Assembly: GCA_017431345.1 (NCBI GenBank)
Contig: JAFRLH010000078.1
Location: forward strand, 19,721 to 83,720
DNA: 64,000 nucleotides
Origin: Lachnospiraceae bacterium
GTDB taxonomy: Bacteria; Bacillota; Clostridia; Lachnospirales; Lachnospiraceae
Direction: 5' to 3'
The position numbers and the translations under genes were made by a program. The notes under the pieces are model-generated. The model worked only from the letters and a program-made list of their open reading frames with translations, did no database searches and was not told the origin of the DNA. Below are positions 1 to 64,000 of the stretch, piece by piece; the stretch's first letter is position 1, and each line of letters starts with the position of its first letter.

Positions 1-891
1 GGAGCCTCCCGGACGGCCTTTGAGGATGAGGGCTACGGGCGGATCTATGCTGCGGCAAACGGCTTCTGGCTGACGCAGCGGGAAGAGGACGGCGGCATGG
101 ACGACGCAGTTTATGTCAGCCCGGACGGGACGCAGCGCAGAGTCTATCCCGCGGAGCGCCCTGTCGGCGTCTCGGAGGACGGCTCGGTGGTCGCGCTGGA
201 GGCTTTTCCGGAGAAGGGAGGACCGGACCTGATCGCGCGCATCGGCGGAGAGGAGACTGTGAGGGCGTACCCGGAGGAGTCGGAATCTCTTGTGTTCTGC
301 GGGGTCAGCGGGAAAGAGATCATCTTCCTTGCCAATAATTATGAAAAGAAGACTTCGGACCTGTATTCCATGAACGCTGTCAACGCGCGCCTCACGCACC
401 TGGGGAAGGTCAGCATTCCGTACGAAGAAGAAAACGCATTTTTCGGGAGCTATCCGGAACCGAAGGGCTTTCAGATGATCCGGAAAGGTGTGGTGGTGAC
501 CTTTGGCTGGTACGAGGGAACCGGACACTTTCTTTATCAGAGCGCGTCCTTCAGGGCCGTGCCCGGAGAGGAAAACAGCCTTAAGCTGACGGCTGAGAAT
601 GTCCTGGACGAAGAGCCTGAGAAAGAGAAATTCAGCGTTTTTTACAAGGACACCGACTACAATAAGGACCCGCATCGGATTATCCAGACGGCGGAATATA
701 TCGGCGATACGGCATATGTGATCACAGCCCTCGCCGGGCGCGCGCCGGAGGACGACATCGGCTGGCGGGAGGCTTTTCACTGCACCGAGATGGACTGGGA
801 CCGGATCGAGCGGCCTGATTTTGCCGGAAAAGGGCAAAATAAGGCTTCCGGCAAGGTGGAGCCGATCACGAAGGTGATCTTTTCCGAATAA
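1..891 (+). CDS. Hypothetical protein, 5' end outside window
   Basis: The reading frame is open from base 1, so the gene begins upstream of the window; an internal ATG at 97 is not a convincing start. The visible 296 residues have no family motif I recognise. They alternate short hydrophobic strands and acidic or Gly-rich turns (for example VVALEAFPEKGG and IIFLANNYEKKTSDLYSMN), which resembles a beta-propeller or other all-beta repeat protein. No membrane segment is visible in this part. It ends 51 bp before a secreted protein gene on the same strand, so the two may be co-transcribed. Function unknown. Confidence 0.6.
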   Translation, partial: GASRTAFEDEGYGRIYAAANGFWLTQREEDGGMDDAVYVSPDGTQRRVYPAERPVGVSEDGSVVALEAFPEKGGPDLIARIGGEETVRAYPEESESLVFCGVSGKEIIFLANNYEKKTSDLYSMNAVNARLTHLGKVSIPYEEENAFFGSYPEPKGFQMIRKGVVVTFGWYEGTGHFLYQSASFRAVPGEENSLKLTAENVLDEEPEKEKFSVFYKDTDYNKDPHRIIQTAEYIGDTAYVITALAGRAPEDDIGWREAFHCTEMDWDRIERPDFAGKGQNKASGKVEPITKVIFSE

Positions 892-942
892 TCAGGAAAA
901 CATTGAAAGGTATCACTATTTGAACAGGGAGGAGGCATGGGA

Positions 943-3441
943 ATGAAAAAGAATCTGAACCGGAACAGGCGGATGCGCCGTATGACTGCTATTCTGATGC
1001 TTTTTGCTTTGCTCGCGGCGTCGCCGGCCATGCACGCAGCGGCGGCACCGGCCACAGAGGAAACGGAGGAAGCGGCACAGGAGCGCGCGCTGACGGCGGA
1101 AGAACTCGATGAGCTCAATGAATCTCTGAATCCGGACGAAAACGGATTCTTCGCCTCCGTCTACAGCCGGCCTGAGGAGATCGACTGGACTCAGGTGTTC
1201 TATTCCGGTGCCGGCATCAGGGCTGAAATGACTGATGAGCAGGTCAGTGAGTACGAAGACAGAAACGGTCCCGCGGTCGCCGGACTGTTCGCCGTCCGCA
1301 AAGAAGATGTGGAGCGCTTCGTAAAGGAAAAAACCGGCACGGATTATGCCGAAGCCCTGAACGGTCTCTACGGAAACTGGGATGAGATCGACGACCTGTA
1401 TGTTCTGCAGCACGGCGACACAAATTACCGGCCCGTGGAATTCTTCGAGGGCACGGTATCGGAAGAGAACATCTATCATCTGCACTATATCGGCTCGGAT
1501 CCCGGCTCTTATCTGCCGGAGGAGGAAATGATCCTGACCGCGCGGATTGAAGACGGGGAATGGACTTATATCTCCAATCTGAAGGCAAACGTACCGGCGC
1601 CGCTGCCGCTGCTGACCATTGACTTCTATGAGGATGAGGAGAGCGCACCGGAGCTTTCACCCGCTTACGAGATCGAGATTGAGCAGAAACCTTCGGATGA
1701 GCCCTTCAGCTGGTATTACGCCGTCATCACCGCGCAGACAGATGCCGTGAAGGTTGAGCTGACCCGCGCGGAAGACGACACGACGCTGGAAGAAATCCTG
1801 ATGCAGGAAGGTTATTACAGACCGGACGAAAGTCTTGCCGATTTCACACTGGATGAGGGTGAGTGTGCCGTGGTCAACGTCAACATGCCCTGGCATCCCG
1901 TCATCCGGATCAGTGCTTCCTGCGGCTCTTATTACGGAGATTATCTGTTCGGAAGCGACAACTGGAAACATCTGGAGGATGAAAACGGCATTCCGCTGCA
2001 GCGCGTCATCACAGGGCATGATATCAGCGCGGAGGACAGAGGACCGTACTACAGAGATGAGACCGGACTGGCCCGGTTCCTGGAGGGAGACTGGCTTTAC
2101 GAGGATGAGTCGACGGGTGAGGTCCTGGCGGCGATGCGGATCCGGGATTACCGTATGGCGGATCTGCTGATCTTCGAAGACAACGCGGAGATCGCTTTTG
2201 ACTACGGACATCTTCTGACGCCTGAGACAGGAGCACCCGACCTGATCAGCATCTCCTCCTATGACGAACACACGCTTGAAAGGCTTCCCGCCGGAATCGG
2301 CACAGGAGATTCTCTCGGAGATTATCTGATCGCAGCCCATCAGGAGGACGGTTTCCAGATCCTGGAGATGCTGCAGGTGAACAACGGCTACGGTGCGCTC
2401 GGAACCCTGCTCGGCACAGATGAAGACGAGGTGCTGTTCAGCTTCTACCGCTATGAAGGCGCGTACAGCTGGAAGGAGGCCTATAAGAACCTGCTCGCGG
2501 ATTGCCGGATCGAGACAGTTTTTGCCGAGGATGAAGAGGACTACAGCAATCTGTTTTACAGATGGTTCCTGTATGACATCGACAAAAACGGCATTCCGGA
2601 ACTGATTATCCAGCATGGAAGCTGTGAGGCGGATTATAACGCCGAACTCTACACCTTCCGGAACGGAAGCGTGCGCAGCATCCGGACGGACACCGGCGAA
2701 GAGCGGATCGGAATGGGTCACACGGCGCTGTGGACCGTGCCGGAGAAGAACGGCATTCTGCACTGCTGGGGCCATATGGGCAGCAGTCAGATCTGTGAGT
2801 GGACACTGAAAGGAACAACACTGGTACAGGGCGAGGTTCTGGCGGAAGAGTATCTGATGGATATGCCGGATGGAAGTGATCTGACCCGCCCGGACGAACT
2901 GGTGGGAAACGCCATCCCGCTCAGCTCCTTCGAGCCGGCCGAAACGCTGCCGATCGACTGGTATGAGCGCTGGGCCGACGTTTATGCGCAGGACGAAGAA
3001 CCTGAGGAAACGGAGTGGGCACAGGAGCCCGCCTTCTACAGTGAACTGAAACAGAACGGGGACGCAGAGGTTCTTGTCTGCCCGATGGACAAATACATGA
3101 ATCCGGGCGGGCGCATGGCCTATGCGGATCTTTTCAGGGAAGGCGTGCTGTATGAATACACCTCCGGCGACCTGAAGATCAGCTCGGAGCACTTCGCAGA
3201 CATGAACGGCGACGGACGGACCGATGTGATCCTGTATCTGAAGGAGCAGGGTTCGCAGGATCCGATGTACCGCGTCATTCTGGCATGGCAGGACAATGAA
3301 GTCTATGCCTATTCCAGTTTCGGCGCCTATGACGAAAATCTTCTGGCGGACGGCACCATCCGGTATGAAGAAACGTATCTGAAGTGCGGAATGCGGGTGC
3401 TGTTCCTGAGGGATCAGAGCTTTGCTTATTACATTCCGTAA
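943..3441 (+). CDS. Large secreted protein with EF-hand-like repeats
   Basis: This 832-residue protein has a clear export signal: a basic start (MKKNLNRNRRMRR), a hydrophobic core (AILMLFALLAAS) and an Ala-rich cleavage zone. I prefer ATG 943 to ATG 937 because the GGAGGAGG ribosome site almost touches 937. An acidic Glu/Thr-rich linker follows the signal. Two Asp-rich loops are visible late in the protein, YDIDKNGIPELI and DMNGDGRTDVILYL. They resemble the calcium-binding DxDxDG loops of VCBS/FG-GAP or dockerin-like repeats, so calcium-dependent folding outside the cell is plausible. No enzyme motif is recognisable. It is probably exported and cell-surface associated; function unknown. Confidence 0.7.
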   Translation: MKKNLNRNRRMRRMTAILMLFALLAASPAMHAAAAPATEETEEAAQERALTAEELDELNESLNPDENGFFASVYSRPEEIDWTQVFYSGAGIRAEMTDEQVSEYEDRNGPAVAGLFAVRKEDVERFVKEKTGTDYAEALNGLYGNWDEIDDLYVLQHGDTNYRPVEFFEGTVSEENIYHLHYIGSDPGSYLPEEEMILTARIEDGEWTYISNLKANVPAPLPLLTIDFYEDEESAPELSPAYEIEIEQKPSDEPFSWYYAVITAQTDAVKVELTRAEDDTTLEEILMQEGYYRPDESLADFTLDEGECAVVNVNMPWHPVIRISASCGSYYGDYLFGSDNWKHLEDENGIPLQRVITGHDISAEDRGPYYRDETGLARFLEGDWLYEDESTGEVLAAMRIRDYRMADLLIFEDNAEIAFDYGHLLTPETGAPDLISISSYDEHTLERLPAGIGTGDSLGDYLIAAHQEDGFQILEMLQVNNGYGALGTLLGTDEDEVLFSFYRYEGAYSWKEAYKNLLADCRIETVFAEDEEDYSNLFYRWFLYDIDKNGIPELIIQHGSCEADYNAELYTFRNGSVRSIRTDTGEERIGMGHTALWTVPEKNGILHCWGHMGSSQICEWTLKGTTLVQGEVLAEEYLMDMPDGSDLTRPDELVGNAIPLSSFEPAETLPIDWYERWADVYAQDEEPEETEWAQEPAFYSELKQNGDAEVLVCPMDKYMNPGGRMAYADLFREGVLYEYTSGDLKISSEHFADMNGDGRTDVILYLKEQGSQDPMYRVILAWQDNEVYAYSSFGAYDENLLADGTIRYEETYLKCGMRVLFLRDQSFAYYIP

Positions 3442-3448
3442 CAGAGCA

Positions 3449-3477
3449 TTGTTTTGACAGGCAAAATATGTTAGAAT
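3449..3477 (+). promoter_or_regulatory. Candidate sigma-A promoter for the aminotransferase gene
   Basis: TTGTTT at 3449-3454 and TAGAAT at 3472-3477 are separated by 17 bp, just after the stop codon of the secreted-protein gene. A TTGACA at 3454 would fit better as a -35 box but stands only 12 bp from this -10 box. Assignment by eye. Confidence 0.4.
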
Positions 3478-3489
3478 CGCCTTTGATAA

Positions 3490-3507
3490 TTGTATACAAG
3501 TGTACAA
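3490..3507. promoter_or_regulatory. Operator-like palindrome before the aminotransferase gene
   Basis: The perfect palindrome TTGTATACAA is followed one base later by TGTACAA, giving two overlapping TGTAYAC-type half-site groups. It lies just downstream of the candidate promoter and 24 bp before the ATG. The motif resembles GntR-family operators. A repressor bound here would block transcription of the aminotransferase gene. The regulator is not in the window. Confidence 0.4.
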
Positions 3508-3531
3508 AAACGATTCAAAGGAGTGAGACAT

Positions 3532-4830
3532 ATGAAACCCTATGCCGAGATGAGCCGTGAGGAGCTGCAGCAGGAGCTCGCGGAACTGAAGAAAGAGTAT
3601 CAGAAATATCAGCATTTGGAACTGCATCTGGATATGTCCCGCGGCAAACCCTGCCGGGAACAGCTGGACCTCTCGATGGGCATGATGGATGCGCTGTATT
3701 CCGGTGCCGACCTGACCTGTGAAGACGGAACGGACTGCCGTAATTACGGCGTGCTGGACGGAATTCACGAGGCGAAGGTTCTGCTGGGCGACATGATGGA
3801 GAATCACCCGGATAACATCATTATCTACGGTAATTCCTCCCTGAATATCATGTACGACACCGTCGCGCGCGCCATGACGCACGGCATCATGGGCGGCGTG
3901 CCGTGGTGCAAACAGGACAAAATCAGGTTCCTGTGCCCGGTCCCCGGCTATGACAGGCATTTCGCGATTACGGAGTACTTCGGAATCGATATGATCCCGG
4001 TCCCGATGTCTCCGACCGGGCCGGATATGGACCTGGTCGAAAAGCTGGTCTCGGAGGACGAGACCATCAAGGGTATCTGGTGCACCCCGAAGTATTCGAA
4101 TCCGCAGGGTTATTCGTACTCGAATGAGACAGTCAGACGCTTTGCGCGGCTGAAGCCGGCGGCCAAGGACTTCCGTATTTTCTGGGACAACGCGTACGGT
4201 ATTCATCATCTGTACGATGTGAACCAGGACTACCTGATCGAGATCCTCGCGGAATGCAAGCGGGCAGGCAATCCGGACCTGGTCTACAAATTTGCTTCGA
4301 CCTCCAAGATCACCTTCCCGGGAAGCGGAATCGCAGCGCTTGCGACGTCCGAGAACAACCTGGTGGACATCAAAAAACAGCTTAAAATCCAGACGATCGG
4401 TCACGATAAGGTGAATCAGCTGCGGCATGTTCGCTTCTTCGGCGATATCTGCGGCATGGTAGAGCACATGAGGAAGCACGCGGACATCATCCGGCCGAAG
4501 TTCGAGGCGGTGGAAGAGATTTTTGATAAGAACCTGAGCGGTCTGGAGATCGGTACCTGGACCAAGCCGAACGGCGGATACTTCATCAGCTTCGATGCAC
4601 TGCCGGGCTGTGCGAAGGAGATCGTGGCAAATGCCCAGAAGGCGGGTGTCAAGCTGACCGGTGCAGGCGCAACATGGCCGTACGGCAAAGATCCGCAGGA
4701 CTCGAATATCCGGATTGCGCCGACTTATCCGCCGCTGGAGGATCTGAAGATCGCGGCGGAGCTGTTTACGCTGTGTGTGCGGATTGTCAGCATCAAAAAG
4801 ATTCTGAAGGAAAAGAGTGCGGAAGCATAA
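3532..4830 (+). CDS. Class Ic-type aspartate aminotransferase family protein
   Basis: This 432-residue PLP-dependent aminotransferase belongs to the branch that includes the unusual bacterial aspartate aminotransferases (Pfam Asp_aminotransf/PF12897 type). The ATG at 3532 follows AAAGGAG. Near the N-terminus SRGKPC resembles the substrate-binding SRGKP segment of this branch. DNAYGIHHL carries the Asp and Tyr that contact the PLP ring. STSKITFPGSG contains the expected Schiff-base Lys. The likely reaction is amino-group transfer between aspartate or another amino acid and 2-oxoglutarate in the cytoplasm. It is preceded by a candidate promoter and palindrome and followed by a zinc-ribbon gene. 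The family is fairly sure; exact substrate is not. Confidence 0.85.
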   Translation: MKPYAEMSREELQQELAELKKEYQKYQHLELHLDMSRGKPCREQLDLSMGMMDALYSGADLTCEDGTDCRNYGVLDGIHEAKVLLGDMMENHPDNIIIYGNSSLNIMYDTVARAMTHGIMGGVPWCKQDKIRFLCPVPGYDRHFAITEYFGIDMIPVPMSPTGPDMDLVEKLVSEDETIKGIWCTPKYSNPQGYSYSNETVRRFARLKPAAKDFRIFWDNAYGIHHLYDVNQDYLIEILAECKRAGNPDLVYKFASTSKITFPGSGIAALATSENNLVDIKKQLKIQTIGHDKVNQLRHVRFFGDICGMVEHMRKHADIIRPKFEAVEEIFDKNLSGLEIGTWTKPNGGYFISFDALPGCAKEIVANAQKAGVKLTGAGATWPYGKDPQDSNIRIAPTYPPLEDLKIAAELFTLCVRIVSIKKILKEKSAEA

Positions 4831-4866
4831 GTTTTTATGACTTACGGGTCAGAAAGGAGCAGTATC

Positions 4867-5616
4867 ATGTTTTGTACCAGTTGCGGAAGTGAAGTTGCAG
4901 AGGGGCTGAAATTCTGTACAAACTGCGGCGCACCGATCGTTCCGGTGTCTCAGGCACCTGATCTGAATGAGGCGGCTGCGGCGATGGAAAATGCAGCACA
5001 GCAGAGCGCGGCCCAGGCAGCGGCACAGGCAGCGGATCCGTTTGAGCAGGTGATCCAGGAAGCACCGAAGGCACCGGATTATAATCCGTTTGAGCCCCAC
5101 AGCTCCCACCAGAATAACGCAGATGTGATTCCGCCGGTCGTACCGGCAGCGCCCCAGCAGGATACATACAATCAGCAGAATACATACAATCAGCAGGATA
5201 CGTTCAATCAGCAGAGCGACGCCGGCTCACAGAATGCTTACAGTCAGCAGAACACCTACACCCAGCAGAACGCCTACACCTATGATACGGATGCGGATTA
5301 TGTGCAGGATGCTTCCAAGATGAAGACCAAAACAGCACTGATCATCGCTTATCTGCTCGGACCGATCGGCTGGCTGATTGCCTGGTTTACGGGCGACCGG
5401 AATGACCCGCTGCTTCGTTTCCACATGAATCAGCTGCTGGTGCTGCAGATTCTCAATATTATCCTGAGACTTTTTGATGATGCGGATGCATTGGCTATGG
5501 TCGTTGTGCTCATCAGCATCTTCCTTATCGTCTGCTGGGTCATCGGTTTCATCGGCGCCATCAAGGGTCAGAAAAAGGCGATGCCGCTGCTTTCTGAGCT
5601 CAAGATTATCAAGTAA
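4867..5616 (+). CDS. Zinc-ribbon protein with Gln/Asn-rich linker and membrane helices
   Basis: The 249-residue protein starts at ATG 4867 behind GAAAGGAG. Its N-terminus MFCTSCGSEVAEG...FCTNCG is a two-CxxC zinc ribbon. A low-complexity linker follows (about residues 35-150), including direct repeats of the type YNQQNTYNQQDT. The last third holds a hydrophobic region, LIIAYLLGPIGWLIAWFTG and then LAMVVVLISIFLIVCWVIGFIGAIKG, that forms two or three membrane helices. The GDRNDPLLRFHMNQ segment between helices resembles DUF4870-type small membrane proteins. It is likely a membrane protein with a cytoplasmic zinc ribbon; role unknown. It lies directly before lepA. Confidence 0.75.
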   Translation: MFCTSCGSEVAEGLKFCTNCGAPIVPVSQAPDLNEAAAAMENAAQQSAAQAAAQAADPFEQVIQEAPKAPDYNPFEPHSSHQNNADVIPPVVPAAPQQDTYNQQNTYNQQDTFNQQSDAGSQNAYSQQNTYTQQNAYTYDTDADYVQDASKMKTKTALIIAYLLGPIGWLIAWFTGDRNDPLLRFHMNQLLVLQILNIILRLFDDADALAMVVVLISIFLIVCWVIGFIGAIKGQKKAMPLLSELKIIK

Positions 5617-5655
5617 GATATTTCTGCCGCAGAGCAGGAAAGGATTGTCAGTTTT

Positions 5656-7479
5656 ATGAGTGAAACATCAGGCGCTCAGCAGAATATACGGAATTTCTGC
5701 ATCGTGGCGCATATTGATCACGGGAAGTCCACGCTGGCGGACCGGATGATTGAACAGACCGGCCTTCTGACCAGCCGTGAGATGCAGGATCAGATCCTGG
5801 ACAATATGGACCTGGAGCGGGAACGCGGAATTACAATCAAGTCGCAGGCCGTGCGTCTGATTTACCGGGCGAAAGACGGGCAGGAGTATATCTTCAACCT
5901 GATCGACACCCCCGGACATGTTGATTTCAACTATGAAGTGAGCCGGTCCCTGGCCGCGTGCGACGGAGCCATTCTGGTCGTGGATGCGACTCAGGGAATC
6001 CAGGCCCAGACACTGGCCAATGTCTATCTGGCTCTGGAACATGACCTGGATGTCTTCCCGGTCATCAATAAGATCGATCTGCCCAGCGCCATGCCGGAAG
6101 AGGTGAAGCAGGAGATCGAGGACGTCATCGGCATTGAGGCGATGGACGCGCCGCTGATCTCCGCCAAGCAGGGGATCGGCATTGAAGATGTCCTGGAGGC
6201 GGTCGTCGCAAAGCTTCCCGCGCCGGACGGAGATCCGGAGGCACCGTTAAAAGCGCTGATCTTTGATTCACTGTATGATTCCTACAAGGGCGTCATTGTC
6301 TTCCTGCGGGTCCGCGACGGCAGACTCCGGAAGGGCATGAAGGTCAGAATGATGGCCAGCGGCGCCGAGGCCGAGGTGGTTGAAGTAGGCTACTTCGGAC
6401 CGGGACGTTTTATCCCCTGCGATGAGCTCGCCGCAGGTGCGGTCGGGTATTTCACCGCTTCGATCAAGAACATCCGCGACGCGCGGGTCGGCGATACGGT
6501 GACGGAGAAAAACCGCCCCTGCACAGAACCCCTGCCGGGCTACAAGAAAGCTCAGCCGATGGTTTACTGCGGCCTGTATCCCTCAGATTCAGCCCGCTAT
6601 CCGGACTTAAAGGATGCACTGGAAAAGCTGCAGCTCAACGACGCTGCGCTTTCTTTTGAGCCGGAGACCTCTCTGGCACTGGGCTTCGGCTTCCGCTGCG
6701 GCTTCCTCGGACTTCTGCATATGGAAGTCGTGCTGGAACGGCTGGAACGTGAATACGATCTGGACCTGATCTCCACAGCACCTGGCGTCATTTACAAAAT
6801 CTACAAGACAGACGGCACGATGGTGGAGCTGACCAATCCCTCCAATCTGCCCGATCCCTCTCAGATCGAGCGCATGGAGGAACCGATCGTGAACGCCGAG
6901 ATCATGGTCACGACCGATTACATCGGCCCGATCATGCAGCTGTGCCAGGAGCGCAGAGGCCGCTACCTGTCCACTGACTATATCGAGAAGACACGGGCAG
7001 TGCTCAAGTACGAACTTCCTCTGAATGAGATTATTTATGATTTCTTCGATGCACTGAAAAGCCGGTCCAGAGGCTATGCGTCCTTCGACTATGAGCTGAA
7101 GGCGTACGAACCCTCCACCCTGGTCAAAATGGACATTCTTGTCAACAAGGAGCCGGTGGATGCGCTGTCGTTCATCGTGCACGCGGACGGCGCCTACGAG
7201 CGCGGCCGCAAAATGTGCGAGAAGCTCAAGGACGAGATTCCGAGACAGTTGTTCGACGTCCCGATTCAGGCGGCCGTCGGCGGACGGATTATCGCCAGGG
7301 AAACCGTGAAGGCCATGCGCAAGGACGTTCTGGCCAAGTGCTACGGCGGCGATATTTCGAGAAAGAAGAAGCTGCTCGAGAAACAGAAGGAAGGCAAGAA
7401 ACGGATGCAGATCGTCGGAAACGTTGAAATTCCGAAGGAAGCATTCATGAACGTGCTGAAGCTGGACAGCGGAGACTGA
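5656..7479 (+). CDS. lepA: Elongation factor 4 (LepA) GTPase
   Basis: The 607-residue length is typical of LepA/EF4, a ribosome-binding translational GTPase that can back-translocate or remodel stalled ribosomes. The GTPase domain occupies about the first 190 residues, with the P-loop [20 protein letters not shown] (switch I), DTPGHVDF and the guanine-specificity motif NKIDLP. EF-Tu-like domain II, the EF-G-like domains and the LepA-specific C-terminal domain follow ([20 protein letters not shown] near the end). The gene overlaps hemW by one base (TGATG), the common clostridial lepA-hemW order. No defect is visible. Confidence 0.97.
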
Positions 7480-8675
7480 TGCAGGATTTATCCATTTATA
7501 TTCACATCCCGTTCTGTGTCAGGAAGTGCGCTTACTGCGACTTTCTTTCCTCGCCGCAGGACGAAGAGACAAGGGAAAAATATGTGTGTGCGCTTGTGCG
7601 GAGCATCCGCGCAGGCGCCCCTTTTTGTGCTCCGGTTGAGCAAAATCAGGCCCATGAAGATTCCTGCAGTGCGGAGAAATGCAGAGCGGAGGATCGCCTG
7701 GTCCGGACCATCTATCTGGGCGGCGGGACCGCCTCGCTCCTTACGCCGGGGCAGATTCTGCGGATTCTGGAGGCGGTTTTTGATACATTCCGGGTGGATC
7801 CGGATGCGGAAATAACGCTCGAGTGCAATCCCGGAACCGCTTCGCCGGAAAATCTGCTCGCCTTCAGACGGTGCGATGTGAACCGCCTCTCCGTCGGTGT
7901 TCAGTCCATGAATGACCGGGAACTGGCCATGCTGGGGCGGATCCACACGGCGCAGGACGCTGTCCGCACAGTTCGGGCGGCCCGGGGAGCCGGCTTTGAA
8001 AACTTAAGTCTGGATCTGATGAGCGCACTGCCGGGGCAGGATTTTGAGACATTCCGGGCATCCCTGCACGGCATTATGCAGATGGAACCGGAACATCTTT
8101 CGGTCTACAGTCTCATCCTTGAAGAGGGGACGCCGCTGGCTGAGCGGGCCCTGAAAGGGACGCTTCCTGAAATTCCGGGTGACGAAGAAGACAGAAGGAT
8201 GTATTATTATACGCGGGAATATCTTGAACGGTTCGGGCTGGAGCAGTATGAAATCTCCAATTATGCCCTGCCGGGAAGACAGAGCAGTCACAATGTCGGA
8301 TACTGGACAGGACGTGAATATCTCGGCTTCGGCCTCGGAGCGGCGTCCTGGTATGCCGGAAGACGTTTTCATGTGACCCGCAGTCTGCAGCAGTTTATCG
8401 AGGATCCCTGTCATGAGAAGAACCTGGAGGAGATCTCCGTTTTGTCCCTGCGGGAACAGATGGAGGAATTTATGTTCCTGGGACTTCGCATGACGCAGGG
8501 TGTATCCGGAAAAGACTTTCTGCAGCGGTTCGGACAGGAGATGGACGAAGTCTACCGGGATCCGATCAGGCGCTTTACGGACGCGGGACTGCTCGTCAGA
8601 GAAGAAGACCGGATCCGGCTGACCTTCCGGGGACTGGATCTGGCAAATACGGTGATGGCAGAATTTCTGCTGTAA
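7479..8675 (+). CDS. hemW: HemW-type radical SAM protein
   Basis: The 398-residue protein starts with YIHIPFC followed by the radical-SAM cluster motif CxxxCxxC (CVRKCAYC), which binds a [4Fe-4S] cluster and S-adenosylmethionine. YLGGGTASLL and the ENLSLDLM region fit the HemN/HemW fold, and the C-terminal HemN domain (EQMEEFMFLGLRMTQGV) is present. HemW proteins are heme chaperones or coproporphyrinogen-oxidase-like enzymes. The extra N-terminal cysteine of true HemN is absent, so the HemW assignment is preferred. The Glu- and Cys-rich stretch at about residues 50-75 is longer than usual. Its start overlaps the lepA stop codon, implying coupled translation. Confidence 0.9.
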   Translation: MQDLSIYIHIPFCVRKCAYCDFLSSPQDEETREKYVCALVRSIRAGAPFCAPVEQNQAHEDSCSAEKCRAEDRLVRTIYLGGGTASLLTPGQILRILEAVFDTFRVDPDAEITLECNPGTASPENLLAFRRCDVNRLSVGVQSMNDRELAMLGRIHTAQDAVRTVRAARGAGFENLSLDLMSALPGQDFETFRASLHGIMQMEPEHLSVYSLILEEGTPLAERALKGTLPEIPGDEEDRRMYYYTREYLERFGLEQYEISNYALPGRQSSHNVGYWTGREYLGFGLGAASWYAGRRFHVTRSLQQFIEDPCHEKNLEEISVLSLREQMEEFMFLGLRMTQGVSGKDFLQRFGQEMDEVYRDPIRRFTDAGLLVREEDRIRLTFRGLDLANTVMAEFLL

Positions 8676-8702
8676 TGTCCGTACAATCGGAAAGGAATCA
8701 CC

Positions 8703-11366
8703 ATGATGAAATTGAAAAAGGCGGCAGGAATGCTCCTTGCGGGGTGCCTTCTTGCAGGTTTGACAGCCGGAGCTCTGCAGCCGGTCGTTTTGGTGCGTGC
8801 TGATGAAGTACCCGCCGCACCGGATCTGACGGTGGAAGAAGCAGAGCAGGCCGTGAATGACGCGGAGGCCTATCTGAACGCGGTCCTGGAGGAATATGCG
8901 CAGACGCATCCGGAGGAAGCACAGAAGCTCCGGGAAGAGGCTCAGTCTGCCCTCGAGGAGGCCGAGAAAGCCAAAGCAGGCATCGGCGCCGCACAGAACA
9001 AAACAACAGAAAACGAAGTCAGAGTAAATGAAGCAGGCAGTACAGCGGAAAACAAGTCTGCTTCTCACGAAGAAATCCTGAGCGTCTTCAGCGACGGAAC
9101 CGCCCGTTATTATCTGACCGGCAGCAGAGTCCTCAAGGAAGATCTGCAGAGCCGGACCGTTTCGCTCATCATGCCGCTTGCCGACAGTCGTTACACCGGT
9201 CTGTATGCAGATGCGGAAAAACTGATTCTGCTGCGGCCGGGCGCGGAGGATGTGTACCGGTTTGCCGCAGACCGGACTCCGGTATTTACAGAGACGCGCA
9301 GAGAAGGCGATGCGTCTTATTTTGCCCCTGCAGAGCAGACCCCTTCAGGGGACGGCACGCAGGAGGGATCGCCGGCGGATCAGCTTACAGCACTTATGAA
9401 TCTGCAGAAAGCGGACTCCCTGCTCCCTCTTCCGAACACACCGGTCAGACAGATAAATGATGCGTTCCTGATCCGCTCCGGAAATGTGCTGTACCGGCTC
9501 GGACAGGAAGTCGCGGAGGCAGAAAGTGCCGGCCCGGAGGTCCTGAGTGTCCTTTATGAGCCCGCGGAGGGCGAAAAACTCCTATCCGCCACCTCCTGGG
9601 GCGATCTTGCCTATGTGCTCCTGGAGCGGCCGGACGGCACGAGAGTAGTCCGCGCCGTCGCGGCGGACAGAAGCGTCCGGGACATTTACGGTTTTGAGCA
9701 AAATGCGGATTACACCCAGGTCCTGGTGACCGACGGTGTGATCAGCTTCTCTTCGGAAAACGATACAAAGGAAGCGCTCTTCAGACTGGGCGCGGGCGGT
9801 CTGTTCGGCAGCCTGAATATGGTCGCCGGCACGTCGCTGGATGAACTTCTCCCCTCTGTGAGAGAAGAGGCCGGAAAAGAAATGGCCGCCGCAGACCAGG
9901 GCTTTGAAAACGTGATTTCCGAGCTGCAGGGCATGCTGGAGCAGGAGACGGATGCGGACAAGGCGGCGCGGATTCAGGAAAGTATTGACATGCTCTCAGT
10001 GGAGAAAGAATGCCAGTACTCCTTCCCGGTCTGTGCGCTGACGGGCGGTGTTTTTTCCTCTGCTTATCAGATGGCGCGGCTCGGCCGGATTTACCTGATT
10101 GAAGACGGACTCCGGCTGATCGAAGTAAATCCGGATGCGCCGGAGGGCAGCAGAAGAATTGTTTATCCCATCGAGGCGGATGCGTCGCTGATTACCATTT
10201 CGGACGACGGCGTCCTGTACCGGGAGAACGGACAGATTTTCCGGATGAGACGGACCGCACAGGGCTTTGAAAAGACCCTGTATATGACGACGGATGCGGA
10301 ACTTGTCTTCGCAGGAGAAGACAGCCTTACACTCGGTGAGTGGAAGGAGACGGAAGACGGTGTGCCGGTCTATGTTCTTTCCCGTGCAGATCTGGCCGGA
10401 GGAACCATCGGCGAACTGTTCCGGTCTGCCGGAGATCTTCCCGCGCCGGAGGAAGTGTCGAGCTTCCCGCTTTATACAGAGTGCGGCGGCCGGATTTTCT
10501 ACAGGAAGACAGTGAGCGGCCGGCAGTATCTGTTTGAGCGCAGCGAGCAGGCCCTGAAGGAAGAATATGTCATGGGCGGCGCGGTTTCGGACTCGGGCTG
10601 CGCGGATGCGGGAATCAGTGAAGTGATACGTTATTACGCGGCCTATGCCGGAAATGAAACCGGCAAAGATGCAGCAGGAACGGAAGGCGCTGCGGGAAGT
10701 GCGGGCGAAGAGAAGCTGCCGGAGCTGGTGATCGGTTTACAGATTCCTGCTTTTTCCGGTGATTATGAAGGCGCGGCAGCAGCCGGGAAACTTTTCGAGA
10801 GCCGTCTTTCCGGATTCCTGACGACAGCCCTTACGGCGATGAATCTGGATCCGGCGGACAGTGCGCTGAAGGAGATCAGCTTCAATCAATACCGCAGTTT
10901 TCTGGACCGCGGTGTCGCCGGAGCCGCCGAGAGTATGGGAGAGCTTACCTGGGCGGATGAGCGCTATGTGAGTTTTGCCGTCTGTGACCGGCTCACACCG
11001 GCCGGATCGGCGCGCAGCGTCTATGCGAATGATTATTATGTCCTGGATATGGAGAGGGGCAAACGTCTTCTCTTAAAGGATGTTGTCCGCACCGGCCATG
11101 ATGAACTGAAAGCGCTCGTGGTATCCGGAATCAGCAGGCAGGCAGCTCTTGCACCGCAGAGCTTTTATGAAGATGCCGCTGACCGGGCGGGGGAGGTTTC
11201 CCCCGACAATTATCAGTTTTATCTCTCAAAAGGCGGCCTGTGTGTTGAGTTTGCCGCCGGAGAGCTTGCTCCGTATACGGAGGGTGTAAAGACAGTCCTG
11301 ATTCCCTATGAACAGATTGCTCTGTGGATCGTTCCGGGAAAAGGCCTGAGTGAGGAGGATGAATAA
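8703..11366 (+). CDS. Secreted protein with C-terminal DUF3298/RsiV-like domain
   Basis: This 887-residue exported protein begins with a basic start and hydrophobic segment (AAGMLLAGCLLAGLTAGA). LAGC could be a short lipobox, though cleavage further on at an Ala site is equally possible. A Glu/Ala-rich coiled-coil region follows (about residues 40-110). The centre looks like an all-beta propeller. The C-terminal 180 residues resemble DUF4163/DUF3298, the RsiV-like domain: NQYRSFLDRG, YVSFAVCDRL, YYVLDMERGKRLLLKDVV and FYLSKGGLCVEFAAGELAPY, ending in a strand like VLIPYEQI. RsiV domains bind lysozyme in other Firmicutes. Here it sits directly upstream of a GH25 muramidase, which is suggestive but unproven. 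Confidence 0.7.
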   Translation: MMKLKKAAGMLLAGCLLAGLTAGALQPVVLVRADEVPAAPDLTVEEAEQAVNDAEAYLNAVLEEYAQTHPEEAQKLREEAQSALEEAEKAKAGIGAAQNKTTENEVRVNEAGSTAENKSASHEEILSVFSDGTARYYLTGSRVLKEDLQSRTVSLIMPLADSRYTGLYADAEKLILLRPGAEDVYRFAADRTPVFTETRREGDASYFAPAEQTPSGDGTQEGSPADQLTALMNLQKADSLLPLPNTPVRQINDAFLIRSGNVLYRLGQEVAEAESAGPEVLSVLYEPAEGEKLLSATSWGDLAYVLLERPDGTRVVRAVAADRSVRDIYGFEQNADYTQVLVTDGVISFSSENDTKEALFRLGAGGLFGSLNMVAGTSLDELLPSVREEAGKEMAAADQGFENVISELQGMLEQETDADKAARIQESIDMLSVEKECQYSFPVCALTGGVFSSAYQMARLGRIYLIEDGLRLIEVNPDAPEGSRRIVYPIEADASLITISDDGVLYRENGQIFRMRRTAQGFEKTLYMTTDAELVFAGEDSLTLGEWKETEDGVPVYVLSRADLAGGTIGELFRSAGDLPAPEEVSSFPLYTECGGRIFYRKTVSGRQYLFERSEQALKEEYVMGGAVSDSGCADAGISEVIRYYAAYAGNETGKDAAGTEGAAGSAGEEKLPELVIGLQIPAFSGDYEGAAAAGKLFESRLSGFLTTALTAMNLDPADSALKEISFNQYRSFLDRGVAGAAESMGELTWADERYVSFAVCDRLTPAGSARSVYANDYYVLDMERGKRLLLKDVVRTGHDELKALVVSGISRQAALAPQSFYEDAADRAGEVSPDNYQFYLSKGGLCVEFAAGELAPYTEGVKTVLIPYEQIALWIVPGKGLSEEDE

Positions 11367-11368
11367 AT

Positions 11369-12652
11369 TTGAACAGGAAATTACGCAATCACATGATGAA
11401 ACGTCTGATGGCCGCACTTCTTGCAGCGGCGCTGCTTCTTCTGACGGTGCCGGGTTTCGGAACCAGAGCGGAGGCAGCCCAGAAGGGTATTGACGTCAGC
11501 CAGTGGCAGGGCGCAATCAACTGGCAGGCCGTGAAAGCGGGCGGGGCAGATTTTGCCATGATCCGGATCGGCAACTGCAAGTATGGACTGGACACCCGGT
11601 TCGCGGAGAACATGATCGGCGCAAGTGCCGCGGGCCTGCGGGTCGGCTGCTATGTCTACACCTATGCGACGAATGTACAGGAAGCGATTGCCGACGCGAC
11701 ACTGGCGGTACAGGCGATGGCACCTTTCCAGGTTTCCTTCCCGGTCGCCATTGATATGGAGGACTCCGTTCATAAAACGCTGAACCCGCTGCAGCAGGCG
11801 GAAATCGTCAATGCTTTCTGCTCAGTCATTTATCAGGCCGGATATTCGCCCATGGTTTACGCCAGCCGGAACTGGTTCCTGGAGCGGATGGGCCCGGTGC
11901 CGTGGGACCACTGGGTCGCGATGTACAACACACACTGCGATTATCCCGGCTTCACAATGTGGCAGTCTTCCTGCAGCGGAACAATTCCGGGCGTTGCGGG
12001 CAAAGTGGACATCAACTATCTGTTTAAGGACTACGCTTCGCTGATTCCCGCGAACGGGTTTTCCAATCAGGCGGGCATGACCTTTTATTTCGTCAACTAC
12101 CGCAAGCAGTTCGGCCTTCAGAATATCGGCGGTCTGCAGTTCCTGTTCCAGCCAAACGGCGATATGGTCCGGAACGTGACCACCACGGATGAGGCGGGCA
12201 ATATCACAAGGTACTGCAAGGATGGTCACATTGTCGTGATAACCGCGCAGATGCAGCAGGCGGCGGCAAATGCCGCAGCGCAGCTGAATGCGGCGCAGGT
12301 CGCCCAGGCAGCGGCGGAAGCGGCGGCAGCACAGGCAGGGCTTCAGACCGGCGCGGCACAGACGCTGACGCAGCAGATCGCAGGGGCTGCGGCGGAGATG
12401 GCAGCAGCCGCACAGACACTGACGGCGCAGTTTAATGCCGCACCGACTCAGGAACTGCTCGCTCAGCTTACGCTGACACAGCAGCAGTGCGAAGTGCTGA
12501 ATGCACAGCTTGTTCAGGCTCAGCAGGCTGAAGTGGCAGCCGTACAGAATCAGGCCGCGCTGGAGCAGGCCATGCTGCAGGCTCAGACCCAGACCGCTCT
12601 GGCGGAGCAGGTCAATGCGGCGGCACAGGCGGCCATTGTGATCCCTGACTGA
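11369..12652 (+). CDS. Secreted GH25 muramidase with Ala/Gln-rich coiled-coil tail
   Basis: This 427-residue protein starts most likely at TTG 11369, ten bases after a GAGGAGG ribosome site; ATG 11393 is the alternative. A signal peptide (MAALLAAALLLLTVPGFG) ends near EAAQ. The GH25 lysozyme domain follows at once: KGIDVSQWQG with the first catalytic Asp, FAMIRIG, and FPVAIDMED with the second acidic pair. GH25 enzymes cut the beta-1,4 bond between N-acetylmuramic acid and N-acetylglucosamine. The last 150 residues are Ala/Gln-rich, probably a coiled coil serving as spacer or wall anchor. The gene begins two bases after the preceding stop, so the pair is an operon. Confidence 0.9.
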   Translation: MNRKLRNHMMKRLMAALLAAALLLLTVPGFGTRAEAAQKGIDVSQWQGAINWQAVKAGGADFAMIRIGNCKYGLDTRFAENMIGASAAGLRVGCYVYTYATNVQEAIADATLAVQAMAPFQVSFPVAIDMEDSVHKTLNPLQQAEIVNAFCSVIYQAGYSPMVYASRNWFLERMGPVPWDHWVAMYNTHCDYPGFTMWQSSCSGTIPGVAGKVDINYLFKDYASLIPANGFSNQAGMTFYFVNYRKQFGLQNIGGLQFLFQPNGDMVRNVTTTDEAGNITRYCKDGHIVVITAQMQQAAANAAAQLNAAQVAQAAAEAAAAQAGLQTGAAQTLTQQIAGAAAEMAAAAQTLTAQFNAAPTQELLAQLTLTQQQCEVLNAQLVQAQQAEVAAVQNQAALEQAMLQAQTQTALAEQVNAAAQAAIVIPD

Positions 12653-12664
12653 CGCGTTCTTTCA

Positions 12665-12693
12665 TTGCAGAGCGCATCTTAGCCTGCTATAAT
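12665..12693 (+). promoter_or_regulatory. Candidate sigma-A promoter upstream of yifB
   Basis: TTGCAG (12665-12670) and a perfect TATAAT (12688-12693) are 17 bp apart. Transcription would start near 12700, immediately at the following hairpin, so the hairpin may also act on this transcript. It is the likely promoter of yifB. Confidence 0.55.
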
Positions 12694-12703
12694 AATCCAA
12701 TCC

Positions 12704-12741
12704 GGGATGCCGATCATCTGACCGGCATCCCTTCTTCTTCT
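12704..12741 (+). terminator. Intrinsic terminator after the muramidase operon
   Basis: GGGATGCCG (12704-12712) pairs perfectly with CGGCATCCC (12723-12731) around a ten-base loop and is followed by TTCTTCTTCT. It ends the muramidase transcript. Because it lies at the start point of the candidate yifB promoter, it could also attenuate yifB. Confidence 0.7.
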
Positions 12742-12827
12742 CATTTTCCCTTCAAACTGATATGGACTGATCGTTTCCTGCTGCGGCAGGCTTTTTGTGC
12801 TGCGCGGACGCAGAAAGGAAATTATTC

Positions 12828-13971
12828 ATGTTCAGTACGATTTTATCCGGTGCCGTACACGGCATCGACAGCTATGTAATGCAGGTAGAGGTTGATCTTG
12901 CGGACGGACTGCCGGCCTTCAGCATGGTCGGGTTTTTATCCGGCGAGGTGAAGGAGGCGCAGGAGCGGGTCCGCGTCGCCATGCGGAATGCCGGCTTCCG
13001 GATCCCGCCGGCCCGGGTGACCGTCAGCTTCAGCCCGGCGGATATTCCAAAGCGCGGCATTGTGACAGATCTTCCGATCGCCGTGGGACTGATGATCTGT
13101 ATGCGTTTCCTGCCGCCGCAAAGCGCAGAGGACATACTGTTTCTGGGGGAGCTGGGCCTCGACGGCGGGGTCAGACCGGTCCGCGGAGTATTGCCGATTG
13201 CGGAGGAGGCAGCCAGGCGCGGCATCGGAACCTGCATTCTGCCGGAGGCAAATGCGGCGGAGGGTGCCGTGGTGCCCGGCATCCGGATCATCGGCGTCAG
13301 AAATCTGCGGCAGGTCTATGAATATCTGATCCGGGATGAGAGCGGGCGGGAGAAGCTCATCCGGCCGGCTTCCGCGGATCCGGAGGCGCTGCTCAGACAG
13401 GCAGGAAGGTCGGCCTGCCGGGACCTGGAGGATATATACGGACAGGAGAGCTGCAAACGGGCAATGGAGATTGCTGCCGCCGGCTTTCACAACCTTCTGA
13501 TGGTGGGACCGCCCGGAACCGGCAAATCCCTTCTTGCCTCCTGCATTCCGGGACTTCTGCCGCCGCTGACTCTTGAGGAGAGCCTGGAAATCACCCGGAT
13601 TTACAGCATCAGCGGACAGCTTCCGGAGCAGAAGAGTCTGATCACAGAGCGGCCTTTTCTTGCGCCGCACCATGGTATTACAACTGCGGCTCTTGTGGGC
13701 GGCGGCATCGTTCCTACGCCCGGTATGGTCTCTTTAGCACATCGCGGCGTCCTGTTTCTGGATGAGCTGCCGGAATTCCGAAGAGAGACAATTGATGCCC
13801 TGCGACAGCCCATGGAAGAACATATCGTGAATATCGGCAGACTGGGGACTTCCTGCCGCTATCCGGCTCATTTTCAGCTGGTGGCGGCGATGAATCCCTG
13901 CCCATGCGGATACTTTCCGGACAGGAGGCGCTGCAAATGCACTGCCCCCATGATCCGGCGCTATCAGAGCA
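12828..13971 (+). pseudogene. yifB: yifB/comM 5' fragment, split by the transposon
   Basis: This is the first 381 codons of a YifB/ComM magnesium-chelatase-like AAA+ ATPase. ATG 12828 follows AGAAAGGAA and gives the family start MFSTILSGAVHGID. It holds the N-terminal Lon-protease-like fold and the Walker A motif GPPGTGKS. After RYQSM the frame enters transposon DNA and stops at 13986-13988. ComM is a helicase that promotes branch migration of incoming DNA during natural transformation. The missing 3' part is at 54333-54745. Joined, the gene would encode 518 residues, the normal family length, so the insertion is the only visible lesion. Gene inactivation is expected but not proven. Confidence 0.95.
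13967..13971. repeat. Target-site duplication, copy 1
   Basis: GAGCA immediately precedes the transposon tip TGATTTTTAG. The same five bases follow the other tip at 54328-54332. Confidence 0.95.
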
Positions 13972-13981
13972 TGATTTTTAG

Positions 13982-14182
13982 CAGTTAATTATGTCAGTTC
14001 TCTTAATCATGTCAGAACTGGGCTTTTAATCATGTCAGAACTAAGGTTTTAATCATGTCAGATCTCGGAGGTTAATCATGTCAGAACTGAGGCATTAATC
14101 ATGTCAGATCTCGAAGGTTAATCATGTCAGAAGTGACGTTTTAATCATGTCACTTCTCAAGTTTAATTATGTCACTTCTCAA
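13982..14182 (+). repeat. Transposon end with nine packed 23-bp TnsB-type sites
   Basis: Nine copies of TTAATYATGTCA start at 13985, 14003, 14026, 14049, 14072, 14095, 14118, 14141 and 14163. Spacing is 23 bp except for the outermost pair (18 bp) and the last pair (22 bp). Bases after the core vary between GAACT, GATCT, GAAGT and CTTCT. The outermost copy is preceded by CAG, as at the opposite end. Tn7 ends carry three or four 22-bp TnsB sites, so these are most likely TnsB-binding sites, in unusually high number. Binding itself is inferred. Confidence 0.85.
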
Positions 14183-14204
14183 GATTAAGGGCGGTGGAGG
14201 AGGA

Positions 14205-14510
14205 ATGTTTACTGTACAAGACTTATCTGAAATAGACACAACATATTTTGAGATTATCAGGGCTACCGGAATAGCTGCGGAAGTTCGATCCAGGAATACG
14301 GGTCATTATTGGCGAATCAGATCGGAATTCGATTATACAGGTAAGAAATATATTTGTATTGTGGAGCATCGCCATAAAACGATTTATCCTTATCATTATC
14401 AATGTAGGGCCATTAGCCTTCGGTCTGCTGTCAATATAATAAAAAGACATGATCGATTTCAGATGGCGGGTAGAGATACTAATGTGAATTGGGGAAGATA
14501 TGTGAACTGA
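14205..14510 (+). CDS. Small hypothetical protein at the transposon end
   Basis: ATG 14205 sits behind GGTGGAGGAGG, a strong ribosome site, and opens a 101-residue frame just inside the terminal repeats. The protein is basic in its second half, with RSRNTGHYWRI, CIVEHRHKTIYPYHYQ and SLRSAVNIIKRHD. No membrane helix or cysteine cluster is present. I do not recognise the family. It is the first gene from this end and could be read by a promoter within the repeat array, but none is clearly visible. Confidence 0.55.
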   Translation: MFTVQDLSEIDTTYFEIIRATGIAAEVRSRNTGHYWRIRSEFDYTGKKYICIVEHRHKTIYPYHYQCRAISLRSAVNIIKRHDRFQMAGRDTNVNWGRYVN

Positions 14511-14747
14511 ACAAATGAATATTGCGTTTGCAACAAAGGATAAGGTAGGAATGATCAAGTAGGCAATCCTGGGCTTTGTGACAGAAACAGGGGTAAATAA
14601 TAGGACGCATATAGAACTATTCAAAGTGGCATTATTTCGCTAAAGATAATATAATAATTTAGATATTTGCATGTGTTATTAGCATACGAATTTATATCGA
14701 TGCACGTCATACACACAAGTGTTGAACTCGATTATTTAAACAGGGAT

Positions 14748-15437
14748 ATGAATACTATCAAGAGCCGGCTTCTCAACCTTCTTATGGATCTTTATCATCA
14801 CACTGATAAAGACCATCCCATAACTACAGAAGAGATCATAGCAAAATATTCTTCAGATCAGATGCCACTTAACAGAAAGACTGTTTATGCTGATATAAAG
14901 GCACTACAGGCTGAAGGATATGACATACAGACTTCCAAGTTAGGAAAGTCCAATGCTTATTACATGGCCTCCAGAGAGTTTTCACTGGAAGAACTGAAAC
15001 TTTTGGTGGATGCAGTATGTGCTGCTCCTTTCATAAGTCATAAACAGACAAAGCAGCTTATACAGAAGCTCCAGAACATGACATGCGATAACAAAGCATC
15101 AGAACTTGACAGATATCTGTACATATCTGGAGACAAGTCCGCAAATAATATCATTAGAAACATAAATAATATTATTTTTCAGGCAATTCAAGATAAGCGG
15201 CAATTATCATTTGTTTATAAGAGCAATGATGGAAAAGAAAAACAGATTATAAGTCCATATGCAGTAGTATTGGATGGCAGCCAGTATTATGTTGTAGGTA
15301 AGACGGAGAAGACGCAAAAAGAAGAACATTTTCAAGTAAATCAAATGACCTACCTACAGGTATTAGATCAAAAGCGGCAAAAGGAATCAGAAGGGTTTGC
15401 ACTTAGAAAATATATTCAGCGTCACTTTCCTGATTAA
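14748..15437 (+). CDS. WYL-domain transcriptional regulator, short C-terminus
   Basis: From ATG 14748 (weak ribosome site) this frame encodes 229 residues. The N-terminus is a DeoR-type winged helix-turn-helix (ITTEEIIAKY...LNRKTVYADIKALQAEGYDI). The WYL domain follows (QAIQDKRQLSFVYKSN, IISPYAVVLDGSQYYVVGKTE). WYL regulators usually exceed 300 residues with a further C-terminal extension. This one stops at KYIQRHFPD, so the C-terminal WCX part seems missing. WYL proteins sense nucleic-acid-like ligands and often control phage-defence genes, and a restriction-like operon follows 185 bp downstream on the same strand. An earlier in-frame start at 14667 is possible. Confidence 0.75.
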   Translation: MNTIKSRLLNLLMDLYHHTDKDHPITTEEIIAKYSSDQMPLNRKTVYADIKALQAEGYDIQTSKLGKSNAYYMASREFSLEELKLLVDAVCAAPFISHKQTKQLIQKLQNMTCDNKASELDRYLYISGDKSANNIIRNINNIIFQAIQDKRQLSFVYKSNDGKEKQIISPYAVVLDGSQYYVVGKTEKTQKEEHFQVNQMTYLQVLDQKRQKESEGFALRKYIQRHFPD

Positions 15438-15621
15438 GAAGGTGATTTTAGCCACAGAGATATATTACTTGAAATTATTTATTTCACACATATTTTAAAT
15501 AAGCTTATAGAACATGGACAGAATTATAAAGAAGCGCAAGTAACACATACTTGGCTAGATGCATAATTATCACTGATCACCAAACAGAGAAAAGTTACTA
15601 AATGCATCATAAGGAGAAAAA

Positions 15622-16323
15622 ATGAGCAGAGGAATCATTTATATAATGTCAACGGCTGTTCCGGGATTGATTAAGATTGGTAAAACCGGAAGTAATAACT
15701 TCGAACAACGCATGTATAACCTCGAACATGATGGTTATCGCAATGTCACGGCATTGAAACGAGCGTTTGCTATCGAAGTAGACGATTATGATGTTAAAGA
15801 ATCGCTGCTCCACACTATTTTCGAGAAGAGTCAAGTGTCTGATACAGAGTTGTTCGCACTCGATATTAATGTCGCAATTCAGCTTCTTTCATCGTTCGAA
15901 GGTACTGTAATCTACCCCAAAACAGAAACAAAAGAAGAGATTTTCACGGGAGCCACCGAAAATACACACGGAAAACTGATTCCAAATGGCACATACACAT
16001 TCAAAAGGAGAAAAAAGTCCGACAAGAATAAATTGGTCCACGCAACTGCAATAATCAACAATGGCAGGTGGACTCTTCTTAAAGGAAGTGTATTGGGTAT
16101 GGCAGAAGATATGGGTGTATCGCAAAAAGCAAAAAAAGTCAGAGCCTCCATTCCAATAGATTCAAACGGCAAGCTCTTGGAAGACTTTGAACTTGGCGAA
16201 TGTTCTCCAAGCCATGCTGGAACGGTAGTAATGAACCAGTCTAATAACGGATGGGCAGACTGGCATAATGGAAAAGGACAGCCTGTTGACATATATCGTT
16301 CTCATGCTGAGGAAACAAACTAA
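15622..16323 (+). CDS. T5orf172 (GIY-YIG-like) plus DUF4357 protein
   Basis: The 233-residue protein starts at ATG 15622 behind AAGGAG. Residues 1-95 fit the T5orf172 branch of GIY-YIG nucleases: GIIYIMSTAVPGLIKIGKTG, then FEQRMYNLEHDG and an acidic/His segment ESLLHTIFE. The rest resembles DUF4357 (NGRWTLLKGSVLGM...GTVVMNQSNNGWADWHNGKGQP), a domain common in restriction-modification and mobile-element proteins. It probably nicks or binds DNA as part of the four-gene operon that follows. Its stop overlaps the next start (TAATG), giving coupled translation. Confidence 0.75.
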   Translation: MSRGIIYIMSTAVPGLIKIGKTGSNNFEQRMYNLEHDGYRNVTALKRAFAIEVDDYDVKESLLHTIFEKSQVSDTELFALDINVAIQLLSSFEGTVIYPKTETKEEIFTGATENTHGKLIPNGTYTFKRRKKSDKNKLVHATAIINNGRWTLLKGSVLGMAEDMGVSQKAKKVRASIPIDSNGKLLEDFELGECSPSHAGTVVMNQSNNGWADWHNGKGQPVDIYRSHAEETN

Positions 16324-16979
16324 TGAAAACACAGGTAAAATCAAAAGAACGTGTCACAGAACACGGCGAAGTTTTCACGAATGAGCGGGAAGTCAATGCC
16401 ATGCTCGATCTTGTAAAGCACGAGACAGAACGCATTGAAAGTCGTTTCCTGGAGCCTGCTTGCGGAGAAGGAGCTTTTCTTATGGAGATTCTTCGACGCA
16501 AACTCGAAGTAGTGAAGAATAATTACAAGAAGAATCCCTATGACTATGAGCGCTATTCTATCCTGGCACTGACAAGTATATACGGCGTCGATATCATGGA
16601 AGACAATGCGACAATCTGCCGGAAAAACCTCTACGACATCTGGAATGTTGCTTATTCGCAGCATGCGAAAAATCAAGCAAATGACCAGTGCCGAGAGGTA
16701 GCTAAGTTCATTCTGCGCAAGAACATTCTATGCGGAGATGCACTGACGATGTTACAGAATGATGGCACCCCGATTACATTTGCCGAGTGGAGCCTTGTGA
16801 CCGGTGATAACATTAAACGTCGCGATTATCGGCTGAATGAATTGTTAGAAGGTCATGAAGAGCAAATGACCATTTTTATGATTGGATGGGAATATGACGA
16901 AGAAATACAGGCCTTTATCCCAAGTCCTGTGCAGGAATATCCACCAACATCTTATTTGAGGTTAAATGATTATGAGTGA
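16323..16979 (+). CDS. N6-adenine methyltransferase-like protein, short
   Basis: This 218-residue protein has [18 protein letters not shown] followed by [16 protein letters not shown]. That is the AdoMet-binding motif I of N6-DNA methyltransferases in the Eco57I/type I HsdM group. The catalytic motif (N/D)PPY/F is absent, so alone it is unlikely to be a complete methylase. It may supply a subunit to the larger methyltransferase that overlaps it by 14 bases, or be a split or degenerate paralogue. Cytoplasmic. The operon order suggests modification as part of a restriction system. Confidence 0.7.
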
Positions 16980-18486
16980 ATTATATTACGCAGCATATAA
17001 CCCCGATGTGCTGTCATGTCTCGCAAACCTCTCAAATGACGAGGTTTTTACACCGCCAGAGGTGGCTAATGCCATGTTGGATATGCTGCCACAAGAACTA
17101 TTCTCCGATCCGAACACCACGTTCCTTGATCCCGGCACAAAATCCGGGGTGTTCCTTCGTGAGATTGTTAAGAGACTGCTTAAGGGGCTTGAAGATCAAA
17201 TCCCAGACCTTCAGACCCGTCTTGATCATATCATGCATGAGCAAATATTTGGCATTGCCATTACGGAGATGACAAGTCTGTTGACTCGTCGTAGTATTTA
17301 CTGTTCGAAGTACCCGAATAGCAAATATTCAGTTTCTTTGTTCGATGATGTTCAGGGTAATATCAGATTCAAAAACACACAACATGTGTGGCGAAAAGGA
17401 AAATGTGTATGGTGTGGAGCGTCAGAGAAAGAATATTCCCGTGTAAGTGAACTAGAGACTCATGCATACGAGTTTATTCATACAAAAAAACTGGAGGATA
17501 TTTTTAAGATGAAGTTTGACGTGATAATTGGCAACCCGCCGTATCAATTGAGTGATGGAGGAAGTAAAGCAAGCGCAAAACCAATTTATCAATTATTTAT
17601 CGAGCAGGCAAAGAAACTAAATCCTCGGTACTTGACTATGATCATCCCATCGAGATGGTTCTCTGGCGGAAAGGGACTAGACTCCTTTAGAATCTCTATG
17701 CTGAACGACAAGCATATTGTTAAAATAATTGATTACATTGATTCAAAGGAGTGTTTTCCGGGAGTGGATGTTGCCGGGGGAATATGTTACTTCTTATGGG
17801 ATCGAGACCACCCAGGAGAGTGTGAAGTGACAACAATACATAATGGCACCGAAACTACTTCAATGCGAAAACTCAATGAGTTTGACACATTTATCCGCTA
17901 TTCAGAAGCTCTAGATATAGTCCATAAAGTTCTTAGCCACAACGAAGAATTCCTTGATCAAGTTGTTTCGAGCAGAAAGCCTTTCGGCTTAGATACTGGC
18001 ATTTTACCAACTGAAACAGGTGATCTCGTCCTTCGATACAACAAGGGAAGAGGAAAATATAGGTCAGAACTTGTTAAAGTTAATAAAGATAAAATTAGAA
18101 AATGGAAAACTATAATTTCATATGTCGGATATGAACATGCGGGGCAACCAGATAAAGACGGGAAAAGGAGAGTCCTTTCAATAGTAGAAGTGCTCCCACC
18201 TAATTCTGTCTGTACAGAAACATACTTGCTCGGGGGCACTTTCGATACAGAGAAAGAAGCCAACAATATGGCAAAGTATCTGAGAACTAAATTCGCTCGA
18301 TTTCTTATTGGGCAAAAAGTTGTAACTCAACACATTACAAAAGCTTGCTTTTCTTTTGTACCTGTACAGGACTTCACTAAGTCATGGACAGATGAAGAAT
18401 TATATTCAATGTACAGGCTTACTTCAGAAGAAATAGCTTTCATTGATTCAATGATTAAGCCTATGGACACAAATGGAGATGATTGA
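16966..18486 (+). CDS. Eco57I-type N6-adenine DNA methyltransferase
   Basis: The 506-residue protein has both methylase landmarks. [16 protein letters not shown] with [15 protein letters not shown] forms the AdoMet pocket (residues about 28-70). [10 protein letters not shown] at about 185-193 is the catalytic motif IV for adenine N6 methylation. A CxxC pair ([13 protein letters not shown]) lies between them. The C-terminal half ([12 protein letters not shown] onwards) resembles the target-recognition region of Eco57I-like enzymes. It would methylate host DNA to protect it from the associated nuclease. Overlaps on both sides show a tight operon. Confidence 0.85.
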
Positions 18487-18488
18487 TT

Positions 18489-21407
18489 ATGCCTCGTATC
18501 GAAGATTTCTTTCCTGAATGGACAGATTCAAGGCCGATGATTTATGCATACACAGACGACCAGTATCCCGGCTGTCTGAAGGTGGGCTATACGGCTGTTA
18601 ATGTAGACCAACGTGTTGCGCAGCAGTATCCGACAAAGCGCCCTGACGGATCTGTTCCATATAAGATTGTTCTCCGTGAGCCTGCCATGTATCCTGATGG
18701 CAGTGTATTTACGGATCATGATGTCCATGCTATTCTCCGCAAAAAAGGAATTAATGCCGTAGGTGGCGAATGGTTTCGATGCACCGTCAAGGATGTGCAG
18801 GCTGCTGTTGTTGCCGTGAAGACAGGTACTTTGAACACGGAAAACAGGACGCAAACGTTCAAGATGCGACCTGAGCAGGCACAGGCTGTCGATAAGACTA
18901 TCGCCTATTACAAGAATATGGAAGACGAAGGTTCAGGTCGTGTGCCCAAATTTCTTTGGAACGCAAAAATGCGCTTCGGAAAAACTTTTGCAGCGTATCA
19001 GCTGGCTAAGAAGATGGGCTTTACTCGCGTCCTCATCCTTACTTTTAAACCTGCGGTAGAATCTGCCTGGTACGACGATCTTGTTCAGCATGTTGATTTC
19101 GAAGGTTGGCAGTTTATTTCCAGGCCGTCAAATCCAGGGGAACCGAATACGGACGTGCAATATAAGAACGCCGACAAGAGTAGGCCTATCGTCTGTTTTG
19201 GTTCCTTCCAGGATTTCCTTGGTGTCGACAAAAACACCGGAGGCATCAAGTCCAAGAACGAGTGGGTCCATACGACCAACTGGGACCTTGTCATTTTTGA
19301 CGAGTACCATTTCGGCGCCTGGAAGGAGAATGCGAAAAACCTTTTCGAATCTGATGAGGACGATTTCGACGAGGATTTGACTAATTACGATCGCGGCAAT
19401 GCCTACGATGAAACATGGCTACCAATCACAACAAGTCACTACCTCTTCCTATCCGGAACACCGTTTAGAGCGTTAAACTCTGGTGAATTCATCGAGGATC
19501 AGATTTATAACTGGACATACAGCGATGAACAGCGGGCAAAAACCGCATGGAAAGGTGCTGATAATCCGTATGAAGCTCTGCCTCGGATGGTCATGCTGAC
19601 CTATAAGATCCCTGATTCCATTCAGAGAATTGCCAAGCAGGGAGAATTTGATGAATTCGACTTGAACGTGTTCTTTTCTGCCACAGGCAAAGAAAAAGAT
19701 GCCAAGTTCGTTTATGAAGATTATGTTCAGAAGTGGCTCGACCTTATTCGAGGTTCTTATCTGGAAACGACGGTGGACGAGTTAAAGCTGGGCGCAGAAA
19801 AGCCACCTATGCCATATTCCGACACGCGCCTTCTGAACGTGTTGTCACATACACTATGGTTCTTGCCGAACGTAGCGTCCTGCTATGCAATGGCGAATCT
19901 ACTGGCCCAAAAGCAGAACACTTTCTACCACGATTATACGATCAATATATGTGCGGGAACGAAAGCTGGTGTGGGTCTTGCAGCACTGGAACCCGTACAG
20001 AAGTCGATGGGCAATCCGCTTGAGACGAAGACTATCACACTGTCCTGCGGAAAGCTAACAACAGGTGTAACGATCAAGCCGTGGACCGGCATCTTCATGC
20101 TGAGAAACTTGAAGTCTCCTGAGACCTACTTCCAAGCAGCATTTCGCGTACAGTCTCCGTGGGAGATTACAACAGACAGTGGAAGACATGAGATTGTTAA
20201 GAAAGAATGTTACCTGTTCGATTTTGCGCTTGATCGTGCGTTGAAACAAATTTCTGATTATAGCTGCCGTCTGAATGTACAAGAATCGAACCCAGAGAAG
20301 AAGGTTGGAGAGTTTATATCTTTTCTGCCAGTCCTGGCATATGACGGAAGTGCTATGCGTCAGGTAGATGCAGGCGAGATTCTCGACATTGCAATGGCAG
20401 GAACATCCGCTACACTTCTTGCGAAACGTTGGGAGTCGGCATTGCTTGTTAATGTCGATAATGAGACCCTTGCTCGCCTAATGGCGAACGAAGCCGCCAT
20501 GGAGGCCTTGATGCGTATTGAAGGCTTCCGTTCCCTGAATCAGGATATAGAAACCATTATCAACAAGTCCGAACATGTCAAACAGGCAAAGAAGAACGCT
20601 GAGAAGCTGACTCCGAAGGAGAAGAAACAACTCTCTGATGAAGAAAAGGAGTACAAGTCCAAGCGTAAGCAGATTCAAGAGAAACTGATCAAGTTCGCTA
20701 CGCGTATTCCTGTGTTCATGTACCTGACAGATTACCGTGAATACAGCCTCAAGGATGTTATTACGAAACTGGAACCTGGTCTTTTTAAGAAAGTGACTGG
20801 CCTTAATCTGGGAGATTTCGAACTGCTGGTATCTTTGAATGTCTTCAACGAAGCACTTATGAATGATGCAGTATACAAATTCAAGCGTTATGAAGATGCC
20901 TCTCTGTCATACTCTGGTGTGAACAAGCATGAAGGCGAAGCGGTTGGTTTGTTCAGCACGGTTCTGAGTCGTGAGGATTATGACATGATGGCAGGTCAGC
21001 TGGCATCTTCAATGGTTGCTGCAAAACAGGATCCGAACGACCTGCCAGACTTCACTACAACTGCTCAATTTGAAGACGACGATGAGGAAGATGAGCAGTC
21101 AGCAGGTAATGTACAAAAAACACATGAGAGCATGCCTCCAGTGACAAGAAAATCGATTGTTCCGACCCCGCCTCCGACAAGGCCTAAACCGGTCCCGGTA
21201 CCGCCGAAGCCAGCAGCGCCTTTCGATCCAAAGAAGATGATGATCGGAGCGAAAGTTCGGCATAAGGCATTTGGCGAAGGTACTGTCATCAAGTCAGATG
21301 GCCGCATTATTACTGTTGAATTCAATGGTGATGCACAGGGTATGGTGCAGAAGAAGTTCGCATTCCCTGGAGCTTTCCAGGATGGATTCCTTTCCTTTAT
21401 AGACTAG
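18489..21407 (+). CDS. T5orf172 nuclease-helicase of a restriction-like system
   Basis: This protein of about 972 residues joins an N-terminal T5orf172/GIY-YIG-like domain (MIYAYTDDQYPGCLKVGYT, then the His-containing VFTDHDVHAIL) to a superfamily 2 helicase. Helicase motifs are RPEQAQAVDKTI (Q-like), NAKMRFGKTFAAYQLA (Walker A), LVIFDEYHFGAW (DE-x-H) and LFLSGTPFRAL (motif III). The last 60 residues (GAKVRHKAFGEGTVIKSDGR) look like the Tudor-like tail of UvrD/PcrA. The likely role is ATP-driven DNA cutting of unmethylated DNA. ATG 18489 is better placed than TTG 18483. It is the last gene of the methylase operon. Confidence 0.8.
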   Translation: MPRIEDFFPEWTDSRPMIYAYTDDQYPGCLKVGYTAVNVDQRVAQQYPTKRPDGSVPYKIVLREPAMYPDGSVFTDHDVHAILRKKGINAVGGEWFRCTVKDVQAAVVAVKTGTLNTENRTQTFKMRPEQAQAVDKTIAYYKNMEDEGSGRVPKFLWNAKMRFGKTFAAYQLAKKMGFTRVLILTFKPAVESAWYDDLVQHVDFEGWQFISRPSNPGEPNTDVQYKNADKSRPIVCFGSFQDFLGVDKNTGGIKSKNEWVHTTNWDLVIFDEYHFGAWKENAKNLFESDEDDFDEDLTNYDRGNAYDETWLPITTSHYLFLSGTPFRALNSGEFIEDQIYNWTYSDEQRAKTAWKGADNPYEALPRMVMLTYKIPDSIQRIAKQGEFDEFDLNVFFSATGKEKDAKFVYEDYVQKWLDLIRGSYLETTVDELKLGAEKPPMPYSDTRLLNVLSHTLWFLPNVASCYAMANLLAQKQNTFYHDYTINICAGTKAGVGLAALEPVQKSMGNPLETKTITLSCGKLTTGVTIKPWTGIFMLRNLKSPETYFQAAFRVQSPWEITTDSGRHEIVKKECYLFDFALDRALKQISDYSCRLNVQESNPEKKVGEFISFLPVLAYDGSAMRQVDAGEILDIAMAGTSATLLAKRWESALLVNVDNETLARLMANEAAMEALMRIEGFRSLNQDIETIINKSEHVKQAKKNAEKLTPKEKKQLSDEEKEYKSKRKQIQEKLIKFATRIPVFMYLTDYREYSLKDVITKLEPGLFKKVTGLNLGDFELLVSLNVFNEALMNDAVYKFKRYEDASLSYSGVNKHEGEAVGLFSTVLSREDYDMMAGQLASSMVAAKQDPNDLPDFTTTAQFEDDDEEDEQSAGNVQKTHESMPPVTRKSIVPTPPPTRPKPVPVPPKPAAPFDPKKMMIGAKVRHKAFGEGTVIKSDGRIITVEFNGDAQGMVQKKFAFPGAFQDGFLSFID

Positions 21408-21496
21408 AATATGTATAAAATGAGGCTTTATAGCTTCGACTAAGGCAGTCAGTGGATTCAAACCTGAAAAAGAGGAATAGTAAAGGAAGTGAAATT

Positions 21497-21703
21497 ATGG
21501 GCCTGTTTTCATCACTGTTTGGAAAGAGAGAACAAAATAAAGTAAAAGGCACTATTACTATGGAATCCCCAAAAGAAGCCCCTATGCTGAAACCCACTCT
21601 TCACTTGAAGGGAAAACCAGACGCAAATGGCTTGTATCCGGCTGAACTGGTAATGCTTTATTATGCTGAGAAGTACAAGGTTACGGAAGCGTTAATTTCA
21701 TGA
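21497..21703 (+). CDS. Small hypothetical protein
   Basis: ATG 21497 lies behind TAAAGGAAG and gives 68 residues beginning MGLFSSLFGKRE. The C-terminal part contains GLYPAELVMLYYAEKYKV, which looks like the start of a larger globular domain cut short. It ends in a four-base overlap (ATGA) with the next gene. The pair could be one ancestral gene split by a frameshift, though each has a plausible start. Function unknown. Confidence 0.5.
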   Translation: MGLFSSLFGKREQNKVKGTITMESPKEAPMLKPTLHLKGKPDANGLYPAELVMLYYAEKYKVTEALIS

Positions 21704-22128
21704 ATGCAACATTAGCCGACAAAGTGCTGATGGATGGTAAACTGGCCGACGATGAAATCTACCTTGGGGTGATGGCATACAACCGATTTATGTTTGTGAT
21801 TTTATCTTCTAATGCTCTAATTGATATTAGTCTTGCCCATAAAGAAACAGAATTATTTGAAAAATATGTTATTACCAATTTTGCGAAATCTATTAAACAA
21901 CAGGATGTTGATTATGCTGCTGAAAGCCTTGCTGGGCTAATATCTTTAAAAAATAAGAATGAAAATAATATGATAGATATGGTCATGGCGTCTTTGACAT
22001 TCGGTGCCATGTACTTTTATATTGACATAACTGACAAAACACAGGCAGCTCATATGTGGTTTTATACACGAGAGTTGCAAAAAGCTATTTTAGATGGAAA
22101 TTATTATGGCTTCTTAAAACTTGATTAA
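21700..22128 (+). CDS. Hypothetical helical protein
   Basis: The 142-residue protein starts at ATG 21700 overlapping the previous stop. It is mainly helical and alternates charged and hydrophobic patches (LADKVLMDGKLADDEIYLGV, MVMASLTFGAMYFYIDITD). The single moderately hydrophobic stretch is too polar to be a sure membrane segment. Family not recognised. It is probably translated together with the 68-residue gene before it. Confidence 0.5.
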   Translation: MNATLADKVLMDGKLADDEIYLGVMAYNRFMFVILSSNALIDISLAHKETELFEKYVITNFAKSIKQQDVDYAAESLAGLISLKNKNENNMIDMVMASLTFGAMYFYIDITDKTQAAHMWFYTRELQKAILDGNYYGFLKLD

Positions 22129-22150
22129 GTATCCGTGGGAGAATAATGAT

Positions 22151-22402
22151 ATGACTAAATGTCCCCGCTGCGGCGAGCCTATGACCGGCGGAATATGTGA
22201 TAACTGCGGATTTCCGATGACTGTCCCAAATGATGAGGAAAGTGGACTACATATGAAAATGCCATTGAGGCGCTTGACGGAAGAAGAAATGCAGGATATC
22301 TACGAAAGCCTGGATAGAGAAGACAAAAACGCGGTGGATCGAATGGTGGCCAGTGGCAGAAATCGCGAAATAGTACTGAGAGCAGCCAGGGATCTCTGGT
22401 AA
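22151..22402 (+). CDS. Zinc-ribbon protein, transposon copy
   Basis: ATG 22151 opens an 83-residue protein that begins with a four-cysteine ribbon, CPRCGEPMTGG-ICDNCGFPM. A charged helical tail follows (LTEEEMQDIYESLDREDKNAVDRMV). A chromosomal gene at 61118 encodes almost the same first 22 residues, and the DNA of that part is also clearly alike, so the two share recent ancestry. It lies between unknown small genes and the sigma-like gene. Role unknown. Confidence 0.6.
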   Translation: MTKCPRCGEPMTGGICDNCGFPMTVPNDEESGLHMKMPLRRLTEEEMQDIYESLDREDKNAVDRMVASGRNREIVLRAARDLW

Positions 22403-22478
22403 ATAAAGCAGACGTAGAAGTGAGTATAGTTTTTTAAAAGAAATCCTAGGATATATTACAACAGCATCATCAGGACAA

Positions 22479-23393
22479 ATGACAGAATACAGCACAGAAA
22501 AGAGTTATCTAACTGGTGATCCGTATGCCGTACACGATAAGCTCCAGTACGATCCGCACCCTACAAGAGAACGTCTGCTGGATATAATGGATCGCTATCA
22601 TAGTAATGATTACAACCTTAGGGATCAGGCACAAATAGATATGCTTGGAATCCTTTCTCCATACATTCTCGGTATCATAAACACAAAATACGATACTTAC
22701 AAAAAAGATCATCTGGAAGATTTATTCGCTCATGCCTATGAGGGAGTATTGATCGGGATGAAAACGTATGATCCAGAGAAGGGAACGCCAACCACCTGGT
22801 TTCACAAGTTTATTATGGGTGGAATTAAGCGTTACATATATTCGCAGGTGCACCATACTTCATTTCATTATTACGCAGCGGGGAAAAAGGTATATGCATA
22901 TATAGATGCACAGGCGGAGAAAGACATTCCATGTACGCTAAAGGATATTAACATCGAAACTGGCGTACCGGTAAGGACTTTAAAGAATTGTATCAAAGTA
23001 AACTCGGTGACAGCAGGCTCTATCAGTACTGGAGTTGAAGACCTGGAAATTCCAACTGATTACGGCGATCCGGAAAGATATACAGAGCAAAGAGAGGCGT
23101 CGGAGACCATCCAACGCCTTATTCTTGGAAAAGAATCTGAGACAGGAGAGTTCACCAACAGCATTCTTGATAAGTATGAACAGTCAATCCTAATTTTATA
23201 CTATGGACTTGACGGAAAAGGGCGTAGAAATATAGCTGAGATCGAGTCTGTTACCGGGATCCCAAAAGACCAGATAAAGAGGAGAATCTGGCGCCTTCTT
23301 AGAAGGCTGAGGTGTGAGCTTGGACAAGAAAGGTGGAAAGCCAGGCTGAATGAAATTAACAGGAGAAAACAGCAGAATATAACATGTACCTGA
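22479..23393 (+). CDS. Sigma-70-family-like transcription factor
   Basis: This 304-residue protein resembles sigma factors in layout. A helical segment LEDLFAHAYEGVLIGMKTYDPEKGTPTTWFHKFIMGGIKRYI corresponds to region 2 (the DPEKG-x-TW-x-I core). ILDKYEQSILILYYGLDG...IAEIESVTGIPKDQIKRRIWRLLRRLR corresponds to region 4 with its helix-turn-helix. A middle segment (TLKDINIETGVPVRTLKNCI) could be an additional HTH. It may direct RNA polymerase to transposon genes. The first 30 residues (YLTGDPYAVHDKLQYDPH) share a pattern with the N-terminus of the acyl-AMP ligase at 41189. Promoter specificity unknown. Confidence 0.7.
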   Translation: MTEYSTEKSYLTGDPYAVHDKLQYDPHPTRERLLDIMDRYHSNDYNLRDQAQIDMLGILSPYILGIINTKYDTYKKDHLEDLFAHAYEGVLIGMKTYDPEKGTPTTWFHKFIMGGIKRYIYSQVHHTSFHYYAAGKKVYAYIDAQAEKDIPCTLKDINIETGVPVRTLKNCIKVNSVTAGSISTGVEDLEIPTDYGDPERYTEQREASETIQRLILGKESETGEFTNSILDKYEQSILILYYGLDGKGRRNIAEIESVTGIPKDQIKRRIWRLLRRLRCELGQERWKARLNEINRRKQQNITCT

Positions 23394-23477
23394 AATTGCC
23401 GACTGGATATATAAATCCAGCGGTTTTATTTGAATAAGAAATATTCAAGAATAATAGTGAGAATTCACAAATCAGAC

Positions 23478-23544
23478 CTGCACAATTTGTGCAGATTTTT
23501 TATGCTCCTGAGCTTGACTGCACACAGTGTGCAGGTCGTATAGT
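23478..23544 (+). promoter_or_regulatory. MerR-type promoter with paired operators
   Basis: TTGACT (23514-23519) and TATAGT (23539-23544) are 19 bp apart, the long spacer typical of MerR-controlled promoters. The dyad CTGCAC-N5-GTGCAG (23518-23534) fills the spacer. A second copy with the same arms lies at 23478-23494, 40 bp away centre to centre. That copy is followed by ATTTTTT and may also act as a weak terminator for the sigma-like gene. Confidence 0.8.
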
Positions 23545-23583
23545 GTGATTACACCCGGGGGATACAAGAAAGGAGGATGTCGA

Positions 23584-24759
23584 GTGGAGGAAGACAAAGG
23601 AAAATCTCTTCGTGAGGTATGTGAAATAACAGGAGCCACAAGACGCGGTATACAAAATCTGGAAAAACTTGGGCTCATAGCACCATTATCGACAAGAGGA
23701 GTGAGAAACGCTTGTCAGTATGATGAAGCAACAATAATCAAGTTGCGAGAGATTCTTATATTTCAGGAGTGCGGTTTTTCTATAGCTCAGATTAAAACAA
23801 TACTGGAAAAGACAGAGCGTGAGAAAAGAGCAGCTATCAGGAAAAGTATTAAAAAGCTGGAGGAAAGAAAAGAGCGAATTGAAGAGATGATAGCATTTGC
23901 ATCATCTATATATGAAGGACCCGTTAAGCAGTTATTGTTAGGAAGTATTGAACCAGTCGATATAGGAGAGTTTGCTAAATTAATAAAGGCTGTAAGGACG
24001 GTACTCGAAAATGTGAATACTCCTTCGCCGAAGATCGATAAAAATAGGATAAAAGGACGAGAAAGAGAGATGGAAATTGAAGGCCGCAAAATCGTGCTTT
24101 TATTCTCTGAACTATTCGAGAAGGGAAATGCGTCAGAGGCAGAAGTGGGGGCATTGATAGAAAAAACGAAGAAATATGTTACTGAATATTTCGTTGACTG
24201 TCATGATGTAGATCTGTGGTGGCTCAGTGGAGTGGTCCAAGCGGAAAAAGAGCACGCATGGATTACCAGCATAGTCAGTACGGAATGTGCTGATTATATC
24301 TCGGAACAACTGGCGAATTATAGTGGTTCAATGGAGGACTTGTATAATGCAGTATTTTCAAAAGATTTTTTGGAGGACTTGGAAGTCCAGATAGATGAAA
24401 TTTATAACATCTATCGAGGGGATCAAGATGTGGAATCGGTAGAGGGGGTGATTAATCTACTCAACAATATTGATGTCAACGACGATAGAGTGATTCAGCT
24501 GCTAAAAAATATAGATTATCAGTTTAGCTGTTATTCATCATTTATAAACATCCCTTTATTTTGGAATATTTATATGACTTACAAAGATAATGCCGATATC
24601 GTTCTGAAAGCTGTATGTGATTCTACAGATGAAGATATAGAAGTTGTTCGATCTGACTTGGAAAAACTCAAATTTGAAGAATTAGCTGCTGCAGCAGAAC
24701 GAATAGTTATGGCATACATTGAAAAGAAGGAGGAAGTAACAAATGAAGACAAATGCTGA
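23584..24759 (+). CDS. MerR-family regulator with large C-terminal domain
   Basis: GTG 23584 behind AAAGGAGG gives 391 residues. The first 70 residues form a MerR winged helix: SLREVCEITGATRRGIQNLEKLGLI, then REILIFQECGFSIAQIKTIL. A long coiled-coil helix (REKRAAIRKSIKKLEERKER) follows, as in MerR dimers. The remaining 270 residues are an acidic helical effector domain without a recognised ligand motif. The typical 19-bp promoter spacer and two matching dyads just upstream indicate autoregulation. It overlaps the next gene by 17 bases, so that membrane-anchored protein is probably under the same control. Confidence 0.8.
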   Translation: MEEDKGKSLREVCEITGATRRGIQNLEKLGLIAPLSTRGVRNACQYDEATIIKLREILIFQECGFSIAQIKTILEKTEREKRAAIRKSIKKLEERKERIEEMIAFASSIYEGPVKQLLLGSIEPVDIGEFAKLIKAVRTVLENVNTPSPKIDKNRIKGREREMEIEGRKIVLLFSELFEKGNASEAEVGALIEKTKKYVTEYFVDCHDVDLWWLSGVVQAEKEHAWITSIVSTECADYISEQLANYSGSMEDLYNAVFSKDFLEDLEVQIDEIYNIYRGDQDVESVEGVINLLNNIDVNDDRVIQLLKNIDYQFSCYSSFINIPLFWNIYMTYKDNADIVLKAVCDSTDEDIEVVRSDLEKLKFEELAAAAERIVMAYIEKKEEVTNEDKC

Positions 24760-25156
24760 AAAGAAAGAGATTGTTCTTGATAATAATACAATGTCACCGG
24801 TTAATGCCGAAGAATCTTATTCGGAGTATATTATTCCTAATGTAGCCAACGCTGGCAAAATAGCCAGTACCAGCATTGAGGGCATTAAAAATGCCGAACA
24901 AGGCGCAAGAGAGGTGGCATTGAAGGCAAATGAAACAATTGCTGATGCAAACAGAGTGTTTGAAAAGCAGCTGGAAAATCCGAATATTTCTGATGAAGTA
25001 CGTATCAACACAAATGCGGCTATATTAGAGAACTCGAGGATTGCCAAAGAAAATGCGGATGAGCAAAGGAACTTTGCTACAAATCTTGTTGTGATGGTGT
25101 TGTGTTTCGCCGGGGCTTTACTCGGTATTCATCTTGAAAAAAAGAACATGGAATAG
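24743..25156 (+). CDS. Hypothetical tail-anchored membrane protein
   Basis: The 137-residue protein has an Ala/Asn-rich helical body (residues 25-105) that probably forms a coiled coil. A single C-terminal membrane helix (NLVVMVLCFAGALLGIHLE) is followed by a short charged tail. This makes it a tail-anchored inner-membrane protein. ATG 24743 lies within the end of the MerR gene behind GAAGGAGGAAG. It may be the regulated partner of that MerR protein. Family not recognised. Confidence 0.6.
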   Translation: MKTNAEKKEIVLDNNTMSPVNAEESYSEYIIPNVANAGKIASTSIEGIKNAEQGAREVALKANETIADANRVFEKQLENPNISDEVRINTNAAILENSRIAKENADEQRNFATNLVVMVLCFAGALLGIHLEKKNME

Positions 25157-25323
25157 CTCATCATGTCTAAATGTGAACTGTGAAGTCTAGATACTGTTAA
25201 GAGTCAGTGGGATACTGTTCTGCAGGCGTAGTTATACGATGAAATCCATGATAACGGTTTGGTGCTGAGGCAATTGCCTCTGAGTAATCCGCATGGTTGC
25301 GCTGTAGGCAAAAATATGAACAG

Positions 25324-25362
25324 GAAGTCCGAAGCAATTATGCCTCGGACTTCTTTATTTTT
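25324..25362 (+). terminator. Intrinsic terminator after the MerR operon
   Basis: GAAGTCCGA (25324-25332) pairs with TCGGACTTC (25345-25353) around a 12-base loop and is followed by TTTATTTTT. The rest of the 390-bp gap (25157-25545) holds no frame I can support. It contains an AT-rich leader before the resolvase gene. Confidence 0.8.
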
Positions 25363-25476
25363 CTGGCATTCGGCATTATGCACTAATCACTAACCCAAGA
25401 ATTAGATATTATTACAAACTGATTTGACAAAGCTGCCAAATACAGCCCCTAAGGTTCGGCACACGGTTTTGGGTAG

Positions 25477-26199
<723 letters not shown>

Positions 26200-26288
26200 G
26201 ATGCCAAAATGGCATTTCAAGAGATGAAGGATCTTTTGAAAAATCATTTTTGTCAGTTACAAATAAATAATAAAAGAGGTACAGAGTC

Positions 26289-27152
26289 ATGACTATAGAA
26301 CAATACATTCTCATGAGAAAAAAAGAGGACGGCCTAAATGAATATGACCTTTCGAAGCGCAGTGAAAATATACGTATCTGTGTAAACTATATCTTTGAAT
26401 ACTTTGACAATTATCTGGAGAACAGCCCGGATTCTGAGAAGACATTCCTTGAAGAACAGAAACAGGATAAATACAGACAATTAGTATCAGAGTATTCTCC
26501 CGATGTTCAAGATTGGCTTGTTGAGCTTAATTCGAGAACCGGTAAACACGTACACCTGCATCTCAAACGCCTGATAGACGATACATATTTCCTGTTATTT
26601 AATACAGATTCGGAGTTTCGCTCTCTGTCTTATGCAATCTACCCTAAGGCAATAAAAAAAGTCAAAGCATTAGAGGGTGAGGGTGAAATGATTTATAAAT
26701 TCATACGTGACAAGCACAGAATCAGAAGTGAGTTCACGTTGGAGGATCAAAGTATACATATTACCGATAATATTGATCAATGGATATCTAACACATTCAA
26801 AAAGTATGGGGTAAATATCTTTGCATTCTGCAGTGCATGGTGTTCGTATTTCTCATTCACACCCGCTTTATGGGAGAAACAAAGAAAAAAGAGAAATCAC
26901 GAATACGATTCATTACTTGAAGATAAAAGATATGACCTGAGCAGCTATATGTTCTGGGATTATGATTATAAAGCCGACGGAGAGCGCTTTGGCTTAAATA
27001 CTCTATATCGGAATATGCCTAAAAAGGATTTCACGAGAGGAAAAAAACAATACTTTGATGCTGTTATGATGTACTGGTGGACTCATTTTTGTGATAATGA
27101 TGAAAAGGCATGGGAAGAATATCGTGTCCAGCTGGAAGAAAAGAGCTATTAG
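26289..27152 (+). CDS. Hypothetical protein
   Basis: The 287-residue protein starts at ATG 26289 behind AAAAGAGG. It is rich in aromatic and charged residues (FCSAWCSYFSFTPALWEKQRKKRNHEYD, MYWWTHFCDND) and has no membrane helix or recognisable catalytic motif. The N-terminal 60 residues (YDLSKRSENIRICVNYIFEYFDNYL) are helical and resemble the start of other mobile-element-borne hypothetical proteins in general style only. It is followed at 38 bp by the CHAP-like gene, so the two may form an operon. Function unknown. Confidence 0.6.
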   Translation: MTIEQYILMRKKEDGLNEYDLSKRSENIRICVNYIFEYFDNYLENSPDSEKTFLEEQKQDKYRQLVSEYSPDVQDWLVELNSRTGKHVHLHLKRLIDDTYFLLFNTDSEFRSLSYAIYPKAIKKVKALEGEGEMIYKFIRDKHRIRSEFTLEDQSIHITDNIDQWISNTFKKYGVNIFAFCSAWCSYFSFTPALWEKQRKKRNHEYDSLLEDKRYDLSSYMFWDYDYKADGERFGLNTLYRNMPKKDFTRGKKQYFDAVMMYWWTHFCDNDEKAWEEYRVQLEEKSY

Positions 27153-27189
27153 GTATCTGTTAAACAAATCGGAATTTCGTGAGGAGCAT

Positions 27190-27714
27190 ATGAAAAAGGC
27201 AACGAGAGAACATCTGGCCAAAGTTGCGAAGGAAATGGCGCTGGTTCCGTTTCACGGAGCGGTTGATGGACTCGAGTCCAATCTTGCGCCAGTTGTGCGA
27301 CCATTTCCAACGTGGAACATCAGGGAAGCGGACGGGTTATGGTGCGCGGCGTTCGTACTATATTGCTGCAGGGAAGCGGGATTCGAGATTCCGTATAGAC
27401 CCAATGAATGCAAAACCTGTCATCTGGCAGCATGCTTCGGCTGGGAGGAGTTTGCCATCAACGATCATCGGATTGAATACCATAAAGGGACAGAGGCCTT
27501 TGTTCCGAAAGCGGGAGACATCGTCATTTATGACAGAGTTTTTGAGAACAGAGAGCACGACCATATGGGAATTGTTCTTGAGAAACGGGAGCATGCGCTT
27601 CTTGCCGCGGAAGGAAATGTCAACAACATATCCGGAATCATCGAAAGACCAATCGACGAGCATATCCGGGCATATATCCGAATTCCGGATGGATATCAGT
27701 ACAGAGCGAAGTGA
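27190..27714 (+). CDS. CHAP/NlpC-like amidase domain protein
   Basis: ATG 27190 follows GTGAGGAG and gives 174 residues. The sequence WCAAFVLYCCREAGFEIPY carries the expected nucleophilic Cys. PKAGDIVIYDRVFENREHDHMGIVL carries the His of the CHAP (cysteine, histidine-dependent amidohydrolase/peptidase) fold. AAEGNVNN supplies a likely third polar residue. CHAP enzymes cut peptidoglycan amide bonds. No signal peptide is present, so export would need a holin or lysis, or the role is intracellular. It is followed by a bidirectional terminator. Confidence 0.75.
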   Translation: MKKATREHLAKVAKEMALVPFHGAVDGLESNLAPVVRPFPTWNIREADGLWCAAFVLYCCREAGFEIPYRPNECKTCHLAACFGWEEFAINDHRIEYHKGTEAFVPKAGDIVIYDRVFENREHDHMGIVLEKREHALLAAEGNVNNISGIIERPIDEHIRAYIRIPDGYQYRAK

Positions 27715-27904
27715 GAAAATTCAAGTTTGACGAGGAGAAAATGATCATACTGATAAGAGGAGCATCTCACACAAGAAAAACTCTTCTGGCTCAGAAGAGG
27801 CTCGAAAAATGCAAGTAGTGGTATGGTGGTCTCCTGATATCCATGTTACAATCACCATAAAGAAAGAGCGGCCGTGAGCATACTGGTCGTCTCAGTATAT
27901 CAGC

Positions 27905-27944
27905 AAAAAGACAACTTTCCTTGGGATGGGCGGGTTGTCTTTTT
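27905..27944. terminator. Bidirectional intrinsic terminator
   Basis: AAAAAGACAAC (27905-27915) pairs perfectly with GTTGTCTTTTT (27934-27944) around an 18-base loop. With A-runs and T-runs at both sides it serves the CHAP operon on the plus strand and the XRE gene converging on the minus strand. Confidence 0.85.
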
Positions 27945-27949
27945 GGTTT

Positions 27950-28729
27950 TTATGGAAGATAGTCACAGGAGCTCTTTCTTTTAATTTCCAATTCCTTTAT
28001 GGGAATGCACTTAGCTTTAGAGTATTCACCCGTGGGAAGATTGATGAGTTTCCAGATAGCATTGCCTTCTTCATTCGAAGGCTGATCCGCGGTATTGCAA
28101 TTGTCTTTGAAGTTAACAGTATACAAAAGATCATCAGGATGACAGCCCAATGCAGAACATATTTTTAATATATAATCCTTAGAAGGAATAACGTTTTCTT
28201 CTTCCATTCTGCGTACATATCTGCCAGAGCAGCCAATTATTTCTGCCAATTCGTCACCAGTCAGATTTCTTAAACAACGCATATATTGAAGATTGGCGCC
28301 AAAGTAATCCAAACAGTATTCCATTCTCTCACGGGTCACTGCCTGTTTTATCATGCTGGTCATTTTCGGAGTCAGACGGAACAGCAGCCTCTCTCCGGCG
28401 ATCAGGCAGGTAGCAAAGATGGCTTCTTTTTCGTGCCGTCTTCCCTTATCAACTAAAACATTTGTCTTGCTCAGTTCAATAACCACATCTTTAAAATCCG
28501 CATGACTTCCACCGGTAAGCTGCTGAAATATACTGTAGGGGATTTGATTGTGAAACTGCTGACGCATAGACATGGCTATTATCAGATTAAGCACTCGTGA
28601 CGTATCCTGGCTCAGATGTCTGTCATATTCAAAATAAGATAATATGTCATGCTTATCAAAAATGGCGGCTTCTGAAGGAGATATTATTGGCCTGCCTAAG
28701 TTGTAAATAGATATCATGTGTTCCCTCAA
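27950..28729 (-). CDS. XRE-type helix-turn-helix regulator
   Basis: This 259-residue protein on the minus strand carries a central-to-late HTH of the XRE/Cro class at about residues 150-200 (MRCLRNLTGDELAEIIGCSGRYVRRMEEENVIPSKDYILKICSALGCHPDDLL). Before it lies an unfamiliar 140-residue N-terminal domain (LNLIIAMSMRQQFHNQIPYSIFQQLTGGSHADFKDVVIELSKTN) that looks like a winged-helix replication-initiator-like fold. It points away from the transposition genes, and a perfect 23-bp palindrome lies in the divergent gap. It is a candidate master repressor for this half of the element. Confidence 0.7.
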   Translation of the reverse strand: MREHMISIYNLGRPIISPSEAAIFDKHDILSYFEYDRHLSQDTSRVLNLIIAMSMRQQFHNQIPYSIFQQLTGGSHADFKDVVIELSKTNVLVDKGRRHEKEAIFATCLIAGERLLFRLTPKMTSMIKQAVTRERMEYCLDYFGANLQYMRCLRNLTGDELAEIIGCSGRYVRRMEEENVIPSKDYILKICSALGCHPDDLLYTVNFKDNCNTADQPSNEEGNAIWKLINLPTGEYSKAKCIPIKELEIKRKSSCDYLP

Positions 28730-28803
28730 GATGATTAAATAATACGAATCTGAACACCTGGAGATAATACCCCCTCACATTTTATCACCAGTTTACTGTT
28801 TGT

Positions 28804-28837
28804 AATAGGAACTGTCAGTTCCTATTCATTTTTTTTT
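28804..28837 (+). terminator. Perfect palindrome with T-run in the divergent gap
   Basis: AATAGGAACTG (28804-28814) and CAGTTCCTATT (28816-28826) form perfect 11-base arms with one central base, followed by CA and nine Ts (28829-28837). It has the form of an intrinsic terminator on the plus strand with no plus-strand gene before it. It may therefore be an attenuator for the 28964 gene, or an operator for the XRE protein. Confidence 0.6.
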
Positions 28838-28963
28838 ATCAGGGTTATGATAAGAATCCACCATTTAAAACGAGCAGAAACACCACATGAGTTTTTGCAT
28901 GTGCAATGGCCCAGAAGTATTAGACATGGAGCAAAGGGCATATTTGCTGAAGGAGGGATACAA

Positions 28964-29473
28964 ATGCAATACACAAGCGCGACAGCAAACAAACTGCTGA
29001 AGAAGATCACAGCAGAAAGAGATGCACTTCTGAAGAGAGAGCAAAAGCTTTCGATCTTTAACTGCAGTGCCGGGGAAGATGAAGACAAATTACGGCCCGA
29101 ATACGATATGGCTGAATACAAAATGAAGATCAGAACGCTTAACAAGCAGATTATGACAATCAAGCACGCCATCAATCTGGCCAACTGTAACTGCAAGGTA
29201 CCAAATGCAGATGGATTGACAGTGGATCAGCTGTTGATCGTGCTCCCGATGCTTACGGAAGAAGTACGCAGATACTATGATATGGCGCAGCGCCTTCCGC
29301 GTGAGAGGGTATATGACAGATACTCCTCAAGTTCATATGTCGATTATGTGCTTACAAATTATGATCCGGATGATGCCAGAAAGCTGTACGAGGTGGCACG
29401 CGACAAATTGACCAGGTATCAGATTGCTCTGGATGAGGCAAATCACCAGATGATTATCGACATTGATCTGTAA
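28964..29473 (+). CDS. Coiled-coil hypothetical protein
   Basis: ATG 28964 follows AAGGAGGG and yields 169 residues; the frame is open further upstream but has no better start. The first 75 residues form a long amphipathic coiled coil (ATANKLLKKITAERDALLKREQ). TVDQLLIVLPMLTEEVRRYYDMAQRLPRE and a C-terminal helix (KLTRYQIALDEANHQ) follow. The layout resembles DIP1984-type small coiled-coil proteins, but that match is weak. It lies upstream of the transposition region behind a terminator-like palindrome. Function unknown. Confidence 0.55.
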   Translation: MQYTSATANKLLKKITAERDALLKREQKLSIFNCSAGEDEDKLRPEYDMAEYKMKIRTLNKQIMTIKHAINLANCNCKVPNADGLTVDQLLIVLPMLTEEVRRYYDMAQRLPRERVYDRYSSSSYVDYVLTNYDPDDARKLYEVARDKLTRYQIALDEANHQMIIDIDL

Positions 29474-29790
29474 TTATGAATTTCCGCGACAGCAGATCCA
29501 TTAATGCCGAGTCCAGGCTTCTGAGACGTATCTGTATAGTGTTAAAAGCAGTCGTAAACCTGATGTTATTGCATTAGTTGGATAAGGTATATAGCCAAAG
29601 TTAAAGAAACACTTACTGCTGTCAAAAACCGCATGTGATCTTCCAGATTATGTGCAGCCTCCCTGGTTCGGTTTGAAGGAGGCACTTAAAAACGGTGGAG
29701 CAGCGGTTTGCCTCTAAGGCAGATCGTTCGGAAGGATGTCAAAGCAGTACCGGCATCCTTCCGGACATTTCAGAGTGAGGGCCAGGCTCT
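29474..29790. other. Intergenic region with a stable hairpin
   Basis: No frame worth calling lies in these 317 bp. Near its end CGGAAGGATG (29729-29738) pairs perfectly with CATCCTTCCG (29754-29763) around a 15-base loop, 28 bases before the next ATG. No T-run follows, so it is probably an mRNA leader structure and not a terminator. Confidence 0.5.
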
Positions 29791-30699
29791 ATGGATAAGA
29801 CGAACGGGTACATCCTGAAACACTGGTATATCGACAGGAAGCGAAGAGACCTTAAGGATAATCCAAAGGGTTATTCGATTCTTCACGGGAATGTCTTCGG
29901 CAGACCGGGCTGGCCGGATGGAGAACCAATGCATTCTTCTCCGATAGTAAGGTCTAAGATCGAAGAAGACACTCTCATTATATACACAGAAAATTCTACT
30001 TATCGCTGCCTGTTCGAAGACAGCAATCATGAATACATGGACAAAGCCGCTCTGTCTGAATGGATTGAAGAGCCGGTCGATGCTTTTATATCGAGGCTCC
30101 AGCGCCATGTTCAAAGGAAACAAAATCACGACAAGGATCTGATGCTGAGCCTTCTTCCCAAAGACCGGCAGAGCAGCAAAGCCTTTCTTATGAACTTCTC
30201 ACCTGATGCGGAATACTACTTTGTCTCCATGCTTTTAGTAAAGAACGGTAAAGCATATTATTCCGAAGACTACGATGTGCATGTCGGTATGTTTCAGGAT
30301 TCCATTCTTTTAGGGATTGATGAAATGTACGAAGACCAAATCTGGCATGGCTTTGATTTCAGGTATTTCCCATTTGGAGGGAACAGACTGGAGTTCTATG
30401 TATGGGATAAGGAAAAAGAGCCTGTTTTTGTATATAACTCCGGAAAAGAAGGTATAGAAGTAGATTGCCCATACGGCAAGTTTATTGTCCTGCCGGGGGA
30501 GACAGAAGTTCTTGCCAAATATAACACGCAGGCACGGATAGATGATTCGATAGCCCCTTCGATCGACAAACATAACCAGTGGGACGCGAAGGTCTATCCG
30601 AACGGGATGGTGGGATACGGCACACCGAAGGAACTCAGGAAGACACCGGAGAACTTCATGAACCCTCCGGAAGATCCGGACGAGGAAACAGAAGAGTAA
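29791..30699 (+). CDS. Hypothetical protein upstream of the transposition genes
   Basis: The 302-residue protein begins with MDKTNGYILKHWYIDRKRRDL. Around ILHGNVFGRPGWPDGEPMHSSPI and DTLIIYTENSTYRCLFEDS the first 90 residues look like a compact beta domain. The second half is also beta-rich (FPFGGNRLEFYVWDKE), ending in a disordered acidic tail (PPEDPDEETEE). No catalytic or DNA-binding motif is evident. It is the last gene before the duplicated transposition leader and might be a regulator or accessory factor; this is guesswork from position. Confidence 0.55.
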   Translation: MDKTNGYILKHWYIDRKRRDLKDNPKGYSILHGNVFGRPGWPDGEPMHSSPIVRSKIEEDTLIIYTENSTYRCLFEDSNHEYMDKAALSEWIEEPVDAFISRLQRHVQRKQNHDKDLMLSLLPKDRQSSKAFLMNFSPDAEYYFVSMLLVKNGKAYYSEDYDVHVGMFQDSILLGIDEMYEDQIWHGFDFRYFPFGGNRLEFYVWDKEKEPVFVYNSGKEGIEVDCPYGKFIVLPGETEVLAKYNTQARIDDSIAPSIDKHNQWDAKVYPNGMVGYGTPKELRKTPENFMNPPEDPDEETEE

Positions 30700-30790
30700 C
30701 ATCCATCAGTTTATATGCTAAAGCGCAGCTTGGGGGAATAACAGCTATGATGCATATATCGGGGAAAGCAAAAACACTTTAATACAGGTA

Positions 30791-30866
30791 ATCCGGTTCA
30801 GATGAATGGACCGGATCCAATTTCATATGGGAAGCACCCGGGAAGAATCTCCGGGGGCTTCTTTTT
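30791..30866 (+). promoter_or_regulatory. Leader RNA copy 1: hairpin plus terminator
   Basis: Hairpin 1 pairs ATCCGGTTCA (30791-30800) with TGGACCGGAT (30807-30816) around six bases. Hairpin 2 is an intrinsic terminator: GAAGCACCCGG (30831-30841) with CCGGGGGCTTC (30851-30861), then TTTTT. It ends 28 bases before the short TnsB-like gene. A homologous leader stands before tnsA. The layout is that of transcription attenuation. The signal that relieves it is unknown. Confidence 0.75.
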
Positions 30867-30893
30867 CATCTATGAAGAAAGGAGAGAACGGAC

Positions 30894-31487
30894 ATGAAAA
30901 AGAACTGGAGAATAACACTTTTGGAGTATCAGCGTGGAAGAGGACGGAATTATATGTCACCGCTGAGAACAAGCCACGGAAAGTCAAAAATGACAGACCA
31001 TGTGTTCCAGATCGATAAGACCGAGCTCGATTTGTACGTAGTCTCGGAAGAAAATCCTTCGGACGTTTTGGGAAAACCCGTTATATATGCCGTGACAGAT
31101 GTGAGGTCCGGCAAGGTCATAGCCGTAAAGGCGGATATTAAGAATAAGTCATTCGGCGAATTCCGCGATCTTTTCATGACGATTCTTGAGCCTCATAGTA
31201 CACAGGCAGCCATCAGATATGTACGTGGCTTGAAATATGAATCCATTGCACTTGAAGCCGCCTGCAAAGAACTTGGGTTACAGGTTACATACGTCAAAGA
31301 AGTAAGAAGAAGTATGAAAGAACTGGCTCAGGCTTGCCAACACAGTATCGGACAGCGTCTTGTATCAAATGAGGAATATATGAACAGGACTTCCCTTACC
31401 TTAACGGATGTTGCAGATATTCTGACTGAGGCAGCGAATCATTACAACGAGAAGTCCAAAGCGGGGAGAATAAAGCAACAGGCATAA
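30894..31487 (+). CDS. Catalytically dead short TnsB homologue
   Basis: This 197-residue protein aligns by eye with the RNase H-like core of the full TnsB at 33459. FQIDKTELD matches FELDEVELD, GKPVIYAVTDVRSG matches GKPVVYAAVDTKSD, and ALEAACKELGLQV matches ALEAACKELGIQV. The first catalytic Asp is kept (residue 41). The segment holding the second (CDHGSEY in TnsB) is deleted, and the Glu in GLVEACHHS is replaced by Gln in ELAQACQHS. The N-terminal DNA-binding and C-terminal TnsC-contacting parts are missing. The frame is intact with a good ribosome site (AAAGGAGAG) and its own tnsA-type leader. It may bind TnsB or TnsC, or simply be a remnant. Confidence 0.85.
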   Translation: MKKNWRITLLEYQRGRGRNYMSPLRTSHGKSKMTDHVFQIDKTELDLYVVSEENPSDVLGKPVIYAVTDVRSGKVIAVKADIKNKSFGEFRDLFMTILEPHSTQAAIRYVRGLKYESIALEAACKELGLQVTYVKEVRRSMKELAQACQHSIGQRLVSNEEYMNRTSLTLTDVADILTEAANHYNEKSKAGRIKQQA

Positions 31488-31505
31488 AAGCTGCAGGAGA
31501 ACCAT

Positions 31506-32513
31506 ATGATGAATAAGCCGGTAAAAACAATGGTAGTAATACCGGACAAAGCGGATGTACAGGCATCACTTGAAATCCTGAAAGCCGGACATGATAGATA
31601 TTTTTTGTCTTCTGAGATGTCGGATGATGAACTGCTTTCCATGTCCCCCAAAGACTGGTACCGCGTGCTTGATCAGAATGTATACGGACAGGATGAAGCC
31701 AAAAGGAAAGCGTCTCTCATCATGTGGAAGCATCTTCACGGGATACGAAGCACCTCGCTGTTTATCGGCCTATCCGGCTGCGGAAAGACTGAAATATGGC
31801 GGGTTATTAAAAATATCTATACTCCGATCATAATCGCAGATGCCGGAACCATTACAAATGACGGGTGGAGCGGGAGACAAAAGTATTACAGCGCTTTAAA
31901 GGAGATCAGTTTCAGCAGAATCCCAGCCAAATGGTGGATTGTCGTATATGACGAGTTTGATAAATGCGTGCAGCCAAGGTACTCGGCAAGCAGAGAGAAC
32001 GTGTCCTATTCAATTCAGGCGGAGATGCTAAAGGTAATCGAAGGAACAGAGATAAATGTGGCGAAGGCAGATTACGATCCGGAAATCATCGACACTTCGA
32101 AAATATCGTTCGTGTTTCTGGGAGCATTCATATCACTTCTGAAAGAAGAGGATACATCATACGGGTTTAATCCCTGCAGGCAGCAGGCTAAAGACAGAAC
32201 GATAACAATAGAGGATGTTATCACGTTTGGCCTTCGTCCCGAACTGGCAGGCAGGATTGAGAGTATATGTCAGATGAATGAACTCTCAGAAGAAGATCTG
32301 TATGCCATATGCCTGAATCCGTACTACGGACCGGCGGCGAAGCTCAGCCGTCTGTATTCAAGGATAATAACGATGACAAAAGCAACTGCACGGCGTATAT
32401 CTCATGAGGCGGCAAGGTCGGGACTGGGTGCAAGATACCTGTTTTCACTGGCATCGAACATGACGGACGACATCATTTTTGAAGATCCGGATATAAAAAA
32501 GATCATTCTCTAA
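31506..32513 (+). CDS. ClpX-like AAA+ unfoldase encoded by the transposon
   Basis: This 335-residue protein follows the ClpX AAA+ plan. It has Walker A GLSGCGKT (88-95), pore loop GWSG (120-123; ClpX has GYVG), Walker B VVYDEFDK (146-153), QAEMLKVIEGT (171-181), TSKISFVFLGAF, FGLRPELAGR with the arginine finger (R250), and sensor 2 SGLGAR (R310). The ClpX zinc domain is absent, replaced by about 80 unrelated N-terminal residues. The RKH substrate loop is not visible. The ClpP-docking loop is shortened, with YGF (219-221) in place of IGF. It should thus hydrolyse ATP and thread protein, with uncertain ClpP binding. It starts 18 bp after the dead TnsB gene, so the two form an operon. Confidence 0.85.
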   Translation: MMNKPVKTMVVIPDKADVQASLEILKAGHDRYFLSSEMSDDELLSMSPKDWYRVLDQNVYGQDEAKRKASLIMWKHLHGIRSTSLFIGLSGCGKTEIWRVIKNIYTPIIIADAGTITNDGWSGRQKYYSALKEISFSRIPAKWWIVVYDEFDKCVQPRYSASRENVSYSIQAEMLKVIEGTEINVAKADYDPEIIDTSKISFVFLGAFISLLKEEDTSYGFNPCRQQAKDRTITIEDVITFGLRPELAGRIESICQMNELSEEDLYAICLNPYYGPAAKLSRLYSRIITMTKATARRISHEAARSGLGARYLFSLASNMTDDIIFEDPDIKKIIL

Positions 32514-32596
32514 AGAGACAGCACACAGAAACATCAGCGGAGAAGACAGATGAAAGAAATACTGCGGGCAACTCATATTAAATATCAATACATGTA

Positions 32597-32674
32597 ATCC
32601 GGTTCATCTTAGAATGGACCGGATCCAACTTAATGCAGGAAGCACCTGGGGATTCTCTCCAGGTGCTTCTTTCT
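32597..32674 (+). promoter_or_regulatory. Leader RNA copy 2 before tnsA
   Basis: Hairpin 1 pairs ATCCGGTTCA (32597-32606) with TGGACCGGAT (32615-32624) around eight bases. Hairpin 2 pairs GAAGCACCTGG (32639-32649) perfectly with CCAGGTGCTTC (32659-32669), then TTTCT. Compared with copy 1, a C-G pair has become T-A and an A-G mismatch has become A-T, so pairing is conserved. It ends 27 bases before tnsA. Confidence 0.8.
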
Positions 32675-32701
32675 CATCTATGGGGAAGGGGGGAAGCAAC
32701 T

Positions 32702-33475
32702 ATGAGCAAAGAAAACGACCGGATTATACGCCTGATGAAGAGGCGGAAAAGGCAGGTCCTTGAAGGAAGAGGGACAGGCGGCGGACCTGACTATGTACCG
32801 CTTCTGAAGGCCAACGAAGCAAGATCGATCGGTACGGCATGTATGATACAGGACCCCATAGCTTCACGGACTGTACATGTTATGTCGACTGTGGAAAAGG
32901 AGCTTTTCTATCTGCTCAGGTGGAATCAGGAGGTAGAGGATATACGGGAGCAGTATCTGATGGATATGGATAAAGTGAGCATAATAGCTGAAAAGTACGG
33001 GCTGGGTCCGGTCAATAAACGCCTGCCATACACACTTGATTTCCTTGTGACATACCGTGACAAGTCCAGACCGGCGACGGCTTATTCAGTAAAGGCATCA
33101 GAAAAGGTTTTTCGGAAGAACAGCCGTGAGTACAGGGGAAACGAGAAGAAATACAGGAAAATAATGAATCGGATCACGCTTGAGAAGATCTATTGGGAAG
33201 AAGAGGGATGTGAATACAAAGTAATCGTGTCTGAGGACATAAACCATATCCTTGCTTCAAACATAGAACTGGTCATGAACTATTACGACAGGCGCCGGGT
33301 GATAAACACTACACATAAGCTTATCTACCTGATAGCCCACAGATATGTAGACGTACCTTTGGATAAAGAGCGACTGAAACCGAACCGGCTAATATGTGAT
33401 TTTCCCTATTGTGTGGATCAGTTATACGAAGCGGCGACAGCAGAGGAGGATCAACTGTATGGGATGCATTATTGA
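32702..33475 (+). CDS. tnsA: TnsA endonuclease
   Basis: ATG 32702 behind a GGGGAAGGGGGGAA stretch gives 257 residues. TnsA is the restriction-enzyme-like partner of TnsB that cuts the 5' strands at the transposon ends and so makes transposition cut-and-paste. The PD-(D/E)xK-type catalytic set is visible: Glu65 in STVEKELFYLLRW, Asp113 in LPYTLDFLVTY and Lys131 in AYSVKASEK. The N-terminus is very basic. The stop overlaps tnsB by 17 bases. It is the first gene of the operon tnsA-tnsB-tnsC-tniQ-tniQ behind leader copy 2. Confidence 0.92.
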   Translation: MSKENDRIIRLMKRRKRQVLEGRGTGGGPDYVPLLKANEARSIGTACMIQDPIASRTVHVMSTVEKELFYLLRWNQEVEDIREQYLMDMDKVSIIAEKYGLGPVNKRLPYTLDFLVTYRDKSRPATAYSVKASEKVFRKNSREYRGNEKKYRKIMNRITLEKIYWEEEGCEYKVIVSEDINHILASNIELVMNYYDRRRVINTTHKLIYLIAHRYVDVPLDKERLKPNRLICDFPYCVDQLYEAATAEEDQLYGMHY

Positions 33476-35591
33476 CCAAAGCGCGGCAGCAGCAGACATC
33501 AGAAAAGGGGCAGTACTGCAGTCAGGCACTTATAAAAGCAGGGTGTTCTATTGTGACATTGAATGGGTTTTCATGATAGATCTTTCAACCAACCGTATCG
33601 AGAGAACAGGCACATCAGAACTGTTTGAGCGGTTGGATTCAGGAGAATGGGCGGTAATAGAGGGCGAAATATCTTCAAGACCGTATAGTCTGACACAGGA
33701 AGAACAGGAAATAGTTATCAGACGGGAACTCTGTATCCAGGATATGCTGCAGAAAACTTATCCATACTGGGACCGGCTGTTTGTTCCGGGAAAATCCAAA
33801 CCGGCCATAGATGAAGCGGTAAGCAGACTGGGGATATCCAGAAGGCAGACGGGCAGGCTCATTATCAGATACTTCCTCTCTGCCTGTGACCGCACCTCAC
33901 TGCTTGATCAGAGGAAATGGAACAGTCGTACCAGAAGAGCTGCTGCATATGCCAAAGCTAAGGAAATCGCCCCGGAGTCACTGAAAGATGTGGAATATGC
34001 GCTCCGTATTTTCAAGGCGACCAAAAGCGTCCAGAAGGCCTATGACGAAATGATAAAGAAGTACTATTACCGGTATGTTTCGGACGAGAACGGAAACTCC
34101 GTAAAAAGGATCATCGATGAGGCACCGAGTTATTCCCGGGTCTACAGGTACTTAGGCGAAAACCTTGGCGGACTGAGCATAAATGACTATCGGAAAGGAG
34201 AAAGAGACTACTACAACAACAGGCGGCCTTTGCCCGGTAATGCCCAATATGGCATCCCAACCATCGGCAGCACATTTGAGCTTGATGAGGTAGAGCTGGA
34301 CTGCCAGATCGTCTCTGAAAACAGTCCATCCGCGCTCATAGGAAAACCGGTTGTATATGCCGCGGTTGATACCAAGTCTGATATCGTCATGGCAGTCAAA
34401 GTAGGACTTAAGAACAATTCGTACAGCGGATTCTGCGACCTTCTCATGACACTTCTTGAACCTCACAGCGTCCAGGCAAAGACTGTCGGAGCGATGTGTG
34501 ATGATAATTTATATCCGTCTCTTGTTTTGCCTGCGAACATCAGGTGCGACCATGGCTCGGAGTATGAAAGCAAAGCCCTTGAAGCCGCGTGCAAAGAACT
34601 TGGTATTCAGGTCTCTTTCGTCAGAGTGGCGACAGGCAGTATGAAAGGACTGGTAGAGGCGTGTCATCACAGTATTCAGCAGCACCTCAGACACCAGCTA
34701 TCAGATGCAGGCTTCATTAACAAAATACCCGGGGGTAATTCTGAACCGAAAATATATGATGATGCCCGCAAGAAAGCATGCCTTACCCTGTCGGATATTA
34801 CAAAGATCTTTATAGAGGAGGTCTGCTTTTACAACACCGAGCCGCGGGACACTTATGAGCCTGACAAGGAAATGCTTGAAGCAGGGCTGGTCCTGACCCC
34901 TGTGAATATATGGAACTTTGAAAAGAGCCGTTCTCTTGATCCGACCAACATTACGGATGTCAACAGGAGAAGCTGCCTGTTTGCCCTGATGTGCCGTTCC
35001 GGGGATAAAAGGAGATTCACCATATCAAGGAAAGGAATATGTTACAGCGGACATTCGCTGAAATACTTCAGTGACGAGGACTGGTTCCTGGATATGCTAT
35101 CGGCTGACGACAAAAATACTGCGGAAGTCCGGTACATGGATAATACAGTCTCGGCAGTATGGGTGCGCTATCGAAACGAGATTCACAAGGTCGGTCTCTC
35201 AGAAAAGCGTGAACAGAACCTTACACTTGCTGATATGAACTGGGAGGATTATGACAACCTGTACAAGGAACTGATGCAGAAGACCAAAGAGGAAAAAAAG
35301 ATAGTCAAGGGGGCACAGTATGAGCTTGAAGACAGAAACGCACAGACTGTCAGGTACGCCAAAAGTGTTCAAATCGGAGCCAATGAGACCGAGGGTGTAA
35401 GGGCCGCCAGAGCTGAAGAAAGAAGGCGCATTGATCAGGATCCCAATGAAACCCGGAACAGGATGGCTGACCCGGAAAGACCCCGTTTTACAGATACGCC
35501 GCACGAGCCTACCGAGGAAGAACTGCTTATTGCCGAGATTATGGAAATGACTTCGGATGACGAAGCACTGTATGGTTACGGACAGGTATAG
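33459..35591 (+). CDS. tnsB: TnsB DDE transposase
   Basis: ATG 33459 follows GAGGAGGA and gives 710 residues. TnsB binds the end repeats and joins 3' ends to the target. An N-terminal region with helix-turn-helix segments (DEAVSRLGISRRQTGRLIIRYFL) precedes the RNase H-like core. Its catalytic triad is Asp276 (FELDEVELD), Asp364 (RCDHGSEY) and Glu400 (GLVEACHHS), giving the usual D-x35-E spacing. A C-terminal Mu-transposase-like beta domain follows (VRYMDNTVSAVWVRY). The charged tail (ANETEGVRAARAEERRRID) fits the TnsC-contacting region known for Tn7. It is intact and, with tnsA, should support non-replicative transposition. Confidence 0.95.
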   Translation: MGCIIDQSAAAADIRKGAVLQSGTYKSRVFYCDIEWVFMIDLSTNRIERTGTSELFERLDSGEWAVIEGEISSRPYSLTQEEQEIVIRRELCIQDMLQKTYPYWDRLFVPGKSKPAIDEAVSRLGISRRQTGRLIIRYFLSACDRTSLLDQRKWNSRTRRAAAYAKAKEIAPESLKDVEYALRIFKATKSVQKAYDEMIKKYYYRYVSDENGNSVKRIIDEAPSYSRVYRYLGENLGGLSINDYRKGERDYYNNRRPLPGNAQYGIPTIGSTFELDEVELDCQIVSENSPSALIGKPVVYAAVDTKSDIVMAVKVGLKNNSYSGFCDLLMTLLEPHSVQAKTVGAMCDDNLYPSLVLPANIRCDHGSEYESKALEAACKELGIQVSFVRVATGSMKGLVEACHHSIQQHLRHQLSDAGFINKIPGGNSEPKIYDDARKKACLTLSDITKIFIEEVCFYNTEPRDTYEPDKEMLEAGLVLTPVNIWNFEKSRSLDPTNITDVNRRSCLFALMCRSGDKRRFTISRKGICYSGHSLKYFSDEDWFLDMLSADDKNTAEVRYMDNTVSAVWVRYRNEIHKVGLSEKREQNLTLADMNWEDYDNLYKELMQKTKEEKKIVKGAQYELEDRNAQTVRYAKSVQIGANETEGVRAARAEERRRIDQDPNETRNRMADPERPRFTDTPHEPTEEELLIAEIMEMTSDDEALYGYGQV

Positions 35592-35603
35592 GGGAGGTAA
35601 GAA

Positions 35604-37133
35604 ATGGATAAGATCAATTTTGAATTACAGTTCAGGGAGCTTAAAGAGCACGAAAACCTTTATGATCTGGCGGAGATTTCTTCCAGGTCGATTATCCCGG
35701 CTGAGTACATCAGAAGAAGCGGGTATGAAGACAACCCGGATGTATGCGCCATACCGAAATGTCCCGAAGCGCAGGACTTATGGAAGATGAACACAATTCC
35801 GCTGCCGGGCTATGACAGTGAGAAAGCAAGAAACATGTCGAAGGGCGAGGCCCTGGAGCAGATATATGATATAAGGCATGTTACCTGCCCGCTCGGACTG
35901 CATCTGGAGCTGTCGACCGTTATCAACCGCATGCTTCTGGAGTCATACAAGGGAAGGGAGACGAGACTGTCCCAAATGGAGGCGGATGACGGCACACCTT
36001 TCTCAAAAGGCAAACAGATCCTGTCGATGAGGAAAAAAGAAGGGGCAAGACCGGACGGCTGGCTTATGACCGGCGCTACCGGATGCGGGAAATCCGTTGC
36101 ACTATCCTTATGCAGCGCGATCTATCCGGAAGCGATCCTCCATACATTTGAGGATTATCAGTACGTGCAGATACCGATCATACGGGTGACGGCGCTGATG
36201 GGAAGCCTGTCGGATATTTACAGGTCTTTCGGCACCAGGATCGACGAAATACTTGACTGCGGGTCATACCATGAATCACTTGTCCGCTCAGCCAGCCTTA
36301 CAAAAGCCGCAGGATATGTAAAGAGCTGGATCAAAAGGTACCACATCGGAATGATGATTATCGACGAGGTACAGTTCATACACTTCGGAAGCGGCAAAAC
36401 CAGCTTTGAAAACATCGTCGGGATTACCGAAGAAACGGGAATGTCGTTCGGCCTCATCGGGAATCCGGAAGTCTTATCCGGCATATCGACACTCCCGAGA
36501 ATACAGAGCAGGGTGGTGAACGGATGCATCAACGCCAACGCGGCATCTAAAGAAGACCGCAGGTTCTTCATGATTGCAGCCAGGTATCTGTGGAAATACC
36601 AGTGGTGCAGGCGCAGTTTCCCCATGACGGATGAAGTCATGAAAGCTCTATTGTTTGAGTCGGCTTATAACATAGCGATTCTGAAAGCCCTGATTGCGGC
36701 AGTGCAGGTGGAACTGGTTAATAAACCGGACAGCGAGTACAGCGAGGATCTCGTGCATGAAACGGCAGGCGAGGAATTCAGAGTGCTCAGGGAACTCGTA
36801 CTGGACGGCTCAGTGGAGAATGACAGGATATTTGCCGAGAAGCTGGACCAGAGATACAAGGATATAAAGGACAGCGCGGGAAATGAGATCGGTGCCGTGA
36901 AGGCAAACATTCTTGACCAGATAGAAAAGAATGAGCGGGATCAGGTAATTCAGCAGAAAAAGGAAGAGGCCAGACGTGCACTCATGACACTCTATGACGG
37001 GATCTATTCGGAGTCTGAAATCAGCAGGGCAATCACCAATGCGATGTATAAGGACACCTGGCTTTCCGAATCATCATCAGGCGATATCGCACGTTCTGCA
37101 AAGGCATTTCTGGATAAAAACAGGAAGAAATAA
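35604..37133 (+). CDS. tnsC: TnsC AAA+ target-selection ATPase
   Basis: The 509-residue protein starts at ATG 35604 behind GGGGAGGTAAG. It shows Walker A TGATGCGKS (about 155-163) and Walker B MMIIDEVQFIHFG (about 250-262), followed by MSFGLIGNPE (sensor 1 region). TnsC joins the target-binding TniQ/TnsD protein to the TnsAB transposase and forms ATP-dependent rings or filaments on DNA. The C-terminal part (RRALMTLYDGIYSESEISRAI) is helical, as in other TnsC. It stands 12 bp after tnsB and 20 bp before the first tniQ gene. Confidence 0.93.
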   Translation: MDKINFELQFRELKEHENLYDLAEISSRSIIPAEYIRRSGYEDNPDVCAIPKCPEAQDLWKMNTIPLPGYDSEKARNMSKGEALEQIYDIRHVTCPLGLHLELSTVINRMLLESYKGRETRLSQMEADDGTPFSKGKQILSMRKKEGARPDGWLMTGATGCGKSVALSLCSAIYPEAILHTFEDYQYVQIPIIRVTALMGSLSDIYRSFGTRIDEILDCGSYHESLVRSASLTKAAGYVKSWIKRYHIGMMIIDEVQFIHFGSGKTSFENIVGITEETGMSFGLIGNPEVLSGISTLPRIQSRVVNGCINANAASKEDRRFFMIAARYLWKYQWCRRSFPMTDEVMKALLFESAYNIAILKALIAAVQVELVNKPDSEYSEDLVHETAGEEFRVLRELVLDGSVENDRIFAEKLDQRYKDIKDSAGNEIGAVKANILDQIEKNERDQVIQQKKEEARRALMTLYDGIYSESEISRAITNAMYKDTWLSESSSGDIARSAKAFLDKNRKK

Positions 37134-37153
37134 GAAAGAGGTCTGATCCGTAT

Positions 37154-38791
37154 ATGATTCCCATACTTTCAAAACCTTATCCCGATGAGTACTGGTACGG
37201 ATATATCAGCCGGATGGCTTTACTGAACGGGTTTAAGTCTGTCAGGGAATTCGAGGAACTGTGCATTCTGCTGCGCGACTCCCACCGCTGCATCAGGATG
37301 ATATCCGACCTGACCCGGATCTGTGACAGGTTTAAGGGCGCAGTCTTTCCTGATGTAAAGCGGGCCGTGGAAATGACGACTTACTATGACGGAATCGACA
37401 GGGAAACACCGGCAGAACAGGCATTTTTATCGGAGCATATTCTTTTTGACCTTGGGCACGGCACGGGAGCCGAATCGAAAAGCATCAGGTATTGCCCCGA
37501 GTGCATAAAGGCGGATCGGGAAAAGTACGGGGAATCATATATTCATGTAACGCACCAGCTAAGGGGTGTGCAGGTATGTCCGGTACACAGGTGCAGGCTT
37601 AAGAAACTTGCCGTGGATATCTACGATAGGAATATGAAACCCGCAAAGGAACAGGAACCGGAGGAAGATATCGGCAGGCTGGCAGGTGAAGCGGAAGAGG
37701 CAGTGCAGTCCTTTTACCGCAATATGCACAGCGGCATCCTGAAGAAGTATGTGTGCCCTGTCTGCGGCAGGCGCTACCTTGCACACCCCGTATCTGCACA
37801 TACCGGACTTCCATGTCCGTTCTGCAGCGGCAGGATGAGCCTTTCCGAGCTTTTGAGAAGCCGCCTTCAGTACCTGTACGGGGGAGAATACGTACTCTGC
37901 CGGGACGGAGGAGAGAATCTGGGTAAGTACCGGGCAAAGCACATCCTGTGCGGGAGTGTAAAGAAAGATGTCAGGAAGCTGATCTGGGAATATCCCGTGA
38001 CAGCATGTTCCGAATGCAGGAAGATGACCGCAAAGAAACTGCAGGCAAGAATCAACCACACAAGGAATGACATTTCAGTCCTGGAGGTAAACCGGAAGGA
38101 AGGAAAAGTCATGAGTGCCGAAATAGAGCATATCCCATGCGGAAGGCACTTCAGGGTATTCAAAGGCGAGCTTCCGGAATGGACCTGTCCGTACTGCAGC
38201 GGCAGAGAGTTTGATATCCATGATCTGTCAGAAGGCTACGACATCATTTCACCGCTCCGAAATAACCATCAGGGTGTTATGTTCAGGCACAACGGCTGCG
38301 GATGTGTGTTTATAACAAGTAAGACAAGCTTCATAAACGGCAGCAGGTGTCCCGTATGCAGCCCGAGGTACTCATACGGAGAAATCGAAGACATGGTAAA
38401 AGAGTGTGCCGGAGAGTACACGGTTAAGCAGCATATTGCCAGAGGAAAGGTGATGCTGTATTACAGGGGATTCCTGCTGGGCGTATATGATTACAGGGCG
38501 GTTGCCGCAGACCTTGAATCCGCGAATCCGAGGATCATTATTCACAGAAACAGGCAGTTTCAGCCCCCTGTCACGAAGAAGCGGATCATTTATCAGACAA
38601 TCCGGGATAAGGCCGAAGAAAGCGGAAGCTGGGGCTTTAGTGACGGAATCCCCGGAGTTGAGATGACAAGAATCACAAGAAACATGATAAGAAAGATGAC
38701 CGTTGCCGGACTGCTTGTACGGACAGAAAGGGGCAGGTATAAAGTAAATGTTCCCGATGATTCCAATTACGGAAAGAATTATAGAAGATGA
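37154..38791 (+). CDS. tniQ: TnsD/TniQ-family target selector 1
   Basis: This 545-residue protein has the TniQ N-terminus LSKPYPDEYWYGYISRMALLNG and the zinc module RYCPECIKAD...VQVCPVHRCRLKKL (CPxC...C..H). Two further cysteine pairs (YVCPVCGRRYL and LPCPFCSGRM) suggest a TnsD-like arrangement of several zinc fingers, and the C-terminus has a winged-helix-like end (TRITRNMIRKMTVAGLLV). TnsD proteins bind a fixed DNA sequence inside a conserved gene and recruit TnsC there. It is a candidate for the protein that recognises yifB. The next gene overlaps its 3' end by up to 44 bases. Confidence 0.88.
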   Translation: MIPILSKPYPDEYWYGYISRMALLNGFKSVREFEELCILLRDSHRCIRMISDLTRICDRFKGAVFPDVKRAVEMTTYYDGIDRETPAEQAFLSEHILFDLGHGTGAESKSIRYCPECIKADREKYGESYIHVTHQLRGVQVCPVHRCRLKKLAVDIYDRNMKPAKEQEPEEDIGRLAGEAEEAVQSFYRNMHSGILKKYVCPVCGRRYLAHPVSAHTGLPCPFCSGRMSLSELLRSRLQYLYGGEYVLCRDGGENLGKYRAKHILCGSVKKDVRKLIWEYPVTACSECRKMTAKKLQARINHTRNDISVLEVNRKEGKVMSAEIEHIPCGRHFRVFKGELPEWTCPYCSGREFDIHDLSEGYDIISPLRNNHQGVMFRHNGCGCVFITSKTSFINGSRCPVCSPRYSYGEIEDMVKECAGEYTVKQHIARGKVMLYYRGFLLGVYDYRAVAADLESANPRIIIHRNRQFQPPVTKKRIIYQTIRDKAEESGSWGFSDGIPGVEMTRITRNMIRKMTVAGLLVRTERGRYKVNVPDDSNYGKNYRR

Positions 38792-40589
38792 GCTGTTTAC
38801 TGAGTGGCTGGATTACCTGGCGAGGGTAAATTATGATCATCCCGACAAGTTCAAAAGAATCTATCTCGGAAACCGCCGCAGGAAAAACGTCTGCATAACC
38901 CAGCCGAGGCTGGAAGATCTCTGCAAATCAAACAGCAGATCCGCGGGATTTCCGGATCCTGTCTGTATCCTGAGAGACCATTCCGTCCACTACATGCTTT
39001 TACCCTTTATCCCGAAGAAGAGGAATGCCCTTCGAGCTGAACAGCTATTAAGGAATAAGGAGCAGATGCATTTCATGCCGAAGCGGCCGAATACGGCTTT
39101 GATAGAAGATATCATGATCTGTCCGTGCTGTGTCAGGGAAGACATTGAAAAGTACGGGAGAGTCATCATTCATACCTGTCATCAGCCGTTTGTAAAGAGC
39201 TGCTGGAAACACGGGGTCAGGCTGGTGAAAAAGGATGAGTATTCATCCGCATCAAAGCCTGAACCAGTATCCGAAGAAGAAAACCGGACTGCACAGTTCA
39301 TGCGGTCGCTGTATCTTCATCCTGTCTATACATCTCTTGAAATGACTCAGGAGCTTCTTTGGAAAAATAATATAAAAAACATTAAAAACATAAATATCAA
39401 AGAACGCATCCGCCTTATAAGTCAAAACTTCACATTCGATGAATTCGCAAAAGAAGTGGAAACCATCGTACCGGAGTCTTTTTATTCCGAGATAAAGAAT
39501 TTATATCGCCTGCTTACGGAGTTCGGACCGGTTGTCCGTCTTCAGTGCGGGTTTTGTAATTATACATTCTATGCGGATCCGTCCGCTGTTACTTCAGGAG
39601 TCATGTGTCCGGAATGTGCGAAGCATATACCTGAAAAGGCTTTGCTGCAGCGCTATCTGAACAGACATACGGATGGAAATTACAGGATTGTAAATATGCT
39701 GCCGGGAGGGCGGGCAGATATCATACATGAGGCCTGCGGGTACAGATCCCACCCTTATATCAGCATGTTCATATGGGACAAATCATTATGTCCAAGGTGT
39801 TATGACAGGCATGTCAGAAAGGACAGGGCAGGTGAAGAGACCATAGCTGCCAACGGACAGAAGATGCGGGTGAAATCATACAGATCAAGGTCTGATGTGG
39901 ATGTCGAATTCGAGGACGGCACGGTGGTTTCCGGCGTGAGATATGACCATTTTACAGAAGGCAATGTCTCGAATCCGAACAATCCCTGCACAAGACTGAA
40001 TGACCGTACCGGCGAAAAGAACACAGCTACAAATGGGCAGGAGATTATCATCACCGGATACCGTGACGCAAAGGATCTGGATGTTGTATTTGAAGACGGC
40101 ACTGTTGTTACGGGGAGAAGCTACAGGGATTTTAAGGAAGGCTCCATCTATAACCGGAACGGCAGATATTCATATACAAAGGCAGACAGAGTCGGTGAAG
40201 TCCGTAAGATGAACAACGGACAGATGGCAGAGATCATTGAGTACAGAAGCGTACAGGACATCGACGTCCGGTTTGAGGACGGGAACGTTGTAACGAACAG
40301 ACGCTATGCAGCCTTCCTGGCCGGGAAGATAAAGAATCCGAAGTGCATAACAAAGCGCAGGAGTCATACACGGGGACCGTATCAGAAGAAGGACCATTTC
40401 GGGGAAAGTGCAACAGCCGTAAATGGGCAGAAGATGGTCATTATAAAGTCAAACGGAGCCATGGATATCACGGTTATGTTCGAGGACGGAACGATAGTGG
40501 AGCACAAACAGTATCATCATTTCCTGGAGGGGAGAATCGGAAAACCAAATGACAGGGCAAAAAGCGGCAAAAGAAAGAGGTTAGGATGA
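38757..40589 (+). CDS. TniQ-family target selector 2 with tandem repeats
   Basis: ATG 38757 (MIPITERIIEDELFTEWLDYLARVN) starts a 610-residue TniQ-family protein; ATG 38748 is also possible. The zinc module is MICPCCVRED...CWKHGVRL (CPxC...C..H), followed by two more CxxC pairs. From about residue 356 four repeats of roughly 53 residues follow. Each contains GE...NGQ, then Y, D-V-FEDGT-V, Y..F and G.I.NP. This kind of repeat occurs in other mobile-element proteins and could bind DNA. The first TniQ protein has no such tail. Two selectors imply two target pathways, though which one reads yifB cannot be told from sequence. Confidence 0.85.
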   Translation: MIPITERIIEDELFTEWLDYLARVNYDHPDKFKRIYLGNRRRKNVCITQPRLEDLCKSNSRSAGFPDPVCILRDHSVHYMLLPFIPKKRNALRAEQLLRNKEQMHFMPKRPNTALIEDIMICPCCVREDIEKYGRVIIHTCHQPFVKSCWKHGVRLVKKDEYSSASKPEPVSEEENRTAQFMRSLYLHPVYTSLEMTQELLWKNNIKNIKNINIKERIRLISQNFTFDEFAKEVETIVPESFYSEIKNLYRLLTEFGPVVRLQCGFCNYTFYADPSAVTSGVMCPECAKHIPEKALLQRYLNRHTDGNYRIVNMLPGGRADIIHEACGYRSHPYISMFIWDKSLCPRCYDRHVRKDRAGEETIAANGQKMRVKSYRSRSDVDVEFEDGTVVSGVRYDHFTEGNVSNPNNPCTRLNDRTGEKNTATNGQEIIITGYRDAKDLDVVFEDGTVVTGRSYRDFKEGSIYNRNGRYSYTKADRVGEVRKMNNGQMAEIIEYRSVQDIDVRFEDGNVVTNRRYAAFLAGKIKNPKCITKRRSHTRGPYQKKDHFGESATAVNGQKMVIIKSNGAMDITVMFEDGTIVEHKQYHHFLEGRIGKPNDRAKSGKRKRLG

Positions 40590-40687
40590 CTTGGATTATT
40601 GTTGAAGGGACCAAACTGGGCTAAAATTGTAATAACTATAAGCCATAAGAAAGCAGGTTTGCAAAGTATAAAACCGAAGACGCAAAC

Positions 40688-40795
40688 ATGACACCGGAAC
40701 AGCGTCTTGCGATAAGTAAGGCTCTCGTCGAGGCAAATTCTGAGGCAAACAGAGCAATCATGGAGGCGGCAAAGAAATCGAACCCTCCGGAATAA
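40688..40795 (+). CDS. Possible 35-residue protein
   Basis: ATG 40688 opens a 36-codon frame (MTPEQRLAISKALVEANSEA...AAKKSNPPE) between the transposition operon and the DUF1902 gene. It is a plausible amphipathic helix and has ordinary codon use. No clear ribosome site precedes it. Support is limited to its position and composition. Confidence 0.35.
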   Translation: MTPEQRLAISKALVEANSEANRAIMEAAKKSNPPE

Positions 40796-40816
40796 TCAGG
40801 GCAGAAGAGGAATAAA

Positions 40817-41173
40817 ATGGAATATACCATAATGATTACAGTAGACTCGGAGGCTGGTGTATTTGTTGCAACAAGTCCGGATATAAAAGGCCTGGTGCTG
40901 GAGGATGAGCTTCTTAAGTCTTTAAAAGCCAGGGTAGAAGCTGCTGTACCAGAGCTCCTTAAGCTGAATAACCAGGAGCCTGCCGATGTGCTTCACTACG
41001 AGTTTGGTTACAAGAATAAGCCAGTGGGAACCGGGTTTGCCGCACCAACAATTGGAGTAATTCATCCGAAAGGGTCCACAGTCAGAAAGAATCCGGATGG
41101 CACTATTACTATAGTTCCCCCAGAAGATACACCTTCCGAAAAAGAAAAGGAATCTAAAGACGAAGCAGAGTAG
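40817..41173 (+). CDS. DUF1902/HicB-like small protein
   Basis: The 118-residue protein starts with YTIMITVDSEAGVFVATSPDIKGLVLEDELLKSLKARVEAAVPELL. This is the pattern of DUF1902, a HicB-like fold seen in antitoxins. No HicA-type toxin gene is adjacent, so it is an orphan or has another role. The C-terminal 45 residues are disordered and charged. It lies just before the biosynthetic cluster, 15 bp from the acyl-AMP ligase, and may be co-transcribed with it. Confidence 0.65.
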   Translation: MEYTIMITVDSEAGVFVATSPDIKGLVLEDELLKSLKARVEAAVPELLKLNNQEPADVLHYEFGYKNKPVGTGFAAPTIGVIHPKGSTVRKNPDGTITIVPPEDTPSEKEKESKDEAE

Positions 41174-41188
41174 CAGCCTCGGGGCAGA

Positions 41189-42877
41189 ATGGCAGAAAAC
41201 AAAGTAGAAGAGTATTATCTGACAGATGATCCTCTTACCCTACATAATATACTTCAGCATGATCTGCATGTGAAGAAGTGGCAGGTGTTATCAAAGATGT
41301 TAATTAATCATCCCTATCCATACTACCATATTGATCAAATTTCTAATCTGATCAATATGGTAGTCAATAAGGCTCTTAACGATCCTGATGGAATTGCATT
41401 TTCTTGGTACTTAAAAGATACTCAGGTATCTATATCATATTTGCATTTTTATGAGGATATTATCTATGCAGCTAAGCAAATAGAGCATAAAAAACAAGTT
41501 AATTGCCATATTGGATTAATTGGTAATAATTCATATGAATGGCTGTTAATATATATGGCCATTCTTTTGAGTGGCAACGTTGCTGTTGTCTTAGATAAGG
41601 ATATGGAAAGTGGAGAATTGGAAAATATCGTTCAGCGGATGGATATCGTTGCAATAATTGCTGATGAATCGATAAAAGCAAAGATGTCTTTTGATAGTCC
41701 TGTTGATATTTTTCTTTTTTCTGAAATTACAGAGCATAGAGATATAGAACAAATAGATATAGATTTGTTTAGTGTCAATACAGAAATCGATCCAGATAAA
41801 CTTGCATGCATTTTCCTCACATCTGGCACAACTGGAGCTCGCAAAGGAGTAATGCTTTCACATAGGAATATTGCCTCCAATATAAACGAAAGCTGTAAGC
41901 TCTTTAAACTAGATGGAGATACGCTGGCTGTGTTACCTTTTCATCATGCGTTTGGATTGATCGTAGCCGTTTGGATGGTATTTAACTATGGTCATACAGT
42001 GTACATTAGTCAAGGGCTTCGTAGAATTAATAAGGAATTAATGTTGGTAAAGCCACAGACATTGATGCTTGTTCCGTTGTTTGTGGAGAATTTCAGCAAG
42101 CAGATACGCATGACAATAAAAAAGAATAGACAGGAAATAAGATTTAGAAGAACAGTTAAAATTTCTAATGCATTACTTAGATGCGGCATCGATATAAGAA
42201 GAATGATATTTAAAGATATACTTAGCCAATTTGGCGGAAAAATAGAGTATATCATTTGTGGAGGAGCATTTCTTGATAAAGAATATGTTAAGGAGTTTAG
42301 AAGTTACGGGATCGAAATTCTAAATGGTTATGGTACCACTGAGTGTTCACCAGTTGCAGCAGTTAACAGAAATAAGCACCATAAAGATGGATCCGTCGGA
42401 TTATCTTTGCCAAATTCAAAAGTAAGTGTCTCATCTGATGGTGAAGTGTTGGTTTCAGGTGAATTCGTAATGCAAGGATACTATAAAGATCCTGACAGCA
42501 CTTCACAATCTATTATTAATGGGTGGTATCATACGGGTGATTTGGGCAGAATTGACAAAGAAGGTTTCGTTTTTTTATCAGGAAGAAAAACAAATCTGAT
42601 AGTGTTATCCAATGGAGAAAACATCTCACCTGAAGAAATAGAGCAAATGATTCTGAGAATCGAGAATGTTGATGAAGTAGTAGTGTCTTCAGATAATGGG
42701 AGGATTAACGCTTCGATATATTCAAAGGATCTTGATGCCATAAAGAAGAGAGAGATTAAAGAGCAAATTGACGAATTGAATCGTACTATGCCCATGTATA
42801 AAAGAGTTTCCCAAATTGTATTTCGGGATGAGGAGTTTAAAAAGACAACTACTAAAAAAATAGTTAGAAATGATTGA
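41189..42877 (+). CDS. Acyl-AMP ligase of the lipopeptide cluster
   Basis: The 562-residue protein is an ANL-family adenylating enzyme. Motifs are CIFLTSGTTGARKGVMLSH (A3), NGYGTTECSP (A5), GWYHTGDLG (A7), a hinge region RKTNLIVLSNGENISPEE and the C-terminal Lys of KKTTTKKIV. With a free carrier protein after the NRPS, it most likely activates a fatty acid and loads it on that carrier for N-acylation of the peptide. About the first 40 residues (YYLTDDPLTLHNILQHDLHV) precede the usual domain start and resemble the N-terminus of the transposon sigma-like protein. The start codon lacks a strong ribosome site. Confidence 0.85.
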   Translation: MAENKVEEYYLTDDPLTLHNILQHDLHVKKWQVLSKMLINHPYPYYHIDQISNLINMVVNKALNDPDGIAFSWYLKDTQVSISYLHFYEDIIYAAKQIEHKKQVNCHIGLIGNNSYEWLLIYMAILLSGNVAVVLDKDMESGELENIVQRMDIVAIIADESIKAKMSFDSPVDIFLFSEITEHRDIEQIDIDLFSVNTEIDPDKLACIFLTSGTTGARKGVMLSHRNIASNINESCKLFKLDGDTLAVLPFHHAFGLIVAVWMVFNYGHTVYISQGLRRINKELMLVKPQTLMLVPLFVENFSKQIRMTIKKNRQEIRFRRTVKISNALLRCGIDIRRMIFKDILSQFGGKIEYIICGGAFLDKEYVKEFRSYGIEILNGYGTTECSPVAAVNRNKHHKDGSVGLSLPNSKVSVSSDGEVLVSGEFVMQGYYKDPDSTSQSIINGWYHTGDLGRIDKEGFVFLSGRKTNLIVLSNGENISPEEIEQMILRIENVDEVVVSSDNGRINASIYSKDLDAIKKREIKEQIDELNRTMPMYKRVSQIVFRDEEFKKTTTKKIVRND

Positions 42878-42928
42878 TGGATTCAAGGTGTTTCATTTTT
42901 GGAGTATTGACAGAAAAGAGATATCAAA

Positions 42929-45900
42929 ATGACAAAGTACAAACTGACAACGCAGCAAAAGAACATCTGGAACTTACAAAAATACTATTCAGATTCATCT
43001 GTATCAAACATCTGTGGCACTATCTTATATGAAAAAGAAAGAGATAAGTGGCTGCTTAAAAAAGCGGTGGAAATTGCAGCGATATCCCACCCTGCCTTAA
43101 GGGTACGGTTCACATTAGAGGAAGAGCCCCAGCAGTATATATCGGAAGAACCAGTTAGTATAGAAACAAGGTCGTTTGCAACTGAAGAAGAACAGGATGC
43201 ATATGCAGAGAGGATAGCTCGAGAACCAATGGAGCTGACTGACAGCTGCATGTGCTTTTTTACTGTGTTTAACATCGGGAATAAGGCAGGAATCATAGCA
43301 AAGCTGAATCATCTGATAGCGGATGCATGGACTTTGAGTCTGATAGCAGACGAGGTCAATGAAACATATGAACGGCTTGCTGCCAATGCAGAAGAGAAAG
43401 AAACAACTACTGATGGCTATTTAGCCCATTTAGAGAGCGGAGAAGAGTATCTGCGGTCTGCTAGATATGAAAAAGATAAAGCATACTGGGAAGAGAAATA
43501 CAGGGCAAAGCCTGATGAGACACATATAAAGCTAATGAACCAGGCTGATACAGGGATAGAAGCAAAGCGTATAACAAAGGAGATGTCTGGAGAATTAGCA
43601 GAAAAGATCGCTTTATACTGTGAGGAAAGGAATGAGACAGAGGCAGTACTGTTAGAAAGTGCGGTATTGCTGTACCTGATACGGATTAATCAAGAGAATA
43701 GCAATTGTACGATTGGTGTTCCTATCCTGAACAGGAATAAGGCGGCAGAGAAGAGAACAGCGGGAATGTTTATATCTACGATGCCGCTGACAGTAAGTAT
43801 AGGAAGAGGAGCGACTGTCAGAGAACTGATAGAAAAAACAGATACTACAAATCGTGAGATGCTGAGACATCAAAGGTATCCGTATGAAGAGATCCTGCAG
43901 GATATACGTAGAAAACATGAATATAGCGGAAGCCTTTATGAAGTGATGGTAAGTATACAAAACAGCCGAATTCATAGTGAAGAAGGATTCCGAACGAAGT
44001 GGTATACAAATGGATACAGTGAAGTACCTATAACGATCAGCATTGATCATAGAGATAGGGAAGATGGATATATTGTTACGATAGACTATCAGACCAGAGT
44101 ATTTACTCAAGAAGAGGAAGTAGATATTTTATACAATCGGATAGAGTATATCCTTAGGCAACTCACAGAAGTGGAGAATGAAAGAAAACAGATAAGAGAG
44201 ATTTCGATCATACCGGAGAAAGAAAGGGAGAAACTGCTTGAGGAATTCAACGACACAAAGGCAAACTATCCGAACGATAGGTGTATACACGAATTGTTCA
44301 GAGAACAGGCAAGGAGAGAACCCGAAAAGACAGCGTTAGTCTTTGAAGGGAGGAAATTCAGCTATAAAGAACTGGACGAGAAGTCAAACGCACTGGCGAA
44401 TTACCTGAGGGAGAAAGGCATAAGAAGGAACGAAGTAGTACCGGTGATCGCGCAGAGAGATTGGCGGATAATCGTAGCGATGCTGGGTGTGCTGAAGGCA
44501 GGCGGAGCATATATGCCGGTATCGCCGGAATACCCGGAAGAACGAATCCGGACGATGGAAGGAATCGCGCAGAGCCGGATATCACTGACGTACGAATATG
44601 AAGGGGACCATAGTGCAGAAGGCATAGATATAGGAAAGTTTGATTTCAGCACCGAGACAGGAGAAATAGGTAATGTCAACGATTCGGAGGATCTGTGCTA
44701 TATCGTATTCACATCAGGATCGACAGGAGAACCGAAAGGAGTCTGTATAAAACATGAAAATATAGTTAACACTATTAAGTGGAGAATGGAGAATTATCAT
44801 ATCAATGATAGACAGATAGTGTCAATTGTATCGTTTACAACCGACACTTTTACGGAGGATATCTTATATAGCTTATTATCTGGTACTGTCATTTATTTAA
44901 TTAAAGATAGTCAAGACGGAAATACTATACTGTCATACTTGGCTTCTACTGCTAATTCTTCTGTGATGACTACACCTACTTTCTTTTCTACGTTAGTGTC
45001 GTTATATAAAGGTTCTTACTTATGCAATGAAGTGATACTGGTAGGTGAACAATTTGATGCGGCTACAAGAAACAGGCTATTAGCATACGTCAGATTTATA
45101 CATAATGAGTATGGCCCCAGCGAATGTGCAGTATGCGCAACATATAAAAATGTCTCAAGTCAACAAACGGATGTAACCATTGGGAAACCAATCTCAAATG
45201 TTCAGATTTATATCCTTGGGGAAGAGCAAGAGCTGTTACCAATCGGAGTAGCAGGTGAACTGTGTATAGCAGGAGCGGGAGTAGGAAAGGGCTACCTAAA
45301 CCGCCCGGAGTTGACAGCAGAGCGGTTTATAAGGAACCCGTATGCAACAGAAGAGAACGGACATGGGAAAGTTCTATATCGTACGGGAGATCTTGCAAGG
45401 TGGAAATCGGACGGAGAGATTGAATACCTTGGACGTATAGATACTCAAGTGAAGATCAGAGGATTACGGATCGAGCTTGGCGAGATCGAAGGCGTGATGG
45501 GACAGGTGGAAGGAATCGACCTGGTGGCTGCTGCAGCGAAGACGGACGAAAGCGGAAGGCAGTACCTTGTGGGTTACTACAAATCTGAGAAAGAGATTGA
45601 CGAGAAGGCATTGAGGGAGAGACTGAGTGAGAAACTGCCGAAATATATGGTGCCGAATTATTTCATGCGCCTAAAAGAGATGCCAATGACACTAAGCGGT
45701 AAGATAGATCGAAAAAGATTACCGGAAATAGACGTAGAAGAGGTGGAAAGTGAAGCGGATTATGTAGAACCCGAAGGAGAAATTGAGAAATTACTAGCTG
45801 GCTTAATGGAGCAGGTGCTGAATTACTCACCCATAGGGCGAGATGATGATTTCTTTGAATTGGGTGGAGACAGTCTGAAAGCTATTGAATTGATAGCTGT

Positions 45901-48900
45901 GTTGGAAAATAAAGGATATAGCACAGATATAAAGACTTTATTCACTAACCCTACAGTACGGTCGCTGGCTCAAAAACTCAATTCAATCAAACCGAGACTC
46001 AACAATAATGAGGCTTCAGAGGATATTCCAGCAACTGCAGCGCAATTACGTGTATATACAGCACAAGCTTTGTTAGGAGGTACTGCATATAATGCCCCTT
46101 ATGTATTTCGGACGGAGTCAGTAGATCCAGAGCGATTACAGAAAGCAGTACAAGGACTTATCAATCGTCATGAATCACTCCGAACTTATTTTGAAGAACG
46201 GGATGGCATCCTTATGCAGGTTGTTGAACCGAATACTTCGATCAATATCGAGAAATTATGCAGTGACGATATAACTTCGTTTATTCGTCCATTTGATTTG
46301 AATAAGGCACCACTGATAAGGGTGGGATATTTCAAGAATACGGTAATGATTGATATGCATCATATCATTACAGATGGTAATTCTATGCCCATATTCTTTA
46401 AAGAATTGAATGAACTGTATATGGGGCGTGAATTAAAAAATGAACCAGTGCAATACAGGCAATTTGCGTTACAGCCTCAAGACTATACAGAAGACGAGAA
46501 GTACTGGTTGTCTGAATTTGCGGATTTACCTCCAGCGGTGGAACTTAACACTGATTTTAAAAGAAAGCAGGAAGGTGATAATCGTGGTAGTGTTCTTTAC
46601 GGGAATATTCCACTTGATTTCCACCGAGATGTGCAAACGATAAGCCGAAAGATGGGCATAACACCATATGTCTTTTATTTAGGTGCATTCTATATTTTAC
46701 TCTCAAAGTTTTCGGGAAATGAAGATATTACAGTAGGCATACCGATGAGCGGAAGGGAAGGATCTTTCCTACAGACAATTGGTATGTTTGTCAATACAGT
46801 AGTGTTACGCGCAAAGCCGGAAGGTTTGAAAACAATTGAACAGTTTTTATTAGAGCTTCGTGAAGTAGTAGTGAATGCTATGGAGCATCAAAGGTTTCCA
46901 TTTAATGAATTGGTTAAGAAACTAGGCTTGAATACTATTGAGAGTACGCCTTTGTTTAATAACATGTTTGCTTATCAGGACGAGGCGGTATTAGAAATTA
47001 GATTTGCTGATAAACCTGTTTCACTAATCCCTGTTCCAATAACGACTGCAAAATACGATTTCGTCTTTAGTATAATGCCAAGAAATAACGATGATCTCGT
47101 TATTATGATGGATTATAATTCCGCTTTATATAAAGAGACAACAATAGAAAGATTTATAGTTGCATATAAAGCGATATTGTCGCAGATGCTTAATACTCAG
47201 AAAAAAATACAAAAAGTTTCTGGATTAGATGACAGAGAATATCAAAGACTTATTGGCTTCAATAATACATTGAAGCCATATCCTAATGAGAAATGCATAC
47301 ACGAATTGTTTGAACAAGAGGTGATTAAATCACCAAGTAAAATTGCGCTCATAATGGATAATCAGGCTGTGACATATAAACAGCTAAATGAAAAAGCGAA
47401 TAGGATTGCACATGGACTAATTGCAATAGGCATAGGAACTGGAGATATTGTAGCTTTTATGCTACCTCGTTCGATAGACTTAGTAGCTGTTATACTTGGA
47501 ATTATAAAGTCTGGTGCCGCATATTTACCTATTGATTTAAATTATCCAGAAAAACGTATCGAATTTATGCTGTCAGACAGTCACGCTAAATTCAATATTA
47601 CAGAAAAAACATTGGATTCATTGATTTGTAATACTTGTGTAGAAAATCCATGTATAGAGGTATCAAGTAAAAACAACTGTTATTGTATTTATACATCAGG
47701 ATCAACTGGACAGCCCAAAGGTGTACTAATCAAACATCAGGGCATAGTCAATCTAGTATCAAATTTATTTGTTGCAAATAATTCAAAGCGGTATGATCGC
47801 ATTGGGCTAATGACAACAATTACTTTTGATGTAGCTTCTCAAGAGATATTTTCAACACTTCTACAAGGAAATACAGGGGTTATTTTACCTAGCCGTTCGG
47901 AAACGACAATAGATAAGATGATTAGGAATATTGTTGATAATCAAGTTGATGTTATCTATGCAACACCGACTTATTTCAAGGCATTAACAGATACACCTGA
48001 AAGAACAGATATGCTTTTGAATACTGTCAAAAAAGTTGTATTAGCTGGAGAGGTGTTTGACTTAAGTGAAAGCGTATTAAATAGCAAGCATAAAAAAAAT
48101 GTGGTTTTTGAAAATCAATATGGCCCGGCAGAGACACATGTAGTGACTATGGATACCTTTACTGGTGATCTCAATAATGTCACTATCGGAAAGCCAATAG
48201 CGAACACACAGATATATATAGTGGACAAATATATGCAACTTGTACCAACAAATGTTATTGGTGAGTTATGTATAGCTGGGGATGGGGTTGGTTCAGGCTA
48301 TCTGAATCGGCCAGACATGACAGATGAAAAATTTGTTGATAATCCATTTGGTGAAGGAAAGCTGTATAAAACTGGTGATCTTGCGTATTGGCGATATGAC
48401 GGGAAGCTTGTTTATGTAGGCAGAAATGATTTTCAGGTTAAGATTCGTGGCTTAAGGATAGAATTGGGAGAGATAGAAAATGCAATCTCTGCTATAGAAG
48501 GAATAACGCAGGCTGTGGTCGTAGTCCAAAAAGATGAAAACAACCGTCAACTGATATGTGCATTTTATTCTGGTGAAGAAAGGAGTGCAAAGGAGATTCG
48601 GGGCATAGTTAAGAATAAGCTACCGAAATATATGTTGCCGCACATATTTACATATTTGAATGAGATGCCGCTTACTTCTAGTGGTAAAATTGACCGAAAA
48701 CGATTGCCGGAAGTAAAAGTAGAAGAAATAGAAAATGAAACAGACTACATACAGCCAGAAGGAGAAATTGAGAAATTACTAGCTAGTTTAATGGAGCAGG
48801 TGCTGAATTACTCACCCATAGGGCGAGATGATGATTTCTTTGAATTGGGCGGAGACAGCTTGAAAGCTATTGAGTTTGTATCACTGGCTCATCAAAATGA

Positions 48901-50215
48901 ATTCGCTATTGAATTACAGAAGTTTTTTGAGAACTCGACCATTAGGAAGTTATCAGCTCATATCAATAAAACCAATGAATCATCATATTTCAGCTTTGAT
49001 GATAAGCAGTACGATTATTATAACCAACTGTTGAGGTATAACTGTAAAGCAATAGGGAATGAAAAAATAGGTGATACCCCCATAGGAAATCTCTTGTTGA
49101 CTGGAGCGACCGGATTCCTGGGAGCTCATCTTCTTGCTGATTATCTTGAGTACGACACGGGCAATGTATATTGTCTTGTACGTGGGAACACTATAGAAGA
49201 CAGCAAGAATCGGTTAGTTGAGAAACTTGAGTTTTATTTTGGAGACAAGTTCATATACAATGACCGTATTCATGTTCTTTGCGCCGATATTCAAAAAGAG
49301 CACCTTGGATTAAGTAAACAAGAATATGATCATATCATCTCAAATGTTAATACGGTGATTAATGCGGCTGCTGTAGTTAAGCATTATGGATCTTATGAGT
49401 TCTTTTATGATATTAATGTTTCTTCAGTAAAACGTCTTGTGGATTTTTGTGACGCCTCTGGGAGCAGATTGATCCATATATCTACTACAGGGATATTTAA
49501 TAACGTTTTGAATGAAGAAACTGATCAATTACAAAAAACAGTAGATAAAGAATATAATGAAACAGATTTCTATGTTGGTCAGTCTTTGGATAATGTATAT
49601 TCACGGAGTAAATTTGAAGCTGAAGCGGTTGTGTTAGAAGCAGTATCAAATGGTCTTAGCGCCAAGATTATGCGAATGGGTAATCTGACTAACAGGTACT
49701 CTGATGGTGCATTTCAAGCAAATTATGATACAAATGCATTCTTAAATCGAATCAAGGCTTTTCTTATCCTCAAAGCCTTACCGGAAAGTATGTTGAGTGA
49801 ATCAGTAGAGTTTACACCAATTGATGATGCTGCTAAAGCTGTCATGACTATTTCTAGGCATGCAAGTGAAAATCAGACTGTATTTCATGTTAAAAATACT
49901 CGTTTAATCGCCTTAGACCATCTGGTGGCGTACTTTAATGATTTGGGCTATGAGATGAGGGTGATTTCAGATGATGATTTTTATAGCTTATTAATGGAAA
50001 CAGCTAAAGGAAATAGTAGGAATAGTTACCTGAATGCATTTATTAGTGAGATGGACCAGCACTTACAACTAACTTTTGATAATTCTAAAATAGATGCCAA
50101 TTGTACTGAAAAGTATCTTAGAAATTTGGGCTTTGAATGGCATAAGATAGATTCATCATATATCTCACGATATGTCAAATACTTTGAAGCAATAGGATAC
50201 TTTAATTTAGTATGA
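42929..50215 (+). CDS. Dimodular NRPS with terminal reductase (C-A-T-C-A-T-R)
   Basis: This 2,428-residue synthetase has approximate domains C1 1-430, A1 450-940, T1 950-1010 (FFELGGDSLKAIEL), C2 1035-1430 (MHHIITDG), A2 1455-1930, T2 1945-2010 (FFELGGDSLKAIEF) and R 2050-2428. C1 has NHLIADAW in place of HHxxxDG but keeps the second, catalytic His, which fits an acyl-accepting starter domain. The reductase shows TGATGFLG (NADPH) and YSRSK (Tyr-x3-Lys) and should release an aldehyde or alcohol. By eye the ten-residue A2 code is near DVQYVAQVVK, similar to proline codes. A1 is near DTETIVEVCK, which I cannot assign. The expected product is N-acyl-Xaa-prolinal or a cyclised derivative. Confidence 0.92.
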   Translation: MTKYKLTTQQKNIWNLQKYYSDSSVSNICGTILYEKERDKWLLKKAVEIAAISHPALRVRFTLEEEPQQYISEEPVSIETRSFATEEEQDAYAERIAREPMELTDSCMCFFTVFNIGNKAGIIAKLNHLIADAWTLSLIADEVNETYERLAANAEEKETTTDGYLAHLESGEEYLRSARYEKDKAYWEEKYRAKPDETHIKLMNQADTGIEAKRITKEMSGELAEKIALYCEERNETEAVLLESAVLLYLIRINQENSNCTIGVPILNRNKAAEKRTAGMFISTMPLTVSIGRGATVRELIEKTDTTNREMLRHQRYPYEEILQDIRRKHEYSGSLYEVMVSIQNSRIHSEEGFRTKWYTNGYSEVPITISIDHRDREDGYIVTIDYQTRVFTQEEEVDILYNRIEYILRQLTEVENERKQIREISIIPEKEREKLLEEFNDTKANYPNDRCIHELFREQARREPEKTALVFEGRKFSYKELDEKSNALANYLREKGIRRNEVVPVIAQRDWRIIVAMLGVLKAGGAYMPVSPEYPEERIRTMEGIAQSRISLTYEYEGDHSAEGIDIGKFDFSTETGEIGNVNDSEDLCYIVFTSGSTGEPKGVCIKHENIVNTIKWRMENYHINDRQIVSIVSFTTDTFTEDILYSLLSGTVIYLIKDSQDGNTILSYLASTANSSVMTTPTFFSTLVSLYKGSYLCNEVILVGEQFDAATRNRLLAYVRFIHNEYGPSECAVCATYKNVSSQQTDVTIGKPISNVQIYILGEEQELLPIGVAGELCIAGAGVGKGYLNRPELTAERFIRNPYATEENGHGKVLYRTGDLARWKSDGEIEYLGRIDTQVKIRGLRIELGEIEGVMGQVEGIDLVAAAAKTDESGRQYLVGYYKSEKEIDEKALRERLSEKLPKYMVPNYFMRLKEMPMTLSGKIDRKRLPEIDVEEVESEADYVEPEGEIEKLLAGLMEQVLNYSPIGRDDDFFELGGDSLKAIELIAVLENKGYSTDIKTLFTNPTVRSLAQKLNSIKPRLNNNEASEDIPATAAQLRVYTAQALLGGTAYNAPYVFRTESVDPERLQKAVQGLINRHESLRTYFEERDGILMQVVEPNTSINIEKLCSDDITSFIRPFDLNKAPLIRVGYFKNTVMIDMHHIITDGNSMPIFFKELNELYMGRELKNEPVQYRQFALQPQDYTEDEKYWLSEFADLPPAVELNTDFKRKQEGDNRGSVLYGNIPLDFHRDVQTISRKMGITPYVFYLGAFYILLSKFSGNEDITVGIPMSGREGSFLQTIGMFVNTVVLRAKPEGLKTIEQFLLELREVVVNAMEHQRFPFNELVKKLGLNTIESTPLFNNMFAYQDEAVLEIRFADKPVSLIPVPITTAKYDFVFSIMPRNNDDLVIMMDYNSALYKETTIERFIVAYKAILSQMLNTQKKIQKVSGLDDREYQRLIGFNNTLKPYPNEKCIHELFEQEVIKSPSKIALIMDNQAVTYKQLNEKANRIAHGLIAIGIGTGDIVAFMLPRSIDLVAVILGIIKSGAAYLPIDLNYPEKRIEFMLSDSHAKFNITEKTLDSLICNTCVENPCIEVSSKNNCYCIYTSGSTGQPKGVLIKHQGIVNLVSNLFVANNSKRYDRIGLMTTITFDVASQEIFSTLLQGNTGVILPSRSETTIDKMIRNIVDNQVDVIYATPTYFKALTDTPERTDMLLNTVKKVVLAGEVFDLSESVLNSKHKKNVVFENQYGPAETHVVTMDTFTGDLNNVTIGKPIANTQIYIVDKYMQLVPTNVIGELCIAGDGVGSGYLNRPDMTDEKFVDNPFGEGKLYKTGDLAYWRYDGKLVYVGRNDFQVKIRGLRIELGEIENAISAIEGITQAVVVVQKDENNRQLICAFYSGEERSAKEIRGIVKNKLPKYMLPHIFTYLNEMPLTSSGKIDRKRLPEVKVEEIENETDYIQPEGEIEKLLASLMEQVLNYSPIGRDDDFFELGGDSLKAIEFVSLAHQNEFAIELQKFFENSTIRKLSAHINKTNESSYFSFDDKQYDYYNQLLRYNCKAIGNEKIGDTPIGNLLLTGATGFLGAHLLADYLEYDTGNVYCLVRGNTIEDSKNRLVEKLEFYFGDKFIYNDRIHVLCADIQKEHLGLSKQEYDHIISNVNTVINAAAVVKHYGSYEFFYDINVSSVKRLVDFCDASGSRLIHISTTGIFNNVLNEETDQLQKTVDKEYNETDFYVGQSLDNVYSRSKFEAEAVVLEAVSNGLSAKIMRMGNLTNRYSDGAFQANYDTNAFLNRIKAFLILKALPESMLSESVEFTPIDDAAKAVMTISRHASENQTVFHVKNTRLIALDHLVAYFNDLGYEMRVISDDDFYSLLMETAKGNSRNSYLNAFISEMDQHLQLTFDNSKIDANCTEKYLRNLGFEWHKIDSSYISRYVKYFEAIGYFNLV

Positions 50216-50377
50216 TGTACTATTAAACAAAGTCCATTAGTAGACTTGATGAAATTTCTTCTAAATATGAATTGAGTTTATAAAGATACTAATTGATTCA
50301 GATAGTGTAAAAGTTGTATTACTATTGAACAACGACAATAAGGGGAAAACAATTATTTCCAAACATAGGTGAAAAAT

Positions 50378-50602
50378 ATGATAGAAAAGGTAAGAGAGAT
50401 CCTAAAACAGTATACAGAAGTCGATAAGGACTGTATTACTGAAGAAGCCAATTTACAGAATGATCTTGGACTGAATTCGTTGGATGTTATAAATATTATA
50501 GTAGATTTCGAAGACGCTTATAATATCAGCATTCCTGATGAAGAAGTCAGAAATATGCTCACCGTGAAAGATATTATGAATTATCTTAGTACTCATATAT
50601 GA
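50378..50602 (+). CDS. Stand-alone acyl carrier protein
   Basis: The 74-residue protein from ATG 50378 (GTG 50369 is possible) is a carrier protein. NDLGLNSLDVINIIVDFEDAYNISIPDEE contains the phosphopantetheine Ser in LGLNSLD. Together with the acyl-AMP ligase it probably supplies the acyl starter to the first NRPS condensation domain. It ends the cluster. No phosphopantetheinyl transferase, exporter or regulator is encoded beside it, so those functions must come from the host. Confidence 0.85.
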   Translation: MIEKVREILKQYTEVDKDCITEEANLQNDLGLNSLDVINIIVDFEDAYNISIPDEEVRNMLTVKDIMNYLSTHI

Positions 50603-50698
50603 CCACCTATCGAAAGACGTTTGGCATATCAGGTCTTTATGCCTTTTGAATTAGGGCGTATCGATTTCTAATATCTGAGAGACAAAGACGCATCCATT

Positions 50699-50733
50699 CC
50701 TCCGGTTCGATTCGGGCCGGAGGATTCTTTTTT
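50699..50733 (+). terminator. Terminator of the NRPS cluster, repeat copy A
   Basis: CCTCCGG (50699-50705) pairs with CCGGAGG (50717-50723), followed by ATTCTTTTTT. The element with its surroundings (TTTTTTGCTCGGCTTAT) recurs at 56721 in chromosomal DNA. Confidence 0.75.
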
Positions 50734-50957
50734 GCTCGGCTTATATCATAGCTTGAGTGATTTCCAAGATACATGTATTCTCAGTAATTGTGCAAAGTCA
50801 CACTCCTATTTTACACTCATTGTAATTTAAAACAGATAAATGATAAATGGTATAACGGTAGAAGTAAAGAGACTCGAAAAAACACGGATGCACCGTGCCG
50901 GCATGGTAAATGCAAAGAATAAGGAGATTGCCCTGGCGGAATGCCAGAATGTAAAAA

Positions 50958-50998
50958 GGGACTCCATCGGCGTTTTTGATCCGATGGGGTTCCTTTTA
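50958..50998 (+). terminator. Strong hairpin terminator
   Basis: GGGACTCCATCGG (50958-50970) pairs with CCGATGGGGTTCC (50981-50993), 13 positions including G-T and T-G wobbles, around ten bases, followed by TTTT. No gene I can support lies between it and the NRPS terminator. It may belong to a lost gene. Confidence 0.65.
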
Positions 50999-51159
50999 TA
51001 AATATTGCGGTCGAAAAACTCAGTTGCTTTAGCAACTGGTTTCTAGAGGGACTACCTGATCATTCCTCTTCTGGTTCAACATGTTCTGATCCTAAGGAAC
51101 AACGTAGCCTTTTACCGTATTCCGGATCTTTGGAACGGCTGTCCATTTCGCGCTTCATC

Positions 51160-51180
51160 AGCACTGTATAGTGCTATAAT
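51160..51180 (+). promoter_or_regulatory. Promoter -10 with overlapping dyad for the M13 peptidase
   Basis: TATAAT (51175-51180) lies 75 bases before the gene. A perfect dyad AGCACT-GTAT-AGTGCT (51160-51175) ends inside the -10 box, where a bound repressor would block polymerase. No clear -35 box is seen, which suggests an activator or a weak promoter. Confidence 0.45.
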
Positions 51181-51254
51181 ATAAATACAGCAACAGATCT
51201 GAAAGGCAGTATCGCACAGGGAAAACTGTCAACAGAAGGGAAAAGGAGGAATCA

Positions 51255-53432
51255 ATGAAAAGATCATGGTTGACAACAGTCTGTGTTTTAGTGCTTACAG
51301 CCGCTATGGTAATCGGATGTGCTTACGTCCCGGTGCAGCAACCACCGGCGCAGCCCCCTGCGGCGACTGATAAAGAACAAGTGGAGCCAGCAGCAACCGA
51401 GGAAAAACAGGAAGAGGAGGCAGAGCCCGCAGAGACAGAAGATGACCAGACAACCAAAGACGCCCCGGCCGTCGAAGCCGCCCCGAAAGCCGATGAAGAA
51501 GATTCAACCCCCATCGACCCCGCCCTCGCCCGCAGCGGCAAGCCCTGGATTGACGCATCCGCCAAGGAAGCGCTCTCAGAGGACATGGAGCTCTCCCCGC
51601 GGGACAACTTCTATTTATATGTGAACTACGACTATCTGATGCGCCGCAAGAATGGCGAAAAGGACCCGAACGAGTCGTATGAAAAGATGCTCAGGGAGGT
51701 AAAGAGCCTTCTGGAGGACGACAAGGCAGAAGACCACTATGTGGAGCTCTCCCAGCAGTTTTACAAAGCCTTTATGGATGCCGATACAAGAAATAAGGAG
51801 GGCGTAGAGCCGCTCCGCCCTGTCATAGAGGACATCCGGAGCATCTCTTCCCTGGACGAGATGACGGAATTCCTGACGGACGCGGATCGCAGCATCAATG
51901 TTCCGCTGATGATCAGGCTGATGAAAACGAACGATGACGAAAAACCGGACAAATATGTGGGCAGCGTGTATTTCAGAAGCTTCATCGAGCTGTCTCTGGG
52001 AGACGGCACCGAGTATACGGAGCGCAGTGAGGAAGGGGAGAAAACTTACAAGGAGAACAAAGAGAGAATCACCGGGGACCTCGTGCAGCTCGGCTACAGT
52101 GAGGAGGACGCCGCGCAGGCTTATGATGATTTCATCGCTGTAGAGACGGTTCTCGCCTCCAAACTGGATTCCATGATGGACATCATGAAGGAAAGGGGCA
52201 AAAACGTAATCGAGAAGACGACCGCCGCCGAGATCTGCGAGATCATGGGAGATTATCCCATGGCAGGCATTATGGAGAGCAGAGGCTACAGCCCGGACGC
52301 CGAGTATATAATTGAAAACAGGGGCTATCTGAAGCTTGTCGGGGACTATTATAAGGAAGAGAACCTGGACCTGCTCAAAAACTACCATCTGGTGTCATTT
52401 CTTCTGAAATATGGCGGAGTGTGCAGAGTACCGGATCCGGAGTCACTGGAGGATTTTGAAACCATATTTGACCTGGTCAAGTATTATCTGTATGACATTC
52501 TGGACAATGCCTATCTGGCCAGATACGACAGATCGAAGGACCGCCAGATCCTGCTCGACTTTGGCGCGGAGATCAAGGACGTCTACGCCTCGATCATCAG
52601 AGAGGCCGACTGGATGAGCGAGGAGACGAAGGAAAAGGCCGTTGCCAAGCTCATGGATCTGAAGCTCCTTCTGCTTTACGGTGACCATCCGGTAGACTAC
52701 AGCTCTGTTGATTTCACAGACAAGAGCCTTCCGGAGATGCTCATGGCGCTGGATGCGTTCAGGGAGAAACGGGAGGCCTCTCTGGTAGGAGAAAAGGTGA
52801 TTCCCGACCAACGAGCTTTTACCTGGATGCCGACTTTGGAGAATAACGCGAGAGCTTTCCCTGAGATGAACGCGCTCATGTTCACCGTAGGAATCGTGGA
52901 TGGGTACGGAGACGTCTCCAAAATGAGCAAAGAAGAACTGTACGGCACCATCGGCTACGCCTTGGCCCACGAGATGAGCCACGATTTCGACGAAAACGGT
53001 TCTAAAATGGACATCAACGGCCGCCAGACCGACTGGTGGACGGAGGAGGAAAGAGCCGCCTTCGAGGCCAGAGTCCAGAAGGTGGTCGACTACTTCAACG
53101 GGATCACCGTCTTTGAAGGAGTCAATTGCGACGGCGAGATCCTCTCCGCGGAGGCAACGGCGGACATCACCGCCATCGAGGCGATCCTGAGGCTCGCCGA
53201 GAAGCAAGAGAACTTTGATTACGACGCGTTCTTCCGCGCTTACGCGAGGCAGCACGCCTACTCCTCCGACTATAAGTGGGAGCTGCACATTCTGGGCGAC
53301 GACCCGCATCCGCTGGCGTATCTGAGAACCAACGTCGTCCTGCAGCAGTTCGACGAATTCAACGAGACCTACGGCGTGCAAGAGGGCGACGCCATGTACC
53401 TGGCGCCGGAGGAGAGGATCCTTGTGTGGTGA
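51255..53432 (+). CDS. M13-family lipoprotein metallopeptidase
   Basis: The 725-residue protein is a neprilysin/PepO-type zinc peptidase. A lipobox (VIGC, Cys22) indicates attachment to the outer face of the membrane. A Pro/Glu-rich spacer of about 80 residues follows, then the M13 N-terminal domain (PRDNFYLYVNYDYL). The catalytic site is LAHEMSHDFDENGSKMD, with HExxH as HEMSH. SAEATADITAI supplies the third zinc ligand (Glu) and its Asp. It lies inside the transposon although its GC-rich codons resemble the host. M13 enzymes trim small peptides outside the cell. Its place after a peptide-aldehyde cluster may mean product processing, self-protection or chance. Confidence 0.88.
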   Translation: MKRSWLTTVCVLVLTAAMVIGCAYVPVQQPPAQPPAATDKEQVEPAATEEKQEEEAEPAETEDDQTTKDAPAVEAAPKADEEDSTPIDPALARSGKPWIDASAKEALSEDMELSPRDNFYLYVNYDYLMRRKNGEKDPNESYEKMLREVKSLLEDDKAEDHYVELSQQFYKAFMDADTRNKEGVEPLRPVIEDIRSISSLDEMTEFLTDADRSINVPLMIRLMKTNDDEKPDKYVGSVYFRSFIELSLGDGTEYTERSEEGEKTYKENKERITGDLVQLGYSEEDAAQAYDDFIAVETVLASKLDSMMDIMKERGKNVIEKTTAAEICEIMGDYPMAGIMESRGYSPDAEYIIENRGYLKLVGDYYKEENLDLLKNYHLVSFLLKYGGVCRVPDPESLEDFETIFDLVKYYLYDILDNAYLARYDRSKDRQILLDFGAEIKDVYASIIREADWMSEETKEKAVAKLMDLKLLLLYGDHPVDYSSVDFTDKSLPEMLMALDAFREKREASLVGEKVIPDQRAFTWMPTLENNARAFPEMNALMFTVGIVDGYGDVSKMSKEELYGTIGYALAHEMSHDFDENGSKMDINGRQTDWWTEEERAAFEARVQKVVDYFNGITVFEGVNCDGEILSAEATADITAIEAILRLAEKQENFDYDAFFRAYARQHAYSSDYKWELHILGDDPHPLAYLRTNVVLQQFDEFNETYGVQEGDAMYLAPEERILVW

Positions 53433-53622
53433 TCCCGGGAATCCAAAATTAGTGTGGAAGGCACAGGGGCGCTGAAATTTTTTTTACAGTTTCAGAACAG
53501 AAAAAGTCAAATGATTCTTCATTTAACTATGGAACAAAAACGATCCGACTTTGATGCTTCATATAGGATTTTACTCTGTTTGTAGATTCAATCGTTGCCC
53601 GTGAACTCTCTCAGGGCAAATC

Positions 53623-53657
53623 ATGGGCAGTTTGCCCTGTTTTTTTGCCAAGTGAGT
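53623..53657 (+). terminator. Intrinsic terminator after the M13 gene region
   Basis: AGGGCAAA (53623-53630) pairs with TTTGCCCT (53641-53648) around ten bases, followed by a T-run. The 636 bp from 53433 to 54068 otherwise hold AT-rich non-coding DNA, including a tandem AAGTGAGTACAG/AAGTGAGTACAA pair at about 53650-53673. No gene is supportable there. Confidence 0.75.
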
Positions 53658-54025
53658 ACAGAAGTGAGTACAATGGAAAAACGGATGAGGCGCAACCTCC
53701 TTATTTTACAGTGTTTTTCACATTTTGCTTAAAATTCGAATCACGTCGCTTCGAGATAGAAGGGTGTGAAAAATGAGAAATCGTTTTTCGCATCCTTTTT
53801 TGTATGCAGTTAACGTGAAGCTGTTTGTCGTTTTGTACAAACGAGTCCTGCCAAAATTTGACAATATCACAAAAGCACATAGTGAATTGTCTATTATGCA
53901 GAATTATTTGAACAAACTGTTAGCTACTTAAAATATTTATATTTCGATTGTTTGAAGTCACAAATTGTGACCTCAAAGGTGGATGGCAAAATAAGGTAAC
54001 AAAATCTTACGTGACTCTATAAAGC

Positions 54026-54067
54026 AAGAAGCTATCTAAGGAAACAAATCCTCAGGTGGCTTCTTTT
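54026..54067 (+). terminator. Long hairpin terminator near the transposon end
   Basis: AAGAAGCTATCTAAGGA (54026-54042) pairs with TCCTCAGGTGGCTTCTT (54049-54065), 17 positions with wobbles and one mismatch, around six bases. TTTT follows. It insulates the element from transcription toward yifB. Confidence 0.7.
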
Positions 54068-54212
54068 ATTGTGAAAAATATTTTCCTCATTTTTGAAAAA
54101 ACTTTTCCCCATTTTTGAAAAATATTTTTCTCGTTTTTGAAAAACTTTTTCCGCATTTTTGAAAAACCAAACATACTTTTTATGAAAAATTTTTCGTAGT
54201 TTCGTGAAAAGA
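54068..54212. repeat. AT-rich array with exact 22-bp period
   Basis: TTTTTGAAAAA begins at 54090, 54112, 54134 and 54156, exactly 22 bp apart. Variant units fit the same phase at about 54068, 54178 and 54200. Each unit also has a second T-tract half a period later (CTTTTTC), so A/T tracts recur about every 11 bp, near the DNA helical repeat. Such phased tracts bend DNA. The minus-strand frame here is low-complexity and not a gene. Confidence 0.8.
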
Positions 54213-54247
54213 AAAAACGGCAAAAAATAAGACCTTCCAAAAGAAAG

Positions 54248-54327
54248 GACATAATCAACTGAAAAATGGGTTATTAAAAATGCGGATTTGCGGGCTCAGA
54301 ATGGACATGATCAACTGAAAAATAACA
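54248..54327 (-). repeat. Transposon end with two TnsB-type sites
   Basis: Read inward from 54327 the end is TGTTATTTTT followed by CAGTTGATCATGTCC. A second copy, CAGTTGATTATGTCC, lies 56 bp further in (GACATAATCAA at 54248-54258, GACATGATCAA at 54304-54314). These match the core TTAATYATGTC of the other end. Wide spacing resembles the Tn7 left end. Confidence 0.88.
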
Positions 54328-54332
54328 GAGCA
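54328..54332. repeat. Target-site duplication, copy 2
   Basis: GAGCA directly follows the transposon tip AAAAATAACA and matches 13967-13971. Reading on from here, AAATTTCC restores the yifB frame. Confidence 0.95.
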
Positions 54333-54745
54333 AAATTTCCGGGCCGATCCTGGACCGGATCGACCTGTGTGTGGAGGTCCCGCGGATTGACGCAGAGAAG
54401 CTGACCAGACCTGAAAAGGGAGAGAAGTCAGGCGCCGTCCGGGAGCGGGTGCAGGCGGCGCAGGAAATCCAGAAGAGGCGTTTCAGGGGAACGGGGATCG
54501 CACTGAACGCTGAAATGAGCGTGCGTGATCTGGAGCAGTTCTGCCGCCTCAGCAGTGCACAGGAGGCGCTGGCCAGGGAAATCATTCAGAAACTGGAGCT
54601 GTCAGCCAGAGCATATCACCGCGGACTCCGGGTTGCCCGGACCATCGCGGATCTGGAGGGAGTAGAGGAGATCGGGGAAGAGCATCTGATGGAGGCGTTC
54701 GGATACCGCGTATTTCTGCAGGATCCGAGGCGGCAGGAGGAATAA
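54333..54745 (+). pseudogene. yifB: yifB/comM 3' fragment, split by the transposon
   Basis: The frame resumes with K-ISGPILDRIDLCVEVP, the family sequence expected after RYQS, and runs through the C-terminal YifB region (AGLRVARTIADLEG-like segment, here RGLRVARTIADLEGVEEIG) to the stop at 54745. With the 5' piece at 12828 it completes a 518-residue ComM. By itself it lacks a start, Walker A and most of the AAA+ core, so it cannot function. dprA follows after 51 bp, the common clostridial yifB-dprA order. Confidence 0.95.
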
Positions 54746-54796
54746 AACCGTTTTCTGTGAACGGGCTCCATGTTTCAGGAAAGGAAGGCAAGGTGA

Positions 54797-55966
54797 ATGT
54801 ATATAGAGAAGGAAATGGCATACTGGCTGGACAGAATAGACGGACTGGGGAAAAAACGTCTGCAGAAACTACGGGAAGTGCTGGGGGAGAATACTGAGGA
54901 TACAGCAGCCCGGCTCTATGAAATGAACGAGGCACAGGTCCGGGAACTTTTCGCGGAATGTTTTGGCGAAAACAATAAAGATGAAAGAGTGATCCGGTCT
55001 GTCCTGGAGGCGGGCCGGCTCGATCCTGCCGCGGAATATACCGCGCTGATCAGGCAGGGAGTACAGTTCTATACAAAGGAGGATGAAGAATATCCGCCGC
55101 GTCTAAGGACCATTCCGGACCCGCCGGAAGTCCTCTATGTGGCCGGAAAACTTCCGTCCCCGGTGATGCCCGCCCTGGCAGTCATCGGTGCGCGGGACGC
55201 GAGTCCCTACGGCCGGGAGCAGGCAAAGCGTTTTGCGAAGGAACTGTCGGAGGTGGGAATTCAGATTATCTCCGGAATGGCCAGAGGCGTGGACGGGATT
55301 GCCGGCCGCGCGGCACTGCCCGGCAGCGGCGGATCCTTCGCGGTGCTGGGATGCGGTGTGGACATCTGCTATCCGCCGGAGAACCGGGATCTTTACGACG
55401 CCCTGAAAGAGAGGGGCGGACTGATCTCGGAGTATCACCCAGGGACGCTTCCGAAAGCAGGTCTGTTCCCGGCCCGCAACCGGATCATCAGCGGCCTGAG
55501 CGATGCACTGCTTGTGACGGAAGCCAGACTCCGCTCCGGCACACTGATCACAACGGATGCAGCCCTTGAGCAGGGACGGGAGATCTTTGCAATCCCGGGA
55601 CGGATCAGCGATCCGTTCAGCATGGGCTGCAATGAACTGATCCGGCAGGGCGCGCAGCTCGCCGCAGACCCGGGACAGATCATCGAGTTTTTCTACGGTA
55701 TCCACGGCGAGGTGCCCGAGGAGGAAGCGGCACTGGAGCGCGCCAGGTCTGATTCGATCCGAAAAAGTATGCCGCGGGAAGAGGGTGTCCTGTACGAACT
55801 GCTGGATGCGAACGAGTCCCGGCACTCCGAGATTTTGCTCCCTGCGCTCGCATGTGAGCTGCGGCGGCCGGTCGGAGCCGGAGAGATGAAGACACTGCTG
55901 ATGAAACTGGTTCTGAAGGGCTACGCCATTGAGGAGGGAAACGGCTGGTACCGGAGAGGGAAGTGA
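54797..55966 (+). CDS. dprA: DNA-processing protein DprA
   Basis: The 389-residue protein (ATG 54797 behind GGAAAGGAAGGCAAGG) has an N-terminal SAM-like helical domain (GLGKKRLQKLREVLG) and the DprA Rossmann fold. The latter shows LAVIGARDASPYGREQAKRFA, IISGMARGVDGIAGRAAL and FPARNRIISGLSDALLVTEA. A C-terminal winged-helix-like region (LYELLDANESRHSEILLP) completes it. DprA loads RecA on single-stranded DNA taken up in transformation. It lies directly after yifB, so the transposon also separates it from any promoter upstream of yifB. Confidence 0.93.
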   Translation: MYIEKEMAYWLDRIDGLGKKRLQKLREVLGENTEDTAARLYEMNEAQVRELFAECFGENNKDERVIRSVLEAGRLDPAAEYTALIRQGVQFYTKEDEEYPPRLRTIPDPPEVLYVAGKLPSPVMPALAVIGARDASPYGREQAKRFAKELSEVGIQIISGMARGVDGIAGRAALPGSGGSFAVLGCGVDICYPPENRDLYDALKERGGLISEYHPGTLPKAGLFPARNRIISGLSDALLVTEARLRSGTLITTDAALEQGREIFAIPGRISDPFSMGCNELIRQGAQLAADPGQIIEFFYGIHGEVPEEEAALERARSDSIRKSMPREEGVLYELLDANESRHSEILLPALACELRRPVGAGEMKTLLMKLVLKGYAIEEGNGWYRRGK

Positions 55967-55997
55967 GAGACGGATTGGAATTTGCCGGTTAGATTTA

Positions 55998-56026
55998 TTG
56001 TTAGGTAGTCCAAACTGGGATACAAT
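55998..56026 (+). promoter_or_regulatory. Candidate promoter for the hydrolase gene
   Basis: TTGTTA (55998-56003) and TACAAT (56021-56026) are spaced by 17 bp and lie about 60 bases before ATG 56085. Both boxes are close to the sigma-A consensus. Confidence 0.55.
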
Positions 56027-56084
56027 TACAGTATCTGTTTACCATAAAGAATGGCGATTAAAGAAAAAGTAAGGGCACTCATGC

Positions 56085-56663
56085 ATGGACAAACAAAGTA
56101 GAAAACTGGCCGTGTTCTTTCCCGGAATCGGCTATACGGCAGACAAGCCGCTACTGTACTACAGCCGGAAGATCGCGGCATCGGCAGGCTATGACATAAA
56201 GCTTCTTCCATATACAGGGTTTCCGGACAAAGTCCGGGGGGATAAGGAACGGATGCGGGAGAGCTATCAAATCGCGCTGAAGCAGGCTGAAGAAATGCTT
56301 GCGGATATAGATCTTGATGATTACGATGAGCTTCTTTTCGTAGGGAAGAGCGTCGGAACAATTGTGGCGACAGAAATTGCTTCACGGATCCGGAAAGCAG
56401 TCCGGTTTGTGTTGTATACGCCGGTGGAAGAAACCTTCGGATTTCTGATCGGTGACGCGATTGTATTCACGGGCGGAAACGATCCGTGGGTAGGAAAAGA
56501 AAAAAGCAGAATTAGTGAACTGTGCCGGGAGAAAGACATCCCGTGTACAGTGATCCCGTCTGCAAATCATTCCCTGGAGACGGGGGATCCGCAGACGGAT
56601 GTCGCATCGCTGCAGATGATTATGAAGAGGACGGAAGAGTTCATTGGGCGAAGCGATAATTAA
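56085..56663 (+). CDS. Alpha/beta-hydrolase-fold protein
   Basis: The 192-residue protein has the layout of a small alpha/beta-hydrolase. FFPGIGYTADKP is the oxyanion segment, LLFVGKSVGTIVATEIA carries the nucleophilic Ser in GKSVG, FTGGNDPWVG carries the acidic residue, and IPSANHSLETGD carries the catalytic His. The size fits small dienelactone-hydrolase-like or YpfH/DUF-type hydrolases. Substrate unknown; cytoplasmic. It has its own likely promoter and is followed by a dispersed terminator repeat. Confidence 0.75.
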   Translation: MDKQSRKLAVFFPGIGYTADKPLLYYSRKIAASAGYDIKLLPYTGFPDKVRGDKERMRESYQIALKQAEEMLADIDLDDYDELLFVGKSVGTIVATEIASRIRKAVRFVLYTPVEETFGFLIGDAIVFTGGNDPWVGKEKSRISELCREKDIPCTVIPSANHSLETGDPQTDVASLQMIMKRTEEFIGRSDN

Positions 56664-57102
56664 GGAAAGACGAGTTCCTCATCTGTTGCAAATATGCCTG
56701 CCTTCAAAGTGACGTCCAATCCTTCAGTTCGATTTGGGCTGGAGGATTCTTTTTTGCTCGGCTTATTTCACAGATTGTATTTTTCCCATTTTATGATATC
56801 GCAGTTGCTTCCGAGGGCAGATTGATTGTAGAGCACTGGTAATCTCATCATCGACCATTTTTTCTTTGATAGATGTTATGCGAGGCATATGGAAAAAGAA
56901 TGATGTTTATGGCTTTTCCATTTATAGCCGGGGCAGTTATTGATGTTTTTTTCAAGATATTGGATGTCTGATTGCATGGTTAATATGGTGTGTTATGTTT
57001 GTGTTATTGCTTATCAGCAGGCTTAAAATGGAGCGCTGAATACGGATCTGCCGTGATGGAGTGATAGTAATCAATATTGGAATCTGCAGAGGTGAATAAA
57101 TA
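56664..57102. other. Intergenic region with terminator repeat copy B
   Basis: These 439 bp contain no gene I can support. CCTTCAG (56721-56727) pairs with CTGGAGG (56739-56745), followed by ATTCTTTTTT. It and its flank TTTTTTGCTCGGCTTAT closely match the element at 50699 inside the transposon. The remainder is AT-rich with short frames only. Confidence 0.65.
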
Positions 57103-57567
57103 ATGCTTTCTTTGGTCAGACCGGCTTTTGACGATTTATGGTTCAGACAAAAACTGTTGGCAGATGAAGATACAATGTCTTATAACGTCAGGTGGGGCGG
57201 CACAATTCCGTTTCCTGAAGATGAGTGGGAATCCTGGTATGAATCCTGGGTGAGAAATCCGGGAGCCGGTCGGTATTATCGATATCTGATGAATCCCGAG
57301 AATGAATATGTCGGAGAAATTGCATATCACTATGATAAAGTCCGGGATATTTACATCTGTGATGTTATTATTCTCGCAAAGTATCGTAATAGAGGATATG
57401 GAACGGATGCACTGCAGCAATTATGCACAGCTGCAAAGAATAATGGTATTGCCGTGATTTATGATGATATTGCGGCCGACAATCCATCTTACAGATTATT
57501 TTTGGAGAATGGATTCGAAATCGAGTATCAGAACGAAGAAATTGTGATGGTAAAAAGAAATCTGTAA
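57103..57567 (+). CDS. GNAT-family N-acetyltransferase
   Basis: The 154-residue protein is a GNAT acetyltransferase. YVGEIAYHYDKVRDIYICDVIILAKYRNRGYGTDAL carries beta-4 and the acetyl-CoA-binding R/Q-x-x-G-x-G/A motif (RNRGYG). NPSYRLFLENGFE is the C-terminal motif. The fold moves an acetyl group from acetyl-CoA to an amine; the substrate is not deducible. It is the first of several acetyltransferase genes in a row, which suggests local duplication or acquisition. Confidence 0.85.
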   Translation: MLSLVRPAFDDLWFRQKLLADEDTMSYNVRWGGTIPFPEDEWESWYESWVRNPGAGRYYRYLMNPENEYVGEIAYHYDKVRDIYICDVIILAKYRNRGYGTDALQQLCTAAKNNGIAVIYDDIAADNPSYRLFLENGFEIEYQNEEIVMVKRNL

Positions 57568-57672
57568 CTTCGCGTCTTGTGGGAAAAAGTCCGGAACAAT
57601 CCATAATTTCCGGACGAAAACGGCAGCAAAAAGTGCAAAAGATGATATGACGGGAAGGAACCGGAAAAACGG

Positions 57673-58704
57673 ATGGAATTAAGAAAAATAAATGTGAAGG
57701 ACGCAGAAGCGCAGTGGGTTTATACCACCTCGCTCCCCGCCGATGAAAATGGACTGACAAATCCTTATCATGGTGTATCTTTTGAAGAATACAGAAGTAA
57801 GGTGCTCCCGACACTCATTTCATATGAACATCCTGTAAATATGCCGGAGTGGTTTGTTCCTGAGACGTATTACTATTTATGGGATGATGATTGTCTGGTC
57901 GGAGAATTCAGGATCCGGCATCATCTGACAGATGCGCTTCGGGAAGGGGCAGGCCATATCGGATACAGTATTTCAAAAGAGCATCGCGGCAAAGGCTATG
58001 GTACAGAAGGGTTAAGGCTGACAGTTGAGATTGCCAGGGAAATTGTCCCGGAAGAAGAGATTTATCTTCGCGTTAACAAAGATAATATCGCATCACAGAA
58101 GGTAATGATCCATAACGGAGCATACAGAGCCGGAGAAGATGAAGACCATTACTTCATGAGGATAAAAAAGACTCCGGCTAAGCAGATGCAGCTTATAAAT
58201 GATGACTATCTTGGCCATGTGGAGAAGCTTCGGCATGCATGCAGAGGAATACTTGTATGTGATGGTAAAATTCTTTTGTGCCATGAGTCGGGAAGCGGAC
58301 TGTACATCATTCCCGGCGGCGGAGTGGAGGGGACTGAAACCTATGCAGAATGCTGCGAACGTGAAGTGCTGGAAGAAACCGGATACAGGACAGGGGCAAT
58401 AAACGGATATCTTGATATAGAAGAACTCTTTGACGTGTGGAGGCACATTAACCACTACTTCATATGTGAACTGATTGAAGATACCGAATGCCAGCATCTT
58501 ACAGAAGCAGAAAAACTTGCAGGATATACAAATGTCTGGCTTCCACTGCAGAAAGCTATAGATATATTCGGACAATATGAAACATATCGTAATAAGGACA
58601 TTGCTGTTTATGGATTGTACAGACGCGAATATACAGCGCTGAAAGAGTATGAAAACTATGACAAACAGGGAAATTCTCAGGATTGCAATGGAGCAGTCTG
58701 CTGA
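57673..58704 (+). CDS. GNAT acetyltransferase fused to NUDIX hydrolase
   Basis: The 343-residue protein joins two enzymes. Residues 1-165 are GNAT, with GHIGYSISKEHRGKGYGTEGL as the acetyl-CoA loop and the terminal motif NIASQKVMIHNGAYR. Residues about 185-330 are NUDIX: the box GVEGTETYAECCEREVLEETGY matches Gx5Ex7REUxEExGU, the metal-binding catalytic helix. Such enzymes hydrolyse nucleoside-diphosphate-linked compounds. The fusion may act on one metabolite in sequence. Its 3' end overlaps the next GNAT gene by 56 bases in another frame. Confidence 0.85.
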   Translation: MELRKINVKDAEAQWVYTTSLPADENGLTNPYHGVSFEEYRSKVLPTLISYEHPVNMPEWFVPETYYYLWDDDCLVGEFRIRHHLTDALREGAGHIGYSISKEHRGKGYGTEGLRLTVEIAREIVPEEEIYLRVNKDNIASQKVMIHNGAYRAGEDEDHYFMRIKKTPAKQMQLINDDYLGHVEKLRHACRGILVCDGKILLCHESGSGLYIIPGGGVEGTETYAECCEREVLEETGYRTGAINGYLDIEELFDVWRHINHYFICELIEDTECQHLTEAEKLAGYTNVWLPLQKAIDIFGQYETYRNKDIAVYGLYRREYTALKEYENYDKQGNSQDCNGAVC

Positions 58705-59491
58705 AGATATAGGATGCAGAGCAGAAGATTTTCTGAAGAGTGAAAACGTGAGTGTTCCTTTTCGGCTGGGGGCAAATGCACGCAAGTATCATAAGGAGCC
58801 GATTACCTGTAATCTGGTGTCTTACGGCAATAATATCGTGGCTGCGTCGTCTGAAGAGGTTGAGGCACTGGTTTCCGAGTACATAGGACGGTATTATTTT
58901 TATCATTGTTTTGAAACACCAAACATGCATTGGCTGAATGAACACCTGATACAGAAGGGATGCAAAATCTGTTTTATGGCGGAGTATTACCTGCCTGATG
59001 TGAACAGAATTCCTGATATTGATCCCGGCTTTGACATGCGCGTACTTGAGCAGAAGGACTTCAGCGAATTATACCTGCCGGAATGGAGCAATGCTTTGTG
59101 TGAGGCTCGCAAAGAATTGGATGTACTCGGAGTTGGGGCATATGATGGTGATAAGCTCGTTGGTCTTGCCGGCTGCTCCGCAGATTGTGAAAATATGTGG
59201 CAGATCGGCATTGATGTACTTCCTGATTACAGGAGGCACGGCATCGCATCCGCTCTGACCAGCAGGCTTGCAAAAGAGATCTTACGAAGAGGGAAAGTTC
59301 CGTTCTATTGTTCTGCATGGTCTAATATCCGCTCCGTTCGTAACGGGATTAAAAGCGGATTCATACCGGCATGGGTGGAAATGACAGCAAAACCGGAAGC
59401 AGTTGTGGATGAGTTGAATAATAAGGATGAAGAAAAGACCTGTGGAGGGACAGACCATGGGGAAGCTTCGAGCCCGGACAAGTGGGAGTAA
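58649..59491 (+). CDS. GNAT acetyltransferase with extended N-terminus
   Basis: The 280-residue protein has a C-terminal GNAT domain: LVGLAGCSADCENMWQIGIDVLPDYRRHGIASALTSRLA (RRHGIA is the CoA loop) and AWSNIRSVRNGIKSGF. The first 130 residues form a second, poorly recognisable half that may be a degenerate GNAT repeat. ATG 58649 lies inside the preceding gene; ATG 58658 is equally possible. Overlap on the same strand suggests coupled translation. Substrate unknown. Confidence 0.8.
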   Translation: MKTMTNREILRIAMEQSAEDIGCRAEDFLKSENVSVPFRLGANARKYHKEPITCNLVSYGNNIVAASSEEVEALVSEYIGRYYFYHCFETPNMHWLNEHLIQKGCKICFMAEYYLPDVNRIPDIDPGFDMRVLEQKDFSELYLPEWSNALCEARKELDVLGVGAYDGDKLVGLAGCSADCENMWQIGIDVLPDYRRHGIASALTSRLAKEILRRGKVPFYCSAWSNIRSVRNGIKSGFIPAWVEMTAKPEAVVDELNNKDEEKTCGGTDHGEASSPDKWE

Positions 59492-59496
59492 GGACA

Positions 59497-60021
59497 ATGG
59501 TTTATTACGAAGATGAACAACTGATTATCCGCGATATGGAAAGTGCGGATGCCCGGATCTTTACGGATGAGTTTACAGCCCAGGGATGGCATCCGGAAAT
59601 TGCCGGTTATATGGCACGGCTGAGCGATCGGTCCGAGGGGAAGTGCACAGCCCTGACTGCTGTATATGAGGGATGTCCCGCAGGTTATGTTTACGTGTAT
59701 CAGTGTGCAAAAGATGGCCCGTTCGCAGGAAAAGCCTGGCCGGTCATCGTTGATTTTAACGTGCTGAAGAAGTATCAGAGAAGAGGGATCGGAAGCAGAC
59801 TGATGGACGCGGCAGAGCAGATTGCGGGTCAGAATGCGGATACGGTCTGCCTCGGCGTCGGATTGTGTGAAAGCTATGGCGCTGCGCAGCGGATGTACGT
59901 CAGGCGCGGGTATATTCCGGACGGCTCCGGTGTCTGGTATCAGGGCAGGCAATGCGTCCAATATGAAACAGTCTGCACGGTCGATGATGATCTGATCCTG
60001 TTCTTATCCAAAAAACTGTGA
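59497..60021 (+). CDS. GNAT-family N-acetyltransferase
   Basis: The 174-residue protein from ATG 59497 (behind GGAGTAAGG) is GNAT: PVIVDFNVLKKYQRRGIGSRLMDAAEQIA holds the CoA loop RRGIGS, and SYGAAQRMYVRRGYIPDG is the end motif. It starts six bases after the stop of the preceding gene, and its own stop overlaps the start of the next. The group therefore reads like one operon of modifying enzymes. Substrate unknown. Confidence 0.85.
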   Translation: MVYYEDEQLIIRDMESADARIFTDEFTAQGWHPEIAGYMARLSDRSEGKCTALTAVYEGCPAGYVYVYQCAKDGPFAGKAWPVIVDFNVLKKYQRRGIGSRLMDAAEQIAGQNADTVCLGVGLCESYGAAQRMYVRRGYIPDGSGVWYQGRQCVQYETVCTVDDDLILFLSKKL

Positions 60022-60680
60022 GTATGAAGACGATAGATACGGATGGAATTACATATATCGAGCGTGTTCCCGGGACTACGGGTGAATGGTATTACGGGAT
60101 AGATTATGAGCACGGAGATCTTTACGAAGCGGAGGAACGCTTCCGGGGCGGGCACGTCATAAAGGGAAGGAAGCTCTGCCTGGTTCACTATCCGGACGGA
60201 CAGGTATTCTTTCCCGTACCAAAGACGGAAGGACATTACAGCGAAAGACCGGTCTTTTCTGACGGCGGTATCTTTCTGATTGATGTGGACTTTCCGGAGG
60301 GGACCATACGGATCTTAAGATTCGACTGCGAGGATCACCGGACAGATATTCATGCCAGGCTGCCGCTTTCTTCCGTAAAGGACTGCTATAATCTGCAGCT
60401 GCAGATCACTCCGCTCACACTTTCCAGGCAGTGCGCGGGAAACGGAGAATTTGAGATTGTGTGGCCGGAGCGGGTCAGCTTCACGATGGACCATCATGAT
60501 TCCTTCTTCCTGCGGGACGGCGGAAAGCTGTTTTTCAACCGGTGGCATGAAGAGGGAGAGGAAGAGGACTATAAGTATTGGGAGGAAACCATTGTCAGAG
60601 ACTTAAGCGGCGATGTGATCGGGACGATCCCCGGGGATGTAATGCTGATGCCGGACGGAGAGATATGGCATCTGAAGTAA
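60018..60680 (+). CDS. Hypothetical beta-rich protein
   Basis: GTG 60018 overlaps the previous stop (GTGA); ATG 60024 is the alternative. The 220 residues are beta-rich with many aromatic and acidic residues (GEWYYGIDYEHGDLYEAEE, LRDGGKLFFNRWHEEGEEED). The phrase GGIFLIDVDFPEGTIRIL suggests a propeller or jelly-roll fold. No membrane segment or active-site motif is visible. It is probably in the same operon as the acetyltransferases. Function unknown. Confidence 0.65.
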   Translation: MSMKTIDTDGITYIERVPGTTGEWYYGIDYEHGDLYEAEERFRGGHVIKGRKLCLVHYPDGQVFFPVPKTEGHYSERPVFSDGGIFLIDVDFPEGTIRILRFDCEDHRTDIHARLPLSSVKDCYNLQLQITPLTLSRQCAGNGEFEIVWPERVSFTMDHHDSFFLRDGGKLFFNRWHEEGEEEDYKYWEETIVRDLSGDVIGTIPGDVMLMPDGEIWHLK

Positions 60681-60803
60681 CACCGCCCGCTCTGAACGAA
60701 AGACAATATAGCAGGCGCTTCAATATTGATTGTCGCTGATTTACGTTATATTGTGTAATAGATGCAGGACAATTTACTCAGTATTTCAAGGAGGAAAAAT
60801 ACC

Positions 60804-61094
60804 ATGGGCATTGATGAGAATTTCGAGGATGAGCAGGACGATATCGTGATTCTGACGGACGAGGACGGAAACGAAGAATCTCTTGAAATCCTGGATGTAA
60901 TCACATATCAGGAGAAAGACTATGTGATCCTTCTACCTGTCGATGAAGAATCGGAGGAAGTCGTTATCCTTCAGGTTGATGAAGCTGATGAAGACGGGGA
61001 ATCTTATATCGGCGTAGAGGATGAGGAGATTCTGAATGCCGTGTATGCCCTGTTCAAGGAAAGGAACCAGGATTCCTTTGAATTTGTCGACTGA
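60804..61094 (+). CDS. DUF1292 protein
   Basis: ATG 60804 behind AAGGAGG yields 96 very acidic residues. DDIVILTDEDGNEESLEILDVITYQEKDYVILLP and EEVVILQVDE are typical of DUF1292 (YrzB-like), a small cytoplasmic protein widespread in Firmicutes and of unknown role. The standard neighbours (ruvX or ireB-type genes) are not present here. A weak promoter-like pair, TTGATT and TATATT, lies at 60726-60752 with a 15-bp spacer. Confidence 0.85.
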   Translation: MGIDENFEDEQDDIVILTDEDGNEESLEILDVITYQEKDYVILLPVDEESEEVVILQVDEADEDGESYIGVEDEEILNAVYALFKERNQDSFEFVD

Positions 61095-61117
61095 TACAGA
61101 ACCAGGAGACGCTTGTT

Positions 61118-61246
61118 ATGTCAAAATGTCCGAGATGCGGAGAACCGATGAACGGCGGGATCTGTGATAACTGCGGATTTCCGCTTCTAAGGTGCAGGAA
61201 GATGATGGCACCTGCCGGGAGGCGCTGGTTTGAAAACCGTCTTTGA
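61118..61246 (+). CDS. Short zinc-ribbon protein, chromosomal copy
   Basis: ATG 61118 gives 42 residues: a four-cysteine ribbon (CPRCGEPMNGG-ICDNCGFP) and a basic tail (LLRCRKMMAPAGRRW). The ribbon is nearly identical to the transposon-borne protein at 22151, but the acidic helical tail of that protein is absent. The gene may be a truncated relative. Its 3' end overlaps the TTG start of the next gene by 17 bases. Confidence 0.5.
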   Translation: MSKCPRCGEPMNGGICDNCGFPLLRCRKMMAPAGRRWFENRL

Positions 61247-61724
61247 GACGAAGAGAATCAGGTACGTTGAGCTTTCGGAGCTCCTGATAAGCGACTATCT
61301 CCGGATGGTCAACGACATTGAAAATGTCGGACGGCTGATCGGAAGGACGGAGCCGGTGACGGAAGAAGCGGAACGCGAATGGGTGCGCGGAAAGCTTGAA
61401 GAGAAGGCGTCGATCTTTTCCATGATCGATAAGGAGAGCGGGGTGTTCATCGGCAATATCGAACTGATGGATGTGCACGACGGGGGCGGAGAGCTCGGGA
61501 TCGCCATCACTGCGGATCAGCAGGAGCGCGGCTATGGGACCGAAGCCATCCCCGCGATCCTTCAGTACGGCGTAAATGTATGCGGGCTGCACAGGATTTT
61601 CCTGAAAGCCTATCCTTTTAATGTTAGAGCAATTCACGTCTATGAGAAATGCGGCTTCCGTGAATATGACCGCACGGCGGATGACATATTCATGGAGATC
61701 AGGCCGCCGTTTCCTGCCTGTTGA
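61230..61724 (+). CDS. GNAT acetyltransferase, RimJ/RimL-like
   Basis: TTG 61230 starts a 164-residue protein of the RimJ/RimL-like GNAT branch (Acetyltransf_3). TVFETKRIRYVELSELLISDYLRMVND opens it, GELGIAITADQQERGYGTEAI carries the acetyl-CoA loop, and NVRAIHVYEKCGFREYDR is the C-terminal motif. This branch often acetylates protein N-termini or antibiotics. No ATG fits, and the start lies inside the zinc-ribbon gene, so translation is probably coupled. Substrate unknown. Confidence 0.82.
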   Translation: MKTVFETKRIRYVELSELLISDYLRMVNDIENVGRLIGRTEPVTEEAEREWVRGKLEEKASIFSMIDKESGVFIGNIELMDVHDGGGELGIAITADQQERGYGTEAIPAILQYGVNVCGLHRIFLKAYPFNVRAIHVYEKCGFREYDRTADDIFMEIRPPFPAC

Positions 61725-61789
61725 GCCGGTGTGCCCGAACCGGCAGCAGGTGTTTCCAAAAGATCCGGGCAGTGCTATCATGACATATC

Positions 61790-64000
61790 ATGACTTATGA
61801 AATTGTGATCACCGGGGCCGTCCAGGGAGTCGGCTACCGGCCGTTTGTCGCGCGGCTTGCGGAGGAAATGAATCTGACAGGAGAGGTCCGGAACGAAGGA
61901 GGCTTCGTCCGGATCCTGGTTTCCGACGGCCCGCAGGACGAGGACGAAAGCCCGGCGCTTGCCTTCGCGCAGCGCCTGCAGGAGGAGGCGCCGGAAGGCG
62001 CGATGGTTCTGAAGGTGGATGTTACCTGGACGCAGGACCGCTCCTTTGACCGCTTTACCATCGTGGAGAGCGCGGAAGCGGATCCCGGCGATCTTGCGGT
62101 CTTTCCGCCGGATATCGGGGTCTGCAGCGTCTGCGGCGCGCAGATGGCTGACCCGAAGGACCGGCGTTTTCGCTATCCTCTGATCAGCTGTGCCTCCTGC
62201 GGACCGAGGTGGAGCATTCTGCGCCGTCTTCCGTACGACCGGGACACAACGACGATGGACCGCTTTGAGATGTGCGAGGACTGCCGGACCGAATACACCG
62301 GACGGCTGGATCCGCTGGACCGGCGGCGCCACGCCCAGACGATCTCGTGCCACGACTGCGGACCGCAGATGATCCTGCGGCTGCCCGGTGCGGAGAAGGA
62401 ACTGCGGGGTGAAGAAGGCTTTGCACAGGCGGTCCGGATCCTTGACGAGGGCGGGATCCTGATGCTGAAGGGCGTCGGCGGCTATCAGCTGCTGGCGAGC
62501 CCGTTCCGGGAAGAGACGGCCGCGCGCCTGCGCAGGCTGAAGGGCCGGGACAAAAAGCCGTTCGCGATCCTGTTTCCGGATGTGGACGCAGTCCGGCGCA
62601 GCTGCAGAGTATCCGCTAAGGAAGAGGAGATTTTAAAGAGCAGTGCGCGCCCCATCATTCTTCTGGAAAAAGATGGAGCTGCCGCGTCTTATGACGGCCG
62701 GGCATTCGCGGACAATGTCTGCGGAATCAGCCGGTATCTCGGCGCGTTTCTGCCGGCAGCAGGCATCCACACGCTGCTGACGCAGGCGTGCGGTCCGCTG
62801 ATTGCGACCAGTGCCAATATTTCCGATCAGCCGATTCCGATCCGGGACGAGGACGCCTTCCGGTTTGTGTCTCCGGACGGCACGGACCGCCCGGACGCGG
62901 TCTATTACCATGTAAGACAGATTTTGCGCCCGCTTGATGACTCGGTCGCCGCGGTGCAGGGCAGCAGAGTTTCCCTGATCCGACGGAGCCGCGGCTATGT
63001 CCCGCTTCCCGTCTTCACGGAGCACCCGGGGGCGGACCTGTGTGTTCTGGCGGCCGGTGCGGACTTAAAGAGCAGCTTCTGTGTTCAGAAGAGGGACCGC
63101 GTGATCCTGTCCCAGTATCTGGGAGACCTGGAGCACTATGAGGTGCAGCGCAATTACCGCGCAGCGCTTGCTGACCTGCTGCAGGTGTTTCACGCCGTGC
63201 CGCAGGCGGTGGTGTGCGATCTGCATCCCGGCTACTTCTCCGGTAAACTCGCGCAGGAATATGCCGATCAGAACGGGCTGCTGCTTGTGAAGGTACAGCA
63301 TCACATTGCGCATGTTGCCTCCGTGATGGCGGAGCACAGGCTGAACGGCTGCATCGGCATCGCGCTGGACGGCACCGGGTACGGCACGGACGGGACGCTC
63401 TGGGGTGGAGAGATCTTTTTTGACGACGGAAAAGAATTTGCGCGCATGGGATTTCTCGAGCCTGTGCTTCTGCTGGGAGCGGACGAAGCAGCCCGCAACG
63501 CGCAGCTGACTTATCAGTGCTGCCGCGCGGCTGCGGGGCTTCCGGTCGAAGATCCGCTCATCGAGGCGGCACTGAAGAACAGAGTCAACACGATCCCGAG
63601 TTCGAGTGCGGGCAGGCTGTTTGACGCTGTCAGCGCGCTGCTGGGAATCAGTTCCTACAATACTTATGAAGCGGAGTGTGCGATCGCACTGGAGAACGCG
63701 GCGGCGGCCGCGCAGCGGGACCCGGAGGCCTTCCGGGCAGCGGAAGACGCGGTCCGGTCATATTTTGCCGGAATCGTCGAAGTCCGGGACGGGCACTTCA
63801 TCATTTCGCAGACCGGCATGATCCGCGCTTTGCTTGCCATGCTTGAGGACGGCGTATCGAAGGAGACGGCGGCGCTTTCGTTCCACCTCGCGCTCGCGGG
63901 GGCACTGTACGACGTCGTGCGGATGATCCACACTCTGACCGGGGAGAAGCGCGTGTGTCTCTCCGGCGGCGTGTTTGCCAACCGGATCCTGTGTGAGCAC
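61790..64000 (+). CDS. hypF: Carbamoyltransferase HypF, 3' end outside window
   Basis: From ATG 61790 the frame runs open for 737 codons to the window edge. An acylphosphatase domain comes first (ITGAVQGVGYRPFVARLA). Two zinc fingers follow (CSVCGAQM...CASCGPR and CEDCRTEY...CHDCGP), then a YrdC/Sua5-like domain (GGILMLKGVGGYQLL...IATSANISDQPI). The last part is the Kae1-like carbamoyltransferase domain (VQHHIAHVASVMAEH, ALDGTGYGTDG, VCLSGGVFANRIL). HypF makes the cyanide ligands of [NiFe]-hydrogenase from carbamoyl phosphate together with HypE. Its presence implies a [NiFe]-hydrogenase elsewhere in the genome. Confidence 0.95.
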   Translation, partial: MTYEIVITGAVQGVGYRPFVARLAEEMNLTGEVRNEGGFVRILVSDGPQDEDESPALAFAQRLQEEAPEGAMVLKVDVTWTQDRSFDRFTIVESAEADPGDLAVFPPDIGVCSVCGAQMADPKDRRFRYPLISCASCGPRWSILRRLPYDRDTTTMDRFEMCEDCRTEYTGRLDPLDRRRHAQTISCHDCGPQMILRLPGAEKELRGEEGFAQAVRILDEGGILMLKGVGGYQLLASPFREETAARLRRLKGRDKKPFAILFPDVDAVRRSCRVSAKEEEILKSSARPIILLEKDGAAASYDGRAFADNVCGISRYLGAFLPAAGIHTLLTQACGPLIATSANISDQPIPIRDEDAFRFVSPDGTDRPDAVYYHVRQILRPLDDSVAAVQGSRVSLIRRSRGYVPLPVFTEHPGADLCVLAAGADLKSSFCVQKRDRVILSQYLGDLEHYEVQRNYRAALADLLQVFHAVPQAVVCDLHPGYFSGKLAQEYADQNGLLLVKVQHHIAHVASVMAEHRLNGCIGIALDGTGYGTDGTLWGGEIFFDDGKEFARMGFLEPVLLLGADEAARNAQLTYQCCRAAAGLPVEDPLIEAALKNRVNTIPSSSAGRLFDAVSALLGISSYNTYEAECAIALENAAAAAQRDPEAFRAAEDAVRSYFAGIVEVRDGHFIISQTGMIRALLAMLEDGVSKETAALSFHLALAGALYDVVRMIHTLTGEKRVCLSGGVFANRILCEH

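What the first reader, a model, noticed from the sequence alone, without database searches (positions are those of the whole stretch)
30783..32513. Dead TnsB fragment plus ClpX-like unfoldase as an on-board transpososome control module
Seen: directly upstream of tnsA stands a two-gene unit. Its first gene is a TnsB core that keeps Asp41 but has deleted the second catalytic Asp segment and changed the catalytic Glu to Gln. Its second gene is a ClpX-like AAA+ protein with intact Walker A, Walker B, pore loop, arginine finger and sensor 2. Both genes are open, and the unit has its own copy of the tnsA leader. Known: host ClpX disassembles the Mu transpososome, and bacterial ClpX stimulates a type I-F CRISPR-associated Tn7-like system in human cells. 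Inference: the element supplies its own remodeler, with the dead TnsB acting as adaptor, decoy or dominant-negative regulator. I know of no described Tn7-like element with this pair.
Basis: partly seen in the sequence, partly recalled or inferred. Interest (0 to 1): 0.95.

Follow-up and report, generated by a model that had tools for sequence, protein, structure and literature searches.

The report
Transposon with its own ClpX-like unfoldase
A 40-kilobase jumping element in a goat-gut bacterium carries, just before its own transposase genes, a dead piece of that transposase and a protein-unfolding motor like the one that host cells use to take transposition machines apart; the pair is real and looks maintained, but it has been seen only once, so what it does is still a guess.

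Summary
The two genes are real, open and sit in a 40,356-bp Tn7-like element in comM with matching ends and a GAGCA target duplication (goat-jejunum Lachnospiraceae MAG). P0001 (197 aa) is the RNase H core of the element's TnsB: first catalytic Asp kept, second changed to Val with 19 residues missing before it, Glu changed to Gln, outer domains absent. P0002 (335 aa) is a ClpX-type AAA+ protein. It keeps 29 of 31 columns invariant in 14 ClpX/HslU-type rows but lacks the zinc domain and RKH loop and has GWSG for GYVG. Pair and tnsA each stand behind a copy of one two-hairpin leader with a compensatory change. Simple neutral decay would leave P0001 open with probability about 0.002-0.09. Against: none of 95 TnsA/TnsB loci (78 distinct, mostly 1.5-kb flanks) has a clear ClpX homologue, the pair is a singleton, P0001 changes several-fold faster than TnsB, no promoter was found, and no structure could be predicted. 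Best reading: an accessory operon that remodels TnsB complexes, moderate confidence.

The parts
13972..54327 (.). Whole Tn7-like element, 40,356 bp, inserted in comM/yifB; left end TGATTTTTAGCAGTTAATTATGTC, right end read inwards TGTTATTTTTCAGTTGATCATGTC
   Evidence: G+C 0.428 inside, 0.55 outside
13967..13971 (.). Target-site duplication, left copy GAGCA
54328..54332 (.). Target-site duplication, right copy GAGCA
13985..14155 (+). Left-end array of 8 sites like TTAATCATGTCAGAA (0-3 mismatches), mostly 23 bp apart; taken as TnsB sites
   Evidence: binding is inference
54242..54323 (-). Right-end pair of 26-nt repeats (92% identical), inverted relative to the left end; only 9-10 of 15 bases match the left motif
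   Evidence: binding is inference
30781..30882 (+). Leader copy 1: hairpin (6-nt loop), then terminator-like hairpin and U tract, in front of the short TnsB
   Evidence: (z -4.0)
30894..31487 (+). P0001, short TnsB: RNase H core only, D41 kept, V110 and Q146 in place of catalytic Asp and Glu
31506..32513 (+). P0002, ClpX-family AAA+ protein without zinc-binding domain
32587..32690 (+). Leader copy 2, in front of tnsA: same two hairpins, 8-nt first loop, one compensatory change in the second hairpin
   Evidence: (z -4.8)
32702..33475 (+). tnsA (257 aa)
   Evidence: Tn7_TnsA-like_N 1.6e-13
33459..35591 (+). tnsB, full length (710 aa), D276/D364/E400 present
   Evidence: Tn7 TnsB 7pik 2.5e-12
35604..37133 (+). 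tnsC (AAA_22; TniB just below cut-off)
37154..38791 (+). tniQ/tnsD 1
   Evidence: TniQ 2.3e-16
38748..40589 (+). tniQ/tnsD 2, with C-terminal repeats
   Evidence: TniQ 2.6e-4, below cut-off
12795..13971 (+). 5' part of the split comM (target gene), including the left GAGCA
54328..54745 (+). 3' part of the split comM, including the right GAGCA
   Evidence: joined flanks give one 529-codon open frame

Best explanation
The unit is an accessory operon of an intact Tn7-like transposon. The start of the tns operon (leader plus the catalytic core of tnsB) was duplicated and a ClpX-type AAA+ gene was captured behind it. It is read together with tnsABC because it stands behind a copy of the same attenuator-like leader. 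P0002 most likely assembles like ClpX into an ATP-driven unfoldase whose substrate grips have been rebuilt; it acts on TnsB-containing complexes, most likely pulling TnsB off the joined ends after strand transfer (as host ClpX does for MuA) or clearing excess transposase. P0001 is a non-catalytic TnsB core that helps P0002 find TnsB, as adaptor or bait. Shown: intact element ends, duplicated leader and tnsB core, catalytic losses, kept ATPase motifs, open frames. Supported but not proven: that P0001 is under selection. Inferred: recent mobility, co-expression, ATPase and unfoldase activity, TnsB as substrate, the adaptor role.
For: Element with matching ends and identical 5-bp duplications. 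The unit lies directly upstream of tnsA on the same strand. Both leaders fold better than every one of 200 shuffles (z -4.0 and -4.8); the arms of hairpin 1 are identical although its loop went from 6 to 8 nt, and hairpin 2 shows a C-G to U-A double change (my reading). P0002 keeps 29 of 31 columns identical in 14 other ClpX/HslU-type rows but 45 of 69 of those identical in 11 canonical rows; the lost ones include the pore-1 Tyr, pore-2 residues and the RKH Lys (loop names recalled): a conserved engine with changed substrate contacts. For P0001, dN/dS to TnsB is about 0.3, and explaining its excess change by neutral decay needs 0.14-0.42 substitutions per site, at which a simple simulation keeps the frame open with P 0.002-0.09. 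Literature: ClpX disassembles MuA complexes (PMC5357137, passages); ClpX raised wild-type PseCAST integration about 4-fold in human cells, is hypothesised to disassemble the post-transposition complex, and a clpX deletion cut propagation of the selection phage about 200-fold (PMC12326709, passages).
Against: Singleton: 0 of 95 TnsA/TnsB loci (78 distinct) has a clear ClpX homologue and no second TnsB core was seen. P0001 has lost family-conserved residues much faster than TnsB (keeps 19 of 48 columns, 6 in gaps, against 39 of 48; also 14 of 32 in another alignment, 7 in gaps), and its 19-residue gap may damage the fold. The consensus scan found no promoter-like site in front of either leader, and terminator-like sites at a chance number (2 against 1.6 expected), leader 2 not among them. 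The host genome has three other ClpX-type genes. A genome-wide screen did not pick ClpX for a CAST in E. coli, though its authors allow redundancy (PMC12757027, passages). No structure or complex model could be run. Nothing links P0002 to TnsB beyond gene order and the shared leader. The only sequence is one MAG.
Confidence: 0.42

Rival explanations
1. Decay and coincidence: P0001 is a leftover of a partial tns duplication (or of another element's tnsB) that is slowly dying, and P0002 is an unrelated ClpX-like cargo gene that happens to lie next to it.
For: Only one occurrence; P0001 is accelerated (19 of 48 conserved columns against 39 of 48) and has lost the outer TnsB domains and two catalytic residues; divergent ClpX-like genes exist elsewhere in the family with no tns gene in the held 15 kb and 3.7 kb (L058, L060). 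In the settings kindest to decay the open frame still has P 0.05-0.09.
Against: In most settings tried the neutral change that decay would need leaves the frame open with P 0.03 or less, frameshifts not counted; the reading frame agrees with that of TnsB from end to end in the alignment; sequences like ribosome-binding sites precede both genes (by eye).
Confidence: 0.3
2. Competition or defence module: the dead TnsB core senses transposases of rival Tn7-like or Mu-like elements and the unfoldase dismantles them, protecting the occupied chromosome.
For: The element carries restriction-modification-like cargo; P0002 weakly matches the DolB ATPase of a defence system (2.2e-9, 35 bits).
Against: The unit sits at the tns operon behind the tns leader, not with that cargo; ClpX models fit P0002 far better than DolB (8.3e-32); P0001 gave no PADLOC match.
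Confidence: 0.13
3. Proteolytic limiter: P0002 docks on host ClpP and degrades TnsB (or P0001 as an autoregulated partner), keeping transposase low.
For: The Gly-Phe of the ClpP-docking IGF loop is kept (YGF here; role of the loop recalled).
Against: The stretch that holds the loop is 14 residues shorter than in E. coli ClpX and the first residue of the tripeptide is Tyr; ClpP binding cannot be tested here.
Confidence: 0.1

Closest known systems
Tn7-like transposons inserted in comM (Tn6022)
   Same: TnsA, TnsB, TnsC, TniQ and insertion into comM (PMC10293859, passages)
   Different: Tn6022 also encodes TnsF (an inactivated tyrosine recombinase) and TnsE; among the 24 element proteins that I scanned with Pfam none matched a tyrosine recombinase (smaller ORFs were not scanned). 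I saw no ClpX-type gene described for such elements in my paper searches
Host ClpX acting on the Mu transpososome
   Same: Same AAA+ family and the same kind of proposed substrate, a DDE transposase
   Different: There ClpX is a host protein (PMC5357137, passages); with a zinc-binding domain and no dead transposase involved (recalled)
ClpX stimulation of type I-F CASTs
   Same: ClpX-type unfoldase helps a Tn7-like transposase and is hypothesised to act on the post-transposition complex (PMC12326709, passages)
   Different: ClpX is supplied by host or experimenter, not encoded in the element
Truncated or inactive transposases as regulators, such as Tn5 Inh (recalled)
   Same: A shortened, inactive relative of the transposase encoded by the element
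   Different: Tn5 Inh is made from the transposase gene itself and keeps most of the protein (recalled); P0001 is a separate gene with only the catalytic-core region
Divergent ClpX-like paralogues of Lachnospiraceae (L058, L060)
   Same: DEFDK Walker B and altered pore loops; grouped with P0002 in the tree at 93/95, with a long-branch warning
   Different: No tns genes in the held 15 kb and 3.7 kb

Membership tests
Tn7-like transposon | TnsA, TnsB, TnsC and TniQ genes in a row | tested here: met
   (TnsC by AAA_22, TniB just below its cut-off; second TniQ below cut-off; TnsB by its match to 7pik)
Tn7-like transposon | Ends with repeated transposase-type sites, inverted, and a 5-bp target duplication | tested here: met
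   the right-end sites match the left motif weakly (9-10 of 15)
Tn7-like transposon | Insertion at a fixed chromosomal site | tested here: inconclusive
   Lies in comM; one copy known, so fixedness is not shown
ClpX (P0002) | Walker A, Walker B, arginine finger, sensor 2 | tested here: met
   29 of 31 columns identical in 14 other rows are kept
ClpX (P0002) | NCBIfam equivalog cut-off | tested here: not met
   110.5 bits against 359 (PRK05342) and 90.4 against 370.75 (TIGR00382)
ClpX (P0002) | N-terminal zinc-binding domain | tested here: not met
   four-Cys pattern absent
ClpX (P0002) | GYVG pore loop and RKH loop | tested here: not met
   GWSG; RKH region missing
ClpX (P0002) | IGF loop for ClpP docking | tested here: inconclusive
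   YGF in a shortened stretch
ClpX (P0002) | Hexamer, ATPase and unfoldase activity | not testable with these tools
   needs biochemistry; structure prediction did not run
Active TnsB transposase (P0001) | DDE triad | tested here: not met
   D41 kept, V110, Q146
Active TnsB transposase (P0001) | DNA-binding and C-terminal domains | tested here: not met
   aligns only to TnsB 239-463 of 710
Dodola defence system | DolB ATPase with DolA partner | tested here: inconclusive
   DolB 35 bits only; P0001 no match; ten proteins of the element scanned

The most novel reading that the evidence does not exclude
A cut-and-paste transposon has internalised the post-transposition disassembly step: it encodes a dedicated ClpX-type unfoldase together with a catalytically dead copy of its transposase core that serves as the unfoldase's adaptor to the transpososome, and switches both on with the transposase through a duplicated RNA leader.
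Probability: 0.25. Interest if true: 0.87.

Novelty: new variant of a known kind. Interest (0 to 1): 0.62.

Why it matters
How Tn7-like transposases leave their product is an open and practical question: ClpX has been added to make a CRISPR-associated transposase work better in human cells, at the price of toxicity (PMC12326709, passages). A natural element that carries its own ClpX-type protein and a possible adaptor would be a ready test of whether disassembly limits transposition, and perhaps a less toxic helper. It would also be a case of a dead transposase kept as partner of a remodeller.

Tried and rejected
Second Asp deleted: rejected, it is substituted (V110) with a deletion just before.

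P0002 as an ordinary gene of the genus: rejected. In the 11 genus genomes, apart from two contig-edge fragments (in G009 and G001) that I did not resolve, the only other strongly diverged ClpX-like gene is in G008 (L060, itself in the search profile).

A wider conserved pair: P0002 in viral contigs, none; in plasmids and phages, 70 and 49 records, all below 60% identity, of which I saw the 30 and 20 rows listed and did not check neighbours beyond one phage stretch; TnsB profile A1 in viral contigs, none; ClpX-like profile A2 in viral contigs, 287 relatives of which the best 80 were kept, none with a tns gene by tblastn; TnsA alone in viral contigs, none; TnsB in the GTDB collection, 8 loci besides the window's own; TnsA in family, order, class and phylum samples. 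No second pair. TnsB on plasmids gave 530 records, all below 60% identity; I looked at the surroundings of one, which has no ClpX annotated in 13.7 kb.

The one marginal ClpX match, L116 (E 0.0083), is a short P-loop protein, not ClpX. L239 with two TnsB pieces reads as one tnsB interrupted by a shift (or sequence error), not a second copy.

Leader as a known RNA: no Rfam match at gathering scores. Leader as a transposase site: the four best matches to the left-end motif listed for 30600-32710 (11 and 10 of 15) lie outside both leaders, and none there is within 3 mismatches. Similar leader in relatives: I saw none by eye upstream of tnsA in 8 loci. The tree of ClpX-like proteins cannot place P0002 (branch 5.3, long-branch warning).

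Full report
WHAT IS THERE. The window matches JAFRIW010000056.1 (Lachnospiraceae bacterium RGIG2510, a MAG from goat jejunum) base for base over the 21,545 bases compared; I take that record as the same genome, not a second witness. It holds a Tn7-like element of 40,356 bp in comM. The outer bases are TGATTTTTAGCAGTTAATTATGTC on the left and, read inwards, TGTTATTTTTCAGTTGATCATGTC on the right, flanked by GAGCA on both sides; the two flanks joined in a script give one 529-codon comM frame (Mg_chelatase and its C-terminal domain). Eight sites like TTAATCATGTCAGAA stand at the left end. The right end has a pair of 26-nt repeats that match the left motif only at 9-10 of 15 bases. The element is poorer in G+C than its flanks (0.428 against 0.55). 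Core genes: TnsA, TnsB, TnsC and two TniQ-type proteins. TnsB aligns to Tn7 TnsB (7pik, 2.5e-12), and D276, D364 and E400 fall on Asp, Asp and Glu (catalytic role recalled).

THE PAIR. P0001 (30894-31487) aligns to TnsB 239-463 only. The first catalytic Asp is kept (D41), the second is Val (V110) and the Glu is Gln (Q146). Nineteen residues before the second position are missing; the full TnsB and the 14 other TnsB rows have them. Of 48 columns in which at least 7 of 8 other TnsBs agree, full TnsB keeps 39 and P0001 keeps 19, with 6 in gaps. P0002 (31506-32513) is a ClpX-type AAA+ protein, 27-30% identical to the relatives that BLAST listed and 35% to the best match outside its own genome in 98 genomes. 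Of 31 columns identical in 14 other ClpX/HslU-type rows it keeps 29; of 69 columns identical in the 11 canonical rows it keeps 45, and those lost include the pore-1 Tyr (Trp here), pore-2 positions and the Lys of the RKH loop (loop names recalled). It lacks the zinc-binding pattern and scores far below the ClpX equivalog cut-off. So the engine is preserved and the substrate-handling parts are not.

THE LEADER. The 5' regions of P0001 and tnsA share about 100 nt at about 80% identity. Each folds into two hairpins, the second followed by U residues; energies are -41.2 and -49.4 kcal/mol, z -4.0 and -4.8, with none of 200 shuffles as good in either case. The arms of hairpin 1 are identical while the loop differs by two bases, which suits an RNA hairpin better than a DNA palindrome with fixed spacing. 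In hairpin 2 one C-G pair is U-A in the other copy and an A-G mismatch is an A-U pair (my reading). The same control therefore probably serves both units. Against this, the consensus scan of 30500-33000 found no promoter-like site in front of either leader and two terminator-like sites where 1.6 are expected by chance, one of them hairpin 2 of leader 1, none in leader 2. No Rfam family matches at gathering scores, and by eye I saw no similar leader in 8 relatives.

SELECTION. Between P0001 and TnsB, dN is 0.44-0.49 and dS 1.3-1.7 over 192 codons (dS near saturation, ends of the alignment uncertain). About 84% of the asymmetric losses fall on P0001 (258 of 308 summed over 8 non-independent comparisons), giving dN/dS of about 0.35-0.6 on its branch and 0.05-0.2 on that of TnsB. 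If all the excess were neutral decay, 0.14-0.42 substitutions per site would be needed, and the frame would stay open with probability 0.002-0.09 in a simple model without indels. This disfavours plain decay but does not exclude it.

DISTRIBUTION. TnsA relatives occur in 6 of 397 family genomes and 14 of 392 order genomes, own genome included; the TnsA N-terminal family in 27 of 391 class genomes (25 over its cut-off) and 23 of 388 phylum genomes (20 over it), own included. TnsB relatives: 9 loci in the GTDB collection, one of them the window itself. I checked 95 such loci (78 distinct; the window's own copies left out) for ClpX with an HMM and for P0002 with tblastn. None has a clear homologue; the one marginal match, L116 at E 0.0083, is a different P-loop protein. 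Limits: 78 of the 95 hold only up to 1.5 kb on either side of the match, the other 17 more; some are cut by contig ends; and 70 of 95 show a TnsB core in the held stretch (53 of 66; 17 of 29), so some may not be Tn7-like elements. No locus of the first set has two TnsB cores; the one double hit of the second set, L239, is an interrupted single gene. Of 11 genus genomes only the window's own has the TnsB, but most of the others are incomplete. Of 287 ClpX-like relatives in viral contigs the best 80 were kept, and none holds tns genes by tblastn.

MECHANISM. Host ClpX strips MuA from its product (PMC5357137, passages). For type I-F CASTs ClpX is hypothesised to disassemble the post-transposition complex and matters in some settings (PMC12326709, passages) but was not picked in an E. 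coli screen (PMC12757027, passages). A Tn7-like element that carries a ClpX-type protein next to a dead copy of its transposase core suggests the same step done in-house: P0002 as remodeller, P0001 as adaptor or bait. P0001 lacks the DNA-binding part and the C-terminal tail, so a simple competitor for ends or for TnsC is less likely than a partner that works through the catalytic-core fold. This step is inference.

NOVELTY. My eight searches of the open-access library (listings, and passages of six papers) showed no Tn7-like element with a ClpX-type gene or a separate dead TnsB core. The survey of 6,549 Tn7-like elements (PMC8649781) has no word beginning with Clp, chaperone or unfoldase in its main text as held. 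Papers outside that library and supplements were not searched.

VERDICT. A real, unusual and probably maintained accessory pair in an apparently intact Tn7-like element; function inferred; one occurrence.

Noticed in passing
window 42929-50215, with 41189-42877 and 51255-53432: Cargo: an NRPS with two condensation, two adenylation and two carrier domains and a terminal reductase-type domain, a separate AMP-ligase and an M13 peptidase.
   Followed up: partly
window 14667-21407: Cargo on the left: WYL regulator, T5orf172-type protein, Eco57I-type methylase and a ResIII helicase with similarity to separate parts of a type IIG restriction enzyme.
   Followed up: partly
window 38748-40589: The second TniQ-type protein has a C-terminal tail of about four 60-residue repeats with FEDGTVV-like motifs (by eye), perhaps a target-reading part.
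   Followed up: no
window 13972-54327: The tns genes lie in the middle of the element instead of next to an end, and the ends are lopsided: 8 sites left, 2 right, plus a separate 22-bp AT-rich array at 54069-54178.
   Followed up: partly
L058:3101-11374 (G014:C9): A Lachnospiraceae genome with three neighbouring ClpX-like genes, two of them with DEFDK Walker B and odd pore loops; function unknown.
   Followed up: partly
L043, about 300 nt upstream of tnsA: In a relative the sequence before tnsA holds repeats like ACAGTCAATGA, perhaps transposase sites of a nearby element end (by eye).
   Followed up: no
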